From: Wenjunlia tyrosinilytica
Lineage (GTDB): Bacteria; Actinomycetota; Actinomycetes; Streptomycetales; Streptomycetaceae
Assembly (NCBI RefSeq): GCF_014646055.1
Contig: NZ_BMMS01000036.1
Location: 1 to 64,000, forward strand
Direction: 5' to 3'
DNA length: 64,000 nt
Position numbers and translations under genes: made by a program. The notes under the pieces were generated by a model, which saw only the letters and a program-made list of their open reading frames with translations, had not been told where the DNA came from and ran no database searches. This document shows positions 1-64,000 of the stretch, piece by piece (the first letter of the stretch is position 1; each line of letters begins with the position of its first letter).

Positions 1-159
1 CCCGCGGAGCGGGTCAAAGCGCGCTGCGCGCGCTTCCAGCGAACACGATTCGCTCCGCGAATCGGACGGCCCGCTTCGCGGGCCTAGAATTCGCGCTTCG
101 CGCGAATTCTGAATACCCGTGAATTTCGCTTCGCTCAATTCCCGCCCGGCTTCGCCGGG
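1..159. repeat. Linear-replicon telomere (palindrome array)
   Basis: At least seven short palindromes follow one another: 1-13, 17-35, 47-63, 68-84, 86-110, 121-141 (imperfect) and 145-159. Most close on a 3-base loop (TTC, TCC, TGC or GGA). The first, CCCGCGGAGCGGGT, matches the terminal palindrome I of archetypal Streptomyces telomeres. Such ends are 5'-capped by a terminal protein and are patched after bidirectional replication using the folded 3' overhang. Because the array starts at base 1, the window most likely begins at the physical end of the replicon. No tap or tpg gene is visible in the window. Confidence 0.88.
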
Positions 160-971
160 TTGGCTGGCAGCGATGGGCCGGTCCCCACACGCGGCTCAGT
201 TGCTGAAGGCAGGAGGGGGTCTGCTGTGGAAGCGATGACGGGTGGTCAGGAGCCCTGCACTTGAGGGATGTGGGTGCACGTCAGGGCCTGGCGCTGCATC
301 AAAGCCACTGTCGGGTATGGACTGGGATTCTGTGCCATCCGTCCGGGGCTCGCCCACCCCTACTGTTGCATCATGGTGTGATCCGGGAAGCGACTGGGAT
401 TTTGTGCGCCCTCCTCTGAAGCCTGAACGCGAGTCGATGGACGTGCAGTCGCGGCAATCTGAGCGCGGGTGGAAACCGTCGGGCACTGAAGTGCGGCCGA
501 GGACTACCTTAACGGAGACCTGAGAATTGAGAATCCGCGGCACCCTGTCCGGCAAGAATGTCATTGCTTGTCACCATCGAACCGCAGCAGTCTGTCACCA
601 GCTCCGCCACGTCGAGCTTGTCGCCAGTACGAACGGCATTCCACGGCCAGTGACAGCAGGGGGCCCCCGTGAGCCGGCTGCAGACTCGCAGGCTCTCAGC
701 GCAGGTGGCGAAGCTCGCGCAGTCCGTAGTCCGGTGGCAGCCATCCCTTCTTCCGCCTTTCGATGGTCTTTTGAGTATGGGGAGGCGGGTACGGGCAGCC
801 GTGCATCAGATCGGGTTCATCCCTGGCCCACGAGAGAGCAAAGTGAGCGGTGCACAGGCCAGATGGTCTTCTGCGACTCCTTCACGCTCGGGGTCGTCCC
901 GCGTCGGCCACGACGTGGCTTGGGGCGCGGCGGCTGGGGCGGGCGGAGCTTGCAGTCCTCGGCGAAGGCCG
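160..971. other. Subtelomeric non-coding stretch
   Basis: I see no convincing gene here. The open frames (for example 242-523 plus, 527-1027 plus) are arginine- and serine-rich, lack a plausible ribosome-binding site and resemble no family I know. Two sites share the wording ACTGGGATTnTGTG (about 320 and 390), a short direct repeat of unknown meaning. Gene-poor DNA behind the telomere is usual in linear plasmids. Confidence 0.5.
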
Positions 972-1914
972 TCAGGGACGGTAGTCCCTCGCTTCCCAGA
1001 AGAGCGGTCCACTGGTGCCGGCTTTGAGGCGTCGGAGGAGGGCTGCTGCCCTCAGCAGGGGGCGGGCCCAGGCGGGAACGGAGTGGGTCATGCAGCCTGT
1101 GCGCAGCCCGTGGTCGTGGAGCGTGATCGTCGAGGCGTCCGGGCCCAGCTGGCGGACTTGCGCGGTATCGAGCTGGGTGGTGGAAGCGGCGGTGAACGCG
1201 GCCGTGGCGAGCTGAGCCGCCAGATACGGGTGTGCCGTGGCATGGTGGAGCCGCCACGCGACCTCGGCCTCAGTGACCGGCGGCATCACCGGTGGGAAGA
1301 AGTCCCGGTCCGCCGCCATCGGTGCGGAACACCGGCAAGCACCGGTTGCGTCGTCGAGGGCCTTGAGGGTGGTCAGCGCGGGCAGGCTGATCCAGCGGTT
1401 CGCCAACGGCCGCCCTGCCTGAGGTCTGCGGCGCTGCAGGGTGGTCGGTTCGGCCTCGGGCAGCCGGGCGCAGGCTTCGGCGATGCTGTGCTCCACCTGC
1501 CCGCAGTTCGCGCTCCAGGAACGCCGGCATGGTCCGGCGGTGGCAGACAAGGATCAGGCGCACCCCGGTCCGCCTGCGCAGGGCCAGGAGGTCTTTGAAG
1601 CGGTGCGGGGTGAGCAGGTGGGCGCGCAGCAGGGTGAGGTGGGTGATGGGGGTGGCAAGGATCCAGGCGGCCGCGATCGACCAGGCCGGATCCGGGTCGT
1701 CGAGCGGGCGGTGGCCGGTCGGGGGGACGGGCTTGCCCAGGGCGGCCAGGACGTCGTAGGCGAGCGCGATGGCGGCGTCGGTTCCCGGGGTCGGGTGCAC
1801 GGTGAGGCGTGCGTGGTGCGGGAGGTGGGATGCCAGGGCGGCCCGGGTGTGGACCACATCGTCGTACGGGTCCATGACCACCGTGACCGGCGGAGGGTTC
1901 GGGCAGTCCAGCAC
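972..1914 (-). pseudogene. Third gene of the transposition module, frameshifted
   Basis: The first part reads from a GTG at 1914 in one frame (MLDCPNPPPVTVV...) to about 1500. Plausible coding then continues in another frame (GQVEHSIAEACARLP...) to a stop at 972. Joined, they give about 313 residues; the switch lies near 1490-1515. The GTG is two bases beyond the stop of the ATPase gene, so the genes were translationally coupled. I do not recognise the family: it lacks the zinc fingers of TniQ but sits where TniQ would be. It is either a true pseudogene or a one-base sequencing error; neighbouring decay favours a pseudogene. Confidence 0.55.
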
Positions 1915-1915
1915 G

Positions 1916-2695
1916 TCAGACCACCAGGCGGTGGCTCAGCTTGCTGTAGGACCACCGCAGCAGATCCTCATCCAGAATCCGCCCGGACTCCTTCATGCCG
2001 ACGGTGAGATGATGAGTGATCTTGGCCCAGGCCCGGAAGTTCCCGTGAGCCGCTTCCTGATCGCACAAGGCGATCAGATCCGGGTCCGCGTCCGCCCAGA
2101 CGGGGTGGAAGACCGGGATGACGGTGAGGATTTCGTCCAGCGGCATGGGGGCGATCTCCTGCCATGCGTACACCCGGGACTCCAGCATCGGCTCGCTCTG
2201 CAGCATCTCGAAACAGCCGTCGCCGCCGGTGAACACGATCGTGAGGTCCGATCCGATGTCGTCCCACAAGTAGCGCAGGTATTCGAAACACATCTTCGAC
2301 AGCCACTGGGCCTCGTCACAGACCAGGACGTGTGTCTGTTCCAGAGCGCCCCGCAGCACGCGGTCGAACTCGATCGCGTGGGCGGGCGGGCGGCCCTGCA
2401 GGCCGAGGGCGTGGAACAGCTCGTGGCGCAGATCGCGGGTGGTGGGCCGTGCCCGGAACTGGATCCGGCGCGTCAGCTTCGGCGCGAGTTCACGCAGCGA
2501 GGTGTTCACCGCCAAGGACTTGCCCCGGCCTGCCTGGCCGTAGATACAGATCATCGCCCTGGCCTGGATGGCTGCGCGGATGTTCTCCCGGACGGAGAGC
2601 AGTGCCCGGGTGCTGACCACCTGGGCGCCGGGCAGGCGCATGTAGTGGTCCTCGCGTTCTTGCGGCAGGCGGCCTTTGCGGGTGGCGGTACTCAC
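1916..2695 (-). CDS. AAA ATPase of a Mu/Tn5053-type transposition module (TniB-like)
   Basis: The 259-residue protein has a Walker A motif GQAGRGKS at residues 53-60 and a Walker B VLVCDEAQW near residues 126-134, the layout of TniB/TnsC/MuB-like transposition regulators that bind target DNA and activate the DDE transposase. The GTG start at 2695 overlaps the transposase stop (GTGA), the usual coupling of tniA and tniB. It looks intact, but its transposase partner lacks the N-terminal half, so the module is probably dead. An ExeA-like ATPase is the alternative reading. Confidence 0.75.
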   Translation of the reverse strand: MSTATRKGRLPQEREDHYMRLPGAQVVSTRALLSVRENIRAAIQARAMICIYGQAGRGKSLAVNTSLRELAPKLTRRIQFRARPTTRDLRHELFHALGLQGRPPAHAIEFDRVLRGALEQTHVLVCDEAQWLSKMCFEYLRYLWDDIGSDLTIVFTGGDGCFEMLQSEPMLESRVYAWQEIAPMPLDEILTVIPVFHPVWADADPDLIALCDQEAAHGNFRAWAKITHHLTVGMKESGRILDEDLLRWSYSKLSHRLVV

Positions 2696-3765
2696 GGGTG
2701 CTGTCCTCCTGGATCGTCGTGGCCGGTCGGCCGGCCGGAGGCTGCGGCGGGCTCGGCGTGCGGCGGCCCCGGTGCGGTCTCGGCCGGACGGCGGGGGCGG
2801 GGGCGGGCCCAGGAGGGCGGGGGGTCGCGGGGCGGGATCAGGTCCGGCAGCGCCCGTGCTGCCAGGTCGGTGTGGCGGGAGCGGGCCAGCTCCGCCTGGG
2901 CCTGCTGCGCGGTGATCGCTTCGCGTCGGCGTGGCGGGGCGGCAGTGGTCGCGGCCGAGTAGCGGGCGCGCCGCAGCTTCTCGGCCGCCTTCAGGTCGGC
3001 TTTGAGCGCCCGGGCGCGGGCGTCGCGGGCGGCTCGCAGCGCGTTGCGCTGGGCGGGGGTGGCCTCGTCGGCCAGGTAGGCGCTGCCCAGGTAGCAGCGG
3101 GGGTCCGCGGCGTCGAAGACCTCGATCTGCCCGTCGTGGTGGGGCAGGTGGCGCAGGCGCACCTTGGTGCCGGTGCGGCCCACCATCCACGGCGCGATGT
3201 AGGCCCTGCGCCGCCAGCTGATCCCGTTGGTGGTGATCGTGCGGGCACGGCCGTCGTCCTCCAGGGCGAAGAACGCCAGGTGCTCGGTCGGCACGTCGTC
3301 GACCGGTGTGGGGTCGGCCTGCCATGCCTGAAGGGGGGTCAGGGTCTTGTCCAGGCCCGCGGGGTGGTGCTCGGTGTTCCACCAGCGCACCCAGGACAGC
3401 AGGATGTCCACGAACGCCGCGAACGGCAGCAGGGCACGGTCGCGGTCCCGGTTCCGGCCGCGCGCACCTGAGGGGCGGGCACGGCGGGTGTAGCCGGGCA
3501 AGGAGACCAGCAGCATCTGCTCCACCGCGTCGTTGAGGGACTCCACGGTGCCCTTCAGGTGGGGGGTGTAGGCGGGCAGGTCCTGCACGGGGACGGCGAA
3601 AGCGCCCAGCGCCGCGGTGACCGTGGTGGACAAGAACTCCTTGCCGCGGTCCACCCGTACCAGCGAGGGCAGCCCGCCGAACGGGCCGTAGGGGGCCTGG
3701 CGGCTGATCCCGGTACGCAGCGCCGCCAGGACCGCGTCCCGGGACGGGGCGTGCCGCCGTGGCAT
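2692..3765 (-). pseudogene. DDE transposase (Mu/TniA type), N-terminally truncated
   Basis: The 357 remaining residues hold the second aspartate (VRVDRGKEF, D39) and the glutamate (KGTVESLND, E75), a D-x35-E spacing typical of rve-type transposases. A Mu-transposase C-terminal beta-barrel and a basic proline-rich tail follow. The first catalytic aspartate and the N-terminal DNA-binding domains are missing: homology stops at 3765, inside a perfect inverted repeat (3763-3815). The apparent ATG is therefore not a native start. The frame runs into the ATPase gene with a 4-base overlap. No intact terminal repeats of the element were found. Confidence 0.75.
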
Positions 3766-3815
3766 ACGGACGGGTCCCGGTACGCAGCACGTGCGTACCG
3801 GGACCCGTCCGTATG
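3763..3815. repeat. Perfect 24-bp inverted repeat at the broken transposase end
   Basis: Arms 3763-3786 and 3792-3815 are exact reverse complements separated by 5 bases. The left arm includes the first codon of the truncated transposase frame. It could be a strong bidirectional hairpin, or the scar of a fold-back rearrangement that removed the 5' half of the transposase gene. Confidence 0.85.
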
Positions 3816-3977
3816 TCGGGGGTGAGTGGAAGCGGCAGCAACGCCTCGGTCCCCCTGTCCATTCTCAGCGCGGGTGCGGGGTGAAGACGCCCGGCCTGGG
3901 CCCGGGTACCCGGGGCCAGGCCCGGGGGAAGTTCGGGAACCGGCTGCCCGGGGTGGTCTGTCTGTGGTCAGTTGGGT

Positions 3978-4169
3978 TCAGGGTGTGTCTTCGGTCCATC
4001 GCAGCGCGCCGGGTCTATCCGGTCGACAGGGATCGTCCGCCCGGCCGGATGCAGCGGGGGAGATCAGCGCGAATCCTTTGGCGATTTCTTCCCGGGTGAG
4101 CTTGGATACGTCGAGCCTTTCACCGTCGAGCGATCCTGCGATCAGCTCCACGGATCGCGGCTCGCCCAT
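3978..4169 (-). CDS. Small hypothetical protein (63 aa)
   Basis: From the ATG at 4169 the frame encodes MGEPRSVELIAGSL... ending in RPGALRWTEDTP. It has a normal, balanced composition with a helical segment (LDVSKLTREEIAKGFALI), unlike the overlapping arginine-rich frames. A GGAG-like ribosome-binding site lies about 8 bases upstream. The frame stays open further upstream, but that part has non-coding composition. No family recognised. It may be a remnant next to the transposon scar. Confidence 0.42.
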   Translation of the reverse strand: MGEPRSVELIAGSLDGERLDVSKLTREEIAKGFALISPAASGRADDPCRPDRPGALRWTEDTP

Positions 4170-4483
4170 GGTCCGCGCTCCGGGTCCTGTCTGCCCGCCT
4201 ATCCGGCCGATCCCCTGCCCCCCGCCCCCGGCGGGCATCCCGACCCCCACCGCCCCGCCAGGGGGCCGTGGGAGAGACGGCCACGGCCCGGCGCAGCGCA
4301 CCCCGGCTTCCACGCGCTGCCGCCCAACCCGTACCACCAGTGGTGCAAGCGATGGCGCAAGTGATGGTGCCGGGCGTGGTGAACGCCGAGGGTCTGGGTG
4401 TGCGCGCGCAGAGCGGTCGGCATCTCGGCCACACCGCGGTCCGCCGTGGAGGCCAGGGTCGTAGAGGACGGCCCGCTACTGAG

Positions 4484-4549
4484 GTTTGCCGCGCAAACTA
4501 GTTGACAGGGCGCCGCCTCGAACGTATGGTTTGCGGCACAGACTAGTTT
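4484..4549 (+). promoter_or_regulatory. Promoter with two direct-repeat operators
   Basis: A near-consensus promoter, TTGACA (4502-4507), 17-bp spacer, TATGGT (4525-4530), drives the operon at 4562. Two copies of a 20-bp repeat, GTTTGCSGCRCARACTAGTT, lie at 4484-4503 and 4529-4548, overlapping the -35 box and the -10/start region. This is the geometry of repression, probably by the winged-helix protein encoded as the second gene. Confidence 0.7.
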
Positions 4550-4561
4550 GGGGGGGCGGCA

Positions 4562-5158
4562 ATGGAACGCAGGAGTATGGAGTCAGCTGCGGCGATCTAC
4601 TACTACCTGAGAGGCCTTCTCTCGATCCCGGCAGGCGCCGTGATCATCCTCGCGGGGCTCGGCAACCTGAAATGGGGCCCGCTGCGCCATGCCTGGGTCT
4701 TCATGGGCTGCCTGCTGGTGGCGGCGGCGGCGTATCTGCTCATCACCCGCTACTACAACGAGAACTATGGGCGGGTCACCCTGTCCACAAGGGCCCAGAC
4801 CAAGGGCGTCGTCGCCACCGCCGTCAGCGCGGTGGTGGTCGCCGGAGGGGTGCAGACGGACTGGTCCCTCGATCTGCCGGTCAGCCTCACCGCGGCCTCG
4901 TTCGCCCTGATCATGGTGGTCTACTACGTCGTCGGCGTAGGGCTGAGGGCGCACAACACGATCATCTGCGGCGCTCTCCTGGCAGCCGGCTTCGTACCCG
5001 TCTGGGGTGGTGCGGGAGCGGACAGCAAGGTCAATCTGGGCCTGATCCTGGCGGGGGCGGCCACCATCGCGACGGGGATCTTCGACCATCGCGCCCTCAA
5101 TCGCGCCTTCGGGCCCTCCGAGGAGCCGACCGCCGGGAACAGCAATGCCCGGGTCTGA
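4562..5158 (+). CDS. Integral membrane protein (198 aa)
   Basis: The protein has about five hydrophobic segments (near residues 15-35, 45-62, 80-97, 105-128 and 138-175) with short polar loops and a hydrophilic tail. I do not recognise a transporter or enzyme signature. It is the first gene of a two-gene operon; its end overlaps the start of a winged-helix regulator by 14 bases, so that regulator probably senses or controls something linked to this membrane protein. The ATG at 4562 follows a G-rich ribosome-binding site and lies about 32 bp past the -10 box. Confidence 0.8.
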   Translation: MERRSMESAAAIYYYLRGLLSIPAGAVIILAGLGNLKWGPLRHAWVFMGCLLVAAAAYLLITRYYNENYGRVTLSTRAQTKGVVATAVSAVVVAGGVQTDWSLDLPVSLTAASFALIMVVYYVVGVGLRAHNTIICGALLAAGFVPVWGGAGADSKVNLGLILAGAATIATGIFDHRALNRAFGPSEEPTAGNSNARV

Positions 5159-5495
5159 AATGTCAGGGTCGGGGAACGAGGAGCTGATCCTCGATCGCCT
5201 GATCCACGAACCGGGCCGGTTGGCGATCCTGACGGTGCTGTCCTCCGTGAAAGCCTGCGACTTCGTCTTCCTCCAACGCGCGACAAGGCTCACCAAGGGG
5301 AATCTCTCCAGCCACCTGTCGAAGCTGGAGGAAGCCGGCCTGGTCGAGATCGAGAAGACCTTCGTGCACAAGAAGCCCAAGACGGGCGTCACCCTGACGG
5401 CGGTCGGGAGAGAGCGCATCGCCCATCACTGGGACCAGTTGGAGCGCTTGAGGAACTTCTCCGAGGAATCCATCCAGGAACCCGCCCAGGAATAG
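5145..5495 (+). CDS. Winged-helix transcriptional regulator (HTH_34 type)
   Basis: The 116-residue protein matches the small winged-helix family of ArsR/MarR-like repressors (Pfam HTH_34 type): helix LRILTVL-like near residue 28, recognition helix region RLTKGNLSSHLSKLEEAGLVEIEK (about residues 48-71, read here in parts), a basic wing (HKKPKTGVTLT) and a short C-terminal dimerisation helix. It overlaps the upstream membrane gene; a second in-frame ATG at 5160 may be the real start. It is the natural candidate to bind the repeated operators at 4484-4549 and repress its own operon. Confidence 0.8.
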   Translation: MPGSEMSGSGNEELILDRLIHEPGRLAILTVLSSVKACDFVFLQRATRLTKGNLSSHLSKLEEAGLVEIEKTFVHKKPKTGVTLTAVGRERIAHHWDQLERLRNFSEESIQEPAQE

Positions 5496-5631
5496 GGCCT
5501 CGCACACTTCACCGACGTCATGAAGTGGGCTGCCGAGCGGTCACTCGGCAGCCCACGGACGGAAGACGCACAACCACGCCCGCGGGCGTGTCCTTACGCG
5601 TACGTGCCTCCATGGGAAAGGAGAACAGCTC

Positions 5632-7233
5632 ATGCTGTTCACCGGCAAATCGATCAGCGCTCGCGGACGATCCGCACTCGGCGGGAGGGGCGGCAAGCCC
5701 CTTCTCTTGGCCGGAGTGGCCCTCCTCGCGGTCGGGGTGATCGGGCAGCACGGACCGGCCGACGAAGCCGCGGCCGCGACGGGCGCCCGGGCGGGCGGGC
5801 CCTATCCCCCGGCGCCGCTCGCATGGGGCGCGTGCCATGACCTCCCGCCCGCCCCGCCCGGCGGACCGGCGCCGCGAAGCCTCGAGTGCGCCGAGCTGAC
5901 GGTGCCGTTCGACTACTCCAAGCCTCGCGGGAAGACCATGGAGGTCGCCCTGATCCGCCTCAGGGCGACCGACCGGGCCCACCGCATCGGCTCACTGGTG
6001 TTCAACTTCGGCGGCCCCGGCGGATCCGGGATCGACCACTTGGCCGGGGGCGCCGCGGCCCAGTTCAAGAAGCTGGGCACCCGCTACGACCTGGTCAGCT
6101 TCGACCCCCGCGGGGTTGGCCGGAGCCGCCCGGTGCACTGCGTGGGCGATAAGCGCAAGGACGAGTGGCTGGCGATGGACACCAGCCCCGACAACGCCCG
6201 TGAGAAGGCCGCCCTCCTCTCCAGAGGAAGGGCCTTCGCCAAGGGGTGCGCAAACCGGTCCGGTGAGGCCCTGCCGCACGTCGGCACGGTCGCCGCCGCC
6301 CGGGACCTGGACGTGATGCGGATTGCGCTGGGCGACCGGAAGCTGAACTACTTCGGCTTCTCGTACGGCACCTGGCTGGGCGCCGAATACGCCCACCGGT
6401 TCCCCAAGAAGGTCGGCCGCACGGTCCTTGACGGCGCCGTGAACACCGAACTGAACCCCATACGGTTCTTCCGCGAGCAGGCGGCGGGCTTCCAACGGGC
6501 GCTCGGCCACTTCGGCAGATGGGCAGCCCAGCAGCCGCAAGCGAAGACCGCGAAGGCCAAGGCCAAGGGCCCCACCAAGGACGCGGTGGTCACCCGGGTC
6601 GCCACCTTGCTGCACGGCCTGGACACCAAACCCATCCCCACCGACACCGGGCGCGAACTCACCCAGAGCCTCGGCGAAGCGGGAGTCCTCACAGGGCTCT
6701 ACTCCAAGGCCATGTGGCCGGCGCTCTGGCAGGCAATCCAGCAGGCGGAGTCCGGTGACGGCACCATCCTGCTGGCCCTGTCCGACACCCTCTTCCAGCG
6801 CAGTCCCGACGGGCACTACACCAACTACCACGACGCCTCGGGCAGCATCTACTGCGCCAGCACTCCCCAGCGCTACACCGAACGTGACGTGGCGAAAGCA
6901 CTGCCCGCGTTCACCAAGGCCTCCCCCGTCTTCGGCCCGACCGTGGCCTGGCGCCAGATGGGCTGCACCGGCTGGCCGGTCAAGGGCACTCCCACCCACC
7001 ACATCGACGCCCCCGGCGCCCCGCCCATCGTGGTGATCGGCAACACGGGCGATCCCGCCACCCCCTACACCTGGGCCCCCGCCCTGGCCGAACAACTGGG
7101 CTCCGGCGTCCTGCTGACCCTGAACGGCGAAGGCCACGGCTCCTACACGACCGGCAACCCTTGCATCCAGAAAGCAGTCAACACCTACCTTCTGCAAGGA
7201 AACCCCCCGCTCGAGGGCACAATGTGCCAGTGA
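5632..7233 (+). CDS. Secreted alpha/beta hydrolase, tripeptidyl aminopeptidase-like (S33)
   Basis: The 533-residue protein starts with a signal peptide (basic start, hydrophobic core about residues 22-38, Ala-rich cleavage region). The mature enzyme has the oxyanion motif NFGGPGGSG near residue 124, the nucleophile elbow GFSYG near 242-246, and a C-terminal TAP-like domain with Asp in GNTGDPATPY (about 472) and His in GEGHGSY (about 501). This is the Streptomyces Tap/SlpD/SlpE family that removes N-terminal tripeptides from extracellular proteins. A clear AAAGGAG ribosome-binding site precedes the ATG. The substrate cannot be inferred. It stands alone and is followed by a hairpin terminator. 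Confidence 0.9.
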   Translation: MLFTGKSISARGRSALGGRGGKPLLLAGVALLAVGVIGQHGPADEAAAATGARAGGPYPPAPLAWGACHDLPPAPPGGPAPRSLECAELTVPFDYSKPRGKTMEVALIRLRATDRAHRIGSLVFNFGGPGGSGIDHLAGGAAAQFKKLGTRYDLVSFDPRGVGRSRPVHCVGDKRKDEWLAMDTSPDNAREKAALLSRGRAFAKGCANRSGEALPHVGTVAAARDLDVMRIALGDRKLNYFGFSYGTWLGAEYAHRFPKKVGRTVLDGAVNTELNPIRFFREQAAGFQRALGHFGRWAAQQPQAKTAKAKAKGPTKDAVVTRVATLLHGLDTKPIPTDTGRELTQSLGEAGVLTGLYSKAMWPALWQAIQQAESGDGTILLALSDTLFQRSPDGHYTNYHDASGSIYCASTPQRYTERDVAKALPAFTKASPVFGPTVAWRQMGCTGWPVKGTPTHHIDAPGAPPIVVIGNTGDPATPYTWAPALAEQLGSGVLLTLNGEGHGSYTTGNPCIQKAVNTYLLQGNPPLEGTMCQ

Positions 7234-7251
7234 CCAGCCCCCGCGTACGAA

Positions 7252-7279
7252 CGCCCCGGACCGATCACGGTCCGGGGCG
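7252..7279. terminator. Hairpin terminator
   Basis: An 11-bp perfect stem (7252-7262 / 7269-7279) with a 6-base loop lies 19 bases after the hydrolase stop codon. There is no U-tract, as is usual in Streptomyces. Confidence 0.7.
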
Positions 7280-7389
7280 AGCCTCCACATCCTGATCTAC
7301 GAGCCGCCTGTCGGGGTCGAACCGACGGCCCTCGCTCACGCCGGAAAGCCCTTGCGCACCTACCGCCGTCTATTGCGGCGAATTGCCGG

Positions 7390-7773
7390 TCAGCTCGCTA
7401 CCGCAAGCCTTCGCCCTTTTCCGGACTTGGGTGGCCGGCGCTCGTACTTGGGGACGTTGATCGACGGCAGTCCGTCCCTGACAGCCTTGGCCAAGGTGGT
7501 CTGCATCTCGGACTCCGAGGTGTACCCGGCAATCGCAGGATTGAGGGAGTAACGATGACCGCGGCGCAGCACGAGGCCCCGCTCGGCGAGCAGGGCCATC
7601 GCCCGGCTGACCACGGACGGCAGAATGTCCAGTTCTTCAGCAACTTCAGCCTGGGTGATGGGCACCGCCCCTCCCGGCTGCTGCTTGCTGATCATGACGG
7701 ACAGCACGTTGATCGCGGTTGGCGTGAGCTCCAGGCGGGGCAGCATGGCGAACAGATCGGTGACCATCAGCAT
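7390..7773 (-). CDS. Winged-helix protein, RepL-like (127 aa)
   Basis: The protein has a helix-turn-helix (ITQAEVAEELDILPSVVSRAM) followed by a wing, LVLRRGHRYSLNPAIAGY. The ending YSLNPxIA resembles the wing of the plasmid replication/maintenance protein RepL and of MarR-like factors. It lies 15 bases downstream of a second gene of the same kind, so the two probably form an operon, perhaps making proteins that act together. The basic tail (KYERRPPKSGKGRR) could add non-specific DNA binding. A role in replication control or copy number is likely but not shown. Confidence 0.65.
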   Translation of the reverse strand: MLMVTDLFAMLPRLELTPTAINVLSVMISKQQPGGAVPITQAEVAEELDILPSVVSRAMALLAERGLVLRRGHRYSLNPAIAGYTSESEMQTTLAKAVRDGLPSINVPKYERRPPKSGKGRRLAVAS

Positions 7774-7788
7774 GGCAAGGTCCTCTCG

Positions 7789-8361
7789 TCAGCCCTCGTC
7801 GGCTGGGATCAGGCCGACTTCGTCGGGAAAGCCGCTGGCCAGCTGCATGCCACGCAGCTCGTCGAGCAGGTCTCGTTGGGTGTCGCCATTTCCGTTGTAA
7901 GCGATCCGTGGGTTGAGTTGGTAGACCCCACGCTTCAGCCTACGTACCAGATTGAGATCACACAGGGCATTGAGTGCCGGACCGACGCTTGTGCGTCCCG
8001 CGCCGATCTCATCGGCGATCTCCTGCTGGGTGGCCTGGATCAGCCCCCGTTGCTGCCGGCCGATGAGGTTGGAGAGCACTGCGGCCTGGAGTCCGGTGAC
8101 CTGGCGGGCGACGAGGGCCTGCGGTAGGACGTGCCGGGCGAAGTAGTTGCTGATGAGCGAGTAGCCGTCCTCGCCGAGCATGTCGTGAGGCGCTCTACGG
8201 AAGAAGGTCGTGCGGGCCTCGTAGACCGGGCCTGGAAGCTGTCCGGAGTAGGCACGCGCGATCTGTTCGGCGAGGTCGGTGTGGTGTTCGGTGCCCGCTG
8301 GTCGTACCGGCGATGGTGTTGCGCGGGGACCTGCGGGGAGGCGCCTGGCTGGCTCAGCCAT
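7789..8361 (-). CDS. Winged-helix protein, RepL-like (190 aa)
   Basis: After a disordered N-terminus (about 30 residues) come helices, then an HTH (IQATQQEIADEIGAGRTSV, about residues 110-128) and the wing RRLKRGVYQLNPRIAYNG. The YQLNPRIAY wing is the feature shared with RepL-type plasmid replication proteins. It is the first gene of a two-gene minus-strand operon. The 600 bp before it, shared with divergent parA, is packed with inverted repeats (8427-8654) that are good candidate binding sites. It could be a replication initiator or a repressor; the sequence alone does not decide. Confidence 0.65.
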   Translation of the reverse strand: MAEPARRLPAGPRATPSPVRPAGTEHHTDLAEQIARAYSGQLPGPVYEARTTFFRRAPHDMLGEDGYSLISNYFARHVLPQALVARQVTGLQAAVLSNLIGRQQRGLIQATQQEIADEIGAGRTSVGPALNALCDLNLVRRLKRGVYQLNPRIAYNGNGDTQRDLLDELRGMQLASGFPDEVGLIPADEG

Positions 8362-8402
8362 GAACAGATCCTTTCCGCATTCAGAGTGATCGGCACAGTA
8401 GC

Positions 8403-8654
8403 GGAAAGTTGACTCTGCTGCGATGGAAAGTTCGTCGTGTCGCGAACTTTTTGTCGGACCGGCACGACATTTCGGACGACGTCGAACTGCGGCCCGGATG
8501 CCCTGCTCGATGCGCGTGGCGTACGCGTCGTTCGCAGTGACTTCGCATTGGTGCGAACTTTTGAGACGATCTTCGCACCAGTGCGAAGATTCTGGCTGTT
8601 ATGTCGGCGGTGACGGTACATAACCCGTGGAGATATGTCGGCGACGGCCGACAT
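8403..8654. repeat. Inverted-repeat cluster, candidate origin/operators
   Basis: Several repeat types sit together. AAAGTTCG/CGAACTTT arms at 8427-8434 and 8443-8450. A perfect 10-bp arm palindrome ATCTTCGCAC-CA-GTGCGAAGAT at 8569-8590, with a close relative TTCGCATTGGTGCGAA at 8542-8557, 30 bp away. ATGTCGGC/GCCGACAT arms at 8635-8642 and 8647-8654, with a direct copy ATGTCGGCG at 8601-8609. The cluster lies between the divergent RepL-like and parA genes, where iterons, a centromere or operators are expected. Confidence 0.65.
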
Positions 8655-8689
8655 TGTGTTTTGTGAAACTGCAGGTCAGAGCGCACATT

Positions 8690-9018
8690 TGAGCGCGGCC
8701 CTCTTAGTAAAGGTGCGACGCGCTCGGAGCGGGTCCGGCCTCCGGCCGGAATGAGGGCGCTGACGCCGCGCCCTCAAACTCCCCAGGCGCCGGGGACCAT
8801 GAGGTCCCCGGACCCCTCCCCGCGCACGGGGCACGGCGCTCCTCGCCCTCAGTTCGCTTCGCGCCCTGAGGGCTGCGGTGCGGCGCACCCCGTGCCTCTG
8901 ACTCGCACGTCCAAAGGTGGAGGCCAGGTTGTTGATGCTGTGCCATGAAGGCGTCCAGAAGGGTGAGCGTCAGCAATCTGTCGTTGATTCACGGTGGGAA
9001 GTCAGTAAGGTGTCGTCC
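8690..9018. other. Hairpin-rich non-coding region before parA
   Basis: No gene is apparent. Several GC hairpins follow one another, for example GGGGACC/GGTCCCC near 8796-8816 and CCCTCAG/CTGAGGG near 8848-8874, the latter with a TTCGCTTCGCGC loop reminiscent of telomere palindromes. The parA frame is open from 8917, but that part lacks homology; the ATG at 9019 is preferred. Confidence 0.5.
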
Positions 9019-10197
9019 ATGGCATCTCCACACCCGAACGGCGAACGGGACAAGGTGGCTTCCAAGCTCCCTGCGGCCCTGCGCCAGGAACTGAAAATTC
9101 GTGCTGCTGAGCTCGGTACCGACATCCAGGACGCTGTCACCGAGGCGGTGGTGACATGGCGTTCGTTGTCCACCTCTGCGGCTGTTGTGGACACGGCCGG
9201 AGCCGACAGCTTCAGTACCTGGCTCCCGACTGGTCTGTACGAGCAGTTCAAGGACGACTGCTCAAGCCGAGGCGTGTCCAATATCCAGGGACTGGCTCAG
9301 GCGGTGCGCCTGTGGCTGGACATGCATCCGTCTCCGCGGCACAGCCGGGGCAGCCACCCCCAGCGCAAGATTGTCGCCAACCAGAAGGGCGGTGTGGGCA
9401 AGACTGCGGTCTCTGCGGGGCTTGCCCAAGCGCTGGCCGAAGGCCCGGTGGACGCTTCCGGTACGGCTGTTGAGCACGGCCCCGCGCTGCGTGTGCTGCT
9501 GGTTGACTTCGACCCGCAAGGTCACCTGAGCGACCAGCTCGGCGTTCCGCAGATCGCCCCCGACGGGGAAAGCCTGGTCAAACACATGACCGGTGAAGCG
9601 AAGGGGGACTTGAGCGATGTCGTCGTTCCCATTCCCGGTGAGCGCTTCGGTGGCCGGCTGCACCTTCTGCCGTCCTGCGCTGATGGGTTCCTGCTGTCGG
9701 TGAAGCTCTCCCACGTACGCGCCCGGGAAGCCGCACTTGAGCGGGCGCTGGGAACGGTCGAGGGCGACTACGACGTCGTCGTGGTCGACTGCCCTCCCTC
9801 TCTCGGCCTCGACATGGACTCAGCGATCTACTACGCACGGACCCGCAAGGACGAGACCGCAGGCGTCTCCGGTGTCCTCATCCCGGTCGAGGCGGAAGAC
9901 TCTTCCGCCACTGCCTACGGAATGCTCACCGGTCAGATCGACGACCTCGCCGACGACCTCAGCACCCAGGTGCACTACCTCGGTCTCGTGGTGAACAAGT
10001 ACGACTCCCGACGCGGCTACATCGCCAGGTCGTCGTTGGAGAAGTGGGAGTCTTTGGGCGACCCGCCCGTGGCAGCCATCATTCCCGATCTCAAGGAGCA
10101 GCGAGAAGCCGTGCGCATGCACCGTCCCCTGCTGGACTACGCCCCTGACTGCGAACAGGCAAATATCTTCCGCTCGCTCGCCAGGGAGGTGTCATGA
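9019..10197 (+). CDS. parA: Partition ATPase ParA (first system), with N-terminal RHH-like repeats
   Basis: From the ATG at 9019 (392 aa), residues about 12-45 (KLPAALRQELKIRAAELGTD...) and about 72-108 (WLPTGLYEQFKDDCSSRGVS...) look like two ribbon-helix-helix-type units in tandem. The ParA domain follows, with the deviant Walker A NQKGGVGKTAVS near residues 121-131, switch DFDPQGHLSDQLG and Walker B YDVVVVDCPPSLGLD. It segregates the plasmid by ATP-driven gradients together with ParB, whose gene overlaps by ATGA. The N-terminal extension probably lets it autoregulate at its own operator. Confidence 0.92.
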   Translation: MASPHPNGERDKVASKLPAALRQELKIRAAELGTDIQDAVTEAVVTWRSLSTSAAVVDTAGADSFSTWLPTGLYEQFKDDCSSRGVSNIQGLAQAVRLWLDMHPSPRHSRGSHPQRKIVANQKGGVGKTAVSAGLAQALAEGPVDASGTAVEHGPALRVLLVDFDPQGHLSDQLGVPQIAPDGESLVKHMTGEAKGDLSDVVVPIPGERFGGRLHLLPSCADGFLLSVKLSHVRAREAALERALGTVEGDYDVVVVDCPPSLGLDMDSAIYYARTRKDETAGVSGVLIPVEAEDSSATAYGMLTGQIDDLADDLSTQVHYLGLVVNKYDSRRGYIARSSLEKWESLGDPPVAAIIPDLKEQREAVRMHRPLLDYAPDCEQANIFRSLAREVS

Positions 10198-11180
10198 GCA
10201 AGGCAGACCTCCTGGGGGCGTCGTCGTCGTTCGACAATGCCAGCCGGCGCAGCGCCAGACGTCGGATGATCGACGCGGCCACGGGCGTGCCCAGTGCCAC
10301 CCCCGTTGACCTTCAGCACGCAGTCTCCGCGGCCATCGACGAGGTAGCCCACAACCCCGACAATCCGCGCACTTCGCTGGGGGATGTCCGGGAGACGGCT
10401 GCCAGTCTCAGCGAGCGCGGCCAGATCCAGCCGATCACCGTTATGACCTGTGCCGCTTATCTGCGTGCCAATCCGGGGCGGCACGGCGAGATCGATCCGG
10501 CTGCGCAGTACATCGCCATCGACGGCAACCGGCGTCTGGCGGCGGCCAGGGAGGCCGGGCTGCCGACGGTGAAGATCTATGTGAGCGATGACCTGGCCGC
10601 CACATCCGGTGAGGTTCTCGAGTCGGCCCTCGTCGCCAACATCCACCGGCAGGACCTGACTCCCCTGGAGGAGGCGCAGGCTCTCCAGTCGCTCCTGGAT
10701 GTGCATGGGACGCAGACCAAGGTGGCCCAACGCCTCGGCAAGAGTCAGGGATGGGTCTCGCAGCGGCTCTCTCTGCTGTCTCTGGCGCCGGAGTTGCAGG
10801 AAGACCTCAAGGCGGGGCGCCGCACGGTGGAGCACCTGCGAGGGCTCGGCCGGAAGGATTCGGGCAGCCAGCGCAAGGAGGCGGACGCCCGGGCGTCCAG
10901 GGACGGCCAGGCAGACGGAGCCGGTGAGGATGCGGCCAAGGAGAGAGGGATCGACAAGGGCGTGACCGTCGTGGGGACGGCCCACTCCTCCACCCTGCCC
11001 GAACAGCGGGATGTCGAGCGTGCCCCCCTGGCAGGCGCACCCGGGCACACAGCGGCCCGGCCCCCTCGCACCGCCGTGCTGGACAACGACTTGGCGGCGC
11101 TTGCGACGTGCCTTCGGGCGGCCTACACGCCGGAGGAGCTCGCGGAGCTGATCCGACTGCTCACGGCCGCCGACGACTGA
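10194..11180 (+). CDS. parB: ParB partition protein (first system)
   Basis: The 328-residue protein has the ParB/Srx nucleotide-binding fold: the NPDNPRTS region near residue 53, IDGNRRLAAAREAG near 112-125 (the GNRR version of the GERR motif), VANIHRQDLTPLEEAQAL near 145-162, and the HTH TQTKVAQRLGKSQGWVSQRL. A disordered linker and short C-terminal helices (about 295-325) for dimerisation follow. The start overlaps parA by ATGA. Two ATTACGSCGTAAT palindromes lie just after its stop and may be its parS sites. Confidence 0.92.
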   Translation: MSKADLLGASSSFDNASRRSARRRMIDAATGVPSATPVDLQHAVSAAIDEVAHNPDNPRTSLGDVRETAASLSERGQIQPITVMTCAAYLRANPGRHGEIDPAAQYIAIDGNRRLAAAREAGLPTVKIYVSDDLAATSGEVLESALVANIHRQDLTPLEEAQALQSLLDVHGTQTKVAQRLGKSQGWVSQRLSLLSLAPELQEDLKAGRRTVEHLRGLGRKDSGSQRKEADARASRDGQADGAGEDAAKERGIDKGVTVVGTAHSSTLPEQRDVERAPLAGAPGHTAARPPRTAVLDNDLAALATCLRAAYTPEELAELIRLLTAADD

Positions 11181-11189
11181 AGGCCGGTC

Positions 11190-11279
11190 ATTACGCCGTA
11201 ATAGTGGCCCGGCGCCCGGCCATGCGCCTCTGCCCACGGGTGGCCCGGCTCGGGCTCGCCCGGATTATTACGGCGTAAT
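11190..11279. repeat. ATTACGSCGTAAT palindromes, copies 1 and 2
   Basis: Copies at 11190-11202 and 11267-11279 sit in the 130-bp gap between convergent parB (first system) and parA (second system). The 13-bp sequence is a perfect palindrome around a central G or C and recurs at five further places up to 17.6 kb. It is a candidate parS or operator. Confidence 0.8.
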
Positions 11280-11311
11280 GGAACCCACCCTGCCCCTGCG
11301 GCCGGGGGCTC

Positions 11312-12217
11312 CTAGCGGGCGTTGAGGTCCAGGAGCGGCACGATCTTCTCGTAGTCCTGGACGATGCCCGAGCCCGGCGCCCAGAAGGGCAGCGGCTCCT
11401 GTGCGTCGTAGGACTCGATGGCCAGCACGGAGTTGTGGACCAGAGGCAGCAACTGGTCGCCGTAGCGCTTCTGGGCCCGCTTGACCATGTCCTGGTAGAC
11501 GGCTCCCTGAGCGCGGTGGGAGCGGGCGCCGGAGATGAGCACATGCCACAGTTCGGCCGCGCCTCCGAGGCGGCGGAACTTGTGCCGGGTGCGCTCGATG
11601 GTCTTCTCCAGTTCGGCGACGCCTCTCAAGTCCTTGCTCTCGGGCTTGGTGCAGGCGATGACCTTGTCCGAGCCCACCAGGATGGACACTTCGAGGCGTC
11701 CCAGTGAGGCGCGGCAGTCGATGAAGACGGCGTCGTACGAGTCGGCGGGCAGATCCTCCTCCAGGGCGTCCCGCAGCCAGAAGAAGCCGGTCTCGTCCTG
11801 TACGAGCTCGGCGTCCGCCTGGGTCATCTTGCGCGACCCGAGGACGAGGTCGAGGCCGGGCACGACGGCGAATGCGTCATCGCCGTCACCTGGTCCGACC
11901 CGGGTGCGGCCCGGCACGACCGCCTCCGTCAGGGATGCCTCACCCAGCAGCACATCGTGGATGTCGGTCATCTTGTCCAGGCGTGCCTGTGCGGCCTCGA
12001 CCCGATCGCGGTCCTGCTGGTCGGGCACGCCGTAGCCGAGGAGGAGGGAGGCATCGGCCTGCGAGTCGGCGTCGACCAGCAGGATGCGGCGGCCTTGCTG
12101 GGCGAGGAGCGTTCCCAGGGTGACCGCGCTGGTGGTCTTGCGGGCGCCGCCCGCCTGGTTCATGAAGGCGACGACCAACGGGCCCGCGGGCGCGGCAGGC
12201 ATGGTCTGGCGTGGCAT
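11312..12217 (-). CDS. parA: ParA-like ATPase (second system), atypical Walker A
   Basis: The 301-residue protein has the ParA/MinD fold: P-loop region VVAFMNQAGGARKTTSAVT (residues 15-33), LLVDADSQADASLLLGYG, a switch region and VFIDCRASLGRL in the Walker B position. The canonical KGGxGKT reads AGGARKT: the signature lysine expected at residue 22 is alanine and the second-last glycine is arginine. The catalytic P-loop Lys27 is kept. It follows parB of the second system by 58 bp. The ATG at 12217 is chosen because it starts just before the fold; the longer frame lies in unrelated sequence. Confidence 0.85.
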   Translation of the reverse strand: MPRQTMPAAPAGPLVVAFMNQAGGARKTTSAVTLGTLLAQQGRRILLVDADSQADASLLLGYGVPDQQDRDRVEAAQARLDKMTDIHDVLLGEASLTEAVVPGRTRVGPGDGDDAFAVVPGLDLVLGSRKMTQADAELVQDETGFFWLRDALEEDLPADSYDAVFIDCRASLGRLEVSILVGSDKVIACTKPESKDLRGVAELEKTIERTRHKFRRLGGAAELWHVLISGARSHRAQGAVYQDMVKRAQKRYGDQLLPLVHNSVLAIESYDAQEPLPFWAPGSGIVQDYEKIVPLLDLNAR

Positions 12218-12275
12218 GGGTTTCTCTTTCGACGTGAGGCGGACGAGCCGTTCGGCCCGGGGCAGGGGAGTGCGG

Positions 12276-13568
12276 TCAGCGCCGCCCGGTACGGGCGAGG
12301 AGTTCCCGCTCGTCCGCAGTGGGGATGTATCCCGCCGCCTTGACGAGGTGTGCCACATGCTCGGCGTCGCGCTCGTCCCGCTCGCGGCCGTCAGCGGCGG
12401 TCCGCAGTTCGTCGGCGGCCAGTGCACAGGCGTATGCAACGTGGACCGTGGTGCGGGTATCGGCGCCGACGAGGACGGCGTCGCGGTAGGGCAGCGGTTC
12501 GGTGTAAGCCGGGCCTATGGAGGCGGCGCGCAGCCAGGTGTGGGCGAGCCGCAGGGTCGACGCGGATGCATGGAGGAGGGCGCAACGAGCCACATGGAGA
12601 GCGGCCTCGTCGGGTATCTGCACGTCGAGGCGCGCGATGATCTTCTGGCACGCCCGACGGGACGGTGCGGCCCGTTCGGGGCCTGCCGCGTCGGTGCCCA
12701 CGTCGGCCGAGGTTTCGTCGGCGCGCTCGTTTCGCGGCGAAGCAGAATCCTTTCCTCCGCTTCGGGCCGACGCGGGAGGTGCAGGGGACCGGTGCATGTC
12801 GTCCGTGCTTCGTGGGGAAGGGTCGGCACCGTCACCGGTAACGGCGCTGAGGGCGTCGCGGACGGTCCGGCCCTGGCTTTCCATCAGTGCCCACGCTGCA
12901 TCCGCCCGGCCCGGTTCATCGGTCTTGGACGCCAGCAGGTATCCGGCCTCGGGACCGAGGCGGCCGTCGCGGACTGCCTGCTGGAGCCGGTGGCCGAGCT
13001 TGAGCAGCGCCACTCGCTTGGAGACGTGGCCCCTTCCCTTCCCGATGCGTTCGGAGACCTCGCCGGTGGTCAGGCCGGAGTCGAGCATGCGCCGGTATCC
13101 GATCGCCTCCTGGACGGGGTTGAGGCCCGCTCGGTGCAGGTTCTCGGTCAGCATCACCTCGTCCAGGTGCGGGAGGAGGTCGTCTCGGAGCTCGGCGGGG
13201 ATGGTGGAGTGGCCCGCGCGCAGGGCGGCCGCTCGGCGTCGCTCACCCGCGGCCAGCACGTAGTCCATGCCGACGAGTTCTTCTGCATGTTCGGGGTGGG
13301 CCGCCGTGAACGAGGCAGCGCTGACCACCAGGCAAGCCTGCAGCACACCGGAGCGGGCTACCGAGCGGGCGAGTTCGGCAAACCGCTCGTCGCTGTCGAG
13401 GCTGTCCGTGAAGTCGTCGCGCAGGTTGCGCGGGTTGGGTGCCAGTCGGTCGAGAGGAAGATCGAAGCGCTCACCGTTGACGAGCGGGTACAAGGACCGC
13501 TCGGGGCGGGACTTGACCGTCCCGGCGGTACTGGCGGTGCTCGAGCCTCCTGCGCGGGCACGGGGCAT
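12276..13568 (-). CDS. parB: ParB partition protein (second system)
   Basis: The 430-residue protein has ParB motifs: LAPNPRNLRDD near residue 41, LAAGERRRAAALRAGHST near 103-120, LTENLHRAGLNPVQEAIGY near 137-155 and the HTH TTGEVSERIGKGRGHVSKRV near 165-184. A long linker and a large C-terminal region without clear homology follow. It starts 49 bp from an extended 27-bp copy of the ATTACGSCGTAAT palindrome and precedes its parA, the reverse of the usual order. It is unrelated at close range to the first ParB, so the plasmid carries two partition systems. Confidence 0.88.
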   Translation of the reverse strand: MPRARAGGSSTASTAGTVKSRPERSLYPLVNGERFDLPLDRLAPNPRNLRDDFTDSLDSDERFAELARSVARSGVLQACLVVSAASFTAAHPEHAEELVGMDYVLAAGERRRAAALRAGHSTIPAELRDDLLPHLDEVMLTENLHRAGLNPVQEAIGYRRMLDSGLTTGEVSERIGKGRGHVSKRVALLKLGHRLQQAVRDGRLGPEAGYLLASKTDEPGRADAAWALMESQGRTVRDALSAVTGDGADPSPRSTDDMHRSPAPPASARSGGKDSASPRNERADETSADVGTDAAGPERAAPSRRACQKIIARLDVQIPDEAALHVARCALLHASASTLRLAHTWLRAASIGPAYTEPLPYRDAVLVGADTRTTVHVAYACALAADELRTAADGRERDERDAEHVAHLVKAAGYIPTADERELLARTGRR

Positions 13569-13609
13569 GGTCGTCCTCCATCAGGGATGTCAGGCTCATC
13601 AGCGCACTG

Positions 13610-13636
13610 CCGGAGTATTACGGCGTAATACTCCGG
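13610..13636. repeat. ATTACGSCGTAAT palindrome, copy 3 (27-bp extended)
   Basis: The 13-bp core at 13617-13629 is extended by exact 7-bp arms on both sides, giving a perfect 27-bp palindrome. It lies in the promoter of the second parB, which suggests autoregulation by that ParB, or a centromere. Confidence 0.8.
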
Positions 13637-13661
13637 AGGTTCCTGCGTCGGCGCACGCCGG

Positions 13662-14348
13662 TCAGCGCCTGTTGCCCTTGGGCTCCTTCTCCACGGGCAG
13701 GAACGCATCGGGGTTGATGTAGCGGACGCGGCGCAGCCAGAGCGTTCCACCGCCGATGCTGGCGGCGACGAACCCGATGAGGGTCAGCAGGAGCAGCAGG
13801 CCGCGGAGGGTGCCGTTGCCGACGTGGGTGTGGGCGGTCCAGCTGCCGATGCACAGGGCGACTCCGGCGACGCAGAGCGCCAGTGGACGCCAGGAGACCC
13901 AGGACCTCAGTGCCTGCACGGGGTCCCCTTCGACCCAGAGCAGTTGCGAGCGCTTGTCCTTCACGGCGCTGCGCAGTGCCGTGACCTTGCTTGTGGATCC
14001 GCCCTCGGCAGTCAGCTCCAGGTACTCCCACAGGTCGGCGAGCGCTTCGTATGCCTGCTGGTCGGTGTACTGGACGACATCGACTTCGGCCGGGTCCTCG
14101 CCCTTGGCCGAGTACTCCTCCTCGACGCGGCGCACGAACTCGCCATTGATGAGGTCGGTCGGTATGGGGGCCTCGTAGCTGAGGATCCGGTGCAGTTCCT
14201 CGCAGAAGGCGTTGATGACCGGCTTGCGGCGGCGTGCCTGGACCTGGGTCTTGAGGTCTTCGATGCCGTCCTCGCCGTAGGAGAGGTAGTCGCGCATCAC
14301 GACAGCCAGTGCGTGGAAGGCAGGGCTGGCGGCGGGTTGCTCGCTCAC
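13662..14348 (-). CDS. Membrane protein with cytoplasmic N-terminal domain (228 aa)
   Basis: Residues 1-155 form a soluble, helix-rich domain (SYGEDGIEDLKTQVQARRR...). Two transmembrane helices follow at about 160-178 and 184-206, with a short basic tail ending EKEPKGNRR. No family recognised. The GTG at 14348 is chosen because GGAGAAGGGG stands about 8 bases upstream; upstream reading has non-coding composition. It diverges from csf1 across a promoter holding TGTATATACA (14415-14424). It may be functionally unrelated to the CRISPR genes. Confidence 0.7.
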   Translation of the reverse strand: MSEQPAASPAFHALAVVMRDYLSYGEDGIEDLKTQVQARRRKPVINAFCEELHRILSYEAPIPTDLINGEFVRRVEEEYSAKGEDPAEVDVVQYTDQQAYEALADLWEYLELTAEGGSTSKVTALRSAVKDKRSQLLWVEGDPVQALRSWVSWRPLALCVAGVALCIGSWTAHTHVGNGTLRGLLLLLTLIGFVAASIGGGTLWLRRVRYINPDAFLPVEKEPKGNRR

Positions 14349-14413
14349 TGCATCGGACCCCTTCTCCGCCCCCGGGGCCGGGCAGAACGGAACGTTGTGG
14401 TCAGCCGCTGTTA

Positions 14414-14425
14414 GTGTATATACAT
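14414..14425. promoter_or_regulatory. GTGTATAGACAC-type box before csf1
   Basis: GTGTATATACAT with a perfect TGTATATACA core lies 66 bp from the membrane-protein start and 71 bp from csf1. It is the leftmost member of the palindromic box family seen before the conjugation genes. Confidence 0.55.
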
Positions 14426-14495
14426 ACGGCTGCGGGTTCACCATCCCGGCCATGCTCGCTCCCATGTGCTTCCGGGGGCGCCTGAGGGGATTGCC

Positions 14496-15140
14496 ATGGA
14501 TGTGCTCGAAGCGGCCTGGCGGGCCTTGGACGAACCGGTGCCCGAGGGGCTGGTCTTCGACGTGGTCGCCGGGTGCGCCAGGTGCGGTGAGGACCAGCGC
14601 ACCTGTGATGCGCGGCATGTCGTCTCCGGGAACTGGACCAACTGGGACCAGTGGCACACCACCACCCGTGCCCGGCTGTGCCGCCGCTGTGCTTGGGGCT
14701 ACCGGGCAGAGGTGCTGCGCAGCAGTTATTACGCCGTAATGGCCGAGCCCGCCGGATTCCGCGTGCTCACCCATGGCGAGCTGCGGGCCCTGCTGTCCCG
14801 GCCCCTGGACCGCGCCACCTGCGTGGTCGTTCCCTTGCGTCTGAACCGCAAGCACATTGCCCCGCAGGCCCGCTGGGGCTTCGTGTGCGTGGACGACACG
14901 GCGTTGGCGTGGACGGCTCAGGACGCGCAGCGGCTCGAGGCCATGGTGCGGCTGCGGGAGATGGGCTTCGGCAGCGACATGCTGGCCAGGCCGGTGCCGG
15001 CCTACGGGCCCGTCAGTCGCCTGCCGGCGCCGCAGAGGGCGGAAGCCATGGGGCTGTGGCCGCAGCTTGCGCCGTGGAGAGAGCGCCGCCCCTGGCTCGA
15101 GGTCGGGCTACGGGCGTCTATGCCGACCAAGGAGGGGTAG
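14496..15140 (+). CDS. csf1: Csf1, Zn-finger large subunit of a type IV-B CRISPR effector
   Basis: The 214-residue protein carries a four-cysteine zinc finger, C27-x2-C30 and C62-x2-C65 (plus C37), separated by an aromatic stretch, the hallmark of Csf1 (Cas8-like) proteins of type IV systems. It is followed by cas11-, csf2-, csf3- and cysH-like genes in the order known for subtype IV-B. The ATG at 14496 follows GAGGGG by 7 bases; an upstream in-frame ATG (14466) lacks one. An ATTACGSCGTAAT palindrome (14728-14740) is embedded in the gene, encoding YYAV. In IV-B complexes Csf1 sits at one end of the RNA-bound filament; its exact job is unclear. Confidence 0.85.
   Translation: MDVLEAAWRALDEPVPEGLVFDVVAGCARCGEDQRTCDARHVVSGNWTNWDQWHTTTRARLCRRCAWGYRAEVLRSSYYAVMAEPAGFRVLTHGELRALLSRPLDRATCVVVPLRLNRKHIAPQARWGFVCVDDTALAWTAQDAQRLEAMVRLREMGFGSDMLARPVPAYGPVSRLPAPQRAEAMGLWPQLAPWRERRPWLEVGLRASMPTKEG
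14728..14740. repeat. ATTACGSCGTAAT palindrome, copy 4 (inside csf1)
   Basis: A perfect 13-bp copy lies within the csf1 coding sequence, 232 bases after its start. Unlike the other copies it must also satisfy coding, so its retention argues for a function such as protein binding. Confidence 0.75.
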
Positions 15141-15143
15141 CGC

Positions 15144-15692
15144 ATGGAACGAGGCCTGTCGCCCTGGGGCGCGGACGCGAAGGCGGGTGCGGACGACGAG
15201 CAGACCCCGACGGACCGCTGGCTCGAAGCGGTGGAGGGGATGCCCCCGCTGGAGGGCCCGGCCGGAACCGCCGAACGCCTGCTGCTGCTCCTGCACTACG
15301 GCATCGACTGGAAGAACAGCTGGGTGGGCGAGCGGCGCAGCACTTACTGGGACAAGCTGCTGCCCGACCGGGTGCTGCTGGCCGCCATACCCTCCGGATC
15401 TCTGCGGCGCTTCTGGCGGGAGGTGACGCAGGCGCTGGAGTCCCGGCCGCGCAACGCCGCCGAGCGCGCCGAGGTCGAGCAGCTGCTGCGGGCCGACGAC
15501 GAGGCGGTCCTGGAGGTGCTGCGCTGGGAGGCCGAGGCCCTCCTGCTGCGCACCCGGCTCACCGCGGACGCGGTGCGCTTCCGCCGCCAGGCGGCCTCCG
15601 CGGCCGACGACCACTTGGGGGCAGCGGACCTCGAGGCAAAGGACCTCGGGACGTCCCCCTTCGAGGCAACCCACAAGGACAGCGCGATATGA
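15144..15692 (+). CDS. cas11: Cas11-like small subunit of type IV-B complex
   Basis: The 182-residue protein is predicted to be almost all helical, with alanine-, leucine- and glutamate-rich stretches (RNAAERAEVEQLLRADDEAV..., DAVRFRRQAASAADDHL). There is no sequence motif to fix the family, but size, helical nature and position between csf1 and csf2 match the Cas11 subunit of IV-B, which lines the belly of the effector. An AAGGAGGGG ribosome-binding site overlaps the csf1 stop. It ends with an ATGA overlap into csf2, so all effector subunits are translationally coupled. Confidence 0.75.
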   Translation: MERGLSPWGADAKAGADDEQTPTDRWLEAVEGMPPLEGPAGTAERLLLLLHYGIDWKNSWVGERRSTYWDKLLPDRVLLAAIPSGSLRRFWREVTQALESRPRNAAERAEVEQLLRADDEAVLEVLRWEAEALLLRTRLTADAVRFRRQAASAADDHLGAADLEAKDLGTSPFEATHKDSAI

Positions 15693-16600
15693 CGGTGTCG
15701 ATCAAGTACCTGGGCACGGTGACGGCGCTGTCGTCGATTGCGCACGCCGGCGGCGACAAGCCGCGGGGGACCACCACCCTTCTGCGCCGGGAGAAGGTGA
15801 TCCAGCCCGGCGGACGTACGGTGTATGTGCCGGTGATCTCCGGGAATTCGGTGCGTGGGAGGCTGCGGCGCATCGGCGAGGACCTGCTGCGGGATGTCCT
15901 GGAGTACGAGGGGGAGATATCGCTTGCTGCCGCTCACGCCCTGCGCGGCGGCGGTTCGCTGGCCAAGCAGATCGGGCAGAACCTCTCCGGACTGCGGCTG
16001 ATGCATGTGAGGTCGCTCATCCCCCAGGTCGGGGTGTTCGGCTGCGCGGCCGGCGGCCGGGTCATCGACGGCTGCCTGCAGGTCGGCAAGTGGATGCCCC
16101 ACTACCGGGAGGTGCAGCACATCGTGGAGGCGCTGGGCGCCCCCACGCAGAACCTGAGGATGTTCGACTCGACCCAGGTGGAGATCTACACCAGCCAGGA
16201 TGATGCGGACACCCGGGGCCTGGCCGAGCTCGTTCCCGCGCAGGCTCTGACCGTGCCGGTGGCCGACGACGGCTATCCCGAGCTCGACGAGCTGCCCGCC
16301 AGTGACGAGCCGAGCCGGATGCTGACGTTCGGCGTGGAGACGTTCCCGGCCGGCACCATGTTCTCCACCTGGATGTCGCTGACCCGGGCCAGCGCCCTCG
16401 AGGCGGCGTTCTTCGCCGATGTGCTCGCGGCCTTCGCCGCCGACCCCCGGGTCGGCGGACGGCTCGGGGCAGGGCACGGGATGGTGGCGCTGGACCTGAA
16501 GGAGCAGGTGATCTCCGGGGCCGTCGAACCCTTCGACTGGCGGGGGCATCTCGTCCGCAACCGGCGGCAGGCCGTCGATGCGCTGGAGATGCTCAGTTGA
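15689..16600 (+). CDS. csf2: Csf2, Cas7-type RAMP backbone of type IV-B complex
   Basis: The 303-residue RAMP protein has the Cas7-family signature VPVISGNSVRGRLRR at residues 47-61, an N-terminal beta strand (SIKYLGTVTALSSIAHAG) and a glycine-rich C-terminal loop VGGRLGAGHGMV near 263-274. Csf2 polymerises along guide RNA as the filament backbone. The ATG overlaps the cas11 stop (ATGA). The Asp used for target cleavage by Cas7 of type III systems is not obvious, consistent with a non-cleaving type IV effector. Confidence 0.88.
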   Translation: MTVSIKYLGTVTALSSIAHAGGDKPRGTTTLLRREKVIQPGGRTVYVPVISGNSVRGRLRRIGEDLLRDVLEYEGEISLAAAHALRGGGSLAKQIGQNLSGLRLMHVRSLIPQVGVFGCAAGGRVIDGCLQVGKWMPHYREVQHIVEALGAPTQNLRMFDSTQVEIYTSQDDADTRGLAELVPAQALTVPVADDGYPELDELPASDEPSRMLTFGVETFPAGTMFSTWMSLTRASALEAAFFADVLAAFAADPRVGGRLGAGHGMVALDLKEQVISGAVEPFDWRGHLVRNRRQAVDALEMLS

Positions 16601-16625
16601 ACGCGCGGCGGCGACGGCAGTGCCC

Positions 16626-17405
16626 ATGAGCAGCGGCGCGATGAGCATCGAGACAGCCGAGGGCATGCGGCCGATGCTGGTGCGGGCCCATCTCGCCGGC
16701 GGGGTCGCCCTGGACGCCCAGTGGGGTACGGCCCTGGACGGACTGCTCGCGTCGGTGGTGTGGGCGGCCCGCAAGGGGCAGCTGCACGACCGCGGCATCG
16801 CGACCTCGCCGCTGGCGGACACCCCCGACCCGCAGGACATGCCTCTGCCCTTGGCGCGCTGCCGCACGCCGGAGGGCGACTGGCACTGGGCGGCGACCTG
16901 CGCATTGCCGGAGGGCGTCGTGGGGGACGGTACGGAGGTGCGGTACTGGACCGGCCGCCTCGACCTCCGGCACGCGGAGCAGGTGGCGTCCGACGTGCCG
17001 ATGCATCTGTACACGCACCAGGGCCGCTGGCGTAACCGCATCATGCCGCTGATCATCACCACCTGCCGCTCCGTGACCTGGAGGGCCGTCGGCGACGCCG
17101 ATGTGGTGCGGGAGCTGCTGGAGACGGTGGCGGCGATCGGCAAGAAGCGTTCTCAGGGGGAAGGCCAAGTGCTGCGCTGGGAGGTGCAGGCGCTCTCGGA
17201 CGTCTCCGTGTGGGAGGCTGCGCACCTGCACGCCGACGGAACCCTCGGACGCCCGACCCCGCCCGGCTGCCTGTCGGCTCCGGCGGGGCGGCCGCCTCAC
17301 GGCGGCCTGGGCAGGGCCGGTATCAGGCCTCCGTACCAGCACCCATCCCGTCAGCGAGAGCTCATGCTGCCCCCGCCGCTGAGCGGTCTGACCGACGAGG
17401 GGTGA
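16626..17405 (+). CDS. csf3: Csf3, Cas5-type RAMP of type IV-B complex
   Basis: The 259-residue protein has the Cas5/Csf3 pattern: strand MLVRAHLAGGVALDAQWG followed by the conserved ALDGLLASVVWAA helix (about residues 38-50), and the glycine-rich loop IGKKRSQGEGQVLRWEV near 171-187. It ends GIRPPYQHP, as Csf3 proteins do. Cas5 caps the 5' end of the guide. The start is uncertain (16626, 16641 or 16665), as none has a strong ribosome-binding site; the 25-base gap after csf2 makes 16626 reasonable. Confidence 0.82.
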   Translation: MSSGAMSIETAEGMRPMLVRAHLAGGVALDAQWGTALDGLLASVVWAARKGQLHDRGIATSPLADTPDPQDMPLPLARCRTPEGDWHWAATCALPEGVVGDGTEVRYWTGRLDLRHAEQVASDVPMHLYTHQGRWRNRIMPLIITTCRSVTWRAVGDADVVRELLETVAAIGKKRSQGEGQVLRWEVQALSDVSVWEAAHLHADGTLGRPTPPGCLSAPAGRPPHGGLGRAGIRPPYQHPSRQRELMLPPPLSGLTDEG

Positions 17406-17418
17406 CGAGGTGAGAGGA

Positions 17419-17586
17419 CCGGGCTATTACGGCGTAATAGCCCGGCGCAGGAGCGCAGCCGCGGCGTGGGGAAGGACCGACGGCGGCCGCCCCGACAGGC
17501 GATGCCTTGGATCATTACGGCGTAATGGCCCAGCGCGGGCCAGGCCCCGCGGGTGTGACGGCCGTCCCGGATTATTACGGCGTAAT
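17419..17586. repeat. ATTACGSCGTAAT palindromes, copies 5 to 7
   Basis: Three copies lie in the 274-bp gap between csf3 and cysH: 17426-17438 (extended by exact 7-bp arms to 17419-17445), 17514-17526 and 17574-17586. Spacings of 88 and 60 bp and differing flanks rule out a CRISPR array. They could form a centromere (parS cluster) or an operator for cysH. Confidence 0.8.
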
Positions 17587-17679
17587 AGCCACCCCGCCTG
17601 CACGCCTGCCCCACCGCCCTGCCTGCCCAGGCCGATGGCCGCCACCGCGGCCCACCGCAGTCCGTCTCGAAGGGAACAA

Positions 17680-18579
17680 ATGACGATGCCGGTCCCCGAC
17701 CCGACCGACGGCAGCCCCTCCGGCCCGGGGCTGGACGTTGCCGCGCTGCGCGGCATGCTCGCAGCGCGGCGGCTGGAGACCGGGCACCTGCCGGGCCGGG
17801 TGCGCGAGCACCTGGAACAGCACGACGGGTATGTGGCGCTCAGCGGCGGCAAGGACTCGATGGCGGTGCTGCACCTGGCGGTGCAGGCCGACCCCGCGGT
17901 TCCCGTGTGCTTCTTCGACAGCGGGCTGGAGTACCCGGAGACGCTGGACTACATCGAGCGGATCGCCGACACCTGGAACCTGAACCTGACCTGGATCAAG
18001 GCCAGGCCCAGCGCGCTGGAGATCCTGCACGCGCACGGCTCCTGGCAGCACGGGCGCGCTCCGGCGGCCGACGACGACATGCCCGACCTGCACACCGCGC
18101 TCATCACCGAGCCGGCTCGCAAGGCCCACGCCGAGCACGGCGAGGGCGAGTTGTGGGGAGTGCGGTCCAAGGAGTCCCAGGGCAGGCGCATCGCGTTCAT
18201 CCGGGCCCTCGGGGACGAGATCGCCCGGGAGTGCCAGGGGTGCTGCCCTCCTGCGGAGCCGGGCAGCCGCGAGAGCATGCAACAGCGCAGCCGCCACGGC
18301 GGGGTCATCCGCCGCAAGGACGCAACGGTGGCCTACAGCCCGGTCTGGGACTGGACCGACGCGGACGTGTGGGGCTACCTCCACCACCACGGTGTCCCCG
18401 CCAATCCGGTGTACGCCAAGCTGCGCAGGCTTGGCGTACCGGCACGGCTCCAGCGGGTCTCACTGATGCTGGAGGCCACCAACATCCAGTACGGGCGGGC
18501 GGTGTGGCTGCGAAGAGGCTGGCCCCGGATCTACCAGGAGCTGGCCCAGGTCCTGCCGCGCCTGACCGAGCTGACCTGA
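17680..18579 (+). CDS. cysH: CysH-like PP-loop protein of type IV-B CRISPR locus
   Basis: The 299-residue protein belongs to the PAPS-reductase/ATP-pyrophosphatase family: PP-loop LSGGKDSMAVLHLAVQ near residues 53-68, CFFDSGLEYPETLDYIERI near 79-97, GVRSKESQGRRIAF near 165-178 and SPVWDWTDADVWGYLHHHGVPANPVY near 220-245 (read in parts). CysH-like genes are consistently linked to subtype IV-B loci; their reaction there is unknown, with RNA modification or adenylate transfer proposed. This is not the assimilatory enzyme, since no other sulfate genes are near. AAGGG lies 6 bases before the ATG. Confidence 0.88.
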   Translation: MTMPVPDPTDGSPSGPGLDVAALRGMLAARRLETGHLPGRVREHLEQHDGYVALSGGKDSMAVLHLAVQADPAVPVCFFDSGLEYPETLDYIERIADTWNLNLTWIKARPSALEILHAHGSWQHGRAPAADDDMPDLHTALITEPARKAHAEHGEGELWGVRSKESQGRRIAFIRALGDEIARECQGCCPPAEPGSRESMQQRSRHGGVIRRKDATVAYSPVWDWTDADVWGYLHHHGVPANPVYAKLRRLGVPARLQRVSLMLEATNIQYGRAVWLRRGWPRIYQELAQVLPRLTELT

Positions 18580-18610
18580 CCGCCGCTGCGGGTCGGGGTG
18601 GGCACGGCGC

Positions 18611-19285
18611 TCAGTCCCGCGGCCGCCCGGGCAGGAGCATTCCGAGGTTGAGCTCGTCCACCACGTCCCACAGATTGCTGTCCTGCGGGCGCACGGCGGC
18701 AGCCTGCTCGGCGGTGGCCCGCTCGTGGTCGCCGATGGCCCGCACCAGGGCTGCAACGACCCGGCGGGCGGGGGCGTTGAACTCGCGCATCCGCTCCCGG
18801 ACGGCCTCGCGGTCGTGTCCCTGATAGACCTCCCGGCGCTCGCGCTCGGTGCGCTCGAGCCGGTCCCACGCCATGTCGAGGTTGAGCTTCAGCTTCTTCA
18901 GCCGCTTGAGTTCGCGCTCTTCGAGCGATTCCTGCTCCAGCGCGTCCTCGACCTCCTCCAGGTGCTCCTCGAGGAGGTCGAAGGTCCGCTCGCTGAGGTC
19001 GTTGTGGACGTTCAGGGTGTGCCAGAGGACGTCCCAGGCGCGGCGCTGGGGGCCCTCCTCCTCCCGGGGAAGGAGGTTGTCCCGGACCAGTTGGGAGAAG
19101 TCCTTGTCGTCCATGGCCAGGAGACTCTCGCGACTGATCTCCTGCGGCAGGGTGCGGGGGAGTTCATCGTGCAGCGCACGGCGCACGGTCGCCTTCGACA
19201 CCCCGAGCCTGCGGGCGACGATGTTGACGGACAGGCCTTCTTCCTGGTGCAGGCGGCGAATCTCTTCGATGCTCGGTTCGGTCAT
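18611..19285 (-). CDS. HTH protein with coiled-coil domain (224 aa)
   Basis: Residues 1-40 form a helix-turn-helix (IEEIRRLHQEEGLSVNIVARRLGVSKATVRRAL, recognition helix near 25-36). Residues about 85-165 are a long charged coiled coil (LLEEHLEEVEDALEQESLEERELKRLKKLK) that should dimerise. The C-terminus is helical. It is convergent with cysH and divergent from the transfer operon at 19556. I cannot name its target; it is a candidate for the regulator that binds either the GTGTATAGACAC boxes or the ATTACGSCGTAAT palindromes. The HTH is of the transposase/resolvase-like Hin type. Confidence 0.7.
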   Translation of the reverse strand: MTEPSIEEIRRLHQEEGLSVNIVARRLGVSKATVRRALHDELPRTLPQEISRESLLAMDDKDFSQLVRDNLLPREEEGPQRRAWDVLWHTLNVHNDLSERTFDLLEEHLEEVEDALEQESLEERELKRLKKLKLNLDMAWDRLERTERERREVYQGHDREAVRERMREFNAPARRVVAALVRAIGDHERATAEQAAAVRPQDSNLWDVVDELNLGMLLPGRPRD

Positions 19286-19488
19286 CGCTGTCTCGTTCTC
19301 TTGGTGGGCGGCCTGGTGGACCGTGTGAGGCCGCCGGGTGCGCGGCCTCCTGGGAGGATCAGCGGCAAGGCCGCTCCCGGCCAGTCTAAAGCCGACGGCA
19401 CGGGCAGCCGGGGGTCGGCGCCGGGACCCGGCACGAGCGGGCGTCCGGCTCTGAGCGCCATCCCCTGTCCATGTGCAGCGGCGTTGCT

Positions 19489-19520
19489 AGTCTAGACACT
19501 TCTCGCGGATATATAGACAC
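19489..19520 (+). promoter_or_regulatory. Two GTGTATAGACAC-type boxes before the hydrolase operon
   Basis: AGTCTAGACACT (19489-19500) and ATATATAGACAC (19509-19520) lie 36-67 bp before the GTG at 19556. Confidence 0.65.
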
Positions 19521-19555
19521 TCCGCGGCCCGTGGGCGCAGGGGGGATCGGCTCGG

Positions 19556-20800
19556 GTGGACAAGAAGTTCATCGTCGCGTGCCTGCTCGTCCTCAGCTTC
19601 CTTGTCAGCGGGGGCGGCCTGATCCTTGTCAGCACCGGCATCGTCGTCTCGCTCTTCGGAGCGATAACGGGAGCAGCGGCAGGCGGAGGCGCCAGCGAGG
19701 GCTCTGGCGGAGGCGGCGGAGGCGGGGTACCCGGCGGAACGGTGTGCGACCCCGGCGGTGCCACGATCGAGGCGGACGTCCCCGACTGGGGCCACTTCTC
19801 GGCCACGAGCGAGCAGATGAAGAACGCCGCGGTCATCGTGCACGTGGGGGAGAGCAAGAAGATACCCGACAAGGGCCTGGTCATCGCCATCATGACGGCG
19901 CTGCAGGAGAGCACCCTGCGCAACCTGGACTACGGCGACCGCGACAGCCTCGGCCTGTTCCAGCAGCGCCCCTCGGCGGGGTGGGGCACTCGCGAGCAGA
20001 TAACGGACCCCACCTATGCCGCCAAGGCGTTCTTCGGCGGCCCCGAGCCGCCGAGCCCGCCGGGACTGCTGGACATCAAGGGCTGGGAACAGATGCGCCC
20101 GGGTGATGCGGCGCAGAAGGTCCAGGTCTCCGGATTCCCCGACGCGTACGACAAGTGGGAGGGCGTCGCCGGCATGATCGTCGGCCGCGCCAAGGACATC
20201 AAGTGCGACGACGTGGGGGCGAGCGGCGACGCGGGCAAGGTCATCGCGGCGGCCAAGAAGTACCTCGGCAAGGACTACTGCTGGGGCGGCGGGGACGCGA
20301 ACGGACCGACTCACACTCCCGACTGCCCCTCGGGGGTCAAGGACGGCTTCGACTGCTCCGGTCTGACCTTGTACGCCTATGCCCAGGTCGGCATCACGCT
20401 CGGCCACTACACGGGCGACCAGTGGAACGCCGGTCGGCGGGTGGGCAAGTTCTCCGATCTGCGTCCCGGTGACCTGATCTTCTTCTCCACCGACCACACC
20501 GAGGCGGGCATCCACCATGTGGGCATGTACCTGGGCAACGACGAGATGATCCACGCCCCGCACACAGGTGACGTGGTCAGGATCGTCCCGGGCATGAGCA
20601 AGAACTCCTACTGGATGCAGCAGTTCATCGGCGGGGTACGCATCCTGAAGGACCAGCCGGAGGGCAGCGGCTCGCCTTCGGGCAAGCCCGACCCCAAGGC
20701 CCTGCCCCCGGGCACGCACTCGGCACCTGCCACACTGGCCGCCGCGCTGCGGGCCGCGCGCGAGGAGGACGTCACCGGGCTGAATGGAGGGCCGCAGTGA
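19556..20800 (+). CDS. Bifunctional cell-wall hydrolase: lysozyme-like plus NlpC/P60 (VirB1 role)
   Basis: A transmembrane anchor (about residues 5-35) is followed by a Gly-rich linker, a lysozyme-like domain (IMTALQESTLRNLDYGDRDS with LGLFQQRPSAGWGT, about 115-150, catalytic Glu in ALQES) and an NlpC/P60 domain with Cys in DGFDCSGLTLYAY (about 266) and His in GIHHVGMYLGN (about 319). Together they would cut glycan strands and stem peptides to let the transfer channel through the wall. The GTG at 19556 begins the hydrophobic anchor and lies 36 bp from a GTGTATAGACAC-type box. It overlaps the next lipoprotein gene (GTGA). Confidence 0.88.
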   Translation: MDKKFIVACLLVLSFLVSGGGLILVSTGIVVSLFGAITGAAAGGGASEGSGGGGGGGVPGGTVCDPGGATIEADVPDWGHFSATSEQMKNAAVIVHVGESKKIPDKGLVIAIMTALQESTLRNLDYGDRDSLGLFQQRPSAGWGTREQITDPTYAAKAFFGGPEPPSPPGLLDIKGWEQMRPGDAAQKVQVSGFPDAYDKWEGVAGMIVGRAKDIKCDDVGASGDAGKVIAAAKKYLGKDYCWGGGDANGPTHTPDCPSGVKDGFDCSGLTLYAYAQVGITLGHYTGDQWNAGRRVGKFSDLRPGDLIFFSTDHTEAGIHHVGMYLGNDEMIHAPHTGDVVRIVPGMSKNSYWMQQFIGGVRILKDQPEGSGSPSGKPDPKALPPGTHSAPATLAAALRAAREEDVTGLNGGPQ

Positions 20801-21399
20801 AACCGGGCACCGCACACCGGCGGCGGGTGCCGGCCGCCACCCTGGTGCTGGGCGCTGTGCTGGCCGTCGCCGGCTGCTCCCAGCAGGTACCCTCCGATAC
20901 CGCCAGGACCAGCCCCGAGCCCACGATTTCCGGCCTGCCGCACCCTTCTGCGCCTGCGTACCCGGACGACCCGGGCACGAGCCGGTCGCCCAGCGGAGCC
21001 ACGGTGGACCCTTCCGACCCGCAGTCGGTGGCCGGCGCATTCGTGAAGGCGTTCGTCGGGCGCCGGTACGACGACCCCCCGCGGGCGTTCCTGAAGAAGG
21101 TCAAGCCGTTCACGACCGCCGACTACCTGGCGCGGCTGCGACAGGAGACCGGAGACGGCTGCGGCACCGCCTGCAAGGCGTACATTCGCGCCAAGTCCGT
21201 CACCACTGCGAGCGTCAGCGGCACGGTGATCCCGCCGGAGGCGCCGCGGACCAAGTCCTCGGTCTGGGTGCAGGTCTCCTACACCAAGTTCACCAAGTCC
21301 CAGGTCGAAAAGGGCAACCACATCCCTTACGGCATGGTCCTGCACCTGCGCAAGCAGGGCGGCGGATGGCTGGTCAGCGAACGCCAGGGCCAGGTGTGA
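20797..21399 (+). CDS. Lipoprotein with VirB8/NTF2-like domain (200 aa)
   Basis: A type II signal sequence ends with lipobox AVAGC (Cys about 28). After a Pro/Ser linker, residues about 70-200 form an alpha/beta domain (SVAGAFVKAFVGRRYDDPP...; SVWVQVSYTKFTKSQ; GMVLHLRKQGGGWLVSERQG) with the pattern of NTF2-like, TcpC/VirB8-type conjugation proteins. It is coupled to the wall hydrolase by a 4-base overlap and is likely a surface component of the same transfer machinery. The family assignment is by pattern only. Confidence 0.7.
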   Translation: MKPGTAHRRRVPAATLVLGAVLAVAGCSQQVPSDTARTSPEPTISGLPHPSAPAYPDDPGTSRSPSGATVDPSDPQSVAGAFVKAFVGRRYDDPPRAFLKKVKPFTTADYLARLRQETGDGCGTACKAYIRAKSVTTASVSGTVIPPEAPRTKSSVWVQVSYTKFTKSQVEKGNHIPYGMVLHLRKQGGGWLVSERQGQV

Positions 21400-21409
21400 G
21401 CGGGTGTCG

Positions 21410-23083
21410 CTAGCGGCGGTAGGCGAAGCCGTCGGCGACCAGTGCGGCCAGGTCCATGTAGGCCCCCCGCGTGGCGGGGGAGACTTCGTCGTAGTCGATG
21501 GTCCCCCCGGTGTACAGGTGCTCGTCGTAGGGGATCGTGACAACGGTCGTGCAGAACTGCTGGAAGTAGTCGATCAGCACGTCGGTGTCGATGCCCGCCG
21601 CCTTGGGGGCGTCCTTGGTGATCACCACGACGGCCTCGCTCACCAGGTGCGGGAAGCCACGTGAGTAGACCTCGTCCAGGGTCTTGGCGGCCCGGCGGGC
21701 CGCGTCGTAGCGCGGAGCCGCGATGACGACGAGCCGGTCGGTGCAGGACAGCGTTCCGCTCATGGCCGAGTGCTTCATGCCGGTTCCGCTGTCGGTGACG
21801 ACGATGTCGAAGACGCGTGTCAGCACCTCCTGGGCGATGCGGTACTGGCTCTCGTCGAAGGCATCGCTGATCTCGGTGTCCTGCTCGCTGGCGGCCACCC
21901 GCAGCCGTCGGGCCTGGCCCAGGTACTGGTGGATGCGGTCGGGCACGGTGAGCCCCGCGGGGTTGCGGGTGCGCTCGCGAATCTCGGCGTTGACCAGGTC
22001 CCTGACGGTCGGCATGACCCGCTCGCCCAGCAGGCGGTCGGCGAGTGTGCCCGCGTGCGGGTTGGCGTCGAGCACCACGGTGGAGTCCTCGCGGTACTCG
22101 GCCAGCGTCAGCGCCAGCATCGCCGACGTCGTCGTCTTGCCCACGCCGCCCTTGATACTGGTCACCGCGACCCGGTAGGGGCGGCCTGAGACCGGCGTGC
22201 GCAGGCGCGCAAGCCGGTCGAGCTGCGTGCGCTCGGCGGCGCTCAGGGACGGCTTGACCCGCCCGCCGGAGGCCCGGTACACGGCACGCCTCCACCCCTG
22301 GCGGGGGGCGGGGGCAGGGGCGTCGGGGGCTGCGGAGGCAGGCTGGGCCGCATGCGGGAAGCCCTGGACCGCGGCGGGTCCGGCGGCCGGGGCGGTCAGG
22401 TGATGGACCTGGTAGTGCCCGGCGTACGGATTGGCCGATGCGGGCTGCGGAGGCAGGTGCTGGGCCGACGGGAAGCCCTGTGCCTCGGAGACGGGCGGCA
22501 TCGGCGCGGGCGGGGGAGCGGGTGCCACGGGCGGCGCAGGAGGTGCCGCGGGAATGGGCGAAGGTGCCGCGGGTTGCGTGGCCGGTGCGGTTGCGGGCAC
22601 CGGGTGCGGCGCACCGTGCGCAGGCCGGCCGGGCACGGGAGCCGGAGCCGGAGCGCTCTCCTGCCGGACCGGCGGGGGCGGCTCGGCGGCAGGCGGCGCG
22701 AAGGAACGCACCGGCGGAGGGAGCAGCGCGGCCTCCGGCGGCAGTTCGTCGTCCTCGCCCTCGCTGCCTGCGGCGCCGGGGACAGCGGGCTCGCCGGGGG
22801 AGGCGTGCTCGCCGACGGGGCGGCTCTCGTCGGTCGCCCCGTGAGCGGGCGCGCTCCCGAGGATCGACTGGAGGATGTCCATGATGTTCTCGCCACCGGG
22901 CTGCGCCGGGCCTGCGGAGGGCGAGGCGGGCGCGGGCTCGGAGGCGACGGGGTAGGGGACCGCGCCGGGAGGCGGGGGAGGCAGGACCGGGCCGGGCTGT
23001 CCCGGGTCACCCGGTCGGGTGGGAGGAGCGGGGGTCCACGCCGCCGTGTTCGGAGGCAGGTCGTCGAGGTCGGGCTCGGACAT
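21410..23083 (-). CDS. MinD/ParA-like ATPase with long proline-rich N-terminus
   Basis: The first 290 or so residues are disordered and very rich in Pro and Ala. The remainder is a MinD/ParA-type ATPase: VAVTSIKGGVGKTTTSAML near 305-323, VVLDANPHAGTLADRLLG, FDIVVTDSGTGMKHSAM and RLVVIAAPRYDAARRAAKTL. This architecture resembles EspI-like ATPases of ESX systems and MinD-like proteins of actinobacterial conjugative elements, which probably position or gate the machine. It has two copies of a DLPP-type acidic motif (start; DDELPPEAALLPPP). It converges on the lipoprotein gene with 10 bp between them. Confidence 0.85.
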   Translation of the reverse strand: MSEPDLDDLPPNTAAWTPAPPTRPGDPGQPGPVLPPPPPGAVPYPVASEPAPASPSAGPAQPGGENIMDILQSILGSAPAHGATDESRPVGEHASPGEPAVPGAAGSEGEDDELPPEAALLPPPVRSFAPPAAEPPPPVRQESAPAPAPVPGRPAHGAPHPVPATAPATQPAAPSPIPAAPPAPPVAPAPPPAPMPPVSEAQGFPSAQHLPPQPASANPYAGHYQVHHLTAPAAGPAAVQGFPHAAQPASAAPDAPAPAPRQGWRRAVYRASGGRVKPSLSAAERTQLDRLARLRTPVSGRPYRVAVTSIKGGVGKTTTSAMLALTLAEYREDSTVVLDANPHAGTLADRLLGERVMPTVRDLVNAEIRERTRNPAGLTVPDRIHQYLGQARRLRVAASEQDTEISDAFDESQYRIAQEVLTRVFDIVVTDSGTGMKHSAMSGTLSCTDRLVVIAAPRYDAARRAAKTLDEVYSRGFPHLVSEAVVVITKDAPKAAGIDTDVLIDYFQQFCTTVVTIPYDEHLYTGGTIDYDEVSPATRGAYMDLAALVADGFAYRR

Positions 23084-23183
23084 GCGCAGCCTCCCCTGGC
23101 GACTGGTGACGTCAAGAAGCTCTGGTCCGCCGGGCAGGGGAGGCCGGCTGCTGCTCCCGGGAATCCAAGACCCCCCGCGGTCT

Positions 23184-23199
23184 TACTGTATATACAGTA
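23184..23199. promoter_or_regulatory. Palindromic box TACTGTATATACAGTA
   Basis: A perfect 16-bp palindrome 101 bp before the MinD-like gene. It matches the TGTATATACA variant of the GTGTATAGACAC box family (compare 14414-14425). Confidence 0.6.
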
Positions 23200-23290
23200 C
23201 CAGGGCAGGAGGGGCCGCATTCGGGGGAAATCGGGGCATGCGGCGGTGCCGGAGCGCCCGGGAACCCGTTCGGTCCCGGGGCCAGCCCCG

Positions 23291-23581
23291 TCACTCCATG
23301 ACGCGCAGGCGGCGCGGGGGCACCGCTCGTTCACCGCTGCCGGAAGGGGACTTCTCCTTCTGGGACGGCTTGGGCTGCTTGGGCTGCGATGTCCAGTGCC
23401 GGGCGAACAGCGCGTGCTCGAGGCCGATGATCGGCTGCCGCAGGTCCGGCGGAAGGTCGCTCATCGCCCGGGCGGCGAGGACCACCTGGGCCGCGGCGCG
23501 CACCAGGGCGCGCTGCGCCGGGCGGTCGCCGGGGTGGTCCGGGTCGCCGGACTCCTCGTCCTGGCCGCTCAGGCGTGACAT
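23291..23581 (-). CDS. Small hypothetical protein of the transfer region (96 aa)
   Basis: From the ATG at 23581 the protein has an acidic start (SGQDEESGDPDHPGD), a helical, alanine-rich centre (ALVRAAAQVVLAARAMSDL, LRQPIIGLEHALFARHW) and a basic tail. No family recognised. A GTGTATAGACAC box begins only 11 bp upstream of the ATG, so binding there would block transcription start or ribosome access. Longer frames upstream overlap the neighbouring gene's promoter and are not supported. Confidence 0.6.
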   Translation of the reverse strand: MSRLSGQDEESGDPDHPGDRPAQRALVRAAAQVVLAARAMSDLPPDLRQPIIGLEHALFARHWTSQPKQPKPSQKEKSPSGSGERAVPPRRLRVME

Positions 23582-23591
23582 CCTCGACCTC

Positions 23592-23603
23592 GTGTATAGA
23601 CAC
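23592..23603. promoter_or_regulatory. GTGTATAGACAC box
   Basis: Exact consensus copy 11 bp before the 23581 start codon, in the 41-bp gap between two minus-strand genes. Confidence 0.75.
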
Positions 23604-23622
23604 TGTAGCCCTGGGCCAAAGG

Positions 23623-24087
23623 CTACCGCTTGCGCGAGTACAAGGACAGCAAGCGTCTGCGGACGGTCTCGGGGCGGGTTGGTGCGCCGGTCGCGTACTT
23701 GACGAGCATTTCCTCGAGAATCGCCGTCAGGTTGGTCCCTTCGACCTCGGCGCGCGCGTGGGCGAGGGCCAGGTAGCGCGGCGGGAAGCGGTTGACCACG
23801 GGCGTCTTGCGGGCCTGCTCCGCAGGGAGTTCCGAGGGAACCTCGGCGCGCTTGGCGCCTTCGCGCTTGGGCGCCTGCGCCAACTCGTTGCGGCGGCGCC
23901 GGCGCAGCACCCCGAGGGCCTCTTCCTCGGTGATGGGGCCGCGCCCTGCCGTCCACTCCAGGGGCTCCAACTCACCCGGCAGGGCCTCCTCCTCGTCCAC
24001 ACCTTCCGGGCGGCGGGTCATCGCGGGCTTCGTGGTCACCATGCGGCCGCGACGGGCGCGGGGCCGGGGGGAATTGAGGGTGCTCAT
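23623..24087 (-). CDS. Putative RHH-type accessory protein (154 aa)
   Basis: The N-terminus is basic and disordered (NSPRPRARRGRMVTTKP), the middle is acidic and helical, and residues about 108-140 (NRFPPRYLALAHARAEVEGTNLTAILEEMLVKY, read in parts) have the strand-helix-helix spacing of ribbon-helix-helix proteins, such as those in relaxosomes. Calling it an oriT-binding protein is inference. The ATG at 24087 has GGAG 8 bases upstream. A box GTGTAAAGACGG lies 80 bp upstream. Confidence 0.6.
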   Translation of the reverse strand: MSTLNSPRPRARRGRMVTTKPAMTRRPEGVDEEEALPGELEPLEWTAGRGPITEEEALGVLRRRRRNELAQAPKREGAKRAEVPSELPAEQARKTPVVNRFPPRYLALAHARAEVEGTNLTAILEEMLVKYATGAPTRPETVRRRLLSLYSRKR

Positions 24088-24143
24088 CGCGGCATCTCCA
24101 AGAGTCAGTCGCAGCAAAGCCTTGAGGCGCGGAAGCTTCCCCC

Positions 24144-24178
24144 GGTGCGTCTATGCAATTCCCGCTGTGTAAAGACGG
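24144..24178. promoter_or_regulatory. Degenerate GTGTATAGACAC-type boxes
   Basis: GTGTAAAGACGG (24167-24178) and an inverted relative GTGCGTCTATGC (about 24145-24156) lie 58-90 bp upstream of the gene starting at 24087. Confidence 0.45.
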
Positions 24179-24288
24179 TACTCCACTGGCGCAGCGGAAT
24201 CGCCGCCTTGCCGAGAGTGACCGGCGGGGAGTCCCGCCGTCCTCCGGGGCACCGCTCCGGGTTCGCCGACCGGAAGGCAGGCCTCCTC

Positions 24289-25038
24289 TCACCAGCGGCT
24301 CAGCCAGGAGACCGACCACCAGGTGTGCCGGGTCGCCACGGCCAGACCCACCCACAGCAGCACGCCGAGCCCCACCGCGGAGACGGTCATCTCCCCCATG
24401 CCACCGGTCTCCCCGCACACCGGCATATGGGCCCTGGCCCGGCTGAACGGCCGCCAGAACCAGGGCAGACCACCCGTCGTGAGCATGTCCTGGACGCAGT
24501 GGAGCAGGCATCCGGCCCCCACGGCCCACGGCACCCACCACCAGTGCCCCGGGACGAAGAGGGCGCAGGCGACGGTGAAGGCGACGGCCTGGAGGGCGTA
24601 GATGCCGTCCCCGAGACCGGTGTTCTTCGACACCGCGATGCCCATCGTCATCATCAGGGTGTAGGCGAGGAACAGCAGGAGGAGCAACGCACCCCAGTTG
24701 GGGGGCAGCGCAACTCCGGCCACGTTCGAGGGCAGATGTGCCAGGAGTGTGGCGGCGGCCCCGGTGCCGACGCAGAACAGCAGTGTGTGGGTGCCGTGGC
24801 GGTGGCCGCGCGCCGCCTTGGCGACGGTCCTGGCGATGCCCCGGGACACCGGCCCCAGGGTGTGCGCCATGGTGGCCCTGGGATGGTCCCAGTCCGGCCA
24901 GAGCGATGCCGAGGCCGCCACCACGGTGGAGGCCGCCGCTGTGGCGGTCTCCATGGGGCGCCCGAAATGCGCGGCCAGGGGCGGGGCCGCCGCCAGCCAG
25001 GCCAGGGCGGTCAACGTGATGTGGCTGCGGCCCATCAT
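24289..25038 (-). CDS. YdjM/DUF457-type inner-membrane metal-dependent hydrolase
   Basis: The 249-residue protein has the family pattern: MGRSHITLTALAWLAAAPP at the start, LWPDWDHPRATMAHTLGP near residues 45-65 (Asp and His metal ligands), RGHRHGTHTLLFCVG near 77-92, several transmembrane helices and LLHCVQDMLTTGGLPWFWRPF near 185-205. Family members are membrane-bound, LexA-regulated in enterobacteria, and of unknown substrate. The role in a transfer region is unclear. The start at 25038 has GAGGAG 8 bases upstream, and a GTGTATAGACGC box stands 43 bp upstream. Confidence 0.82.
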   Translation of the reverse strand: MMGRSHITLTALAWLAAAPPLAAHFGRPMETATAAASTVVAASASLWPDWDHPRATMAHTLGPVSRGIARTVAKAARGHRHGTHTLLFCVGTGAAATLLAHLPSNVAGVALPPNWGALLLLLFLAYTLMMTMGIAVSKNTGLGDGIYALQAVAFTVACALFVPGHWWWVPWAVGAGCLLHCVQDMLTTGGLPWFWRPFSRARAHMPVCGETGGMGEMTVSAVGLGVLLWVGLAVATRHTWWSVSWLSRW

Positions 25039-25080
25039 GGCGGGTGTGCTCCTCGACCTGCACGGCGCGAACTGCGCACA

Positions 25081-25092
25081 GTGTATAGACGC
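25081..25092. promoter_or_regulatory. GTGTATAGACGC box
   Basis: One mismatch from consensus, 43 bp before the start at 25038. Confidence 0.7.
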
Positions 25093-25130
25093 TTGGCGGA
25101 GAGCGGATCCGCGCGGGAGCCGACGGGCCG

Positions 25131-27812
25131 TTACCTGGGCGGCTGCGGGTGCCGGGCAGCCGTCCGGCGCGGCCGCGGCGGCTCGAGCTCCGGCGGCAGG
25201 TCGTCGTCGTCCGCGTCCGGCAGGACCACTGCCGGGGCCGGGCCGCGGGAGGGGGCCGGCTGCGCGAGGGGCCGGTCCCGGCCGAAGTCCGCCGGGACCG
25301 GCCCTGCCGCAGGCACCGGGAAGCCCTGGGGCGCCGGGGAGGGAACAGGTGGAGTCACCGGGGCGGCGTGCGGCACCGGGTCCGGCGCGGTCAGGACGTC
25401 GTCCGGCATGAACGCCCCGGCGGCCGGAGCGGCAGCACCGCCGTACGCGTCCCGCCGCGGGCCGGAACCCCGCGCCGGCAGGTGCAGCTCCAGATCCTCG
25501 TCGTTGTTCTCGCCGCCGAACCAGGCACCCTGCACCACCACGACGCTCCTGCCCGACCCCGGGCGCACCAGCATGCGTCCGCGCGGCAGGCCGGAGTCGC
25601 CCTCCTCGCCCTCCTGCACCACGAAGCCGGGGGGCGCCTTGTAGCCGTCGCCGAACATCATCCGCAGGCCGGCGTCGGTCATCGCCCCGCAGGCGATGCG
25701 GATGCCGATGTTGTCGCGGAAGGCCCCGCCGAACATGGACGCGTCCGGGCGCTGGGCTCCGGTGACGCTGTGCACTCCCACCTTGCGGCCCTCGAGGATC
25801 ACGTACGACCAGTCGCTCCAGACCTGGGTGGCGATGGTGCGCCGCTCGGCGCTGTCGGGGTCCTTGGCCTTGGACGACACGGACGTGAGCATGCTCAGCC
25901 ATTCGTCGCACATCACCAGCCGGTACGCGGGCCGCTGCTCGGGCGGAACGGCGCCGAGCTTGCTGACCCGGTGGCGCACCAGGAGCTCCTTGCGGCGGTC
26001 GACCTCCTGGCGCAGCTCGGCGAACATCGCCCCGATCTGGGGGTAGGTCAGAGCGACGGCACACGCGTCGGGGCCGCCCGAAGCGGCCGGGACGACGCCG
26101 GGCCTGCCCTCCCAGCGGGCCCATCCGCCGGACCCGCCCGCGTCGGCGATCTGCACCTCCCAGCCGGTGCGCGCCTTCTGGAACGCCAGCGACTCCATCG
26201 TCGCCGACTTGCCGGAGCCGGTCTCACCGCAGACCAGCACGTGCGGTGAGTCCCGCAGGTCGACCGCGATCCAGCTCCCCGTGCGCACCGACTGGCCGGG
26301 CAGGAACTGCAAGGGGTCCGCGGGCACGATCTCGCCCAGGCGCACATCGGTCGGGTTGACGGGGACGTACGGGTGGCAGGTCAGGGCTCGGGCGCGCATG
26401 TCCGCCTCGACGTCCCACTCCAACCCCGGGTGCCTGGCCGAGGGCGGGAACGCCTTCTGGTTCCACTCCTCGCGGAACTGGCGCATCTTCGCCGACGACG
26501 TCGTGCGCAGCTCGGTCGGGAAGGCCACCTGGACCGCTCCGGGCACGTACGTCGACTGCCACGAGATCCGCACGCGCTTCCACTCCCCGACGGGGCGGTC
26601 GCCCTTGCGCTGCTTCCAGTGCCGGTCGTAGTCCAGGTTCACGCGCGCGATGGCGTACATGGTGTGCAGAACCGCGCTGCGCTGCCGGGCCACCGCGGCC
26701 GCCCGCAGCCAGGCCAGCACCGTCCACGCTCCGATCACGACCACGCCGGGCACCCACGCCGTGTGGGTGGCCGCGGTCCGGACGCCGAAGCCGAACAGTG
26801 CCAGCGAGGGGAGGCGGATGAACCAGCGGTCCTCCCAGAAGGTCAGCCCGTAGAACTCGCGCATCAGCATCAGCGACGGCTTCACCGCCGCGCCGCGCTG
26901 CGGTTCGTACCAGCCCAGCCGCAGCCAGGACCATGCGAGCCCGGCGACCACCGGAGCCGCCAGGGCAGCGGACGCCGGAAGGTGCCCGCGCAGCCACTGC
27001 CCGGCCTGCTCGGGGTTGCGTCCCACGACCCACGCACCGGCCGCGGCGGCAGCCACGGGCAGCGCCACGCGCAGGACCCGTACTGTCGTCCTCAGCAGCC
27101 TGCGCAGCAGCGCCCCGGCGCGGCCGGACCGCTCTTCCTGCTGCATCCCCTCCGCTTCCGGGCGCTCCCGCGCGGACATCAGGTCCGCGGAGTTCAGCTG
27201 CTCACCACCGGGCTTGAGGGTGGGGAAGGCGACCACCTGGAACTGGTCGGGGCGCTGCCTCTGCGGCCCGAACTGCAGGTTCCAGGTGTATTTGGCGCCC
27301 AGCACCGGGTGCGCGTTCCACTGCGCCGCCAGCCGGGCCCCGGGTCCGGCGGGGGACGGGGTGAAGCCCTCCGGGCAGCGCACCACGGTCAGTGCGGGAT
27401 CGGTGCGCCCGACCCACTTCTGCACGAACACCCAGCGGCCCACCGAGGCGTTCTCGGGGAAGCCGAGTGCCTCGGCCGCCACGCTCAGAACGGCCTCGCG
27501 CCACCCGTTGCGCACCTGCCACACCGCTCGCGCCTGCCAGACAACCCAGCCGACCAGCAGCCACAGTCCGGCCGCCGCCCCGGCCCAGCGAAGTGTCACG
27601 GCACCGGCCGCTGCCGCCAGTACCAGTGCGACACCGGCCGCGAGCAGGCGGGGAGCGGCCGGGTCGAAGGCCAGACGCAGGCTCTCCAGCACGGTCGGCT
27701 TGATGGCGGGGAGCGGATCGGGATGCCCGCGCCGGTACTGCATGCGCCGCACGTTGCTCCACCACGACAGGGCCACGGCCAGGGCGATCACTGTCACGAC
27801 CAGGAGCAGCAT
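25131..27812 (-). CDS. FtsK/SpoIIIE-type DNA-transfer ATPase (893 aa)
   Basis: N-terminal hydrophobic segments (about residues 2-17 and 55-90) and a second membrane pair (about 235-290, 350-380) precede a FtsK/SpoIIIE motor. Walker A is GETGSGKS near residues 530-537, Walker B YRLVMCDEW near 632-640, with a following GVHSVTGAQRPDAS sensor region. Such ATPases move double-stranded plasmid DNA in Streptomyces or act as coupling proteins. The C-terminal 130 residues are Pro/Ala-rich and carry ADDDDLPPELEPP. A GTGTATAGACAG box lies 58 bp upstream. A separate VirD4-like protein exists (47812), so the two motors must divide the work. Confidence 0.87.
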   Translation of the reverse strand: MLLLVVTVIALAVALSWWSNVRRMQYRRGHPDPLPAIKPTVLESLRLAFDPAAPRLLAAGVALVLAAAAGAVTLRWAGAAAGLWLLVGWVVWQARAVWQVRNGWREAVLSVAAEALGFPENASVGRWVFVQKWVGRTDPALTVVRCPEGFTPSPAGPGARLAAQWNAHPVLGAKYTWNLQFGPQRQRPDQFQVVAFPTLKPGGEQLNSADLMSARERPEAEGMQQEERSGRAGALLRRLLRTTVRVLRVALPVAAAAAGAWVVGRNPEQAGQWLRGHLPASAALAAPVVAGLAWSWLRLGWYEPQRGAAVKPSLMLMREFYGLTFWEDRWFIRLPSLALFGFGVRTAATHTAWVPGVVVIGAWTVLAWLRAAAVARQRSAVLHTMYAIARVNLDYDRHWKQRKGDRPVGEWKRVRISWQSTYVPGAVQVAFPTELRTTSSAKMRQFREEWNQKAFPPSARHPGLEWDVEADMRARALTCHPYVPVNPTDVRLGEIVPADPLQFLPGQSVRTGSWIAVDLRDSPHVLVCGETGSGKSATMESLAFQKARTGWEVQIADAGGSGGWARWEGRPGVVPAASGGPDACAVALTYPQIGAMFAELRQEVDRRKELLVRHRVSKLGAVPPEQRPAYRLVMCDEWLSMLTSVSSKAKDPDSAERRTIATQVWSDWSYVILEGRKVGVHSVTGAQRPDASMFGGAFRDNIGIRIACGAMTDAGLRMMFGDGYKAPPGFVVQEGEEGDSGLPRGRMLVRPGSGRSVVVVQGAWFGGENNDEDLELHLPARGSGPRRDAYGGAAAPAAGAFMPDDVLTAPDPVPHAAPVTPPVPSPAPQGFPVPAAGPVPADFGRDRPLAQPAPSRGPAPAVVLPDADDDDLPPELEPPRPRRTAARHPQPPR

Positions 27813-27869
27813 CCGCGTCCTCCGCCTCGTCCGCGCCCCATGCCCCGCCCCGTCCCTGCTGCCCGACGT

Positions 27870-27881
27870 GTGTATAGACAG
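27870..27881. promoter_or_regulatory. GTGTATAGACAG box
   Basis: One mismatch from consensus, 58 bp before the FtsK-like start. Confidence 0.7.
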
Positions 27882-27906
27882 CTTAGGGCGGAACCGGCGT
27901 CGGCGC

Positions 27907-28434
27907 CTACCGGTGCCAGACGGTCCCCACCTGTCCCAGGACGGCCTCGCCGGCCAGCAGGGAGTTCATGAACTGCTCCTCGGCGTCGGCCGCGTACAGA
28001 TCGGTGCCGAAGCAGATGCCCAGCAGGCAGGAGCCCTCGGACGCCTCACGTATCCACGAGGCCGGCACCGGCTCGTAGCCCTGGCGCACCAGCCAGGGCC
28101 AGCCCGACAGCTCCACCGTCAGCCCGAACCGGCTCGCCTGCAGCCGGATGAGGGGAACGTCCGCTACCTCGCTCCACCCGGAACCCGAGCAGTCGGTGAA
28201 GCCCCACACACCCGTCAGGTACTCCACGTCGCCGGAGACCGCGGGAGCGGGGAAGCCGGCGGTGCGGCGCATGGCGGCGTCGTGTGCGACGAACAGGCCG
28301 CTGGGCAGCGACACCAGGACGGCGGCGGCCTCGCCGTCCGGGAGCGAGCAGATGCGAGAGGACCACCGCTCGTCGGAAACCTCCAGAACCAGAGCCTCGC
28401 TGACGGCTTCCTGGCCGCGGTATCGCTGCCCCAC
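27907..28434 (-). CDS. Hypothetical soluble protein (175 aa)
   Basis: The protein has a mixed alpha/beta composition with many Trp and Gly residues (VLVSLPSGLFVAHDAAMRR, VWGFTDCSGSGWSEVADV, RFGLTVELSGWPWLVRQGY). No signal peptide or membrane segment is visible and I recognise no family. The start is a GTG at 28434. The gene is separated from the FtsK-like gene by a box-containing gap, so it is likely a separate unit. The 480 bp upstream hold no gene. Confidence 0.6.
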   Translation of the reverse strand: MGQRYRGQEAVSEALVLEVSDERWSSRICSLPDGEAAAVLVSLPSGLFVAHDAAMRRTAGFPAPAVSGDVEYLTGVWGFTDCSGSGWSEVADVPLIRLQASRFGLTVELSGWPWLVRQGYEPVPASWIREASEGSCLLGICFGTDLYAADAEEQFMNSLLAGEAVLGQVGTVWHR

Positions 28435-28914
28435 GCGTAATCTCCCCCGTTGCTGCCGGACTGCTCCGCGGCGCCCGCCGAGCCGTTGTCCCGATCGGGC
28501 GTCACGGGCTCACAGTGCCTCAACACACCGACCAGAACCAGAAGTTATCGCTCAGCGCAAGTCTTGCGACGGGCGCCCTTGATCCAGTCACCGTGATGTC
28601 ACGAACCTGTCACTGAGAGCACGGGATATAGTGGCGGTACTAAGAGTCTGCTGGGCGTACCGGAGGCGAGCCCCTCACACGGGACCGCCTCCGTGTCGTT
28701 TCCGCCCGCGGACCGCCATGGTCCCAGCCGCCGTGCCCGCCCCGTGCCGTGCCGCGACCCTGTAAAATGACCGTGCTGGTCAGAGGCCGCTTACGGGTGG
28801 TGCCGGGCGGCGGACCAGCCAGAGAGCCCCCGATGCCGGGGCCAGGGCCTGGGGGTGGTGCCCCTCCCTGCCGGCGGAGGGGGCTCTCGCCTTTCCCGGT
28901 GCTGCGCCCCGAGG
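28435..28914. other. Non-coding gap with a terminator
   Basis: No supported gene. Near its left end it must contain the promoter of the 28434 gene. A hairpin with arms GAGAGCCCCC (28822-28831) and GGGGGCTCTC (28879-28888), enclosing smaller GC hairpins, terminates the minus-strand gene that ends at 28915. Confidence 0.55.
28822..28888 (-). terminator. Hairpin terminator
   Basis: A 10-bp perfect outer stem encloses inner stems such as GGCC/GGCC; it begins 27 bases after the stop of the TPR gene. Confidence 0.65.
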
Positions 28915-29799
28915 TCAGGAAGCCGCTCGGGCGAGTTCGTCCAGACGCTGTCTGGTCGCCGCCAGCCGCTCGGTGTCGGCGGTGTCCAGCCACAGGCGCA
29001 TCAGGGACTGCCCTATGCGCTCGGCCTCGCCCGGCTTGGTGATCCTCGTCCAGGCCGTGTAGGCGTTGACGGCGTTCCGCTGGGTCTGGGAGTGCTGGGG
29101 CCCCGCGGTGAGCAGCCAGGCTGCCGCGATGCCCGCGTACACGTCGGCGGCCTGCGCCCAGTCGTCGGCGAGGTAGGCGATGTGGCCTCGCACGGCCCGT
29201 GCGTGGAGGACGTACGGGTGGTGCTCGCCGTAGCTCTCGGCGATGGAGCGCTCCAGGTGGCGCGACATCTCCACAGCCGCGTCCAGTCGCCCGGTCTGCC
29301 CGGCAACGGCTATGCGGGCCAGCTGCTCGCGGTAGCGCCCGGGCGCTTCGGGGGCCAGCACCGCGATCGGCGGCGGTGTGCGCGAGGCGCTGCCTTCGGA
29401 CCCGGGCTGTTCGTGCTCGGGTACGGGTGCCGGTGCGGGCTGTTCGGGCTGTTCCGGCCCGCCCCCTGCCTCCGGCACTGCCGCCCCCGCCGCGTCGCCC
29501 GGGTCGGCCGGCTGGTCGGGGCCGGGCGGTGCGGTGTCCTCCTCGACCCGGCCGTCGGGGTGTACGACCAGCCGCCACACATCGCCGTTCGGCTCGTGGG
29601 CGACGGCACGGACGGCGGCGCCACGGGCGCCGGCCAGCTCTATGGCCGCCCCCATGGCCGCTGCCCGCGCCGCGTCCAGGCCGCTGCCTTCCGGAACGGG
29701 GACGGGCACGCCGTCCACACTCGCCGCGCCCTGCTCGTCCACGACGATCGTGAGCGGCGGCTGGTCCGGAACCCGTGGGGAGGGGTGGGTGACGGGCAT
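28915..29799 (-). CDS. TPR-like protein with disordered linker (294 aa)
   Basis: Residues 1-95 form a small alpha/beta domain (LTIVVDEQGAASVDGVPVPVPEGS, GDVWRLVVHPDGRVEED). A Pro/Glu-rich linker follows to about 150, then tetratricopeptide-like helices (YREQLARIAVAGQTGRLDAAVEM; YGEHHPYVLHARAVRGHIAYLADDWAQAADVY; NAVNAYTAWTRI). TPR helices usually hold protein partners together, so a scaffold or chaperone role in the transfer machine is possible. It diverges from the 30024 gene across a GGGTATAGACAC box. Confidence 0.72.
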   Translation of the reverse strand: MPVTHPSPRVPDQPPLTIVVDEQGAASVDGVPVPVPEGSGLDAARAAAMGAAIELAGARGAAVRAVAHEPNGDVWRLVVHPDGRVEEDTAPPGPDQPADPGDAAGAAVPEAGGGPEQPEQPAPAPVPEHEQPGSEGSASRTPPPIAVLAPEAPGRYREQLARIAVAGQTGRLDAAVEMSRHLERSIAESYGEHHPYVLHARAVRGHIAYLADDWAQAADVYAGIAAAWLLTAGPQHSQTQRNAVNAYTAWTRITKPGEAERIGQSLMRLWLDTADTERLAATRQRLDELARAAS

Positions 29800-29924
29800 C
29801 GGAAACCCTTCTCGTGCCGTATGGACGACGGTACGCCCAGAACGGTTGCAACCTGGGGGGAACGCCGGGTGGTTGGGATATTCCGCAGGTCAGAAGGCCA
29901 TGCCTTCCCCCCGTCAGAATGCTA

Positions 29925-29936
29925 GGGTATAGACAC
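29925..29936. promoter_or_regulatory. GGGTATAGACAC box
   Basis: One mismatch from consensus, 88 bp before the ATG at 30024 and 126 bp before the divergent 29799 start. Confidence 0.65.
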
Positions 29937-30023
29937 TTCGGACGCCTAGCATCTGGCGGACCATCAGCCCCCGCCCTTCGGCGAGAACGGGCGCCCCACT
30001 GCGCACCACCAGGAGACCGGGTC

Positions 30024-31049
30024 ATGAGTGAAGGCAGGAAGGACATCGCGGCAGCCCTGGCGGGACTGCTCGACGATGCCGAGGACGCGAGCGGGCAAGG
30101 GTACGGAGGCTCGGCCGCCGACGCGGACCTGCCGCCCGGAGCTGTGCTGGAGGGCCACGTCTTCACCTCGGCCGAACAGGCCGAGCACGGCGCCGTGGCG
30201 CCGCAGAGGGACCATGACGAGGACCTCGCCGACGACAGCGAGGTCGCCACGACCGCCGACGACCCGCAGGGCAAGTACGTCAGCAAGCGTGCGGCCAAGC
30301 GCGAGTTCGACCGGCTGGTGCGCAACACCGGCAAGCTCAGCCGTGACATCGCCCTGTGGGTGCACCGCGGGGGCCCGGCGCTGCTGGGCTTCAAGTCCGC
30401 GGCCGAGGGCGTCATGGCCATCAAGGAGGTCGCCAAGAGCCAGGCGTACCGCGACGTCTATCTGGCCGAGGTCGCCGAGCAGCTCGCCCTGGCCTCCGGC
30501 CTGTTCAACGGCTCAGAGGACGTGCGGCGCATCCTGGACCTGCCCGGCCTGACGGCGAAGAACGCCGAGCTGCTGCGTCCGCAGCTGGCGCAGCTGACGG
30601 AGGAGGTCCAGCGTCAGGCCAACCGGGAGGCCGCCTCCAGCGACGTGGTGGTCGAGGAGATCCTGCCGCGCGTGGTCAAGGAGTTCGTCCAGCGCAAGAA
30701 GAACGGCGGCCAGGCGCAGCCGCAGGGCGAGGCCGGGAGCGGGCAGCCGCACGAGACCGGCCCGGCCGCGAACCCGTATGTCGGGGCGGTCGGCCCGAAC
30801 GCCTTCGGCCCCTCGGCGGGCGTATCGGACGACGACGCCGATGCCGACCGCACCGGCCCGGTCCAGGAGGGCGGGTTCGGCGGCGACGGCGAGTACGGCG
30901 ACCACGGGTACGGAGACGGGGACCTTCCGCCCGAGATCTCCATCCCGGAACAGGGCGGCGAGGCGGCCGACGACACCGACCCGTGCCCGCACTGCTCCGG
31001 CACCGGCCGCATCCCGCGGCAGGCGTCCGCCTTCTCTCCGCAGGTCTGA
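30024..31049 (+). CDS. Cytoplasmic transfer-region protein with C-terminal CxxC (341 aa)
   Basis: Acidic N-terminus (residues 1-90), a helical core about 91-225 (KYVSKRAAKREFDRLVRNTGK..., LGFKSAAEGVMAIKEVAKSQ, DLPGLTAKNAELLRPQLAQL), a disordered Gly/Asp tail and a final CPHCSGTGRIP, which is one DnaJ-type zinc-binding knuckle. It carries DADLPPGA and GDGDLPPEIS motifs shared with the ATPases of this region. No family recognised. AGGAGA precedes the ATG by 8 bases. It may be an adaptor bringing substrates to the motors. Confidence 0.72.
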   Translation: MSEGRKDIAAALAGLLDDAEDASGQGYGGSAADADLPPGAVLEGHVFTSAEQAEHGAVAPQRDHDEDLADDSEVATTADDPQGKYVSKRAAKREFDRLVRNTGKLSRDIALWVHRGGPALLGFKSAAEGVMAIKEVAKSQAYRDVYLAEVAEQLALASGLFNGSEDVRRILDLPGLTAKNAELLRPQLAQLTEEVQRQANREAASSDVVVEEILPRVVKEFVQRKKNGGQAQPQGEAGSGQPHETGPAANPYVGAVGPNAFGPSAGVSDDDADADRTGPVQEGGFGGDGEYGDHGYGDGDLPPEISIPEQGGEAADDTDPCPHCSGTGRIPRQASAFSPQV

Positions 31050-31054
31050 CACCG

Positions 31055-31103
31055 GGGCTGGGGCGCAGGCGCCGGACCAGCACCTGCGCCTGCGCCCCAG
31101 CCC
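31055..31103 (+). terminator. Strong hairpin terminator
   Basis: A perfect 18-bp stem (31055-31072 / 31086-31103) with a 13-base loop begins 5 bases after the preceding stop. Confidence 0.85.
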
Positions 31104-31189
31104 GCCGCGGAGTCCACCGGCAGCCGGGCGGTGTGCGCGCGCCCGGCTTTCGCGGCCGTACGGAGTCCACCGGCGTCCACTTCGGGATA

Positions 31190-31201
31190 GTGTATAGACA
31201 C
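31190..31201. promoter_or_regulatory. GTGTATAGACAC box
   Basis: Exact consensus copy 39 bp before the ATG at 31240, directly after a terminator, so it lies in the promoter of the next operon. Confidence 0.75.
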
Positions 31202-31239
31202 CTAGAACTGATGGACGGACGGGGAAGGGAAGCACCTCC

Positions 31240-32094
31240 ATGGCGCGCGACGCTGATCTCGACCGCGGCTCCCCGCCCGTGGCCAATGCCAAGCGCGCGG
31301 TCATGATGGAGTCGCAGGACAAGACCGACCGCGACGAGCAGCGCGCGGGACTGCGCGAGCTCGACGACATGGTCGAGCAGAGCCCCGGGCTGACGCGCCT
31401 GCAGCGCGACGCGGAACGCGCCATGCCGCGCGACGCCACCAGCGACTCGGTGCGGGAGCGCCGCTTCCCGGCGGACAACGCCGAGCGAAAGCTCAGCGTC
31501 CGCCGCCAGCGCGACCTGAACAAGCAGAAGACCGGCATGGACAGGGCGAAGATCCCCCGCACGGCCAAGCAGGGCTTCCAGAAGGTGTTCGGCGGCGACG
31601 GCGGGCGTCTGACCCAGCTCAACGACGCGCTCTCGGACTCGACGGGCGACGTGCAGAGCCTGCCCCCGGACCAGCAGCGCGACGTCCAGCGTGTGGACCG
31701 GGTCATCCTCGAGGGCGAGCGGCTCAACACGGCGGAGAACGTCGTCTACACCAACGTCCAGCTGCCCCCCGGGGTCAACTCCGGCAACGTCCAGCAGTGG
31801 GTGAACCGGCGCTTCGGCGACGGCACGGAAGTGAACTTCGACCGCTACACCGTCTCCACGCACGACATGGGCCAGCTGCCTCCCGGGCAGGCGGGCGCGC
31901 CGGCGCTGGAGATCAAGACCCGTCGGGGCATATATGTGGGCAACGCGCCGAAGGGGAACTCCACGCACAGCAACGCCACCCATGTCCTTCCGCGCGGTAT
32001 GCGGCTGCGGGTGGCGGGCAGCAGGACCGTCCCGTACCGCGCCCAGGACGGCAGCACGCAGCAGCGCACCGTCCTCCAGCTCGAGGACTACTGA
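31240..32094 (+). CDS. ADP-ribosyltransferase-fold protein, apparently inactive (284 aa)
   Basis: Residues 1-130 are charged and helical. Residues about 140-284 follow the layout of ADP-ribosyltransferase exoenzyme domains: VDRVILEGERL, ENVVYTNVQLPPG, a YTVSTHD segment where active enzymes have STS, then ALEIKTRRGIYVG and THVLPRGMRLRVAGS. The catalytic pieces are missing: the VYRG arginine reads VYTN and the ExE before LPRG reads NAT. So it is probably a non-catalytic relative used for binding. It is first in an operon with two small genes. Fold assignment is by pattern and needs structure prediction. Confidence 0.55.
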   Translation: MARDADLDRGSPPVANAKRAVMMESQDKTDRDEQRAGLRELDDMVEQSPGLTRLQRDAERAMPRDATSDSVRERRFPADNAERKLSVRRQRDLNKQKTGMDRAKIPRTAKQGFQKVFGGDGGRLTQLNDALSDSTGDVQSLPPDQQRDVQRVDRVILEGERLNTAENVVYTNVQLPPGVNSGNVQQWVNRRFGDGTEVNFDRYTVSTHDMGQLPPGQAGAPALEIKTRRGIYVGNAPKGNSTHSNATHVLPRGMRLRVAGSRTVPYRAQDGSTQQRTVLQLEDY

Positions 32095-32125
32095 GCACAC
32101 TCGAGGAACGACCCAGGAGAACGCC

Positions 32126-32320
32126 ATGGCACGCCAGGAACTCGACCCGGACGACCCGAACTTCTTCGCCAAGTTCACCTTGTCGGACGAGGTGATCGCG
32201 GCCGGCCTGGGCGGCACCCCGCTGCCCCGGGTGACCAAGCGGGTCCACCCCGACGGCCGGGTCGAGGAGACCGACGAGCACGGTGACCTGGGCAGCGGCC
32301 TCGAGGACGACGACCAGTAG
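32126..32320 (+). CDS. Small acidic protein (64 aa)
   Basis: The peptide MARQELDPDDPNFFAKFTLS... is strongly acidic and ends EEDDDQ-like (GLEDDDQ). No cysteines or membrane segment. It follows the ART-fold gene by 31 bases with AGGAGA before the ATG, so it is translated from the same mRNA. No family recognised. Confidence 0.65.
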   Translation: MARQELDPDDPNFFAKFTLSDEVIAAGLGGTPLPRVTKRVHPDGRVEETDEHGDLGSGLEDDDQ

Positions 32321-32361
32321 CCGAACGGGGCCGGGCACGGACGGCATCGAGGGGGAGCGGG

Positions 32362-32703
32362 ATGACCACGACCTGGCGGACGCTGGCCTGCGTGACCGCG
32401 GTGTGCGCCGCGGCCGTGCTCACCGGCTGCACCGATCCGCAGGAAAGCACGGACAAGGCCCGTTCCAAGGCCGCCGCGGCCGCAGCGCAAACCCTGCTGT
32501 GCCGATCCGGCACCCAGTGGGCGGACGGCGACAAGGACGCGCAGAAGATCATGCAGCCGGCGTTCGACGCGCTGATCGGCAAGTACCGCCACGACGCCAA
32601 CGAGAGCGTGCGCGAACTCGCCAGGGCCGCAGAGTCGCTGATGGACGCCGGCGACTCCACCAAGAACGCCGCGGTCGCCGCCCTGCGCGCGCAGTGCGGT
32701 TGA
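32362..32703 (+). CDS. Small lipoprotein (113 aa)
   Basis: A signal sequence with lipobox LTGC (Cys about 23) is followed by an all-helical mature part with two further cysteines (LLCRSG, RAQCG at the end) that may form a disulfide. It is third in the operon starting at 31240. Surface lipoproteins of unknown function are common in actinobacterial transfer regions; no family assigned. Confidence 0.75.
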   Translation: MTTTWRTLACVTAVCAAAVLTGCTDPQESTDKARSKAAAAAAQTLLCRSGTQWADGDKDAQKIMQPAFDALIGKYRHDANESVRELARAAESLMDAGDSTKNAAVAALRAQCG

Positions 32704-32728
32704 CGCCCGGCTGCTCCTCGCGGCCTGC

Positions 32729-33358
32729 CTAGGCGGAGCGGCCCCGCCCGTCCGGCAGGTTCTGCCGGACGGTGTCGGCCACGATGCCCAGGCGGGCCGC
32801 CGACGGCACGTCGGCGCCGGTCTCACCCGGCCAGCGCCGTACGCTGACCGTGATCACCCACCCGGGCCCGTACACCCCCAGGGTCGGATGCGGGCGGGTG
32901 GTGAACCGGCCGCCCCGGCCGATGCCGTGGAAGGGCGAGCCGCCGCGGTCGAGCACCCGCGCCACCGATTCCCGGGTGTCGTCCTCCACCCCCACGGTCA
33001 CGCTGACCGCGCCCCGCTCCCCTTCCGCTCGTGAGTTCCACCGCCAGGTCCGGTCGCCGGTCCGGCGGCAGCCGTAGTGGTGGTCCAGCTCCCCGGAGGC
33101 CGCCTGGATGTCGGCCGCCGGCACCACGGCACACAGGTCGAACGACCTCGAGCCGGCCGCACGGCCCGGTGCGGCCGGGTGCGAACCCCCGGAGGGTGAC
33201 GAGGACTTGGCGCCGGGCGGGAGCGAGGACTTGGCGCCGGGCCGGTCGGGCAGCCGGTCGCCGGCGTCACCCGCAGGCACGGCACAGGCGCTCAGGACGG
33301 CGCTCAGGACGGCGCCGAGGGCGGCGGCGGAGGCGGATGAACGGCGCATGCCGGCCAT
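32729..33358 (-). CDS. DUF3558-like lipoprotein (209 aa)
   Basis: The ATG at 33358 gives a basic start, a hydrophobic core and lipobox LSAC. The mature protein has a Ser/Pro linker then a domain beginning SFDLCAVVPAADIQAASG with a second Cys in HHYGCRRTGDRTWRWN, the pattern of DUF3558 lipoproteins (LCALLT...C...W). Function unknown. It converges on the 32362 operon and diverges from the 33440 gene across a shared GTGTATTGACAC box. Confidence 0.72.
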   Translation of the reverse strand: MAGMRRSSASAAALGAVLSAVLSACAVPAGDAGDRLPDRPGAKSSLPPGAKSSSPSGGSHPAAPGRAAGSRSFDLCAVVPAADIQAASGELDHHYGCRRTGDRTWRWNSRAEGERGAVSVTVGVEDDTRESVARVLDRGGSPFHGIGRGGRFTTRPHPTLGVYGPGWVITVSVRRWPGETGADVPSAARLGIVADTVRQNLPDGRGRSA

Positions 33359-33397
33359 CGTAGGCGCGCGGCGCGCACCCCGCCGGATCTCTACACT

Positions 33398-33409
33398 GTG
33401 TATTGACAC
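33398..33409. promoter_or_regulatory. GTGTATTGACAC box
   Basis: One mismatch from consensus; placed between divergent genes, 40 bp from one start and 31 bp from the other. The same variant recurs at 50817-50828. Confidence 0.7.
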
Positions 33410-33439
33410 TCGGTCCGGGCACAGGAAGGGGTCGGTGGA

Positions 33440-33706
33440 GTGGCGGCATCAGGGGGCAACCGGCGCAGTCGCAGCTTCATGATGCGCGTCCCCCTTGCCT
33501 TCGACGCCCAGGTCCGGGGGCGCATGAAGAAGGAGGGGATCGAGAACCAGTCCGCCTTCTGGCGAAAGGCCATGGTCTTCTACCTCGCCCAGCCCGACCC
33601 CGAGCCCGGGGAGGACACCGGCGAGGAGCCGGACGAGGACGGCGGCCCGGCGCCCTCCCGCAACGACCGCACACCACCAACCACCCCACCAAGGAGCTCG
33701 CGGTGA
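33440..33706 (+). CDS. Putative RHH DNA-binding protein (88 aa)
   Basis: Residues about 11-50 (RSFMMRVPLAFDAQVRGRMKKEG and NQSAFWRKAMVFYLAQ) have the strand-helix-helix layout of ribbon-helix-helix proteins such as MobC or plasmid repressors. The tail is acidic and then Pro/Thr-rich. The GTG start at 33440 has GGAAGGGG upstream and sits 31 bp from a GTGTATTGACAC box. Its stop overlaps the next start (GTGA). It is a candidate relaxosome component or the box-binding regulator. Confidence 0.62.
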   Translation: MAASGGNRRSRSFMMRVPLAFDAQVRGRMKKEGIENQSAFWRKAMVFYLAQPDPEPGEDTGEEPDEDGGPAPSRNDRTPPTTPPRSSR

Positions 33707-34674
33707 GTGCACAAGCCAAAGTCGACCTGCCGGCCCTGGTCGCGCTCGCGGTCCAGGTTGTCGGCCCGGTCGGGGAGCGCGACTACGCCTCGTGGCACGC
33801 CGAGGTCGACCGCGTGGCCCTCGACCTGCATCTGAAGATGACCGCCGGCTCCGCCCTCGCCAAGGACATCGCCGAGCTCTCCGCGTGCGAGCAGTTCCGT
33901 GGAACCCTCGGCGAGATCCGCCTGGACGAGGCCACCGGCCGTGCGACGCTCCTGCTGCACACCTGGAACGCCGAGGCCCGGACCTGGCGGGAGATCAGGC
34001 TCGTCACCGCGTCCCTGCAGTTGCGCGAGGGTCGCCGGGTCCACCAGCAAGCCGTCCCGCTCAGCGGGCACCTGGTCCGCGTCTTCACCTCGAAGCAGGA
34101 CGGCGGCGACCAGGTCGGCCAGGTGGTGCGGCACATCGTGGACGAGGGCATCGGCGACACCGTCGGGGCAGCCCGCGCGGCTGCGGCGGCTGCGCAGGAA
34201 GCGCCCTCGCAGACCCCGGCCGAGGCGCCTGTCCGGCCGCGGCACGAACCGCCCGCCCCGGCTCCCGCTCCCGTCCCGGCTCCCGTCCCGGCTCCCGCGC
34301 CGGTCCCTGTGCAGGCTGCCGTCCCGGCTCCCGCGCCGGTCGCCGCGCCCTTGGAGCCGTCGCAGCCCCTCGCCGAGCAGGTGGGCGCCCAAGGCGCCCA
34401 TGCCGCGTTCCCGCCGCCCCCGCCGCCGCCCCCCGTCCCCGCTGCCGAAGAGACCGTGGCGTGGAAGGAGGCGTCGGTGATCGTGTGGAAGAACATCAAC
34501 CGCGCGTGGGACAAGTCGTACCGGACCTCCTGCCTGCTGGCCATCCGTGACCGGGCCGTCGTGGACGACAGCGGCGGCGTCCTGAACCTTCAGGAGCTCA
34601 TCGACATGGCCCGCCTCTCCCCGGACCCGGATTCCGCGAACGGCAAGGCCATTGCCGCCAGCTACACCATCTGA
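33703..34674 (+). CDS. Two-domain protein with Pro/Ala linker (323 aa)
   Basis: An N-terminal alpha/beta domain (residues 1-145; VDLPALVALAVQVVG, TLGEIRLDEATGRATLLLHTWN, EIRLVTASLQLREGRR) is joined by a Pro/Ala-rich linker (about 165-250) to a C-terminal helical domain (AWKEASVIVWKNINRAWDKSYRTS..., VLNLQELIDMARLSPD). I recognise neither. AAGGAG precedes the GTG by 6 bases; the start overlaps the RHH gene stop, so the two are co-translated and may act together. A 22-bp stem terminator follows directly. Confidence 0.7.
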   Translation: MSAQAKVDLPALVALAVQVVGPVGERDYASWHAEVDRVALDLHLKMTAGSALAKDIAELSACEQFRGTLGEIRLDEATGRATLLLHTWNAEARTWREIRLVTASLQLREGRRVHQQAVPLSGHLVRVFTSKQDGGDQVGQVVRHIVDEGIGDTVGAARAAAAAAQEAPSQTPAEAPVRPRHEPPAPAPAPVPAPVPAPAPVPVQAAVPAPAPVAAPLEPSQPLAEQVGAQGAHAAFPPPPPPPPVPAAEETVAWKEASVIVWKNINRAWDKSYRTSCLLAIRDRAVVDDSGGVLNLQELIDMARLSPDPDSANGKAIAASYTI

Positions 34675-34676
34675 GG

Positions 34677-34729
34677 CCTCGGCCGCGTGGGGCCGCAGGC
34701 CGAACGTCTGCGGCCCCACGCGGCCGAGG
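34677..34729 (+). terminator. Very strong hairpin terminator
   Basis: A perfect 22-bp stem (34677-34698 / 34708-34729) with a 9-base loop begins 2 bases after the stop codon. Confidence 0.88.
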
Positions 34730-34759
34730 GTGCGGCCCAGGTGTGGAGGGCTCGCGGCG

Positions 34760-34797
34760 AAATAATTGACACCTTCTCCGGCCCGGAGCTATTATTT
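34760..34797 (+). promoter_or_regulatory. AT-rich promoter with flanking inverted repeat
   Basis: TTGACA (34766-34771), 18-bp spacer, TATTAT (34790-34795). The arms AAATAAT (34760-34766) and ATTATTT (34791-34797) overlap both hexamers, an arrangement suited to a repressor. It is isolated by the upstream terminator. Confidence 0.7.
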
Positions 34798-34842
34798 AGC
34801 CGTAGCCGCTCACCACGGAGACCAACGAACGGACGAAGGACT

Positions 34843-35859
34843 ATGCCCACGCCGCACACTCTTCCGAGCCAGGCCGTCGCCGCCCTCACGCGTCTGCGCG
34901 AGACCGCTCGCAGCAGGTCCGCGGACGCCCCTGAGGCGAAGGCGGAGCTCGCCCACTACGTCAACGCCCTGGTGGGGGCCGGGTGGCCGATGTCGGCCGT
35001 CGCAGCCCCCCTGGGAGTGACCCGTCAGGAGATCCACCGGATCAACAAGCAGTCCAGTACCCTTCCACGGCCCGCCCGGCTCCCGAAGGTGCCTGCCCTG
35101 CCCGAACCCGCGCCCGAGCCCTCCGCGAAGGAGCTGCGGGCGCCCCAGACCCTCACCCCCGCGGAGGCCAAGCGCCTGCGAGAGCTCGCTCCCCTGGCGT
35201 CGAAGGTGCGCGGGGTCACCGCCGAGGACGACCCCAAGCGCGAGGCTTCGGAGAAGTTCAGCAAGCTCCTGGCCGAGGCATGGATCCGCGGTGTGCCGCG
35301 GACGGAACTGCAGAAGGTCACCGGCCAGAGTCCGGCGGCGATGAGGGCCCGCCTCGCCCGCCACGGTTACATCAACCGGGGTGCGTCCGAGCGGCCCTAC
35401 AAGGGCAGGCAGGCGGAGTTCGCCAGGAAGCGGGACACCTGCAAGTACGGGCACGAGTTCACGCCGGAGAACACCTACGAGTACACCCGGCCGGACGGCC
35501 GCGTGGTGCGCTCGTGCCGCGCCTGCCATGTGCGCCGCCAGCGCGAGTCGGTCGCGGCGAGGACGGCCACGAGCACGACCTGCCGCAACGGGCACCCCCT
35601 CACGGACGAGAACACGAGCGAGTACACCCGCCGCGACGGGACGGTGGTCCGGCTGTGCCGCGTCTGCGTCGAGCAGCGCGGTGCGGAGTCCGCGGCCCAG
35701 CAGCGCCAGGAGGTCTGCAAGCGGGGCCACGAGATGACGCCGGAGAACACCTACGAGTACCACCGCAAGGACGGCAAGGTGATCCGCACGTGCCGCAGGT
35801 GCAAGACGCTGCGTCAGCGGGAGTACGAACAAAGGCACGGCATCACCAGCCACCGCTGA
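34843..35859 (+). CDS. HTH protein with three HNH-like zinc repeats (338 aa)
   Basis: Residues 20-70 hold an HTH (SAVAAPLGVTRQEIHRI) and a second HTH lies near 145-170 (TELQKVTGQSPAAMRARLARHG). Three copies of a zinc-binding unit follow near residues 199, 246 and 291: C-x2-GH-x2-T-x-ENTYEY-x-R-DG-x3-R-x-CR-x-C. The unit resembles half of an HNH/treble-clef nuclease or Zn-ribbon; His in the GH pair is kept in all three. It may bind or cut DNA. It has its own promoter and lies between terminators, so it is an independent unit, perhaps horizontally added. Confidence 0.72.
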   Translation: MPTPHTLPSQAVAALTRLRETARSRSADAPEAKAELAHYVNALVGAGWPMSAVAAPLGVTRQEIHRINKQSSTLPRPARLPKVPALPEPAPEPSAKELRAPQTLTPAEAKRLRELAPLASKVRGVTAEDDPKREASEKFSKLLAEAWIRGVPRTELQKVTGQSPAAMRARLARHGYINRGASERPYKGRQAEFARKRDTCKYGHEFTPENTYEYTRPDGRVVRSCRACHVRRQRESVAARTATSTTCRNGHPLTDENTSEYTRRDGTVVRLCRVCVEQRGAESAAQQRQEVCKRGHEMTPENTYEYHRKDGKVIRTCRRCKTLRQREYEQRHGITSHR

Positions 35860-35941
35860 ACTCCCTGACGGGTCGCGGCCGGTTGCCGCGGTCCGGTGGG
35901 AGAGCGGCGCCGGTCGGCGCCGACGGTGCCGGATCCCCGGA

Positions 35942-36550
35942 TCAGGCCCGTTCGGCCGCCGACCGGCGCCGCTCACGCAGGTGGCGCACCGCCGTGCGGG
36001 CCGTCCCGTTGCAGCGCGCGGCCAGGACCGCGCCGCCGGACAGCAGCGCCGCCAGCAGTCCGAATCGCCCACCGACGGCCGCGTGCATGGCGGTGCCGAC
36101 CACCGTGGAGACCACGAGGGTCCACATGATGGTGCGCCAGCGCGGCGTCAGCGGCGGATACAGGTACACCGCGACCGCCGCGCACAGCGCGAGGCTTGCG
36201 GAGGCGACCAGGGCCTGGGCGTAGAAGCGGGGGAAGTCCGCGAGGGGGAGCGCCTGCTGGCGCAGCATGGCCAGCCACAGTCCGAGAACGAGCGCGACCT
36301 TCACGTGCGGCATCACCAGGCTCCACAACGACGACTCGGCCGCCGTGGCGGCCTTCGCGCCCCTGGTCGCGGCTGGCGTCGCCGACGCGGCGGTCCTGGC
36401 GCTCTTGCCGGCGGCTGACTTGGCCGCCGTGGCGGCCTTCGCCCCCTTGGCACCGGCGGGGCTCGCCGACGCGGCCGATGTCGCAGCCGGTTTCCTGCCG
36501 GCCTGCGCGGAACGCGCCTTGGCGCGGCGCTCGGCACTGGTCCGGGACAT
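35942..36550 (-). CDS. Membrane protein with basic Ala-rich N-terminus (202 aa)
   Basis: Residues 1-75 are Lys/Ala/Thr-rich with a repeated GAKAATAA pattern, resembling histone-like tails. Three or four transmembrane helices follow (about 82-100, 110-130, 138-158, 162-178), ending in a basic tail. It is the last gene of the operon that begins with the VirB6-like gene. The basic tail could touch DNA or acidic partners. No family recognised. Confidence 0.7.
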   Translation of the reverse strand: MSRTSAERRAKARSAQAGRKPAATSAASASPAGAKGAKAATAAKSAAGKSARTAASATPAATRGAKAATAAESSLWSLVMPHVKVALVLGLWLAMLRQQALPLADFPRFYAQALVASASLALCAAVAVYLYPPLTPRWRTIMWTLVVSTVVGTAMHAAVGGRFGLLAALLSGGAVLAARCNGTARTAVRHLRERRRSAAERA

Positions 36551-36565
36551 GCGGCTCCTTCGCGC

Positions 36566-37150
36566 TCATCGCACCTTGAGGGCGCGGACCAGCCAGCCGC
36601 CCTTGGGGGTGCCGACCAGGGTGACTTCGAGCTGTCGGCCCACGTCGTCCGTCTTGTCCTTGCCCTTGTAGGTCAGCCGCTGGGTGAGGGAGATGGAGAC
36701 GACGGTCTGCGCCTGCGTGTCGGAGAGGGTCTCGCCCTCCACGCTCTCGGCGTCCGGAACGGTCGACTGCACCTTCTGGCCCCCGTAGGCCTGCCACTCC
36801 TGCTCCAGCTGCTCCTTCAGATCCTTGCTGCCTTCGGGGGCCACCCGGGGGAGGCCACCGAAGAATTCCTTGGCGTCCTGCTCGCTGGTGTCGAAGCTGT
36901 AGTAGGAGATGACGAACGCCTGGGCGACCTGCTCGGCGGACGACTGCGCCGACAGCGAGCGTCCGTAGATCAGCGAGATCGGGCGCGGTACGTACAGGGG
37001 CTCCATAGGGCGCTCGGCCGCGTGGGTCTGCGCCACCTGGGGCTGCTGTTTCGCGGTCGGCTTGTTCTTCGCGGCGATGATGTTGAACACGAAGCCCAGC
37101 AGCACGAAGGACAGCAGCAGCCCGCCCAGCAGGCGCGCTCGATGTGTCAC
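36566..37150 (-). CDS. VirB8/TcpC-like membrane-anchored protein (194 aa)
   Basis: One transmembrane helix (about residues 8-28) is followed by an extracytoplasmic domain with an NTF2-like pattern (SSAEQVAQAFVISYYSFDTSEQD..., QTVVSISLTQRLTYKGKDKTD, LEVTLVGTPKGGWLVRALKVR). This topology matches VirB8/TcpC scaffold proteins of conjugation channels. The GTG start overlaps the stop of the VirB6-like gene, indicating coupled translation of two channel components. Confidence 0.75.
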   Translation of the reverse strand: MTHRARLLGGLLLSFVLLGFVFNIIAAKNKPTAKQQPQVAQTHAAERPMEPLYVPRPISLIYGRSLSAQSSAEQVAQAFVISYYSFDTSEQDAKEFFGGLPRVAPEGSKDLKEQLEQEWQAYGGQKVQSTVPDAESVEGETLSDTQAQTVVSISLTQRLTYKGKDKTDDVGRQLEVTLVGTPKGGWLVRALKVR

Positions 37151-40100
37151 AGCGCGTCCCTTCCGGAGGAGCCGAGGGCGCGGCGCAAGGCGGCCACCCG
37201 TTCATCGCCCGCCAGGGGGCCGAGGTCGCCGATGCCCGACTGGTACTGGTCGCGGGCGCCGGCCACGGACGCCCGGTCGCTGCCGGAGAGGCGGTTCGCC
37301 AGGTCGTCGAGGCGCCGGACGATCTCGCTGTCGTTGCCCGCGCGCGCGGCGCTCTCCAGCGCCGGGAGGAGGCTGCTGACGATCGCGCTGTTCTGGTCGG
37401 AGACACCACCGGACAGCGGGGGAACGGAGCGCAGACTGCTGGCCAGGGTGTCGCTGATGCGCTGGGCGATCTCCTGGGCACCGTTGCCCCCGCCCGAGTT
37501 CACCCGGCCGGCCAGGTCGCGAAGGTCCGACGCCATGCGCTGGGCCGTGGAGCTGAGGGAACCGTCCAGCTGGCGGGCGGCGTTGTTCAGCGCGTTCGCC
37601 GCCTGCCCGAGGTCCTGTCCGCCGTTCCCGGATCCGTTGGAGCCGCCGAGGCCGGGGGAGCTCAACGCGTCGCGCACCGCCATCGCCACAGCACTCGACA
37701 GGTCCGGTGCGGGGGAGTGGGCGGGCGCGGGAGCGGGTGCCACGGGTACGGGTACGGGTGCCGGCGGCGGCACAGCAGGGGCTGCCGGGGCAGGCGGCGC
37801 CTGCGGCGCGGGGGTTGGCGGCGCCGCGGGAGCGGGCTGCGCCGCAGGCTGCGGCGCGGGTGTCGGTGGCGCTGCGGGAGCGGGCTGCGCCGGGACGGGA
37901 GCCGGCGCCGCGGGAGCGGGCTGCGGGGCCGTCACCGGGGTCGGCGCTGCGGGTGCGGGTGTCGCGGGTGCTGCCGGGGCCGGGACGGGGGTCGGTGCGG
38001 TCGGCGCCGGCGCCGGTGTCGAGGGGACAGAGACTGCCGGTGCGGCAGGGGCGGCGGATGCCGGGACCGAGGTCGGTGCGGCCGGGGCCGGCGCCGACGG
38101 GGCGGGAGCCGCAGGCGCAGCGGGCGCTGCCGGGGCCGGAGCCACGGGCGCGGCAGGCGCGGCCGGGACTGACGTGGCTGGCGGCGCCGGCGCCGGAGTC
38201 GATGCCGCGGGCCCCGCAGGAGCAGGAGCTGGAGCGGCCGCTGCGGGTGCGACCGGTGCCGCCAGGGGCGTGGAGGGGGCCGGCGTGCTCGGTGCTGCGG
38301 CAGGGACCACCGTCGGGGTGGGAGCCGCGGGGGCGGGACCGGTCGCCGACGCCGGGGCCACGGTCGCAGGGGCCGCCGTCGGCGCAGCCCCCGGCACGCC
38401 CGCGACCGCGGGCGCCGGGGCCGCGGGCGGGGTGACCGGCTGCGCGGGAGTCGTCATGGCGGGCAGCTGGGCGGGGCCCGCTGCGGCGTAGACGGAGTTC
38501 AGGGCCTGTTCGACCTGCGCGGGCGGCGCCGCCGGGTTGGCGGCGACCCCTCGCAGGTCGTTCAAGGCCGTGGACATCGGCGTGCCGACCGGGACGTGCT
38601 GCGCGAGCTGCTCGACCCGGTTGACATAGTCCAGGCGCTGCTGCGGAGAAGCGTTCTCGGGCAGCGGGGCACGGCGCAGCTCGGAGGTGACCTGGTGCGG
38701 CTCGATGGTCTGGGCCGTGTTCGAGAGCTTGCCCACACCGTCGATGCGGTCGGGCACACCGTGCCGGATCACAGCGGATCCGGCCGCCGCGCGGGCTTCG
38801 GTGCTGTCGACACCGGCGGCCTGCTGGATCGCCAAGGAACGCAGCGCCGGGGTGGCGGCGTGGTTGGGGTCCATGTTCGCCGCGTTGCCGTACATGGCCA
38901 CGACCTTGTCGAGGTTGCCTGCGGCCACGTTGTTGCTGGGCAGCCCGTTGCGGGCCAACAGGTCCTCGCCGAGGGCGACGGGCCGTACGCCGCGGTTGGC
39001 GTCCACTCCGGCGAGGCCCTGGCGCCGGTGGGCGAGCGCCGCCTGTTTCTGGTTGTCGGGGTGCTTGGGGTCCTCGGCGTGCCGCTCTCCGGTGCGGGGG
39101 TCGCGCAGTGAGTCGAAGTACTTCTCCTCCAGCTCCGCCGCGCCCCTGTGGTCGCCGGCCGCCCGCCTGGCCGCGATGGCCTGCTTGGCCGCGCCCTGGG
39201 CCACGCCCTTGGCCCGGTCGCGGCGGATCGCCTCGAGCCCTTCCTTGGCGCCGGGGGTCTTCTCGATCTCCTCCGCGCGCATCTTCTCGTTCTCGGAGGC
39301 TGCGGAGCGCTGCTGCGACAGCCGTCCGGACTGGCGGGCGGTGGTGAGGCCGCGCAGGGTGGAGCCGTACTTCGTCACACCGGGGACAGCGCGGGATATG
39401 CCCATGCCGGCTGCCTTGAGCGCCTCGGTCTTGGTGAGTGTCTGGCCCGCGGCCGCGGCCGCGGAGGCCGCACCGCCCACAGCCAGGCCGGCGCCGGTCG
39501 CGGCCAGGCCGACCATGGCTGCGCCCTTGACGGTCTTCTTGGCCAGGTCGGCGCCGACGCCTTCGATGGCGCCGCCCGCCTCCTTGTTGCCCATGGCCAT
39601 GCCGGACAGGGCGCGCAGCGTCGGCCGGGCGTAGACGCCGAACATCACGGTCATCAGCGCACAGGTGAGGATCTTCAGCACCCAGTTCTTGTCGCCCGCG
39701 AGGATGACGGTGTCCATGTAGGTGACGATGACCAGGCCCAGACTCCAGCCGACTTGGCGGAAGATGTTGGCCAGGACGAGCTCACCGAGTTTGATGGCCG
39801 CCACTCTGGACGGGCCGGGGAAGGCGCCCATCATCAGGTAGAGCGGGGCGAAGACCATCAGGACGAAGACGCCGAGTTTGGCCGCCAGCAGCATCGCGCA
39901 CACGAAGTAGACGGTGCAGTTGATGATGATGCCGCCCATGACGCTCATGGCGGCGGCGGACAGCCGGGCCATGAAGTCGTCGCCGCTCATGATCTTGGCG
40001 GCGGCTTCGTCCTCTGCGTGAACCTTGCGGTCCTCGTCCCAGCAGTCGTGGAAGTTGTGGTTGTCGGGCCCGTTCTCGTGGCAGATGTCGTTGGCCCACA

Positions 40101-41280
40101 TCCGCAGGTACGGGATCTTGTCGACGAACTTGTCGTCCCACGCCTTCGAGGAGTGCTTGGTCGCCCCCAACAGGTCGCCGAACTCGTCGGTGTCGCTGTT
40201 CCATTCCTGGATCTTCTGGATCATATCGACGCCCGGTTTGTCGATGTGGCCGTTCTCGTCCGTACCGACGAACTGGGCGTTGAGGATCTGGGGTCCCCAC
40301 TTCTTCGCTGCTCCGGGGGAGTTGCCGACTTCTCCGTAGACCCATGGCTGATACACCAATGGCGTCCACAAGGCGTCCTGCACGCACAGGGAGGCCATGT
40401 CCGCGCCACCGCCACCGGTGCACAGCTTGGTGCCGTCGGCGTTGGCGTCCAGATTCGCCAGCGCGGTGAAGCCGGTGGAGGTGAGCTCGCCGACCAAGTT
40501 GTTGATCTTTGTGCCCATGGCGGTGGGGTTGGCGGCGAACCACAGGAACAGGCCCGTGATCATCCCCATCCAGCCGACGCCCTTGAGCACGGCTGTGATG
40601 CGCCCGTTCGGCCCCCAGTTCTTGAACGCCAGATACAGGGCGCCCAGGACGCCGACCAGGCCGAGGAAGCTGGCGGCCACCGCGGACATGGCCTTGGCGA
40701 CCGCCCCGATCGGTTCGTTGAGGAAGCTGAACGGGTCCTTGCCGAAGGCCCACCCGACCAGCGCCATGGTGAAGGTGGCCCAGGTCTTGGAGACGTTGAA
40801 GATCAGGTTGGGGGCGAAGTTGATGTAGCGGTTGATGGAGAAGCAACCGGGAGTGTCACCGAAGACGTTCCAGGTCAGTCCCGCCATGCCGTAGCGGTGG
40901 AAGGACGGGGCGGGTCCGGTGTAGCCGGTGGCGCCCTCGGGGATGAACGTTCCGCGGTCCTTGGCGGGGATCATCGGGTCGTTGGGCTTGAAGTCGAAGA
41001 ACGCCTCGAGGCCGGCGCCGCGGTACTCCGGGAAGGGCGGGTTGATGGGCCCGCACATGCCGGAGAGGTCTTCCATCCAGCCGGCGTTGGCGGGGGCGGC
41101 CGTGCAGAACCACAGCGCGAACGCGGCGACCAGCGTCATCAGGAGCAGGCCCGCCCTGCGCACCGTGCGGCGCAGCCGACCGGGCCCGCCGGAGGACGAG
41201 GACCGGGGCCTCGGTGTCGGTGGCAGGTCGCGAAAGGACGTCAGCCGAGTGCGGTGCTCTGCCGTCGAAGCGATGGCCAT
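37147..41280 (-). CDS. VirB6/TrbL-like polytopic channel protein (1377 aa)
   Basis: A twin signal-like hydrophobic segment (residues about 42-66, ending APANAG) is followed by an extracellular Cys-containing loop and some eight transmembrane helices (about 165-240, 255-275, 470-600). This is the VirB6/TrbL type inner-membrane channel of Gram-positive T4SS. The cytoplasmic C-terminus is exceptionally long: a charged helical part (about 640-930), then about 260 residues nearly all Ala, Pro, Val and Thr, and a final coiled-coil region (about 1240-1377). The operon continues into a VirB8-like gene. A GTGTCTATACGC box lies 96 bp upstream. Confidence 0.85.
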   Translation of the reverse strand: MAIASTAEHRTRLTSFRDLPPTPRPRSSSSGGPGRLRRTVRRAGLLLMTLVAAFALWFCTAAPANAGWMEDLSGMCGPINPPFPEYRGAGLEAFFDFKPNDPMIPAKDRGTFIPEGATGYTGPAPSFHRYGMAGLTWNVFGDTPGCFSINRYINFAPNLIFNVSKTWATFTMALVGWAFGKDPFSFLNEPIGAVAKAMSAVAASFLGLVGVLGALYLAFKNWGPNGRITAVLKGVGWMGMITGLFLWFAANPTAMGTKINNLVGELTSTGFTALANLDANADGTKLCTGGGGADMASLCVQDALWTPLVYQPWVYGEVGNSPGAAKKWGPQILNAQFVGTDENGHIDKPGVDMIQKIQEWNSDTDEFGDLLGATKHSSKAWDDKFVDKIPYLRMWANDICHENGPDNHNFHDCWDEDRKVHAEDEAAAKIMSGDDFMARLSAAAMSVMGGIIINCTVYFVCAMLLAAKLGVFVLMVFAPLYLMMGAFPGPSRVAAIKLGELVLANIFRQVGWSLGLVIVTYMDTVILAGDKNWVLKILTCALMTVMFGVYARPTLRALSGMAMGNKEAGGAIEGVGADLAKKTVKGAAMVGLAATGAGLAVGGAASAAAAAGQTLTKTEALKAAGMGISRAVPGVTKYGSTLRGLTTARQSGRLSQQRSAASENEKMRAEEIEKTPGAKEGLEAIRRDRAKGVAQGAAKQAIAARRAAGDHRGAAELEEKYFDSLRDPRTGERHAEDPKHPDNQKQAALAHRRQGLAGVDANRGVRPVALGEDLLARNGLPSNNVAAGNLDKVVAMYGNAANMDPNHAATPALRSLAIQQAAGVDSTEARAAAGSAVIRHGVPDRIDGVGKLSNTAQTIEPHQVTSELRRAPLPENASPQQRLDYVNRVEQLAQHVPVGTPMSTALNDLRGVAANPAAPPAQVEQALNSVYAAAGPAQLPAMTTPAQPVTPPAAPAPAVAGVPGAAPTAAPATVAPASATGPAPAAPTPTVVPAAAPSTPAPSTPLAAPVAPAAAAPAPAPAGPAASTPAPAPPATSVPAAPAAPVAPAPAAPAAPAAPAPSAPAPAAPTSVPASAAPAAPAVSVPSTPAPAPTAPTPVPAPAAPATPAPAAPTPVTAPQPAPAAPAPVPAQPAPAAPPTPAPQPAAQPAPAAPPTPAPQAPPAPAAPAVPPPAPVPVPVAPAPAPAHSPAPDLSSAVAMAVRDALSSPGLGGSNGSGNGGQDLGQAANALNNAARQLDGSLSSTAQRMASDLRDLAGRVNSGGGNGAQEIAQRISDTLASSLRSVPPLSGGVSDQNSAIVSSLLPALESAARAGNDSEIVRRLDDLANRLSGSDRASVAGARDQYQSGIGDLGPLAGDERVAALRRALGSSGRDAL

Positions 41281-41375
41281 ACCGATCCTTCGATGTGGAT
41301 TCCCCCGTTGAGGCGGTCCGGCGTTGCTCCGGGCGCTCGGGCGGCAGTGCCTGGCGCGGGCTGGGACAGCCTCAA

Positions 41376-41387
41376 GTGTCTATACGC
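41376..41387. promoter_or_regulatory. GTGTCTATACGC box (inverted orientation)
   Basis: Reads GCGTATAGACAC on the minus strand; lies between divergent genes, 96 bp from the VirB6-like start and 102 bp from the 41489 start. Confidence 0.7.
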
Positions 41388-41488
41388 TTGGTACCGTAGC
41401 ACGGAGTTCCGCCCGCGGCCGGGCAGCGGGCCGGGACCCGTGCGCCGGTGACCGGAAGGCCTGGCGGGACGTCAAGTCAGGGGCGAGG

Positions 41489-42151
41489 ATGAGGAACACG
41501 CGGTCCGTCCGCACGCACGAGCCGTCCTTCCACCAGAGCGCGCTGATGGACCTGCGCCGCGGCGGCAAGTTCGCCGCCGTCTTCCTCGTCCTGGTCTTCG
41601 GAGCGATGGGGCTGTTCCTGGTCGCGGCCCTGGTCATCGCCAAACAGAGCATCCCGGACCGCCCGGCGATCGCCTCGCCCCCCGCCGAAGGCGTCGGCAG
41701 CGCCCCGCCGTCCGGCTCGGCCGCGGCGGCAACCGGACAGGACCATCGGCGGGAGCAGCTGGTCCGCTTCCTCACCGCCGCCGCCCACCCGGGACAGCCC
41801 GCATGGCGCACCTGGATGCCCGCCAAGGCCGACACCTCGAGCGCCTTCGTCTACACACCGCTGAGCCCCGCCGACCCCGGTGCCCGCGAGGCGGGCCCCG
41901 GCGCAACGGCCCGGGTGCGCCCCTCCGCGCTCACCCCGGCGCAGACGGCCTCGATGCTGGAGGCGGTCACCCGCCGCGGTTCGGTGCGCCCCTCCAGCGT
42001 GGCCGTCTCCCACGCCTCGGGCCGGGCCTCGGGATGGACGCTGGACTTCGTGGTGAGGACGAGCGGCGGGAACTGGCTGGAGGGACGAGCCGCCGGCAGC
42101 GACCGCGCATCCGGCGAGACGGTGCTGTCCCAGCTCACCTACCGGCGCTGA
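41489..42151 (+). CDS. Membrane-anchored NTF2/VirB8-like protein (220 aa), paralogue of 53555-54139
   Basis: One transmembrane helix (about residues 28-50), a Ser/Ala linker and an outer domain of about 135 residues (QLVRFLTAAAHPGQPAWRTWMP..., FVYTPLSPADPG, LTPAQTASMLEAVTRRGSV, ASGWTLDFVVRTSGGNWLEGRA). The same order of motifs occurs in the protein at 53555-54139 (VNFLKAANHPQDDKYRTWLP, IYTPRTPADPG, GGWSFTFTIRTTGGKQLHG), so the two are paralogues. The pattern suits a VirB8-like assembly factor. Start at 41489 with GAGG upstream. It overlaps the VirB4 gene end by 17 bases. Confidence 0.75.
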   Translation: MRNTRSVRTHEPSFHQSALMDLRRGGKFAAVFLVLVFGAMGLFLVAALVIAKQSIPDRPAIASPPAEGVGSAPPSGSAAAATGQDHRREQLVRFLTAAAHPGQPAWRTWMPAKADTSSAFVYTPLSPADPGAREAGPGATARVRPSALTPAQTASMLEAVTRRGSVRPSSVAVSHASGRASGWTLDFVVRTSGGNWLEGRAAGSDRASGETVLSQLTYRR

Positions 42152-44885
42152 GGGCGGTCCTGCCCCCGGGCTGTTCGCCGCCTGCCGAGGGGCCGGCCGC
42201 GAACACCTGCGCGGGGACGGGATCGTCGTCCTCGAGCTCGTCCGGCTCCTGCTCCGTGTCACCGCGCTTGTCCTTGGCGTCCATCGCCCGGCGCGCCCCG
42301 GCCGCGTCGTCGCCGAAGATCTCGGCGATGATGCGGGTCATCTTGTCCGGGTCCTTCTCGGGGTTGGTGTCGAAGATGTCCAGGACGAAGTCGTAGATGA
42401 ACTCCACCTTGACCCGGGCCAGCTTGCCCCCGCGGTCCTTGAAGACGCACACGCCCTTCTCGCCGCTCTCGCCGCCCAGCCCCAGGATCAGCCCGATGTT
42501 CTGGTCGTTGGCGGCGACCCCGAGGAACTCGCAGGTCTTGACCGCCTCGTCCTTGGAGCTGGTGCCGAAGGCCCACACACCGGTGATGAAACTGGAGTCG
42601 AAGTCGCCGGCGGACTGCGAGATCAGGCGCAGGAACGTATTGCGGGAGCGGCCCAGGCGCTTGATCCGGTCGACCAGGGTCTTCGCCCGCGGGTTGTCCT
42701 TGCTGGTGTGCCACTCGTCCCAGGTGATGGCCTTGGGGATCGCCGGGTCGAGGGTCGCCATGATGTTCCAGGTGTTGTCCGCCATCAGACCCGCGATCAC
42801 GTCCGAGAGCAGCTCCCGCTCCGACATGGCCTCCGGCGGCTTGCCCGGGTCGGGCATCTGCAGCCCCAGGGTGCAGAAGATGACGGTGTAGCCGACGGGG
42901 ATGCGGAAGGGGCGGGGGGAGCGGCCGAACACCAGCTGCCCCAGCTTGGTGGTGGACACATCCCGGAACCGGCGCGCCGGAGGGCCGGAGAACTGGCGGC
43001 ACCGCTCCTGGTTGATGTTCTCCGGCGACGGCGGCAGCTTCTCCCAGGCCTCGAGGATCTCCACCACACGCATCAGGTAGGTGCTGCCGCGCCCCTCGGC
43101 CATGGCCGCGGCCACCGCCTGGCGGACCACGTCACCGAAATCGCTGCCGTTCTGGCCCGCCAGCAGGTCCGGGACCAGGCGCAGCAGAGTCTCGCGCATC
43201 AGCTGCGCGGCTTCCTCAGCGGTCTCCGCCTGCGCCGACGGGTCGAGCATGCCGGGTTCGGCGTCGTAGACGTTCACGCAGATGACCTTGTCGGGGTTGA
43301 GCCCGAGGTCCTCGGCGTACTTCTTCAGCACCAGGTAGTCGCCCTTGGGGTCCCACACCACCTGGGTGATACCGCGCAGTGCGTCCTCCCAGACCGGCTT
43401 GAGACCGCGACTGACGGTCTTGCCGCCGCCCGGGTCGCCGGGCACGCCTTCCGTCGGCGCCATCTGCGACTGGGTGGCGTAGAGCATGTGGTCGACGAAG
43501 ACCGGTTCACCGGGCTGTCCGCCCGCGCCGATGGTGTACCCCTGGTACAGGCCCTCGCCGTCACCGGCCGAGGAGGAGATGTGCGGCATGCCCGAAGCCA
43601 GGTAGTCCAGCGGCACTCGGCGCATGTAGTCGGTGTCCTTGGGGCGGCCGCCCGGCAGCGCCTCGTAGAAGAAGAACTTCTGGTGCGTCGGCGGGGCGTC
43701 CACGCTGTAGCCGCCCTCCTCGCGCATCGTGCGCACGAAGTCCCGGGCGTTCTCCCGCAGTTCGTCCCGGTCCGTCGCCGCGATGCCGAACAGCGCCCGC
43801 ATCCGCACGAACGGAATGCGGTGATGGTCGACGAGGAACTTCATCTGCGTCGCCAGCTCGCGCTTCTGGTGGTACGTGAGGTCGGTGGACACTCCGGCCT
43901 CGGCATCGTTGTAGAACTGCTCCTCCACATTGCGCAGCGCCTTGTCGGCGTCCTTGCGGGTGTCGGACAGCTCCTGGATCTCGAACCCCACCGACTGCAC
44001 CACCGGGAACGGCAGTCTGCTGGTCAGGTCCAGCCAGAGGGTGTTGGGGAAGTTGACCTCCTCCGGCCCCATGGAGAGCGCGAACCAGATCTGGTACGAG
44101 GTCCCGGTCACCGTCTCGTGGCGCAGGCACTTGTACTGGTACTTGCCGATCTTCCCCAGCTGCTCCTTGACGACCTCGCCGCCGCACAGCGCCTGCAGCT
44201 CGCCGGGGCCGTACCGCTGCGGGGCGACGGCGGACGGATCCGGCGCGGGAAGCCCGGGATGCGTCAGATGGAGCAGGAGCATCTCGGCCTCCTGCCTGCC
44301 CACCGGCTGGCAGCGCAGCATGGAGCGCCGCAGAGTGTCGCGCACGTCCGTGGCCGCGTCGTGCCAGACCCCGACCTCGTCCAGCGGCGGCATGTCGTCG
44401 TCCAGGTCCAGGGGCTTGCGCACCTGGTCGAAGAAGCGCTGCACCCGCCCCCAGCCGCCGTTGTACGAGGCCCGGTCGCCGAGGCGGACCGCCAGGTAGA
44501 CCCGCTTGAGCGGCCAGTCGGCCCGGTTGATCCGGTCCCGGGTGTCCTGAAGGTGGACCGGCCAGCCCCGGGCCGGGATGCCGTGGCTCTGCGTGCGCTC
44601 GTCCAGGCGCTTGGCCCACAGGTCCGCATTGAACGGGAACTCGGTGGTCAGCAGCCGCGACTGGTGGTTCGCCCCGCGCGGCAGCCCGGTCAACGAGGCG
44701 TACACCTGCGCCAGGGCCGCCCGCTTGTCCAGCGGACCCATCATCTCCCACGTGCGGGTCGGCACACTGACCAGCGTGTACGCGCCCTCGGCATCGAGCA
44801 GCACCTGGTCGTCCATGTACCGGTACCCGATCCGCGAAGGTGCCTGGTACCCCTCGGGCACCAGGCGCGAGACGATGTTCTTCAC
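42135..44885 (-). CDS. VirB4-like conjugation ATPase (916 aa)
   Basis: The N-terminal domain (residues 1-440) includes a TraC/VirB4-type region. The motor has Walker A GVPGDPGGGKTVSRG near 480-492, and an AITWDEWHTSKDN Walker B-like segment near 720-732 followed by RLGRSRNTFLRLISQSAGDFD, typical of VirB4. It powers assembly of the channel and substrate translocation at the membrane. The gene is third in the operon 45885-42135, three bases after the TcpE-like gene. The C-terminus ends in a Gly/Pro tail overlapping the convergent 41489 gene. Confidence 0.88.
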   Translation of the reverse strand: MKNIVSRLVPEGYQAPSRIGYRYMDDQVLLDAEGAYTLVSVPTRTWEMMGPLDKRAALAQVYASLTGLPRGANHQSRLLTTEFPFNADLWAKRLDERTQSHGIPARGWPVHLQDTRDRINRADWPLKRVYLAVRLGDRASYNGGWGRVQRFFDQVRKPLDLDDDMPPLDEVGVWHDAATDVRDTLRRSMLRCQPVGRQEAEMLLLHLTHPGLPAPDPSAVAPQRYGPGELQALCGGEVVKEQLGKIGKYQYKCLRHETVTGTSYQIWFALSMGPEEVNFPNTLWLDLTSRLPFPVVQSVGFEIQELSDTRKDADKALRNVEEQFYNDAEAGVSTDLTYHQKRELATQMKFLVDHHRIPFVRMRALFGIAATDRDELRENARDFVRTMREEGGYSVDAPPTHQKFFFYEALPGGRPKDTDYMRRVPLDYLASGMPHISSSAGDGEGLYQGYTIGAGGQPGEPVFVDHMLYATQSQMAPTEGVPGDPGGGKTVSRGLKPVWEDALRGITQVVWDPKGDYLVLKKYAEDLGLNPDKVICVNVYDAEPGMLDPSAQAETAEEAAQLMRETLLRLVPDLLAGQNGSDFGDVVRQAVAAAMAEGRGSTYLMRVVEILEAWEKLPPSPENINQERCRQFSGPPARRFRDVSTTKLGQLVFGRSPRPFRIPVGYTVIFCTLGLQMPDPGKPPEAMSERELLSDVIAGLMADNTWNIMATLDPAIPKAITWDEWHTSKDNPRAKTLVDRIKRLGRSRNTFLRLISQSAGDFDSSFITGVWAFGTSSKDEAVKTCEFLGVAANDQNIGLILGLGGESGEKGVCVFKDRGGKLARVKVEFIYDFVLDIFDTNPEKDPDKMTRIIAEIFGDDAAGARRAMDAKDKRGDTEQEPDELEDDDPVPAQVFAAGPSAGGEQPGGRTALSAGR

Positions 44886-44888
44886 GGG

Positions 44889-45527
44889 TCAGACCCTCCT
44901 GGTGCTGATCACGTAGTCGGCCGCCAGCTCTTCGTCGGTCAGCTGCTCCAGCCCGAAGCCCTCGTCCTGCTCCTGCTCGATCTGCTCCCGCGGCTCGTCC
45001 TGCCGTACGGTGCCCAGCGGCCGGCGGTGCGGCTGCACCGTGGTGAACCCGTTGGGCACCGGCAGCCGGGGCACGAGGTCGGGCAGCAGGTCGGCGCGCG
45101 GCCGCCACACCACGATGCGGTAGGAGCGGTCCCCGTCGCCCTTGCGCACCGGAACGCCCTTGCGGTGCACGGGATCGTCCATGAGGTCCCGTGCCACCGC
45201 CCGGATGAGACCGAACATGCCCAGGTTGTGCCGCACCGGGCGGCGGGACATCCCGACCGCCAGGACGGGCGGAACAAAGATCAGGAACAGGTACGGAATG
45301 CCCTTGGGCACATCACCGCCCAGCAGGCGGAGCACCAGCTTGATCGGAGGAGACAGCACCAGGCTGTAGCTGAGGACCCACAGGACGAGGGTGATGCCGA
45401 AGACCTTGATGTCGTCGACGAACAGCCCTTCCTTCAGCGGAATGTGGGCCTTGCCGAGCTTGCGCAGCGCCTTCTTGACCTTGAACGCCTCGGTGTAGTC
45501 CCGCAGCGTCACCGTCTCGTTGTCCAC
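44889..45527 (-). CDS. TcpE-family conjugation membrane protein (212 aa)
   Basis: The start TLRDYTEAFKVKKALRKLG and two transmembrane pairs (about residues 43-62 and 80-98) followed by a cytoplasmic tail match the TcpE family (Pfam PF12648), needed for transfer of pCW3-like plasmids and Tn916-like elements. The position directly before virB4 is the typical one. The tail ends in an acidic region (EQIEQEQDEGFGLEQLTDEE). Confidence 0.83.
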   Translation of the reverse strand: MDNETVTLRDYTEAFKVKKALRKLGKAHIPLKEGLFVDDIKVFGITLVLWVLSYSLVLSPPIKLVLRLLGGDVPKGIPYLFLIFVPPVLAVGMSRRPVRHNLGMFGLIRAVARDLMDDPVHRKGVPVRKGDGDRSYRIVVWRPRADLLPDLVPRLPVPNGFTTVQPHRRPLGTVRQDEPREQIEQEQDEGFGLEQLTDEELAADYVISTRRV

Positions 45528-45594
45528 CGCTGTCCCTCCTCAGCTGCCGAGCCCGTGCCCCGTGCGGCGGCCCGCTGCCCGCGGGCTGCACCGC

Positions 45595-45885
45595 CTAGGC
45601 CAGGATCGGGTCCCAGACATTGGTCTTGATGAAGTCGCCGAGGTCGCCCAGAGTTCCGGCCGGGTCGCCCACGATCATGAAGGTGAACCCGCCGATCAGC
45701 AGGATCGTTCCGACGACCATCCAGCGCCGCTGCGCCTGGGTGAAGAAGGCGGCCACCAGCGCCAGGACGACCGTGGCGGCGAGCACCGCCTTGCCGATCG
45801 TGCTGGCCTTGTCCGTGATGGCCGTCGCGTCTGCCAGGTACTGGTGCGCCCCGGTCGGGACAGCGCGGAGCGCGGTGTTCATCAT
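45595..45885 (-). CDS. Small two-helix membrane protein, TcpD/VirB2-like (96 aa)
   Basis: Two transmembrane helices (about residues 33-50 and 55-73) separated by a short basic turn (QAQRRWM) give a hairpin topology like TcpD or pilin-type VirB2 subunits. It opens the operon with TcpE and VirB4 genes, as small membrane subunits do. Identity is from size, topology and context only. A TCGTATAGACAC box lies 73 bp upstream. Confidence 0.7.
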   Translation of the reverse strand: MMNTALRAVPTGAHQYLADATAITDKASTIGKAVLAATVVLALVAAFFTQAQRRWMVVGTILLIGGFTFMIVGDPAGTLGDLGDFIKTNVWDPILA

Positions 45886-45957
45886 GTGAAACGTTCCTCT
45901 CTGATGGTCTTTCGGCCCATACGGAGGCCGTCGTCCCTACCGTCCAACTGGGCGACA

Positions 45958-45969
45958 TCGTATAGACAC
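45958..45969. promoter_or_regulatory. TCGTATAGACAC box
   Basis: Two mismatches from consensus, 73 bp before the start of the tcpD/E-virB4 operon. Confidence 0.65.
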
Positions 45970-46013
45970 TCATGCCGCCGCGACACCTCTGAAAAGGGCG
46001 GCAGCACCGGTTC

Positions 46014-47624
46014 TCAACGGCCCTTCGTCTTCGAGGACGACGGGGACGGCTGCGCGGATGCACTGCCGCCCGGCTTCTTCGAGGGATCCGGCGGCAGCGG
46101 GGCGGGCGTGTGCGAGTACATCTCCCCCGTGCCGCTGGTGGGCTTGCTCTGGGGAACGCTGTCCCCGCCGACGCCCTGCTGGTCCACCGCAGCCGCCGGA
46201 TCCCCGGCGAAGTACCACTGCCCGTTCCGGCGCTGCACCTCCACCTGGTACGTGGACTGCTGCACCGCCTTGCCGTCCAAGCCCAGGAGCGACACCGTGA
46301 AGGTCACGGTGCGGTGGTCCGGGTCGCCGGCCTTCGCCGACGGCACATAGACATCCCCGATCTGCGGACGGCCACCGTCGTCCGAACCGGTGTAGGCCCC
46401 GCCCAGACCGAAGGACTTCACCCCCGGAAGCAGATACCGGGCCAGGTTCTCGCTGTCGCCCTGAGCCCAGGCCGCCATGAAGGGAGGCAGCAGCTCGCTC
46501 TTGAACGTGCTCGCCAGTCCGGTGTCGTTCGGCGCACTGTTTCTGTTGCCCTGCGGCGGACTCGTCAGCCCCTGGCACGGCTGGTACACCGGAGCGGAAG
46601 TGAGACCGAAAGCCGTGCTCCTGCCACGCTTCACCATGTACAGCGGAACCGCCAGGCAGCGCCACGACCCGTCCTGCACCTGCACCGTGGCACTGACCAC
46701 CGCGTGCGAGGAATCCGCCACCTGCACGTCGTTGCTCATCACCATGTCCAGCACCGTCTGCTTGCCCGAGCCGTTCCAGCCCATCTGCTCGTCGATGCCG
46801 TTGACCGCGTACGGAGCCAGCGCCTGACTCCTCTGCTGCACGAAATCCTCGTCGTACGTGGCGAAGGTCTTCACCAGCGGAGCGGCCCACATCACCGCCG
46901 CGCCGCGCGGGAAGCTGACCCCGGCCGCCTTGACCTTCTTGGCGACCATCGCGTCCACGTCGGACTTGTTGACCTTCTTGCCGATGTTGACGGCAAGGAA
47001 GAACAGCAGCAGTACAGCGATGACACCCAGGACCCTGCGCACCAGGATGCCCCGGCGCGGCCCCGACCACATCTGCGCGGGCGAGACCTGATCACGCCCC
47101 ACCTTGGCGGAGGTCTGCGGCTTCGCGAACGGATTCCGGAACCAACCGGCATCCGGCTCCTGGACCTTGGGCGCCTTCTTCTGCTTGCGCTTCCTGGATC
47201 CCTCGCCGCCGGCCTGCTCCGCGGCCGGGGCGCCCGCAGGAGTGGGCGCCAGAGAACGGCGTGTATCAGCAGGCGTCGGCGGGGCAGCGGAAACCGACGC
47301 CGCCACCCACGGGTTCGGCGGAGGCCCGACGGCGCCCGGCCCCTGCTTGGCGAACGGATTGCGGAACCACCCGCCACCGTCGGAGCCGCTCTTCTTCTTG
47401 CCCTTGCTCTTGCGGTTCCGAGCCGCCATGTCCTCCGAGAGCGGCCGCAGCTGAGGCGGCCGCGCCCGCTCCACCTGCGGCAGCTTCCCCGTCTGCGGCG
47501 GAGCGTACAGCGGCGGCTCCGAGCGGCCCGGTCCATCGACGCCGGGAACGGGGTCCAGCTCGGCCATGCGCCGGTCATCGGGACCTGGCGACGGCGGGTT
47601 GTTGCCATGGGGTGGCGTTGTCAC
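46014..47624 (-). CDS. TcpC-family conjugation protein (536 aa)
   Basis: A long cytoplasmic N-terminus (residues 1-195) is Pro-rich and carries two copies of GWFRNPFAK about 75 residues apart. One transmembrane helix (RGILVRRVLGVIAVLLLFFLAVN, about 195-217 in parts) follows, then two tandem NTF2-like outer domains as in TcpC (Pfam PF12642) and a Pro/Ser tail. TcpC links the membrane to cytoplasmic ATPases. The GTG at 47624 has GGAAGGGA 6 bases upstream and fits better than the longer frame, which runs into the regulatory boxes. Confidence 0.82.
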   Translation of the reverse strand: MTTPPHGNNPPSPGPDDRRMAELDPVPGVDGPGRSEPPLYAPPQTGKLPQVERARPPQLRPLSEDMAARNRKSKGKKKSGSDGGGWFRNPFAKQGPGAVGPPPNPWVAASVSAAPPTPADTRRSLAPTPAGAPAAEQAGGEGSRKRKQKKAPKVQEPDAGWFRNPFAKPQTSAKVGRDQVSPAQMWSGPRRGILVRRVLGVIAVLLLFFLAVNIGKKVNKSDVDAMVAKKVKAAGVSFPRGAAVMWAAPLVKTFATYDEDFVQQRSQALAPYAVNGIDEQMGWNGSGKQTVLDMVMSNDVQVADSSHAVVSATVQVQDGSWRCLAVPLYMVKRGRSTAFGLTSAPVYQPCQGLTSPPQGNRNSAPNDTGLASTFKSELLPPFMAAWAQGDSENLARYLLPGVKSFGLGGAYTGSDDGGRPQIGDVYVPSAKAGDPDHRTVTFTVSLLGLDGKAVQQSTYQVEVQRRNGQWYFAGDPAAAVDQQGVGGDSVPQSKPTSGTGEMYSHTPAPLPPDPSKKPGGSASAQPSPSSSKTKGR

Positions 47625-47704
47625 GGGTTCCCTTCCTGCTGCCACCGGACCCCACCGGGAACGGAGGCCATGCGAGGCACAGAAGGCCGCGGAGCTCTGC
47701 GACA

Positions 47705-47734
47705 CAGTGTCTAGACACTGCGGAGTATAGACAC
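47705..47734. promoter_or_regulatory. Double box: perfect 16-bp palindrome plus GTATAGACAC copy
   Basis: CAGTGTCTAGACACTG (47705-47720) is a perfect 16-bp palindrome and the best dyad of the family; GAGTATAGACAC-type (47723-47734) follows 3 bp later. They lie 81-110 bp before the TcpC start and just past the TcpA/VirD4 gene end. Confidence 0.78.
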
Positions 47735-47811
47735 CAAACCCCAGCCACCACGCAGCGCTTCACCTCACGCGCCACCACCGCGGGCCGCAACCCCACCGCC
47801 CTGACCAGCCA

Positions 47812-50751
47812 TCAGGCGTCCTTCGGCCCCGACCGCTGCGCCTTGCGCGCCGCCGAAACCTTCCCGAACGGAACCGCGCCCCGCCCCCCGGAACCAGACC
47901 CGGCACCCGCCGCGCCGGAGCCGGAGTCCGCAGCCGTCCCCGGGCCGGAGTCCGTACCCGCCCGGGGACCTGCCCCATCCTGGGGGCCCCGCCGCACCGG
48001 CCACGGAATGTCCGGGGGCAGGTCCTCGTCGTCCTCCTCCGACGCCTGCGGCACCCGCGCCGCCCCGCCCGCCGGCAGTTCCCACCCCGCCGACGGCCCA
48101 GCCGCAGGCAGCGCACCGCCGACCGCACCGCCGGCCCCGGCCCCGGCCCCGGCCCCGGCCCCGGCCCTGGCCCCGGCAGGAGCATTCACGACCGGCCCGG
48201 CAGACCCCACAACCGGCCCCGAAGGCACCGCAGCAATCCCGGGAACCGACCCCGCCACGGCGCCGCCGCCGTCCCACTCCGCCGTCAACTCGTCCCACGC
48301 ACCACCGCTGCCCTGCGCAGCCGGACCCGACCCAGCGGACCCTCCACCACCCTGAACCTCGTGCAGCACCCCGTTGATCACCGTCGAAGCCTGCTGGATC
48401 ACCCGCTTCCCATGCCCCTGCGAACGCGAGATCAGCACGAACCGCCCCGGCACAAGATCCTGCAGCGTACGCGGAAGCACGATCGGATACTCGTTGTCCT
48501 CGTCCACCAGGTCGTCACCGGTCGTACCGCCCCGGCGGACCGTCACCACCCCCTGCGACACCTTCGACCCCATGCGCTTCTTCACCCACCGACGCGTACC
48601 AGCCACCCCGGCCACCCGGGCAGCCGCGTCCGGATCACCGACCCGGTGAGCCAGCAGCACATTGACGTTCGACAGCATCTGCCCGATCGCCGCCTTCTCC
48701 TGCGCCGCGATCTCGAGATCCTCGATCGTCTGCGTGATCAGCAGGACATCCGCCCCCGCGCTGCGCCCACGCACCATCAGCTCCGTCGTCAGACCGGACT
48801 CGAGCGCCGAGAACTCGTCCACGACCGTCAGCGTGCGCACCCGCTCGCCGATCTCACTCATCTGCCCGAACGTGGCGATCTGCGACTGCACCGCCACCCG
48901 CCCGAGCCGCGCCGTGTTGTCCTTGTCCCGTGCCTTGGAGAAGGAGAACAGCGCCACCGCACCCGAACGCCGCACCGCCGCGAGATCCATCACCGGATAC
49001 CCGTCGAGGTACGTCAGCCCCGCATGCTCCTCCACCGACTGCGGCTGCACCGGCCGCCGCATCCAGCGCCCGGCCGCGGTGTTGGCCAGAATCTCGAGCT
49101 TGGTGACGAACCCGTTGAGCACATCCGGGTCACGCCTGACATAGGTGCCCAGCCGGTAGATCTGCCCGTGGACCTCCGCCCGTTCCGGATGCTGCGCCGG
49201 GATCTGGGCCGCCCGCTGCGCCAGCCGCGCCAGATCGGACAGGGCGATGACCTGTTCCAGCGTCGAGTCGTAGGGCAGATGTGCGGTGGCGTCCAGGACG
49301 GCGAGGACCACCTGGACGTACAGCGTGGCCGCGTCCTTGTAGTAGTCCGGCGACCCGATCCACGAGTGACCGGACACCAGCATGTCCCGCCGCTCGTCCA
49401 GCGTGCCCGCACGGAACGGATCCCACCACGATCCGCCGTCGAGACTGAAGGTCACAATGGGCCGGTCGAAGTGGCCAGCCGCCGCGACGATCTCCTCGCG
49501 ATCCGCCCGCTCACCCTTCAAGTCGGTGTAGAAGACCGGCTGGCCCCGGTCGCAGTCGGCCTCGAAGACCTTGCGCGCCGTCGTCGTGTTGTGCGTCGGA
49601 ATGCCGGTCTCGCCGGCCAGGTAGAGGCGGCTCGGAGAGTCCACCGTCAGACACCGCACCGGCCGCGACGGCACCGGAAGCACGGCCAGGATGTGCCGCA
49701 CCCGCTCCCCGCCGGTCACCCGGTCCCGCACCGCCAGGTTGCTGACCCGCTCCCCGTTCCGGTCCTCCCCGCCCGACAGCGCGTCCCGGATCTCCACCGT
49801 CGTGTGCGGCACGGCGTGATCCCAGCCCGCCACCGGCGCACCGCCCGATCCGGGGCAGGTGACCCACAGGTGCCCACCGTCCGCCACGAGCACCGCACCG
49901 TCGCTGAACCGCACCGCGTAGCAGTCCCGCCCGTGCATCACCGGGTGCGCCTGAACGATGCTGCACCGCGCCCCGGTCTCGTCGAAGACCACATCCCCGT
50001 CGCCGAGCCGGCCCATGGGAACCAGTCCGCCGGGCGTCGGAACGGGGGTGTCGACATCCAGTGCCTTGCCCGAGCCGTTCGCACCGATGCACAGGATGTG
50101 CCCTCGCCGCTCTTCGTCGAACAGTTCCAGCAATGAGCCGTCCGCGCGGTTCACCCCGATCACGGCGCCTCGCGCGGTGGAGACCAGCTTCCCGGCCGCG
50201 ATCCTCCGCTCGACCCGCACCTGGCGCAGCGACATCCACACGCCCTTGCGCGGCGGCTTGACCATCCATTCGTCCGTGTGCAGCCAGCGGACGAACGCGA
50301 TCCAGTAGCCCACGAGCCCACCGACCAGCAGGGCCAGGGGGAACTGCCCGGTGAACCAGTCCGGCCACAGCCCGGCTGTTGCCTGGTCCAGCAGCCGTCC
50401 GACGCCCTCGTCCCGGTGCTGGGCGAACTCCCGGACCGCGTCCCACAGGGTCCGTGCTCCTGCGGCATAGTCCGCGGCAGCCCGTCCAGGTCCCCCGACC
50501 CCCGCCACCACCGCGACGCCCACGGCGCAGACCCACAGGCCGAACGACCGCCGCACCCGCACCAGCTCGGTCAGGGCGACGCACAGCAGGGCAACGGCGA
50601 GCGTCACGGGCGCGGTGACCGCGCCCACCACCACAAGGAGCACCAGAGCGCCGGTGACGGCGCCCCGGGTGTCCTGCGGGTCACCCAGCAGGTACTTCGC
50701 TCTGCGGAGCGGCTTCTCGCTGTCGCGAGACGACAGCGGGTTACCGGACAT
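47812..50751 (-). CDS. VirD4/TraG-type coupling protein interrupted by an intein (979 aa precursor)
   Basis: Membrane segments lie near residues 25-75 and 130-150. The P-loop GANGSGK (about 223-229) is followed by a 159-residue intein and then TTTARKVF, so splicing restores GANGSGKTTTARKVF. Later motifs are GQPVFYTDLKGERAD, Walker B LTVVDEFSALESG (about 640) and LLITQTIEDLEIAAQ. The protein couples DNA substrate to the channel. The C-terminal tail is Gly/Ala-rich with EDDEDLPPDIPWP. ATG 50751 with AAGGGGAT is preferred to a frame starting inside the 50817 box. Confidence 0.88.
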   Translation of the reverse strand: MSGNPLSSRDSEKPLRRAKYLLGDPQDTRGAVTGALVLLVVVGAVTAPVTLAVALLCVALTELVRVRRSFGLWVCAVGVAVVAGVGGPGRAAADYAAGARTLWDAVREFAQHRDEGVGRLLDQATAGLWPDWFTGQFPLALLVGGLVGYWIAFVRWLHTDEWMVKPPRKGVWMSLRQVRVERRIAAGKLVSTARGAVIGVNRADGSLLELFDEERRGHILCIGANGSGKALDVDTPVPTPGGLVPMGRLGDGDVVFDETGARCSIVQAHPVMHGRDCYAVRFSDGAVLVADGGHLWVTCPGSGGAPVAGWDHAVPHTTVEIRDALSGGEDRNGERVSNLAVRDRVTGGERVRHILAVLPVPSRPVRCLTVDSPSRLYLAGETGIPTHNTTTARKVFEADCDRGQPVFYTDLKGERADREEIVAAAGHFDRPIVTFSLDGGSWWDPFRAGTLDERRDMLVSGHSWIGSPDYYKDAATLYVQVVLAVLDATAHLPYDSTLEQVIALSDLARLAQRAAQIPAQHPERAEVHGQIYRLGTYVRRDPDVLNGFVTKLEILANTAAGRWMRRPVQPQSVEEHAGLTYLDGYPVMDLAAVRRSGAVALFSFSKARDKDNTARLGRVAVQSQIATFGQMSEIGERVRTLTVVDEFSALESGLTTELMVRGRSAGADVLLITQTIEDLEIAAQEKAAIGQMLSNVNVLLAHRVGDPDAAARVAGVAGTRRWVKKRMGSKVSQGVVTVRRGGTTGDDLVDEDNEYPIVLPRTLQDLVPGRFVLISRSQGHGKRVIQQASTVINGVLHEVQGGGGSAGSGPAAQGSGGAWDELTAEWDGGGAVAGSVPGIAAVPSGPVVGSAGPVVNAPAGARAGAGAGAGAGAGGAVGGALPAAGPSAGWELPAGGAARVPQASEEDDEDLPPDIPWPVRRGPQDGAGPRAGTDSGPGTAADSGSGAAGAGSGSGGRGAVPFGKVSAARKAQRSGPKDA
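49588..50064 (-). other. Mini-intein (159 aa) inside the VirD4 Walker A
   Basis: The segment starts ALDVDTPVPTPGGLVPMG (block A, with Ala instead of Cys at position 1), has block B-like GHLWVTCP, and ends RLYLAGETGIPTHN (blocks F and G with terminal His-Asn), followed by Thr as the +1 nucleophile. At 159 residues it has room only for the splicing domain, not a homing endonuclease. An Ala1 start means the non-canonical pathway in which the +1 residue attacks the N-terminal junction directly. Confidence 0.88.
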
Positions 50752-50816
50752 GGAGATCCCCTTCCCCTGCGTGCGGCCCGGCCGCAGGCTCCTGAGGCCC
50801 ACCGGATCCCGCTCGA

Positions 50817-50828
50817 GTGTCAATACAC
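50817..50828. promoter_or_regulatory. GTGTCAATACAC box (inverted)
   Basis: Reads GTGTATTGACAC on the minus strand, identical to the 33398 copy; 66 bp before the VirD4 start and 148 bp before the divergent lipoprotein. Confidence 0.7.
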
Positions 50829-50975
50829 TAAGGCCCTGCAGGGGTGCCGTGAACGTGCGGCGGCGCCGCCTGCCGCAGCCGAGCTCCGCTCCGCGGCCGG
50901 GCTGTGCGCACGTCGGGCGCCGGGGCAGTGGACCGAACAGGAGTGCACGTGGTTCGTGAGGTAGAAGCCCCTGCC

Positions 50976-51413
50976 ATGCGCGTCGGACGCATATGCGTGA
51001 TGCTCGCGTCCGTCCTCGCGCTGTCCGGATGCATCACCGTTCACCCGCACAAGACCGAATCAGGTCCCAAGCCGACACCGATCCGTGAATCCCCGGGGCG
51101 CTCGGACCTGGTGACCCCCGACCCCGACCTCTCCAAGGCGCCGGCTCCTGGTGACTCGGCCGCGGCCGGCGGCACGGACTCCGCAGGCGGCACCGGGGCC
51201 TCGGGCGCCACCCGGCCTCCCGCCCGGGACAAGCTCTGCACGATGGTGCGCCAGTACGCGGGCAAGGACGCGGGCCGCCAGTGCGAGCACTGGTTCAAGA
51301 CGACGGATCCGGACCTGGTGAAGCTGCCGAGCGAGGTCTGCACCATGGTGCGGAACTACGCCGACGCGACGGCCGAGGCCACTTGCAAGCGCTGGCTGGG
51401 TGCCAAGGACTGA
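50976..51413 (+). CDS. Lipoprotein with duplicated Cys motif (145 aa)
   Basis: Lipobox LSGC (Cys about 18) is followed by a Pro/Gly/Ser linker and a C-terminal domain made of two similar units: LCTMVRQYAGKDAGRQCEHWF and VCTMVRNYADATAEATCKRWL, each with two cysteines 14 residues apart. Each unit should be a helix pair closed by a disulfide. No family recognised. It diverges from the coupling protein gene and lies downstream of the shared GTGTCAATACAC box. Confidence 0.75.
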   Translation: MRVGRICVMLASVLALSGCITVHPHKTESGPKPTPIRESPGRSDLVTPDPDLSKAPAPGDSAAAGGTDSAGGTGASGATRPPARDKLCTMVRQYAGKDAGRQCEHWFKTTDPDLVKLPSEVCTMVRNYADATAEATCKRWLGAKD

Positions 51414-51440
51414 CCTGCCGGAGCACGCCCTGCGGCTGTC

Positions 51441-52355
51441 TTACACATATGCGTCCATCCCGTCCTGCCACGGGACGAGTTCGCAGATACGAAACCGGTC
51501 ATCGGCGATGCCCGCGTCGCCGGCAGCCCGGCCGAGCGAGTTCGCGATGGACGCCTTGGGCGTGAACCAGACAACGCCTGCCAGATGCTGGGCCATGGCG
51601 TACTTGTGCAGGATGGAGACGTACTCCGGGTACCGCTTCTGCGACAGCTCCACCTCGATGGCGACAGGCCGCCCGTCCCTGCTCTTCAGCAGCGGCACGA
51701 TGTCGCCCCACCTGAACGGCAGCCCGCTTTCGGGATCGACGATGGGCTCGTCCGCCTGTGTGGTGAAGGCGGCCGACTCGTCCAGGAACCCCGCCCGGCG
51801 TCCCTCTCCCTGATGGATGCCGAACGGGTTGGCCGGGTCGTCGGGGATGACGACCAGGTCGGGAACATAGGCCGTGGCCCGCTCCGGGTCGTGCCACCCC
51901 GCGAACTGCAGCGGTTGCAGGTAGTCCTCGGGCCGACGCCCCCGGACCTCGAAGCGTGTGACCTCACGCTCGCTCAGGACGCGGTGCCCGAGCAGGTGGT
52001 AGGTCACCGCGAGGTCAGCCCCCCAAACGGTGTGCGGAACCATGCTGGGCTTGACCTGGGGAACGGCCAGATCCGGACGCTGCCGCCCATCGACACGCCG
52101 CACATATCCGGCCGCCAAGATCCCCCGGGCAGTGGGCACGATCAGGTCCGGCCGATGAGCCATCCAAGCCACCCGTCGGACGAATCCCGCCTCTTCCAAC
52201 TTCGCTATGCGGGTGTATATAGGGCGCACGGAACGCCCCAGCATGCGGGCTGCCTGCTGGGAAGTCATGTACGAGTATCGGGACAGCCAGTCAAGGATCA
52301 CCATGTCGTCGGGCGTAGCGGCAAACCCATGTGCGCTGTCACGCCGCGGTGCCAT
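51441..52355 (-). CDS. Replication-relaxation family protein (304 aa)
   Basis: The protein has an N-terminal winged helix (DDMVILDWLSRYSYMTSQQAARMLG..., TRIAKLEEAGFVRRVAW) and a C-terminal nuclease-like fold (VAIEVELSQKRYPEYVSILHKYA, with the E-x-E-x-S-x-K motif near 235-245). This matches the replication-relaxation family (Pfam PF13814) found beside coupling-protein genes of actinobacterial conjugative elements. It may be a relaxase-like or regulatory factor. Start at 52355 rather than the longer 52421 frame, on ribosome-site grounds. Confidence 0.8.
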   Translation of the reverse strand: MAPRRDSAHGFAATPDDMVILDWLSRYSYMTSQQAARMLGRSVRPIYTRIAKLEEAGFVRRVAWMAHRPDLIVPTARGILAAGYVRRVDGRQRPDLAVPQVKPSMVPHTVWGADLAVTYHLLGHRVLSEREVTRFEVRGRRPEDYLQPLQFAGWHDPERATAYVPDLVVIPDDPANPFGIHQGEGRRAGFLDESAAFTTQADEPIVDPESGLPFRWGDIVPLLKSRDGRPVAIEVELSQKRYPEYVSILHKYAMAQHLAGVVWFTPKASIANSLGRAAGDAGIADDRFRICELVPWQDGMDAYV

Positions 52356-52421
52356 GCAGGAGCCTTCCTGTTGACGAGAAGTGGGCTGGAGAACTCTCGG
52401 AACAGCCCTACAGCGATTCAT

Positions 52422-53501
52422 TTTATCAGAGTGCAGGGGGTGAGGGGTGCAAAGTAGCAGGTCAAGTCACTTCTCATGAAGCCTCGGGTACGAAGGCTAA
52501 CGTGTACCGAAGAGGGAGGTGGGAAGAGAAGTTGAGGAGAGGAAGGAGGGGTGGGGAGGCGAGGCTGTTGGGGAATGAGCGATGAGGGTGTGAAAGTGCT
52601 GGAAGGAAGGAGAAGCGGAAGGAGGATCAGAGAAGGGAATGAAGGAGGGGTGGGGAAGGAGTGTTTGCGACACATGCGGTATGGATGCGGATGGGTCTGA
52701 GGCGGAGAGTGAAGTCCGAGGTCGGGGGACGGTGCTGACGGGACTTTCTGTCAAGGGGGATTTTTCGGTGTGAGGGGATGTGGAGAGGTTGTTCTGGTGC
52801 CGTCGTGGTGTCGGCTGAATGTGGCCGGCGCCTGAGGCATCCATCCACCGGGGGGACCCGTTCCGGCGTCCGGTTGGGCGTCGGTCCTCTCTCCACCGAG
52901 GCCGGGGAGGCTGCTGCCGTCCGGTCTCAGGCTGAGCTGAGTGCCGTGGAAAGCGCGGGTGTACGCGATGTGCGTGAGTGACCGCTGGTGGGGGCTGAGG
53001 GTCGAGGGCTGAGGTCGGGCATGGGTTGGGGTGGGTGGGTGGTGGGAGTGGGTCGCGCCTGGGGCGCTCACGTGGTGGAGTGGTACTGGTCCAGGGCGGG
53101 GTACCGGGCTGCGAGGGCCGGGGGTGTCGGGCCGAGGTCACTGCCTGGGTGCGGGTGTCGGGCCGGGGTGGTTGCGGGTGCGAGTGTGGGTGCGGGCCAA
53201 CTGCGGTGGGCGGTGGCTGGGGAGCCGAGGTGCTGTGCAGGACTGCCGATGGGCTGAGTGGGCTGCCGCTGCGGTGGTCTGTGCGCTGACTGCTGACGGA
53301 GAGCGGACTGCGTGGGCTGAGGCTCGTACAACCACTGAGGGTTCGTGCGTCCGGGGATGATGGATCTGACAGGTGGGCGTTGGTCCTTTTCTTCTGGATG
53401 TCTCGGGCGACGGCTGCTGTGCCTCCTCCTGTTCTCCCCTCCGCTTCCCGTCTCGCGGCCGCCTCTCCCGGGACAACCCTCCACCGGACGAGCCGGGGGC
53501 T
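52422..53501. other. G-rich non-coding region
   Basis: About 1.1 kb without a believable gene. From 52500 to 52680 the plus strand is almost all purine (GGAAGGAGGGGTGGGG types), and from 52980 to 53260 it is G/T-rich, with a strong G-quadruplex pattern (runs of three or more G at 53023-53052). Frames on both strands have skewed Pro/Thr/Arg or Gly/Val composition. It separates the conjugation module from the small-gene module. An origin, oriT or junction is possible. Confidence 0.55.
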
Positions 53502-53533
53502 CGGAGGGGTTCCCCCCGGGGGGAACCCCTCCG
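53502..53533. terminator. Perfect 32-bp palindrome, probable terminator
   Basis: CGGAGGGGTTCCCCCC and its exact reverse complement abut without a loop, 22 bases after the stop of the minus-strand gene at 53555. Confidence 0.75.
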
Positions 53534-53554
53534 GTCGACCCTGACGATCGCGGC

Positions 53555-54139
53555 TCACGGGGTGTCGTAGGACAGACGGCGCAGCTGTCCGCCGTTGGCG
53601 TCGCCGGATCCGATGGCCATGCCGTGGAGTTGCTTCCCGCCGGTGGTTCGGATGGTGAAGGTGAAGGACCAGCCCCCGGAGTCCCGGCCGTTGGGCTGGG
53701 TGACGGTCAGGCTGTCCGGGATGACGGTGCTGTCTCGGGTGAGGCTGTTCAGTACGGCGCGCTGCTTGGTGGGGGTGAGGTCGGAGAGGTTGACCAGGGC
53801 GCCGTGCGGGTCGTCCTCGGTGCGGTCGTTGTAGCCGGGGTCCGCCGGTGTGCGGGGGGTGTAGATGAAGTCCTTGTGTATGTCGGGGTCGAGGGGGAGC
53901 CAGGTGCGGTACTTGTCGTCCTGGGGGTGGTTGGCGGCCTTGAGGAAGTTGACGACGGCCAGTCGCCACGGGGTCTGCGCGTAGGGGTCGCTGGGCGCGC
54001 TGTGCGAGGGCTTGTTGTGGTGGTTGCCCGTGGTCTTGTCGTCGCTGCCGCGTGTGACGGTCGCGGTGACGACAACGGCGATGACGGCCACGACGGCGGC
54101 GGTCACGGTGGCGGCGAGGATGGTTGCGCGGCGGGACAT
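53555..54139 (-). CDS. Membrane-anchored NTF2/VirB8-like protein (194 aa), paralogue of 41489-42151
   Basis: One transmembrane helix (about residues 6-28) is followed by a His/Ser linker and an outer domain with the same motif order as the 41489 gene product: VVNFLKAANHPQDDKYRTWLP, FIYTPRTPADPGYND, LTPTKQRAVLNSLTRDSTV, GGWSFTFTIRTTGGKQLHGMAIG. A perfect GGAGGT ribosome-binding site is 6 bases before the ATG at 54139. A -10 TATCTT (54184-54179) lies upstream. It is the only transfer-like gene in the right-hand module. Confidence 0.76.
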   Translation of the reverse strand: MSRRATILAATVTAAVVAVIAVVVTATVTRGSDDKTTGNHHNKPSHSAPSDPYAQTPWRLAVVNFLKAANHPQDDKYRTWLPLDPDIHKDFIYTPRTPADPGYNDRTEDDPHGALVNLSDLTPTKQRAVLNSLTRDSTVIPDSLTVTQPNGRDSGGWSFTFTIRTTGGKQLHGMAIGSGDANGGQLRRLSYDTP

Positions 54140-54278
54140 GCGGACCTCCGTAGGTGGTAGCGACTTGCTGACTACTAAAAGATAGCATTTTTGGACGGAG
54201 AGTTCCAGTGCTTCGCCTTCGCCGGCCACCCTCCCCAAGGTGCTCGGGATGTGCCGGAGTTCGCGGGGGCGAAGGGGC

Positions 54279-54323
54279 GCGTGTGGGGTGTGGCTCCCCC
54301 TGGGGGAGCCACACCCCACACGC
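54279..54323. terminator. Near-perfect 45-bp palindrome, terminator
   Basis: A 22-bp stem (54279-54300 / 54302-54323) touches the end of the minus-strand gene stopping at 54323. Confidence 0.82.
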
Positions 54324-54778
54324 TAGGGGGCGGCGGCCCCCGGCTTGCCTCCTGCTTGTACGGCACCCGCGCCCCTCCTGCGCCGTCTCCGGCGCTTGCG
54401 GTGCTTCTTGGCTCCGACGGGCGCGGGGGAGGTCTGGGGCGGGGTGGCCTGGGGCGGGGTGGCTTGGGGAGTCTGCTCCGTCTGTTCTTCTTGCTCCTCG
54501 AACGCACTGGCCGGGAGGGCACTCAGCAGGTCAAGGACCTGTTTGATCATGTCGGCGAACTGCCGATCCTGTATGCCGTCCACCATCTCTTTCAGGGTCG
54601 CCATACCGAACGCGCGCTCTTCTTCGGTCTCTCCGGTGGCGGCCCAGTCGAGTGCGTCCGTGGCGGGTCCGAACACGGACCGGATCTTTTCTCCTCGCAG
54701 GCGCCAGTACAGGAGCCCCAGGATGCCCAGGACGACGCCGAGCACCGATGCGGCGGACAGAAGGATTCGAGCTTCCAC
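54323..54778 (-). CDS. Single-pass membrane protein with basic tail (151 aa)
   Basis: One transmembrane helix (about residues 5-25), a helical cytoplasmic domain (about 30-90; ALDWAATGETEEERAFGMATLKEMVDGI), a Gln/Thr/Pro linker and a very basic tail (KKHRKRRRRRRRG). The tail could bind nucleic acid or membranes. It is probably co-transcribed with the gene at 54807, 28 bases upstream. No family recognised. Confidence 0.7.
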   Translation of the reverse strand: MEARILLSAASVLGVVLGILGLLYWRLRGEKIRSVFGPATDALDWAATGETEEERAFGMATLKEMVDGIQDRQFADMIKQVLDLLSALPASAFEEQEEQTEQTPQATPPQATPPQTSPAPVGAKKHRKRRRRRRRGAGAVQAGGKPGAAAP

Positions 54779-54806
54779 GGTTCTGCCTTCCTGTGTGTGT
54801 GGTCCG

Positions 54807-55103
54807 TCAGTCGGTGTTGTTCTTCTGCGCGGTGATCGCGAGTCCGGCGGCCGCCTGCCTCTTCTGGTGCTTGTTGCCGCGCTTCCACTGGAGAAGGAAG
54901 ACCAGGATGATGGCGCCGATCTGACGCAGGTGCGGCTTCTTCGCGGTGGCGTACTTCTTCGCTGTCGCGTAGCACTTGTTCCAGGCGTTGCGGTCGGCCA
55001 TCCGGCCGAACAGCGGATTGGGGAGCGCGCGGAATGCTCCGTTGATCATGGCGAGGCCGGTTACGAGAACGATGAATTCCGGGGTGATCGCAAGGGTGTT
55101 CAT
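54807..55103 (-). CDS. Small membrane protein (98 aa)
   Basis: One clear transmembrane helix (about residues 7-25) and a weaker one (about 62-72), with basic segments between (KCYATAKKYATAKKPHLRQ contains a short direct repeat YATAKK). First gene of a two-gene operon with 54323-54778. The ATG at 55103 follows AAAGGAC and a leader hairpin of the NYCACCA family (55128-55146). Function unknown. Confidence 0.65.
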   Translation of the reverse strand: MNTLAITPEFIVLVTGLAMINGAFRALPNPLFGRMADRNAWNKCYATAKKYATAKKPHLRQIGAIILVFLLQWKRGNKHQKRQAAAGLAITAQKNNTD

Positions 55104-55127
55104 GCGGTGCTGTCCTTTGGTGTTCGG

Positions 55128-55146
55128 ACAGGGTGGTGAGCCCCGT
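55128..55146 (-). promoter_or_regulatory. NYCACCA leader hairpin (copy before 55103)
   Basis: On the minus strand: stem ACGGGG/CCCTGT (one G-U pair) around loop CTCACCA, 25 bases before the start codon. A TTGACG -35 lies at about 55196-55191. Confidence 0.75.
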
Positions 55147-55262
55147 TTATGTATTGACGAAATAGTACCCGAGCAATCACCCGTCAACCATCCAGCCCGC
55201 CCGCTGGCACCCCCTCCCCGGAGCACGTCAGCCACCTCGGGGTGTCCGGTACAGGGGTTCGC

Positions 55263-55307
55263 CGCGCGTGGGTTGGGCCAGCGGTCTCCTGGCCCAACCC
55301 ACGCGCG
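55263..55307. terminator. Hairpin terminator
   Basis: A perfect 19-bp stem (55263-55281 / 55289-55307), 7-base loop, just after the minus-strand gene ending at 55314. Confidence 0.82.
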
Positions 55308-55313
55308 TTCAGG

Positions 55314-55568
55314 TCATGTGCGCGCCACGGCTTCCAGGAACTTCTTGGTGATCTCCGCAGCAGGAAGCGTCGTCGGCGCGCTGCCGATGCGCTGCCCGTA
55401 CCGGTAGAAGACGAATGCGCTTCCCTCCTTCCGGACGAGGTAGCTGCCTTCCGGGACGCTGCTGGGGCGGCCGACGGTGAGGGAGTTGCCCTCTTCCGCC
55501 TCGGCCACGTACGGGGTGTGGTCCTGGATGTACTTGCGCAACCCCGTCAGGTCGGTGCTCTGTGGCAT
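55314..55568 (-). CDS. Small hypothetical protein (84 aa)
   Basis: Mostly beta-stranded: RKYIQDHTPYVAEAEEGN, VPEGSYLVRKEGSAFVFYRYGQRIGS, ending in a helix PAAEITKKFLEAVA. No family recognised. It has its own terminator and an upstream leader with two tandem NYCACCA-type hairpins (55587-55605 and 55617-55634) and a -10 TATCCT (55651-55646). Monocistronic. Confidence 0.72.
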   Translation of the reverse strand: MPQSTDLTGLRKYIQDHTPYVAEAEEGNSLTVGRPSSVPEGSYLVRKEGSAFVFYRYGQRIGSAPTTLPAAEITKKFLEAVART

Positions 55569-55586
55569 GTCGGTGCCTTCCGGTCG

Positions 55587-55634
55587 GCAGGGTGGTGAGC
55601 CCTGCGGTGACGGCCGCCAGGGTGGTATCCCTGG
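55587..55634 (-). promoter_or_regulatory. Tandem leader hairpins before 55568
   Basis: On the minus strand: CCAGGG-ATACCA-CCCTGG (55634-55617), then GCAGGG-CTCACCA-CCCTGC (55605-55587). The only leader with two copies. Confidence 0.78.
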
Positions 55635-55769
55635 TGACGACTAAAAGGATATCAAAACGAAGCACCCGTCCGCCTCTGGCGTTGCGGCCACAGCACCCTC
55701 CGCCAAGCCCCCCGGAGTCGGTGCTCTCGGGGGAGGGGCGGGTTGAGGGCTCGGGTGCCTCGAATGGCA

Positions 55770-55827
55770 TTGACTCGGTGGCGACCGTGCAATATCTTTT
55801 AGATGTCAGCCCGATGGGGTACCACCC
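55770..55827 (+). promoter_or_regulatory. Promoter and divergent leader hairpin of the precursor-peptide gene
   Basis: TTGACT (55770-55775), 17 bp, TATCTT (55793-55798), then a shorter hairpin GGG-GTACCA-CCC (55816-55827). The start codon is 33 bases further. Confidence 0.7.
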
Positions 55828-55859
55828 GGAGGGTCACCAAGGTGGAATGAGGTTCTGTC

Positions 55860-56018
55860 ATGCAGGTCGTTGTCGCTGTTCCGGCTGTTGTGGGTACGGG
55901 TGTCGCGGAGGTGGACGCGCTGTTCACCGGTGAGGCCGCTGTGTCGGTCGCGGGTGTCGGGCAGCGCTACGGGCGCAAGCCGTCGGGCACCTCGGACCAG
56001 GGCTGGTGCGAGGACTGA
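55860..56018 (+). CDS. Candidate RiPP precursor peptide (52 aa)
   Basis: The ATG at 55860 has GAGGT 6 bases upstream, a canonical promoter (55770-55798) and a 20-bp-stem terminator 20 bases after the stop, so it is very likely expressed. The peptide begins MQVVVAVPAVVGTGVAEVDA and ends RYGRKPSGTSDQGWCED. A hydrophobic leader-like half and a polar tail with Cys, Trp and acidic residues, directly before an asparagine-synthetase-like cyclase, suggest a ribosomal peptide precursor. No classical lasso core (Gly1 with Asp/Glu at 7-9) is obvious, so the class is open. Confidence 0.6.
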   Translation: MQVVVAVPAVVGTGVAEVDALFTGEAAVSVAGVGQRYGRKPSGTSDQGWCED

Positions 56019-56037
56019 TCAGGTCCTGACGCCACGA

Positions 56038-56081
56038 TGAACGGTTTCCCCCGGGCCGTGCGGCCCGGGGGAAACCGTTCA
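56038..56081 (+). terminator. Perfect 20-bp hairpin terminator
   Basis: Stem 56038-56057 / 56062-56081 with loop GTGC. It insulates the short peptide gene from the cyclase gene, though partial read-through (attenuation) could link them. Confidence 0.85.
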
Positions 56082-56203
56082 CAGGCTCCAGGCCGGGGCA
56101 GTGCCGGAAGCGGCGCAACCCCGGCCGCCGGCAGCCCCTGTGCCAGGGGCGCCCGCGTGCCTGGGGGAGGGTCTCGGCGGTTCGCGCCGTTCCGCCGCAT
56201 GGC

Positions 56204-56265
56204 TTGACGATCTTCGCATAGATAGCTAGCTTAAAGATGTCATCACGGAGTGGCTCACCACCACT
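56204..56265 (+). promoter_or_regulatory. Promoter and NYCACCA leader hairpin of the cyclase gene
   Basis: TTGACG (56204-56209), 17 bp, TAGCTT (56227-56232), then AGTGG-CTCACCA-CCACT (56249-56265), 22 bases before the ATG. Confidence 0.82.
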
Positions 56266-56287
56266 TCGCCCACACCAAGGGAGCGAC

Positions 56288-57841
56288 ATGCTGAAACTGT
56301 CAATCGTCGACGGGGACCTGTCGGGCGCGTGGAAGCGCATCGGCAACCGTTGGGAATGCGGCACCAGTTGGGTTGAGCCGTACCGGCATCCGATGCTTGA
56401 GCACGTGGTGTTCACCGACGGCCGTTCGGTGTGCCTGACGGTGCGTGAGCGCCGCGCCGGTACGCCTGTTCCGGCGGAGCCGTCCGCCCCGGAGGCAATG
56501 CCGACGCATGCCTACCGTGAGGCCGTGCGGGAACAGCGCGCATGGCCGCTGGACTCCCTCGTGCTGGAGATCGGCGCGGGTGAGCTGCGCATTCATGCGG
56601 GCCGTTCCCCGGTCGCGCCGGTGTACCTGGCGGATGGCGCAGGCCGGGTCTGCGGTTCCTGGGACATGGAGGACCTGCGCGCGTTCATGCGCCCTGACGC
56701 GTTGAATCCGCGCACGGCGGCCAGGTTGCTGTCGGGGCACGGGCGCTATGCGCACGAAACGCTGTTCGCGGGTGTCCACGCGCTCACGGAGCGCTCTACG
56801 GCGACGTTCGGTGTCCGTGGTCTTTCCCTGGCCTATCCGGAGCCGGTGGCACAGCCGCTGCCCCGTCAGCTTGTCGAGGGGGCGGACCCGGTCGCGGCTT
56901 TCGAGATGATGTTGGAGCGCGCGTTGGCTCTGCGTCCGATCATGGGTGAGCGCACAGCGATGCAGCTTTCGGGCGGGCAGGACAGTGCGACGGTGGCGCT
57001 GTCGCTGGGGGCGCTGTTCCCGGGTCGGGTGACGGCCTGCGCGATGATGCTTCCGGGTGAGGTCGGGGTGCAGCAGGAGCGCCGTCGGCGTGCCCTGATG
57101 GAAGCGTCGCGGATGGCGGCGGATGTGCGGATTGCGGCGCTGGACCTGCCGCCGCTGTCTCCGGGTGGGCGGCGCGTGGCCGGTCCGGGGTGGTCCAGTC
57201 CGTTCGAAGAGCCGTACTTGGAGCTGCTGACGGCGCTTCTGGGCCGTCTGGGGGCTGCTGGGGTTCACACGGTGGTCACCGGTTTCGGTGGCGATGAGTT
57301 GATGATCGCTCCTCCGGGGCACCGTGGACCGGCGGCGGATCGGTTCTGGCTCGGGCCGGTGGCGCGGGAGATGGCCGTATTCCGGGATGAGGCGATTGCG
57401 CCCGCGTCGGCGGTGCCGGAATCGACGCTGATGGCGTTGTCGGCGGTGGCTCCGGCCATGCTGCGCGCGGGTATGTGGCCGGTTGCTCCGCTGGCGTGGG
57501 AGCCGTTGGGGCGGTTCGCGCAGTGGCTTCCGGAGGAGTGGCGGTTGGACAAGCGCGTGATGCGGGAGCGGCTGGCGCGTCTTGGTCTGCCGGGTGAGGT
57601 GGCGCGTCCGGTGCTGCGTGAGAACTTCGCGGACGTGATGGCGACGGGTCTGCATCGGCATGGCGGGGGTCTGCTGCGGCGGTTCGCGGATGAGTCGTAC
57701 GTGGTCGGTGCCGGGCTTGTCGACGGGAGCGCGCTGCGCCGGGTGGCCGATCGGGTGGCCGCAGGTGTGCCGGGGGCGCGTGAGGTGGCGGATGTCTACC
57801 CGGTGGTTGCGCTGGAGTTGGCGTTGCGGTCGCTGGGGTGA
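56288..57841 (+). CDS. Asparagine-synthetase-like protein, probable macrolactam cyclase (517 aa)
   Basis: The N-terminal domain resembles the glutaminase half of AsnB but lacks the catalytic Cys2 (starts MLKLSIVDG). The synthetase half has the PP-loop MQLSGGQDSATVALSLG near residues 224-240 and VVTGFGGDELM near 334-344. Lasso-peptide cyclases (McjC/LarC type) have this same combination: AMP activation of a side-chain carboxylate, no glutaminase. A short peptide gene lies just upstream, but no leader peptidase or RRE gene was found, so a housekeeping protease or distant genes would be needed. An amidating enzyme for another substrate is the alternative. Confidence 0.8.
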   Translation: MLKLSIVDGDLSGAWKRIGNRWECGTSWVEPYRHPMLEHVVFTDGRSVCLTVRERRAGTPVPAEPSAPEAMPTHAYREAVREQRAWPLDSLVLEIGAGELRIHAGRSPVAPVYLADGAGRVCGSWDMEDLRAFMRPDALNPRTAARLLSGHGRYAHETLFAGVHALTERSTATFGVRGLSLAYPEPVAQPLPRQLVEGADPVAAFEMMLERALALRPIMGERTAMQLSGGQDSATVALSLGALFPGRVTACAMMLPGEVGVQQERRRRALMEASRMAADVRIAALDLPPLSPGGRRVAGPGWSSPFEEPYLELLTALLGRLGAAGVHTVVTGFGGDELMIAPPGHRGPAADRFWLGPVAREMAVFRDEAIAPASAVPESTLMALSAVAPAMLRAGMWPVAPLAWEPLGRFAQWLPEEWRLDKRVMRERLARLGLPGEVARPVLRENFADVMATGLHRHGGGLLRRFADESYVVGAGLVDGSALRRVADRVAAGVPGAREVADVYPVVALELALRSLG

Positions 57842-57848
57842 GTGGTGG

Positions 57849-57881
57849 GGGGTGCCCGTCCCGGGTGGGGGCGGGCACCCC
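57849..57881 (+). terminator. Hairpin terminator
   Basis: GGGGTGCCCG (57849-57858) pairs with CGGGCACCCC (57872-57881), 8 bases after the cyclase stop. Confidence 0.75.
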
Positions 57882-57992
57882 GGTTCGCACGCCCCGGGCG
57901 GGATGCTGTGCGGGCGGTGGTTGCGGGCCGGCGACCCCCTCTTCCGAGCATCCGGGGCGGCTGGGGGAGGGGTCTTCTCGTCGGGCTGGGGC

Positions 57993-58047
57993 TTGCCTGG
58001 CACCTCAACGATTGCTATGTTTAGAGTCATCAGGGTTCACCACCCTG
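57993..58047 (+). promoter_or_regulatory. Promoter and NYCACCA leader hairpin before 58075
   Basis: TTGCCT (57993-57998), 17 bp, TATGTT (58016-58021), then CAGGG-TTCACCA-CCCTG (58031-58047). Confidence 0.8.
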
Positions 58048-58074
58048 GCGGACACCGAGCAGGAGGAACACCGA

Positions 58075-58269
58075 ATGAACCGCCAAGACGTCTTCGCCCA
58101 CTACAACCGCACCGCGCTGCCCCATGACGTCATCCTTCACGTCGCCGTCAACGGGACGGTGTGGATCAAGCCCCGGTACAAGGCGGGCGTGAAGACCTGG
58201 GGCGACGTCAAGAAGGCAGTCCGCGACCTGGAGGCCCAGGGCAACACCGTCACCTTCGCGGTCGGCTGA
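58075..58269 (+). CDS. Small basic protein (64 aa)
   Basis: The peptide has a predicted beta hairpin (DVILHVAVNGTVWIKPRYKAG) and a helix (WGDVKKAVRDLEAQG), ending in a strand NTVTFAVG. It could be a compact nucleic-acid-binding fold, but no family is recognised. AGGAGG lies 9 bases before the ATG; a 20-bp terminator follows 12 bases after the stop. Single-gene unit. Confidence 0.72.
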   Translation: MNRQDVFAHYNRTALPHDVILHVAVNGTVWIKPRYKAGVKTWGDVKKAVRDLEAQGNTVTFAVG

Positions 58270-58281
58270 CCCTCTGCCAGT

Positions 58282-58324
58282 GCTGTGGCTCCGGCTCCCC
58301 CGCCGGGGGAGCCGGAGCCACAGC
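58282..58324 (+). terminator. Strong hairpin terminator
   Basis: A perfect 20-bp stem (58282-58301 / 58305-58324) with a 3-base loop. Confidence 0.85.
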
Positions 58325-58385
58325 CGCGCCCGGCGGGCCTGGGGGAGGGGTGGCCGGCGGCCAGGGGAGCGGCCCCCGCCGGGGG

Positions 58386-58883
58386 TCACCCCCAAGTGAT
58401 CTCCTTGTCGTTGGTGGAGGCCCAGAGAGCCAGCTGCTGGAGTTCCTCCAGCCGGGCACGGCCGTAGCCTGCCGGGCGGCCGCAGTCGATGAACTGCGCC
58501 CGGCCCGCCTCGCGCAGCGGCGCGGAGGCACCCATACCGGTGTCGTCGAACCCCCGGTTGAGCGCGCGCAGGACGAGCCTGGCCAGGTCCGCCCCCGGCA
58601 GGGTCCCGCACAGGTCCTCGGTGTCCAGGCCCAGCAGGCCCAGCAGGTACCGCGCGTTGGCGTTGCTGACGTTGACCTCCTCCGGGGTCCCCTCGGGGTA
58701 GACCGGGTGCGGATACACCCCGTAGACCGCGCAGTCCTCCTGTCCGCAGGTCTGCGTGTGAGCGGGCAGGGCGGCGCGCGCCTGCGGGTACGTCTCGTGC
58801 CGCACCGGGATCCGCTCCTCGCCGTCGGCGCAGACGTTGACGAAGGCGATGGGGGCGACGAGGGCGGAGAAGGTGACGGACAT
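58386..58883 (-). CDS. Hypothetical protein (165 aa)
   Basis: Four cysteines (VCADG, TCGQEDC, DLCG, DCGR) and many prolines around YGVYPHPVYPEGTPEEVNV, then helical segments (LLGLLGLDTEDL, ADLARLVLRALNRGF, LEELQQLALWAS). Soluble, no signal. The type is seen in actinophages and plasmids but I cannot name a function. Its leader has a TTGACG/TACTGT promoter (58966-58938, minus) and a NYCACCA hairpin. Confidence 0.7.
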   Translation of the reverse strand: MSVTFSALVAPIAFVNVCADGEERIPVRHETYPQARAALPAHTQTCGQEDCAVYGVYPHPVYPEGTPEEVNVSNANARYLLGLLGLDTEDLCGTLPGADLARLVLRALNRGFDDTGMGASAPLREAGRAQFIDCGRPAGYGRARLEELQQLALWASTNDKEITWG

Positions 58884-58909
58884 GCGGGGTGCCTCCCTTG
58901 GTGGATGGG

Positions 58910-58966
58910 GCGAGGTGGTGAGCCTCGCGATGACTAAACAGTAGCCATTTGATGCGCATGCGTCAA
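58910..58966 (-). promoter_or_regulatory. Promoter and NYCACCA leader hairpin before 58883
   Basis: Minus strand: TTGACG (58966-58961), 17 bp, TACTGT (58943-58938), then GCGAGG-CTCACCA-CCTCGC (58928-58910). Confidence 0.82.
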
Positions 58967-59364
58967 CTCAATCGGGGCCCGGCGGCCGGCATCCGGGCCC
59001 CTGTACCGAGCGCTTCGAGGCCTGTGCGTCTTGGGGGAGGGCGGCGTGGGGTGGCGTGGTCCCGCGCCGCGGCGCGGGACCACGGGGATCAGGTGCGGTC
59101 CGGGCCGCAGCCGGGGCAGATGAGCACCTCGTCGCTCGGCCGGGTCCCGCCGCCGATGCGGGTGCACGCCTCCGGGCGGGTTGGCTGCCCGAGCCACGGT
59201 GCGGCGGACGGGAGCGACGAACTCCCGTTGCGGCCCGGCCGCCTCCGGCTGTCAGGAGCATTGCAAAGTGTGCCGCGGGGGCCACAGAAGGCTCTCTGAG
59301 CCCCTGAGAGAGTCGAGGGTAGGGGGAAGTAGCCAAGGGCCCGTTCAGGCCGCCAGAGGGGCGC
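58967..59364. other. Gap with a 30-bp palindrome and a possible zinc-knuckle remnant
   Basis: A perfect 30-bp palindrome lies at 59055-59084. On the minus strand, a frame without any usable start codon (about 59300 to a stop near 59098) ends EACTRIGGGTRPSDEVLICPGCG, which looks like part of a zinc-binding protein. It may be a gene remnant. Confidence 0.4.
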
Positions 59365-60465
59365 TCAGACGGCTTCTCGGGCCTGTTGCGTTGCGCACTC
59401 TGGGCACAAGGTCGAATCGACGGGCATGGGACGGCCGCACAAACCGTAGTTTCCTGGACATTCCGGGTACCTCGCGACGGTGAGCGCCGCGGGTGCGGAG
59501 TTGCGTTGTCGTGGTACCGCGGCGGCAGTTGACGGCGCGTCGGTGGCTCTTCTTCGGTCGGCGCGGCGTTCCTCGCAGCGCGGGCAGGCTGCGCCGGTGT
59601 CGATGTTGTGCCCGTCCTCGCACCGGGGGTCGGGGCATTCGCCGGGGCGGACCAGGGCGACGGCGACGCCCACCGGGCGGGTGATCTGTCCGGCGTGGAA
59701 GCGCGCGGCGTGGCCGTGGTGGTTCCAGCGGCGTTCGATGCGGGCTGCCAGCTGGTCGGGGGTGCGGCCCTGCTCGAGGGCGGCGGTGACGGCGTCGGTC
59801 AGGCTCGCGGGCAGCCGGTCCGGGAGGGTGCGGCGCAGCTGCGGGGGCAGGGCGGTGACGACCCAGCGCACGGAGCGCGGGCGGGTGGTGGTGCGGGGTG
59901 GAGGGTGCGGGGGTTCGGGCGCGGCGCAGCCGCTTCGGGCGCGCGCGCTGGGTACCGCAGGTGGCCTGCGGCCGTCGGGGGCGCTGCGCGCCGCAGGCGC
60001 GCTCGTGTTCTGTTCGTTGGTGTTCTTGGGGTTGTTGTTCTTCTTATGCAGGCGATTATCCACCGGTGGTTTATCCACCGGTGGATAATCGCCCTCTGGT
60101 TCCGACCTGGGGTTTTGTGGTTCTGGGAGGGTTTCGGGGTCGGTTTCGGGCTGGTCGGTGATGAAGTAGGTGGATGTACCAAGTGTTCCGTCGGGGCGGC
60201 GTTCGCGTTCGCGGGTGAGGTAGCCGTAGCGCTCGAGTTCGCGCAGGGCTGTCTTGACGGCTGAGACGCCGTCGGTGGAGGCGGCGGCGATGGTGTCGGG
60301 TGTGATGCCGTAGCCGTCGCGGTGGGTGCTGATGAGTCCGAAGACGCCTTTGGCCTTGAAGGACAGGCGTGGGTCGCGGAAGAGCGCGTTTCTGATCTGG
60401 GTGAAGCGGTCGGCGGCCATGTTGCCGCGACGGACACGCCCCCATCGGTCCGTCTCGTCGGTCAC
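59365..60465 (-). CDS. Winged-helix replication-initiator-like protein (366 aa)
   Basis: The GTG at 60465 gives the conserved Streptomyces opening TDETDRWGRVRRGNMAADRF, then a winged helix (ALFRDPRLSFKAKGVFGLIS; VSAVKTALRELERYGYLTRE; TSTYFITDQP) to about residue 105. A disordered linker, a second helical domain (about 190-250) and two zinc-knuckle clusters at the end (CPDPRCEDG...CPRC and CPGNYGLCG...CPEC) follow. The family is common on Streptomyces plasmids and phages as a helix-turn-helix or replication-initiator-like protein. DnaA-box-like repeats lie inside the gene, which favours a replication role. Confidence 0.72.
   Translation of the reverse strand: MTDETDRWGRVRRGNMAADRFTQIRNALFRDPRLSFKAKGVFGLISTHRDGYGITPDTIAAASTDGVSAVKTALRELERYGYLTRERERRPDGTLGTSTYFITDQPETDPETLPEPQNPRSEPEGDYPPVDKPPVDNRLHKKNNNPKNTNEQNTSAPAARSAPDGRRPPAVPSARARSGCAAPEPPHPPPRTTTRPRSVRWVVTALPPQLRRTLPDRLPASLTDAVTAALEQGRTPDQLAARIERRWNHHGHAARFHAGQITRPVGVAVALVRPGECPDPRCEDGHNIDTGAACPRCEERRADRRRATDAPSTAAAVPRQRNSAPAALTVARYPECPGNYGLCGRPMPVDSTLCPECATQQAREAV
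60052..60092. repeat. Inverted repeat with DnaA-box-like sequences
   Basis: Perfect 18-bp arms (60052-60069 / 60075-60092) separated by 5 bases, each containing CCACCGGTGG and TTATCCAC-type 9-mers (three such motifs in 35 bp). It lies in the linker-coding part of the 59365-60465 gene (encoding PPVDKPPVDN). Streptomyces linear plasmids can carry origin iterons inside a rep gene. Confidence 0.65.
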
Positions 60466-60807
60466 GGGTTGTTGGCTCCCGTGGCCGGCTGTGCTGTGGT
60501 GGGTTTTGGTGCTGGGGTGCGCTGGTGGTTGCGCAGGGGGTTGCGTACGCTCATGTCTGAGCTTCCTCCTGACTTCTGCTGTTGGAGAGCTCTTGGCGCC
60601 GGGGGGCAACCCGGCGTCTCAGGCCCCGCCCCCGTGGTGGGGCCTGCTTGTTGTTTGTGGATGCCATCGTGCCTCATGGCGTGTGGGTGGTGTTCATGTG
60701 GTGTGTGTTCATGTCGTGTGTGATCGGCGGTTGTTGTGTTGGGGTCTGGTCGGCTCGCTGCGCTGCGGCGCCCCCCTCTTCCTGGTGTGCCGGTCGGTGG
60801 GGGTGCG
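60466..60807. other. Non-coding gap upstream of the replication-like gene
   Basis: No supported gene. A GC hairpin CAGGCCCC/GGGGCCTG (about 60624-60650) is present, and a GTGT/CATG-rich tract (about 60675-60745) that probably holds the promoter of the 60465 gene. Confidence 0.45.
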
Positions 60808-60844
60808 CGAAGGGCGCCGCGCAGTTGCTCCGCGGCGCCCTTCG
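60808..60844. terminator. Hairpin terminator
   Basis: A perfect 14-bp stem (60808-60821 / 60831-60844), 9-base loop, 13 bases after the stop of the minus-strand gene ending at 60857. Confidence 0.8.
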
Positions 60845-60856
60845 AGTTGGTGGGGG

Positions 60857-61135
60857 TCAGTCGGTGTATTCGATGCCGGTGCTGATGCGGCCGTAGGTGG
60901 GGGTGTAGACCGCGGTGAGCGGGAAGGTGATGGCGATCGGGGTGTCGCCGAGGATGAGGATGTCGGGGGTGCCGACCAGCACGGTGCCGGTGTCGGTGCG
61001 GATGACGGTGTACCCGTTGCGCTCGTGCTCCTTGATGGCGGTCAGGGCGGCTTCGGCGGCCAGGGGGGTGGTTCCGTCGGCGTCGGTGCGGGTGAAGCCG
61101 GTGACTTCCTGGAAGACGGTGCGGATCTCGCGCAT
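60857..61135 (-). CDS. Small hypothetical protein (92 aa)
   Basis: Helix (AAEAALTAIKEHERNGYTVI) then strands (RTDTGTVLVGTPDILILGDTPIAITFPLTAVYTP). Compact alpha/beta protein with no motif I know. Start at 61135 (MREIRTV), after AAGGAGC. A leader with TTGACG (61244-61239), TACTTT (61221-61216) and a 7-bp-stem NYCACCA hairpin precedes it. Confidence 0.7.
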   Translation of the reverse strand: MREIRTVFQEVTGFTRTDADGTTPLAAEAALTAIKEHERNGYTVIRTDTGTVLVGTPDILILGDTPIAITFPLTAVYTPTYGRISTGIEYTD

Positions 61136-61158
61136 CGGGTGCTCCTTGCGGTGTTGGT

Positions 61159-61244
61159 GCCGGGGTGGTGGGCCCCGGCTGCTCACGGTTGGCGTTCCCG
61201 CTTGCTGACGACTTAAAAGTAACAGACTCGGAGTGTGGCGTCAA
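61159..61244 (-). promoter_or_regulatory. Promoter and NYCACCA leader hairpin before 61135
   Basis: Minus strand: TTGACG (61244-61239), 17 bp, TACTTT (61221-61216), then GCCGGGG-CCCACCA-CCCCGGC (61179-61159). Confidence 0.8.
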
Positions 61245-61264
61245 CTCTCCCGCCCACCCTTGCC

Positions 61265-61307
61265 CCCTCCCCCAGGAGCCCCTGAACCGGGGGCGGTTGG
61301 GGGAGGG
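61265..61307. repeat. CCCTCCCCC...GGGGGAGGG element
   Basis: Arms 61265-61273 and 61299-61307. One of at least four similar extragenic elements (also 55695-55738, 62141-62179, 62617-62659); probably a terminator-type repeat. Confidence 0.6.
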
Positions 61308-61367
61308 TTTCGCCGGCGGCTGGAGGAGGGGGGAGGGGGCCGGTGCGCGGCCCCCTCCGTGCGGGTG

Positions 61368-61706
61368 TCATGCCTTCAGTGCGTTGATGACGCGCTGTAC
61401 GCGGCCGGGGCGGCGGGGGGACGGCGGCGGTGTCTCCAGTGCCGTGATGCGGGCTCGTGCGTGCCCCAGGATCGCCAGGTGCGCGGCGCGCGTGCGGCGG
61501 GGGGCTCGCGGTATCAGGGCGGCGTAGGCGTTGGCGGCCGCCCTGCTCAGGTCGGGGGACGGTGAGGTCATCGCGGTGCGCAGGGTGTCCCTCATCAGGG
61601 TGCGCAGTGTGTGCCTGACACGGCGTCGCTTGTTGACGACGAGGCCGAGGAACATGATCAGCATGGGGAGCGTGCCGCCGAGCAGTGCGGTGGTGATGCG
61701 GTCCAT
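61368..61706 (-). CDS. Small protein with N-terminal membrane helix and basic body (112 aa)
   Basis: One transmembrane helix (about residues 5-24) is followed by an Arg-rich helical body (NKRRRVRHTLRTLMRDTLRTAM, APRRTRAAHLAILGHARARITALE). It lies 15 bases downstream of the 61722 gene and is probably translated from the same mRNA. No family recognised. Confidence 0.68.
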   Translation of the reverse strand: MDRITTALLGGTLPMLIMFLGLVVNKRRRVRHTLRTLMRDTLRTAMTSPSPDLSRAAANAYAALIPRAPRRTRAAHLAILGHARARITALETPPPSPRRPGRVQRVINALKA

Positions 61707-61721
61707 GGTGGGTCTCCTGCC

Positions 61722-62036
61722 TTACTGGTCGGTGGTCCGGTCGGTGGTGGTGGGCAGGCTGTGGCGTGCCAGCCTGCGCTGGTCGCGGGTGGCGCTGGTC
61801 GCGTTGGTGGCGAGCATGTCCAGTAGGTCGGTTCCGGCGGCGTGTGCGTGTGCGTCGCCGTCGGCGTGGACCAGGTCCAGCGCCAGCAGGTAGTCGGCGT
61901 TCCATTCGGCGGCGCGGCCTGCCGGGTCGGTGAGGAAGTCCCAGGCCATCAGTGCGCCGGTGACGGCGTAGATGACGGCGAGGATGACGGCTAGGGGCAG
62001 GGAGATGGTCCCCGGTGGGATGGCGCCCGGCGGCAT
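61722..62036 (-). CDS. Small membrane protein (104 aa)
   Basis: One transmembrane helix (about residues 10-30; ISLPLAVILAVIYAVTGALMAW) then a helical soluble part (AAEWNADYLLALDLVHADGDAHAHAAGTDLLDMLA) with several His and Asp residues. Start at 62036, preceded by AAAGGACG and a NYCACCA leader hairpin. First gene of a pair with 61368-61706. Function unknown. Confidence 0.68.
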   Translation of the reverse strand: MPPGAIPPGTISLPLAVILAVIYAVTGALMAWDFLTDPAGRAAEWNADYLLALDLVHADGDAHAHAAGTDLLDMLATNATSATRDQRRLARHSLPTTTDRTTDQ

Positions 62037-62058
62037 GTGTCCGTCCTTTGGTGAGGAC

Positions 62059-62095
62059 GCGGGTGGTGAGCCCGCCAACTGTTTGTAAAAGCATA
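62059..62095 (-). promoter_or_regulatory. -10 box and NYCACCA leader hairpin before 62036
   Basis: Minus strand: TATGCT (62095-62090), then GCGGG-CTCACCA-CCCGC (62075-62059). Confidence 0.75.
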
Positions 62096-62140
62096 CCCGG
62101 TGGCCCCGCCCGGTGGCCCCGCCCCGACCGGCCTCGCGGC

Positions 62141-62179
62141 ACCCTCCCCCAAGCGCCCCGGGGGCGGTCGGGGGAGGGT
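62141..62179. repeat. CCCTCCCCC...GGGGGAGGG element
   Basis: Arms ACCCTCCCCC (62141-62150) and GGGGGAGGGT (62170-62179), with an inner GCCCC/GGGGC stem, between divergent promoters. Confidence 0.65.
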
Positions 62180-62224
62180 GGACCGAGGGGGTGGCGGGGG
62201 TGGTTCGTGTGCGGGCGAATTTGC

Positions 62225-62262
62225 TAAAGTAAACACATCAGGTCGAAGGGGCTCACCACCCC
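62225..62262 (+). promoter_or_regulatory. -10 box and NYCACCA leader hairpin before 62296
   Basis: TAAAGT (62225-62230), then GGGG-CTCACCA-CCCC (62248-62262), 33 bases before the ATG. Confidence 0.75.
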
Positions 62263-62295
62263 GGAGGCATTCACCAATGCAAACGGAGGTTTGCC

Positions 62296-62553
62296 ATGGG
62301 CATCGCAGAACGGATCGCCAAGGCCGGTGGCCGCGCCGCCGCGCGGAAGATCATCGATGGGCTCGAGAAGAAGCTCGGCGAGGCACGCGCCAACGTCAAC
62401 AACTGGGGCGAGCTGCAGAAGGAGCGCGCGTTGGCGCGGGACAGCAAGGGCGTCGGGCAGTGCGCCCGCCAGCTCCACAAGTGGGGCAAGGAGGTCAAGA
62501 AGCTCGAGGCCGAGATCAAGCTGGCGAACAAGGCGCTGGACAAGCTGAGCTAG
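62296..62553 (+). CDS. Small coiled-coil protein (85 aa)
   Basis: All-helical, with heptad-like Leu/Ile/Ala spacing and balanced Lys/Glu (IIDGLEKKLGEARANVNNWG, LHKWGKEVKKLEAEIKLANKALDKL). Likely an oligomerising antiparallel coiled coil. ACGGAGG lies 6 bases before the ATG. No family recognised. Confidence 0.72.
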   Translation: MGIAERIAKAGGRAAARKIIDGLEKKLGEARANVNNWGELQKERALARDSKGVGQCARQLHKWGKEVKKLEAEIKLANKALDKLS

Positions 62554-62616
62554 CGCGTGCGGGAGGGGGCAGGCCCTGCCCCCTCCCGCGACCAGTCCCC
62601 CGGCAGCCGGCCGGAA

Positions 62617-62659
62617 CCCTCCCCCGGGAGGCCCCGCCGCCGTGGCGCTCGGGGGAGGG
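62617..62659. repeat. CCCTCCCCC...GGGGGAGGG element
   Basis: Arms 62617-62625 and 62651-62659, downstream of the 62296 gene. Confidence 0.6.
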
Positions 62660-62706
62660 GTGGGGCGGCGGTGAGCGGCCGGGCGGATGCTGCGCCCTGG
62701 GGCGTG

Positions 62707-62747
62707 CGTGTGGGGGTCGCACACGCAGCCTGTGCGACCCCCACACG
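62707..62747. terminator. Hairpin terminator
   Basis: A perfect 17-bp stem (62707-62723 / 62731-62747), 7-base loop, between convergent genes ending at 62553 and 62767. Confidence 0.83.
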
Positions 62748-62766
62748 GGTGATTCAGCGCCGGTGA

Positions 62767-63117
62767 CTACTCGTCACTGCCGTCGGCGTCCCTGACCTCG
62801 ATGACCCCGTTGCCGTGGTGCACCAGGTCGAACCCGTTCTTGTTCAGGAACTTCATCTGCTTCAGCATCTCGCCCTTGGCCTCTTCCCGCTGGATCCTGA
62901 CCCGGTTCGATCCGGGGCCGCTCAAAGAACCGTCAATGGTCATCTCCACCAGGGTGATGTAAACCGACTGCGCGCGGTGCATCTTGTCGAGTGCCTTCCG
63001 GATGTCGCGAGCCTTCTTCTCCGACGCGATGAACTTGACCGTCTTCACCGTCGCCTTGCCGATGGCCTTGCTCGTTCCCACGGTCATCTTGACGCTGATC
63101 TCTACACCCTTGCCCAT
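62767..63117 (-). CDS. Small basic protein (116 aa)
   Basis: Lys-rich alpha/beta protein: EISVKMTVGTSKAIGKATVKTVKFIASEKK, then a helix KARDIRKALDKMHRAQSVYITLVEMTIDG and a C-terminal part REEAKGEMLKQMKFLNKNGFDLVHHGNGVIEVRDADG. No family recognised; RNA or DNA binding is possible from charge. AAGGAGG precedes the ATG; leader hairpin at 63143-63157. Confidence 0.7.
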   Translation of the reverse strand: MGKGVEISVKMTVGTSKAIGKATVKTVKFIASEKKARDIRKALDKMHRAQSVYITLVEMTIDGSLSGPGSNRVRIQREEAKGEMLKQMKFLNKNGFDLVHHGNGVIEVRDADGSDE

Positions 63118-63142
63118 GGCATTTCCTCCTTGGTTTCTTCCC

Positions 63143-63157
63143 GGGGTGGTGATCCCC
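63143..63157 (-). promoter_or_regulatory. NYCACCA leader hairpin before 63117
   Basis: Minus strand: GGGG-ATCACCA-CCCC. A TTGACG -35 candidate lies near 63193-63188. Confidence 0.72.
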
Positions 63158-63338
63158 TGTCCGGTTGGACAATTGGAACATTACTCGGCGTCAATTCGTC
63201 GGCGCTATCGAATGTGGTCCCCGTCACCGAATTCCGGGCCTCTGTACCGGTCAAGACGCCTTCTGGATCGGTACAGCCTCCGGAAAGCCTTCCGCCCCGC
63301 TCCGCTGTGCGGGTAGCTTTCATGGGGGCAAAAGACGG

Positions 63339-63357
63339 CGGGGCTTCACCAGCCCCG
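63339..63357 (+). promoter_or_regulatory. NYCACCA leader hairpin before 63381
   Basis: CGGGGC-TTCACCA-GCCCCG, 23 bases before the ATG. Its innermost C-G pair is absent from other copies, an example of stem variation with pairing kept. Confidence 0.78.
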
Positions 63358-63380
63358 GACCAACCGGATCGGGAGATCTC

Positions 63381-63776
63381 ATGGCACGTGAAATCGGCCC
63401 CGTGGACACCATCAGGCTGCAAAGCGGCATCTACAGGCGGGGCGGCAGGCAAATGGAGTGGGACAAGGTCTACGCCGAGGTGTACGACTGGACGCAGAAA
63501 AGCGGGCTGGTCTTCAGTATCAGCGGAACCGGGCCCTACCGGGTCAAGTACGACGGCAGGACGGTGGCCGAGTACCGGCAGGAGGTGGTTACCGCGTCGG
63601 CGGTGCACACCATGCCGGTGCACTGCCCGAAGAATGCCGGTCCGCAGAGCATCGCCATTGTCTTCGGCGCTCACGATCGCAGCACCGGGGGAACGGTTGC
63701 CTACGTGCGCATCAGGGATGAACTCATGTCCTGGAAGGGCAAGGGGGAGAGGTGTCGGTCGGCAAAGGTGATGTGA
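63381..63776 (+). CDS. Hypothetical beta-rich protein (131 aa)
   Basis: Predicted mostly beta: AEVYDWTQKSGLVFSISGTGPYRVKYDGRTVAEYRQEVVT, SIAIVFGAHDRSTGGTVAYVRIRDEL. Soluble, no motif known. GGGAGA lies 6 bases before the ATG. The stop overlaps the next start (GTGA), so a downstream partner is co-translated. Confidence 0.7.
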   Translation: MAREIGPVDTIRLQSGIYRRGGRQMEWDKVYAEVYDWTQKSGLVFSISGTGPYRVKYDGRTVAEYRQEVVTASAVHTMPVHCPKNAGPQSIAIVFGAHDRSTGGTVAYVRIRDELMSWKGKGERCRSAKVM

Positions 63777-64000
63777 TCACGGTGAAAGTCGCCGGAAAGG
63801 TGAAGGTCACTTACACGCCGGTGACGGAAAAGCGTTTCCCGACCAAGTCGAAGATCCCGTATCTGAGGTTTCAGGGTCGATCCCGGTTGGCTCTCCCGCC
63901 CCCGAGCAGGAGAGGCCGGCTCCCATGGGACGGCATCGCCCCCACCCCGATCGCACCCTCCCCGAAGCGCCCCTGTGGCGGGTGGGCCGGGGATGGGGTG
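63773..64000 (+). CDS. Possible small gene, cut by the window edge
   Basis: A GTG at 63773 overlaps the previous stop. The first 45 codons read MITVKVAGKVKVTYTPVTEK..., a credible basic beta-rich protein. Beyond about codon 50 the frame runs into a CCCTCCCC-type element and loses coding character, so the true end or a frameshift cannot be judged. Confidence 0.35.
   Translation, partial: MITVKVAGKVKVTYTPVTEKRFPTKSKIPYLRFQGRSRLALPPPSRRGRLPWDGIAPTPIAPSPKRPCGGWAGDGV

Follow-up and report, generated by a model that had tools for sequence, protein, structure and literature searches.

Twenty-seven genes on NZ_BMMS01000036.1, a plasmid-like contig of Wenjunlia tyrosinilytica, were found to share a 5'-leader, and in 26 of them the leader contains a hairpin, hairpin II, which presents ACCA in a loop of 6-8 nt. 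The order of the elements is a -10 hexamer, an RTCA box, hairpin II, a second (R)CCAA box, and a Shine-Dalgarno (SD) sequence. The leaders, the covariation of their stems, their position and the second box were established by computation. Our preferred explanation, to which we assign a probability of roughly 45%, is that these are the standard 5'-leaders of a plasmid-borne regulon, in which a trans-acting RNA-binding factor controls the start of translation; the start site, the factor and the sign of its effect are what we infer. One common regulator would fit because the leader is common to genes of many kinds.

Extent and arrangement of the leader genes

The window analysed comprises 64,000 nt, namely positions 1 to 64,000 of the contig, and the array continues beyond it, up to 73.6 kb of the contig. 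The features of the window are:

34806..34818, forward: outlying weak copy CCG CTCACCA CGG, then ACCAACG; ORF 34843-35859
54148..54184, reverse: leader-like stretch TATCTTTTAGTAGTCA ... CTACCACC, without a stable ACCA hairpin; ORF 54139-53555
55128..55146, reverse: hairpin II, ACGGGG CTCACCA CCCTGT, then ACCAAA box; ORF 55103-54807
55587..55605, reverse: hairpin II, GCAGGG CTCACCA CCCTGC; ORF 55568-55314
55617..55634, reverse: second, upstream copy in the leader of ORF 55568-55314, CCAGGG ATACCA CCCTGG, immediately past the GTCA box
55793..56020, forward: leader and lasso-precursor-like ORF 55860-56018; 228 bp, with a 100% identical copy at contig positions 66534-66761
55815..55828, forward: hairpin II with a 6-nt loop, TGGG GTACCA CCCG
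56227..56280, forward: leader of ORF 56288-57841; -10 TAGCTT, GTCA box, hairpin 56246-56268 (CGGAGTGG CTCACCA CCACTTCG), ACCAA box
58016..58060, forward: leader of ORF 58075-58269; -10 TATGTT, GTCA, hairpin 58030-58048 (TCAGGG TTCACCA CCCTGG), ACCGA
58896..58943, reverse: leader of ORF 58883-58386; -10 TACTGT, hairpin 58910-58928 (GCGAGG CTCACCA CCTCGC), CCACCAA box
61152..61221, reverse: leader of ORF 61135-60857; -10 TACTTT, GTCA, hairpin 61159-61179 (GCCGGGG CCCACCA CCCCGGC), ACCAA
62045..62095, reverse: leader of ORF 62036-61722; hairpin 62059-62075 (GCGGG CTCACCA CCCGC)
62225..62279, forward: leader of ORF 62296-62553; -10 TAAAGT, ATCA, hairpin 62248-62262 (GGGG CTCACCA CCCC), TCACCAA
63143..63157, reverse: hairpin II, GGGG ATCACCA CCCC, then AACCAA box; ORF 63117-62767
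63339..63357, forward: hairpin II, CGGGGC TTCACCA GCCCCG, then ACCAA; ORF 63381-63776

A preliminary description of this DNA had listed eleven such hairpins. All of them are present within 3 nt of where they had been placed, and the loops are as described (N[CT]CACCA in ten, ATACCA in one). They lie ahead of start codons, but the distance from the stem end to the start codon is 18-48 nt instead of 20-40 nt (the start for 62248 being taken at 62296). The list was not complete: the copy at 55815-55828 (GTACCA) had been overlooked, and a weak copy lies at 34806-34818. At 55.0-63.4 kb, 10 hairpins with an N[CT]CACCA loop and at least 4 pairs were counted, whereas 300 shuffles that preserved dinucleotides contained 0.26 on average and never more than 3. 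With at least 5 pairs, 15 of the 16 N[CT]CACCA hairpins at 54-74 kb are upstream of a leader gene's start codon on the same strand, the exception being 67628-67648.

Within the 8.5 Mb genome of W. tyrosinilytica (G000), 23 of 24 covariance-model matches are on NZ_BMMS01000036.1. About 30 further leaders occur in G010, another genome of the family, and their stems are quite unlike those of W. tyrosinilytica. As shown by computation, the leader set is confined to one contig within the W. tyrosinilytica genome, and a related set exists in G010. The joint set comprises 58 leaders, 28 from NZ_BMMS01000036.1 and 30 from G010; the latter are 32 stretches, minus L061 6671 and L086 3529 (without start codon) and L085 18384 (doubtful ORF), plus L061 8214. 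A primary hairpin is present in 53 leaders (27 and 26, respectively), and 51 tails are distinct. The leaders were collected with rules and models requiring parts of the motif, above all ACCA in the loop, and motif counts are therefore biased towards the motif.

The genes with the common leader are mostly small and of many kinds, including lasso-peptide-like genes and transporters. For 25 of the 27, no same-strand gene lies within 60 nt, and 21 of the 27 have a hairpin of at least 8 pairs within 90 nt downstream. Most leader genes stand alone, with a terminator-like hairpin behind them. Many leader promoters also have a separate palindrome in the DNA upstream of them (CCCTCCCCC ... GGGGGAGGG).

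Covariation in hairpin II

Covariation was quantified in an alignment (A7) of 36 of the 39 hairpins with a seven-nt loop from both genomes; L085 2976, L086 163 and L061 5675 were omitted (offset loop or SD hairpin). Both-sided changes occurred in 61 cells, versus 23.6 (sd 4.0) in shuffles, and none of 500 shuffles was as high. For 22 copies of NZ_BMMS01000036.1 alone, the values were 28 versus 12.9 (0 of 500 shuffles). Pairing was 75% in the true register and 39-51% in slid registers, for hairpins that had partly been chosen for pairing. Covariation thus exceeded both the composition and the register controls, as is expected of a functional structured RNA. Together with the position between promoter and SD and the recurrence in G010, it upholds the earlier view of a functional RNA structure common to many small genes.

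The stems do vary and covary, but the statement that they differ completely was too strong: the two loop-adjacent pairs are G-C in 31/36 and 33/36 hairpins, so that the stems are not fully free. Likewise, constant pairing applies to the three inner pairs, each formed in 36/36 hairpins, and not to the outermost pairs, which are often unformed. Both-sided changes were most frequent at stem columns 3 and 5 (14/36 and 15/36), and 32 distinct inner stems exist among the 53 hairpins. The loop is CTCACCA or TTCACCA in 31 of 53 hairpins, a count in which ACCA is preset and only the flanking letters are informative. On folding, the hairpin was dominant (P >0.7) in only 31 of 52 leaders. For the covariance model R1, four copies with a six-nt loop and one near-duplicate were omitted from 27 copies.

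Further elements of the leader

Of the 43 leaders with an RTCA box, 34 have it exactly 6 nt past the -10, and the 5'-end of the transcript is predicted at this box. In 50 of 51 leaders, hairpin II starts at least 5 nt past the -10 hexamer (median 16 nt); the RTCA box is itself part of the hairpin in several G010 leaders. Eight leaders carry an extra 5'-terminal hairpin with GGAG, GGA or GAG in its loop.

The second box, [AG]CCAA, was found in 35 of 51 distinct tails, where shuffles gave 6.35 (at most 15); among the other genes of NZ_BMMS01000036.1, 4 of 43 have it. It is weaker in G010 (14/26 tails) than on NZ_BMMS01000036.1 (21/25). SD sequences of the type GGAGG, GGAG or GGGAG are present in 43 of 58 leaders. 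Folding left the tail's first (R)CCA mostly unpaired (median 0.91), and the SD had a median of 0.51. The second box could form the loop of a hairpin scoring at least 9 in 18 of 46 leaders (11.7 expected), with a mean score of 7.17 versus 5.37 (0 of 300 shuffles as high). A hairpin that pairs with the SD, as is possible around the second ACCAA of 62045..62095 (CGTCCT CACCAA AGGACG), occurs in a minority of leaders, in a number mostly expected from composition. The earlier proposal of base pairing between the UCACC loop and ribosome-binding sequences was not supported, since none of the 58 leaders contains GGTGA within 25 bases upstream of the start codon.

A terminator or attenuator was rejected: TTTT is absent within 12 nt past the stem in 53/53 leaders, and an SD and an ORF follow downstream.

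Searches in databases and other genomes

In agreement with the preliminary description, which knew of no named motif, the window gave 0 matches to Rfam 15 at the gathering cut-off. At a permissive threshold, 54-64 kb gave 5 matches and the scanned loci L031, L061, L085, L087 and L110 gave 11, all below gathering and none on leader hairpins. A tRNA or another known RNA was ruled out by these Rfam and RNA scans, which placed no family on the leader hairpins.

The contig DNA matched no plasmid or phage record. The small proteins matched nothing in viral contigs, plasmids and phages except for one 26-residue match, and that locus (L062) has no leader with a CCAA box. No leaders were present in roughly 40-kb stretches taken from five of the 128 plasmid records that a replication-type protein matched. 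A related acetyltransferase is encoded in five records, and the 31-41 kb stretches inspected in four of these likewise lacked leaders. A promoter-plus-loop pattern yielded 54 stretches in IMG/VR, six of them with R2 matches (E 0.012-0.21) that were taken as chance, the best being three near-identical low-GC stretches. The same pattern yielded at least 117 stretches in genome contigs, with no actinobacterium among the 80 titles listed. With R1, R2 and the pattern, leader sets were found in G000 and G010 only, among overlapping draws of 394 genomes of the family, 293 of the order, 394 of the class and 247 relatives of G010; stricter filters were applied above 40 genomes, so that weak or few-copy sets can be missed. 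Single pattern matches in G370, G228 and G071 were taken as chance by count alone, the reversed control being similar, and R1 matches in G001, G093, G124 and G151 had no leader-like context by eye.

CsrA (PF02599) was found in neither W. tyrosinilytica nor G010, and in 3 of 14 control genomes. For NusG (PF02357), each genome gave one match (G000:C4 and G010:C140), off the leader contigs, and thus no paralogue.

A proposed trans-acting factor and its alternatives

In the preferred explanation, each transcript is predicted to start at an RUCA box, 6 nt past the -10, and to fold into the hairpin with ACCA exposed in the loop, usually with a second, mostly unpaired (R)CCAA beside the SD. The trans-acting factor would be RNA-binding, most likely a protein, and encoded by the element or the host. 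Its affinity might come from the loop and its effect from contact with the second box; once bound, it would set the access of ribosomes to the SD, with repression most likely and activation conceivable. One factor could thereby govern about 27 separate cassettes on both strands simultaneously.

A protein may bind the leaders, as had also been proposed from the window. Among 47 leader-region proteins no regulator candidate was found, the best Pfam match having an E of 0.0031; the sole RNA-related family among 25 listed of 29 was the zinc ribbon of RlmA, an rRNA methyltransferase (E 0.0057). For the 63381 protein, the predicted structure was uninformative (pLDDT 40). For the small protein of the 55568 type (pLDDT 85), Foldseek gave no match at E <=0.001; its best VIA match was an operon regulator of P. 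aeruginosa (Z 8.6), and DR_1245 and Rv3902c reached 5.6 (weak).

A constitutive mRNA module would need no regulator: the hairpin would block 5'-end-dependent decay, the CA-rich ACCAA would aid ribosome loading, and cassettes would retain the leader for good expression of any gene in any host. We regard this as rather unlikely. The hairpin is indeed near the predicted 5'-end (median 16 nt past the -10) and includes the RTCA box in several G010 leaders, eight leaders have the further 5'-terminal hairpin, and the folds leave the second box largely and the SD half unpaired (0.91 and 0.51). However, protection needs no particular loop, yet CTCACCA or TTCACCA occurs in 31/53 hairpins, where only the letters around ACCA count, and the second copy of the ACCA word is left unexplained. 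Improbable, in our view, is a nascent-RNA element that is read on emerging from RNA polymerase and modifies it (pausing or antitermination). A hairpin and a linear box near the 5'-end are the layout of nut and put sites, but with 25/27 genes lacking a same-strand neighbour within 60 nt and 21/27 followed by a hairpin there is little to read through, because the genes are mostly single and end at a terminator-like hairpin. Furthermore, NusG is single-copy in both genomes, which leaves no NusG-type paralogue such as LoaP.

The loops of 6-8 nt and the two repeated target words would also suit kissing-type pairing with a trans-acting small RNA, whose UGGUGAG and UUGGU loops would contact both ACCA sites. 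On NZ_BMMS01000036.1, though, all 14 tandems of both complementary words are antisense to leaders, and each of the three further hairpins that carry one of these loops is inside a called ORF; we consider this reading very improbable. A separate antisense RNA was rejected for this contig, where no hairpin with both complementary words lies outside the leader antisense strands. We have still less confidence that the palindromes act as DNA, i.e., as cruciforms or operators next to the promoter. Repressors do bind around transcription starts, which is where these palindromes lie, and many leader promoters have the separate palindrome upstream. Operators, however, keep their half-sites conserved, whereas here the arms covary around a fixed, strand-specific loop (15/16 hairpins).

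Comparison with known systems

The SAS and ESAS of cluster K mycobacteriophages are, according to an excerpt of PMC3203893, present in many stereotyped copies just before the start codons of non-structural genes, about half with an inverted repeat upstream. They resemble our leaders as a repeated element ahead of start codons in an actinobacterial mobile element. Yet the SAS, located at the translation start, has a fixed sequence of 13 bp and the ESAS has conserved arms and a variable spacer, whereas the leaders have variable arms and a fixed loop. Neither the 13-bp SAS (GGGATAGGAGCCC) nor the 17-bp conserved arms were seen by eye in the 58 leaders.

CsrA recognises a short word, GGA, both in the loop of a hairpin and close to the SD. 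A plasmid-borne translational regulator of the CsrA/RsmA type is RsmQ (excerpts of PMC9928087 and of the CsrA review PMC7652899). The leaders likewise have a word in the loop and near the SD, but it is ACCA instead of GGA; all 21 loop types of hairpin II lack GGA, and neither genome has a CsrA gene.

The phage boxB is a small hairpin near the 5'-end of the transcript with a fixed loop and a tolerant stem, and nut and put leader RNAs serve long operons, through terminators. A put leader RNA is known from HK022 (excerpt of PMC9378689). The small 5'-proximal hairpins are alike, but the leaders described here precede mostly single genes with terminator-like hairpins. LoaP-dependent regulation also uses a 5'-leader hairpin. 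LoaP is a specialised factor (excerpt of PMC12691694), and a leader hairpin with such a factor would be similar, but neither genome has a NusG paralogue. ANTAR targets consist of two hexaloop hairpins in tandem, each with A1 and G4. Such RNAs occur in actinobacteria (excerpt of PMC8164766) and, to the extent of that source, are alike in that leader hairpins are common to several genes; the ACCA-type loops, in contrast, lack the ANTAR pattern.

The leader appears to be a common post-transcriptional switch that has yet to be named. To our knowledge, regulons of one leader RNA and one factor are rare outside CsrA-like systems. Because dozens of unrelated plasmid genes carry one RNA signature, a single factor may control the plasmid cargo. 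A more far-reaching version, which we consider unlikely, is a mobile cassette array with a regulon tag: genes of any origin would be captured as units from the -10 to the stop codon and acquire the same RNA switch, and one element-encoded RNA-binding factor would silence or release the whole cargo. The cargo could then be released together, e.g., after transfer to a new cell. The 228-bp repeat (55793..56020) begins at the -10 hexamer and ends 2 nt beyond the stop codon.

The leader array of contig C36

The leader RNA, which so far is without a name, is real and structured, and it is present in two genomes. The observation itself, that it forms a common label on many plasmid genes, is strong, and the motif was not described in the open-licence papers that were searched.

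Contig C36 comprises 81,527 bases within a genome of 8.49 Mb, and the window covers positions 1-64000. Judging from matches of its proteins to ParA, ParB, TraG/TraD, TcpC, a VirB4-kind AAA family and NlpC/P60, C36 probably represents a conjugative plasmid or element. Its composition and its plasmid matches suggest that the host is a Streptomyces relative. Between about 54 and 74 kb small genes on both strands predominate, and the leader array extends to 73.6 kb, with 27 leader genes, one of which (start codon at 54139) lacks a stable hairpin. All eleven hairpins that had been listed in the preliminary description were found again in the window. The region of 55.0-63.4 kb contained 10 N[CT]CACCA hairpins with at least four pairs, compared with 0.26 expected. 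A covariance model of the hairpin plus 12 bases (R1), trained on 22 copies, yielded 24 places in the whole genome at E values up to 10; 23 were located at 55.1-73.6 kb of C36, and the sole match outside of the contig had an E value of 3.7. A promoter-only pattern, composed once the leaders were already known, occurred at 20 distinct places on C36. Sixteen were situated upstream of ORFs at 54.1-73.6 kb, and an ACCA-loop hairpin followed in 15 cases, the exception being 54184.

Leader anatomy

From 5' to 3', the leaders contained a -35 element (by eye, TTGAC-like in many cases), a -10 element TANNNT, an RTCA box, hairpin II with ACCA in its loop, usually a second box [AG]CCAA, the SD motif and the start codon. 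Fifty-one leaders had a -10 element, the choice of which was biased toward leaders with an RTCA box, and in 34 of the 43 with RTCA the box lay exactly 6 bases past it. Because of this spacing, the R of RTCA is predicted to be the transcription start site. The second box was found in 35 of 51 distinct tails, compared with 6.35 in shuffles, and in only 4 of 43 other genes of C36.

Several leaders carried an extra hairpin of variable stem near the very 5' end, the loop of which was a GAG, GGG, GGA or AGG triloop or, alternatively, five bases RGRGU or near it. In the leader from G010, a second genome of the same family, this hairpin was directly followed by ACCAAG and then by an SD hairpin.

Leaders with an extra 5' hairpin (approximate positions; L031, C36 beyond 63 kb; L085, a locus of G010)
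L031, -10 or GTCA near 5060, 5623, 6118, 9190, 9629, 9972 and 10520: seven C36 leaders
L085:3010-3060: one G010 leader

Covariation and occurrence in a second genome

For 36 hairpins from both genomes, 75.3% of the cells were paired, a percentage inflated by selection partly for pairing, compared with 53.8% after shuffling and 39-51% when the register was slid. Two-sided changes were found in 61 cells (23.6 in shuffles), and the covariation score was 0.513 (0.143 in shuffles); none of 500 shuffles reached the observed value of any of the three measures. The proposal that the covarying stems mark a functional RNA structure is well supported by the two-sided changes. The hairpin count against chance and the R1 genome search are less affected by pairing-based selection. 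Loop-adjacent pairs were mostly G-C. In isolated folding, the hairpin probability exceeded 0.7 in 31 of 52 leaders, and the median unpaired probabilities were 0.91 for the second box and 0.51 for the SD motif.

G010, which belongs to another genus, had leaders on four contigs (C17, C160, C193, C15), and 26 of 30 inspected leaders had the primary hairpin. Many stems were wholly unlike those of C36, e.g. ATCAGC/GCTGAT and GTCAGGC/GCCTGAC, and in several leaders the 5' arm began at the RTCA box. A full-leader model (R2, 14 training leaders, search space of 480 kb) gave 53 matches at E values up to 0.5, training copies included, all in the C36 leader region or on G010 contigs; nine control loci of other plasmids gave no match. 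Wider model and pattern searches, over overlapping draws of up to 394 genomes from the family, order and class and with stricter filters in the larger sets, did not find a leader set in a third genome.

Few proteins were common to C36 and G010, namely an acetyltransferase (63%), a 131-aa protein (29%) and winged-helix replication-type proteins; 78491-78691 gave a further, short match. A coiled-coil protein, searched for with one query row from each of three leaders of the two genomes, occurred in 2 of 41 relatives, namely these two.

Possible mode of action

Because the loop word recurs beside the SD motif, a single factor with two contacts, one to the loop word and one to its repeat, is suggested. 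Repression, in which such a factor would hold the SD motif, is the most economical reading of the sequences, because the second box can itself form the loop of a hairpin, whose 3' arm includes the SD motif in several leaders, e.g. 62036 and 55103. The second-box hairpin was possible in 18 of 46 leaders (11.7 expected, a modest excess over shuffles), and in leader 55103 it and hairpin II were mutually exclusive. No candidate regulatory factor was found among the proteins examined; CsrA was not found in either genome, and NusG was single-copy in each.

A purely protective hairpin would leave the fixed loop sequence unaccounted for. An antitermination element is disfavored by the one-gene units (25 of 27 C36 leader genes) and by the terminator-like hairpin after 21 of 27. 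UCACC of the loop also occurs in the 3' end of 16S rRNA, and pairing of the loop with ribosome-binding sequences had been proposed. Such pairing is unsupported, because within 25 bases upstream of the start codon GGTGA occurred in none of 58 leaders and GGTG in three.

Possible cassette layout and genes under the leaders

C36 carries 28 copies of GGGGGAGGG, none of them outside 55.7-73.9 kb, and these often form a palindrome with CCCTCCCCC.

Copies of GGGGGAGGG, with or without the CCCTCCCCC half
Window 55729-62651, then up to contig position 73875: leader region only

GGGGGAGGG was present 112-148 bases upstream of the start codon in 15 of 27 leader genes, and either half within 300 bases in 18 of 27. 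Lying upstream of the promoters, it likely serves as a control or boundary element in the DNA. A similar box was present 90-220 bases upstream of 4 of 29 G010 leaders, counted with a stricter pattern and a range clipped by some contig ends. A 228-bp unit occurred twice on C36 with 100% identity (55793-56020 and contig 66534-66761, i.e. L031:3534-3761); it spans from the -10 element to 2 bases past the stop codon, and identity at this level stops at both ends. Because the exact duplicate is so bounded, the layout invites the speculative reading that leader genes may be units of a mobile cassette array.

Lasso-peptide-like genes of C36
55860-56018, 56288-57841; L031:3168-3341, 3601-3759, 6212-7591, 7681-8544: small peptides that look like precursors and have GQRYGRKPSGTSDQGW close to their end, a pair of asparagine-synthase-like genes, and one acetyltransferase of the GNAT family

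Together, these resemble an albusnodin-type lasso peptide set. A group of 78-92-aa proteins recurred under leaders (55314-55568, L031:2231-2473, L031:1738-1974 and G010 proteins, in a very divergent alignment), with a predicted alpha-beta5-alpha fold and weak likeness to DR_1245 and Rv3902c. G010 leaders also preceded genes for transporter-like proteins (MFS type, judged by eye), for membrane proteins and for small orphan proteins.

Far from the array, a weak leader copy was present upstream of 34843-35859, which encodes a protein with repeated CxxGH...CRxC motifs. Two HNH-endonuclease PHROGs had one protein match each in the set containing this protein, which is taken to be the match. The TraG/FtsK-type coupling protein encoded by 47812-50751 contained an insertion that we take to be a candidate intein. 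A 97-bp direct repeat, 100% identical and 101 bp from start to start, was found at L031:1097-1294 (contig 64097-64294), near an ambiguous base (X in an ORF).
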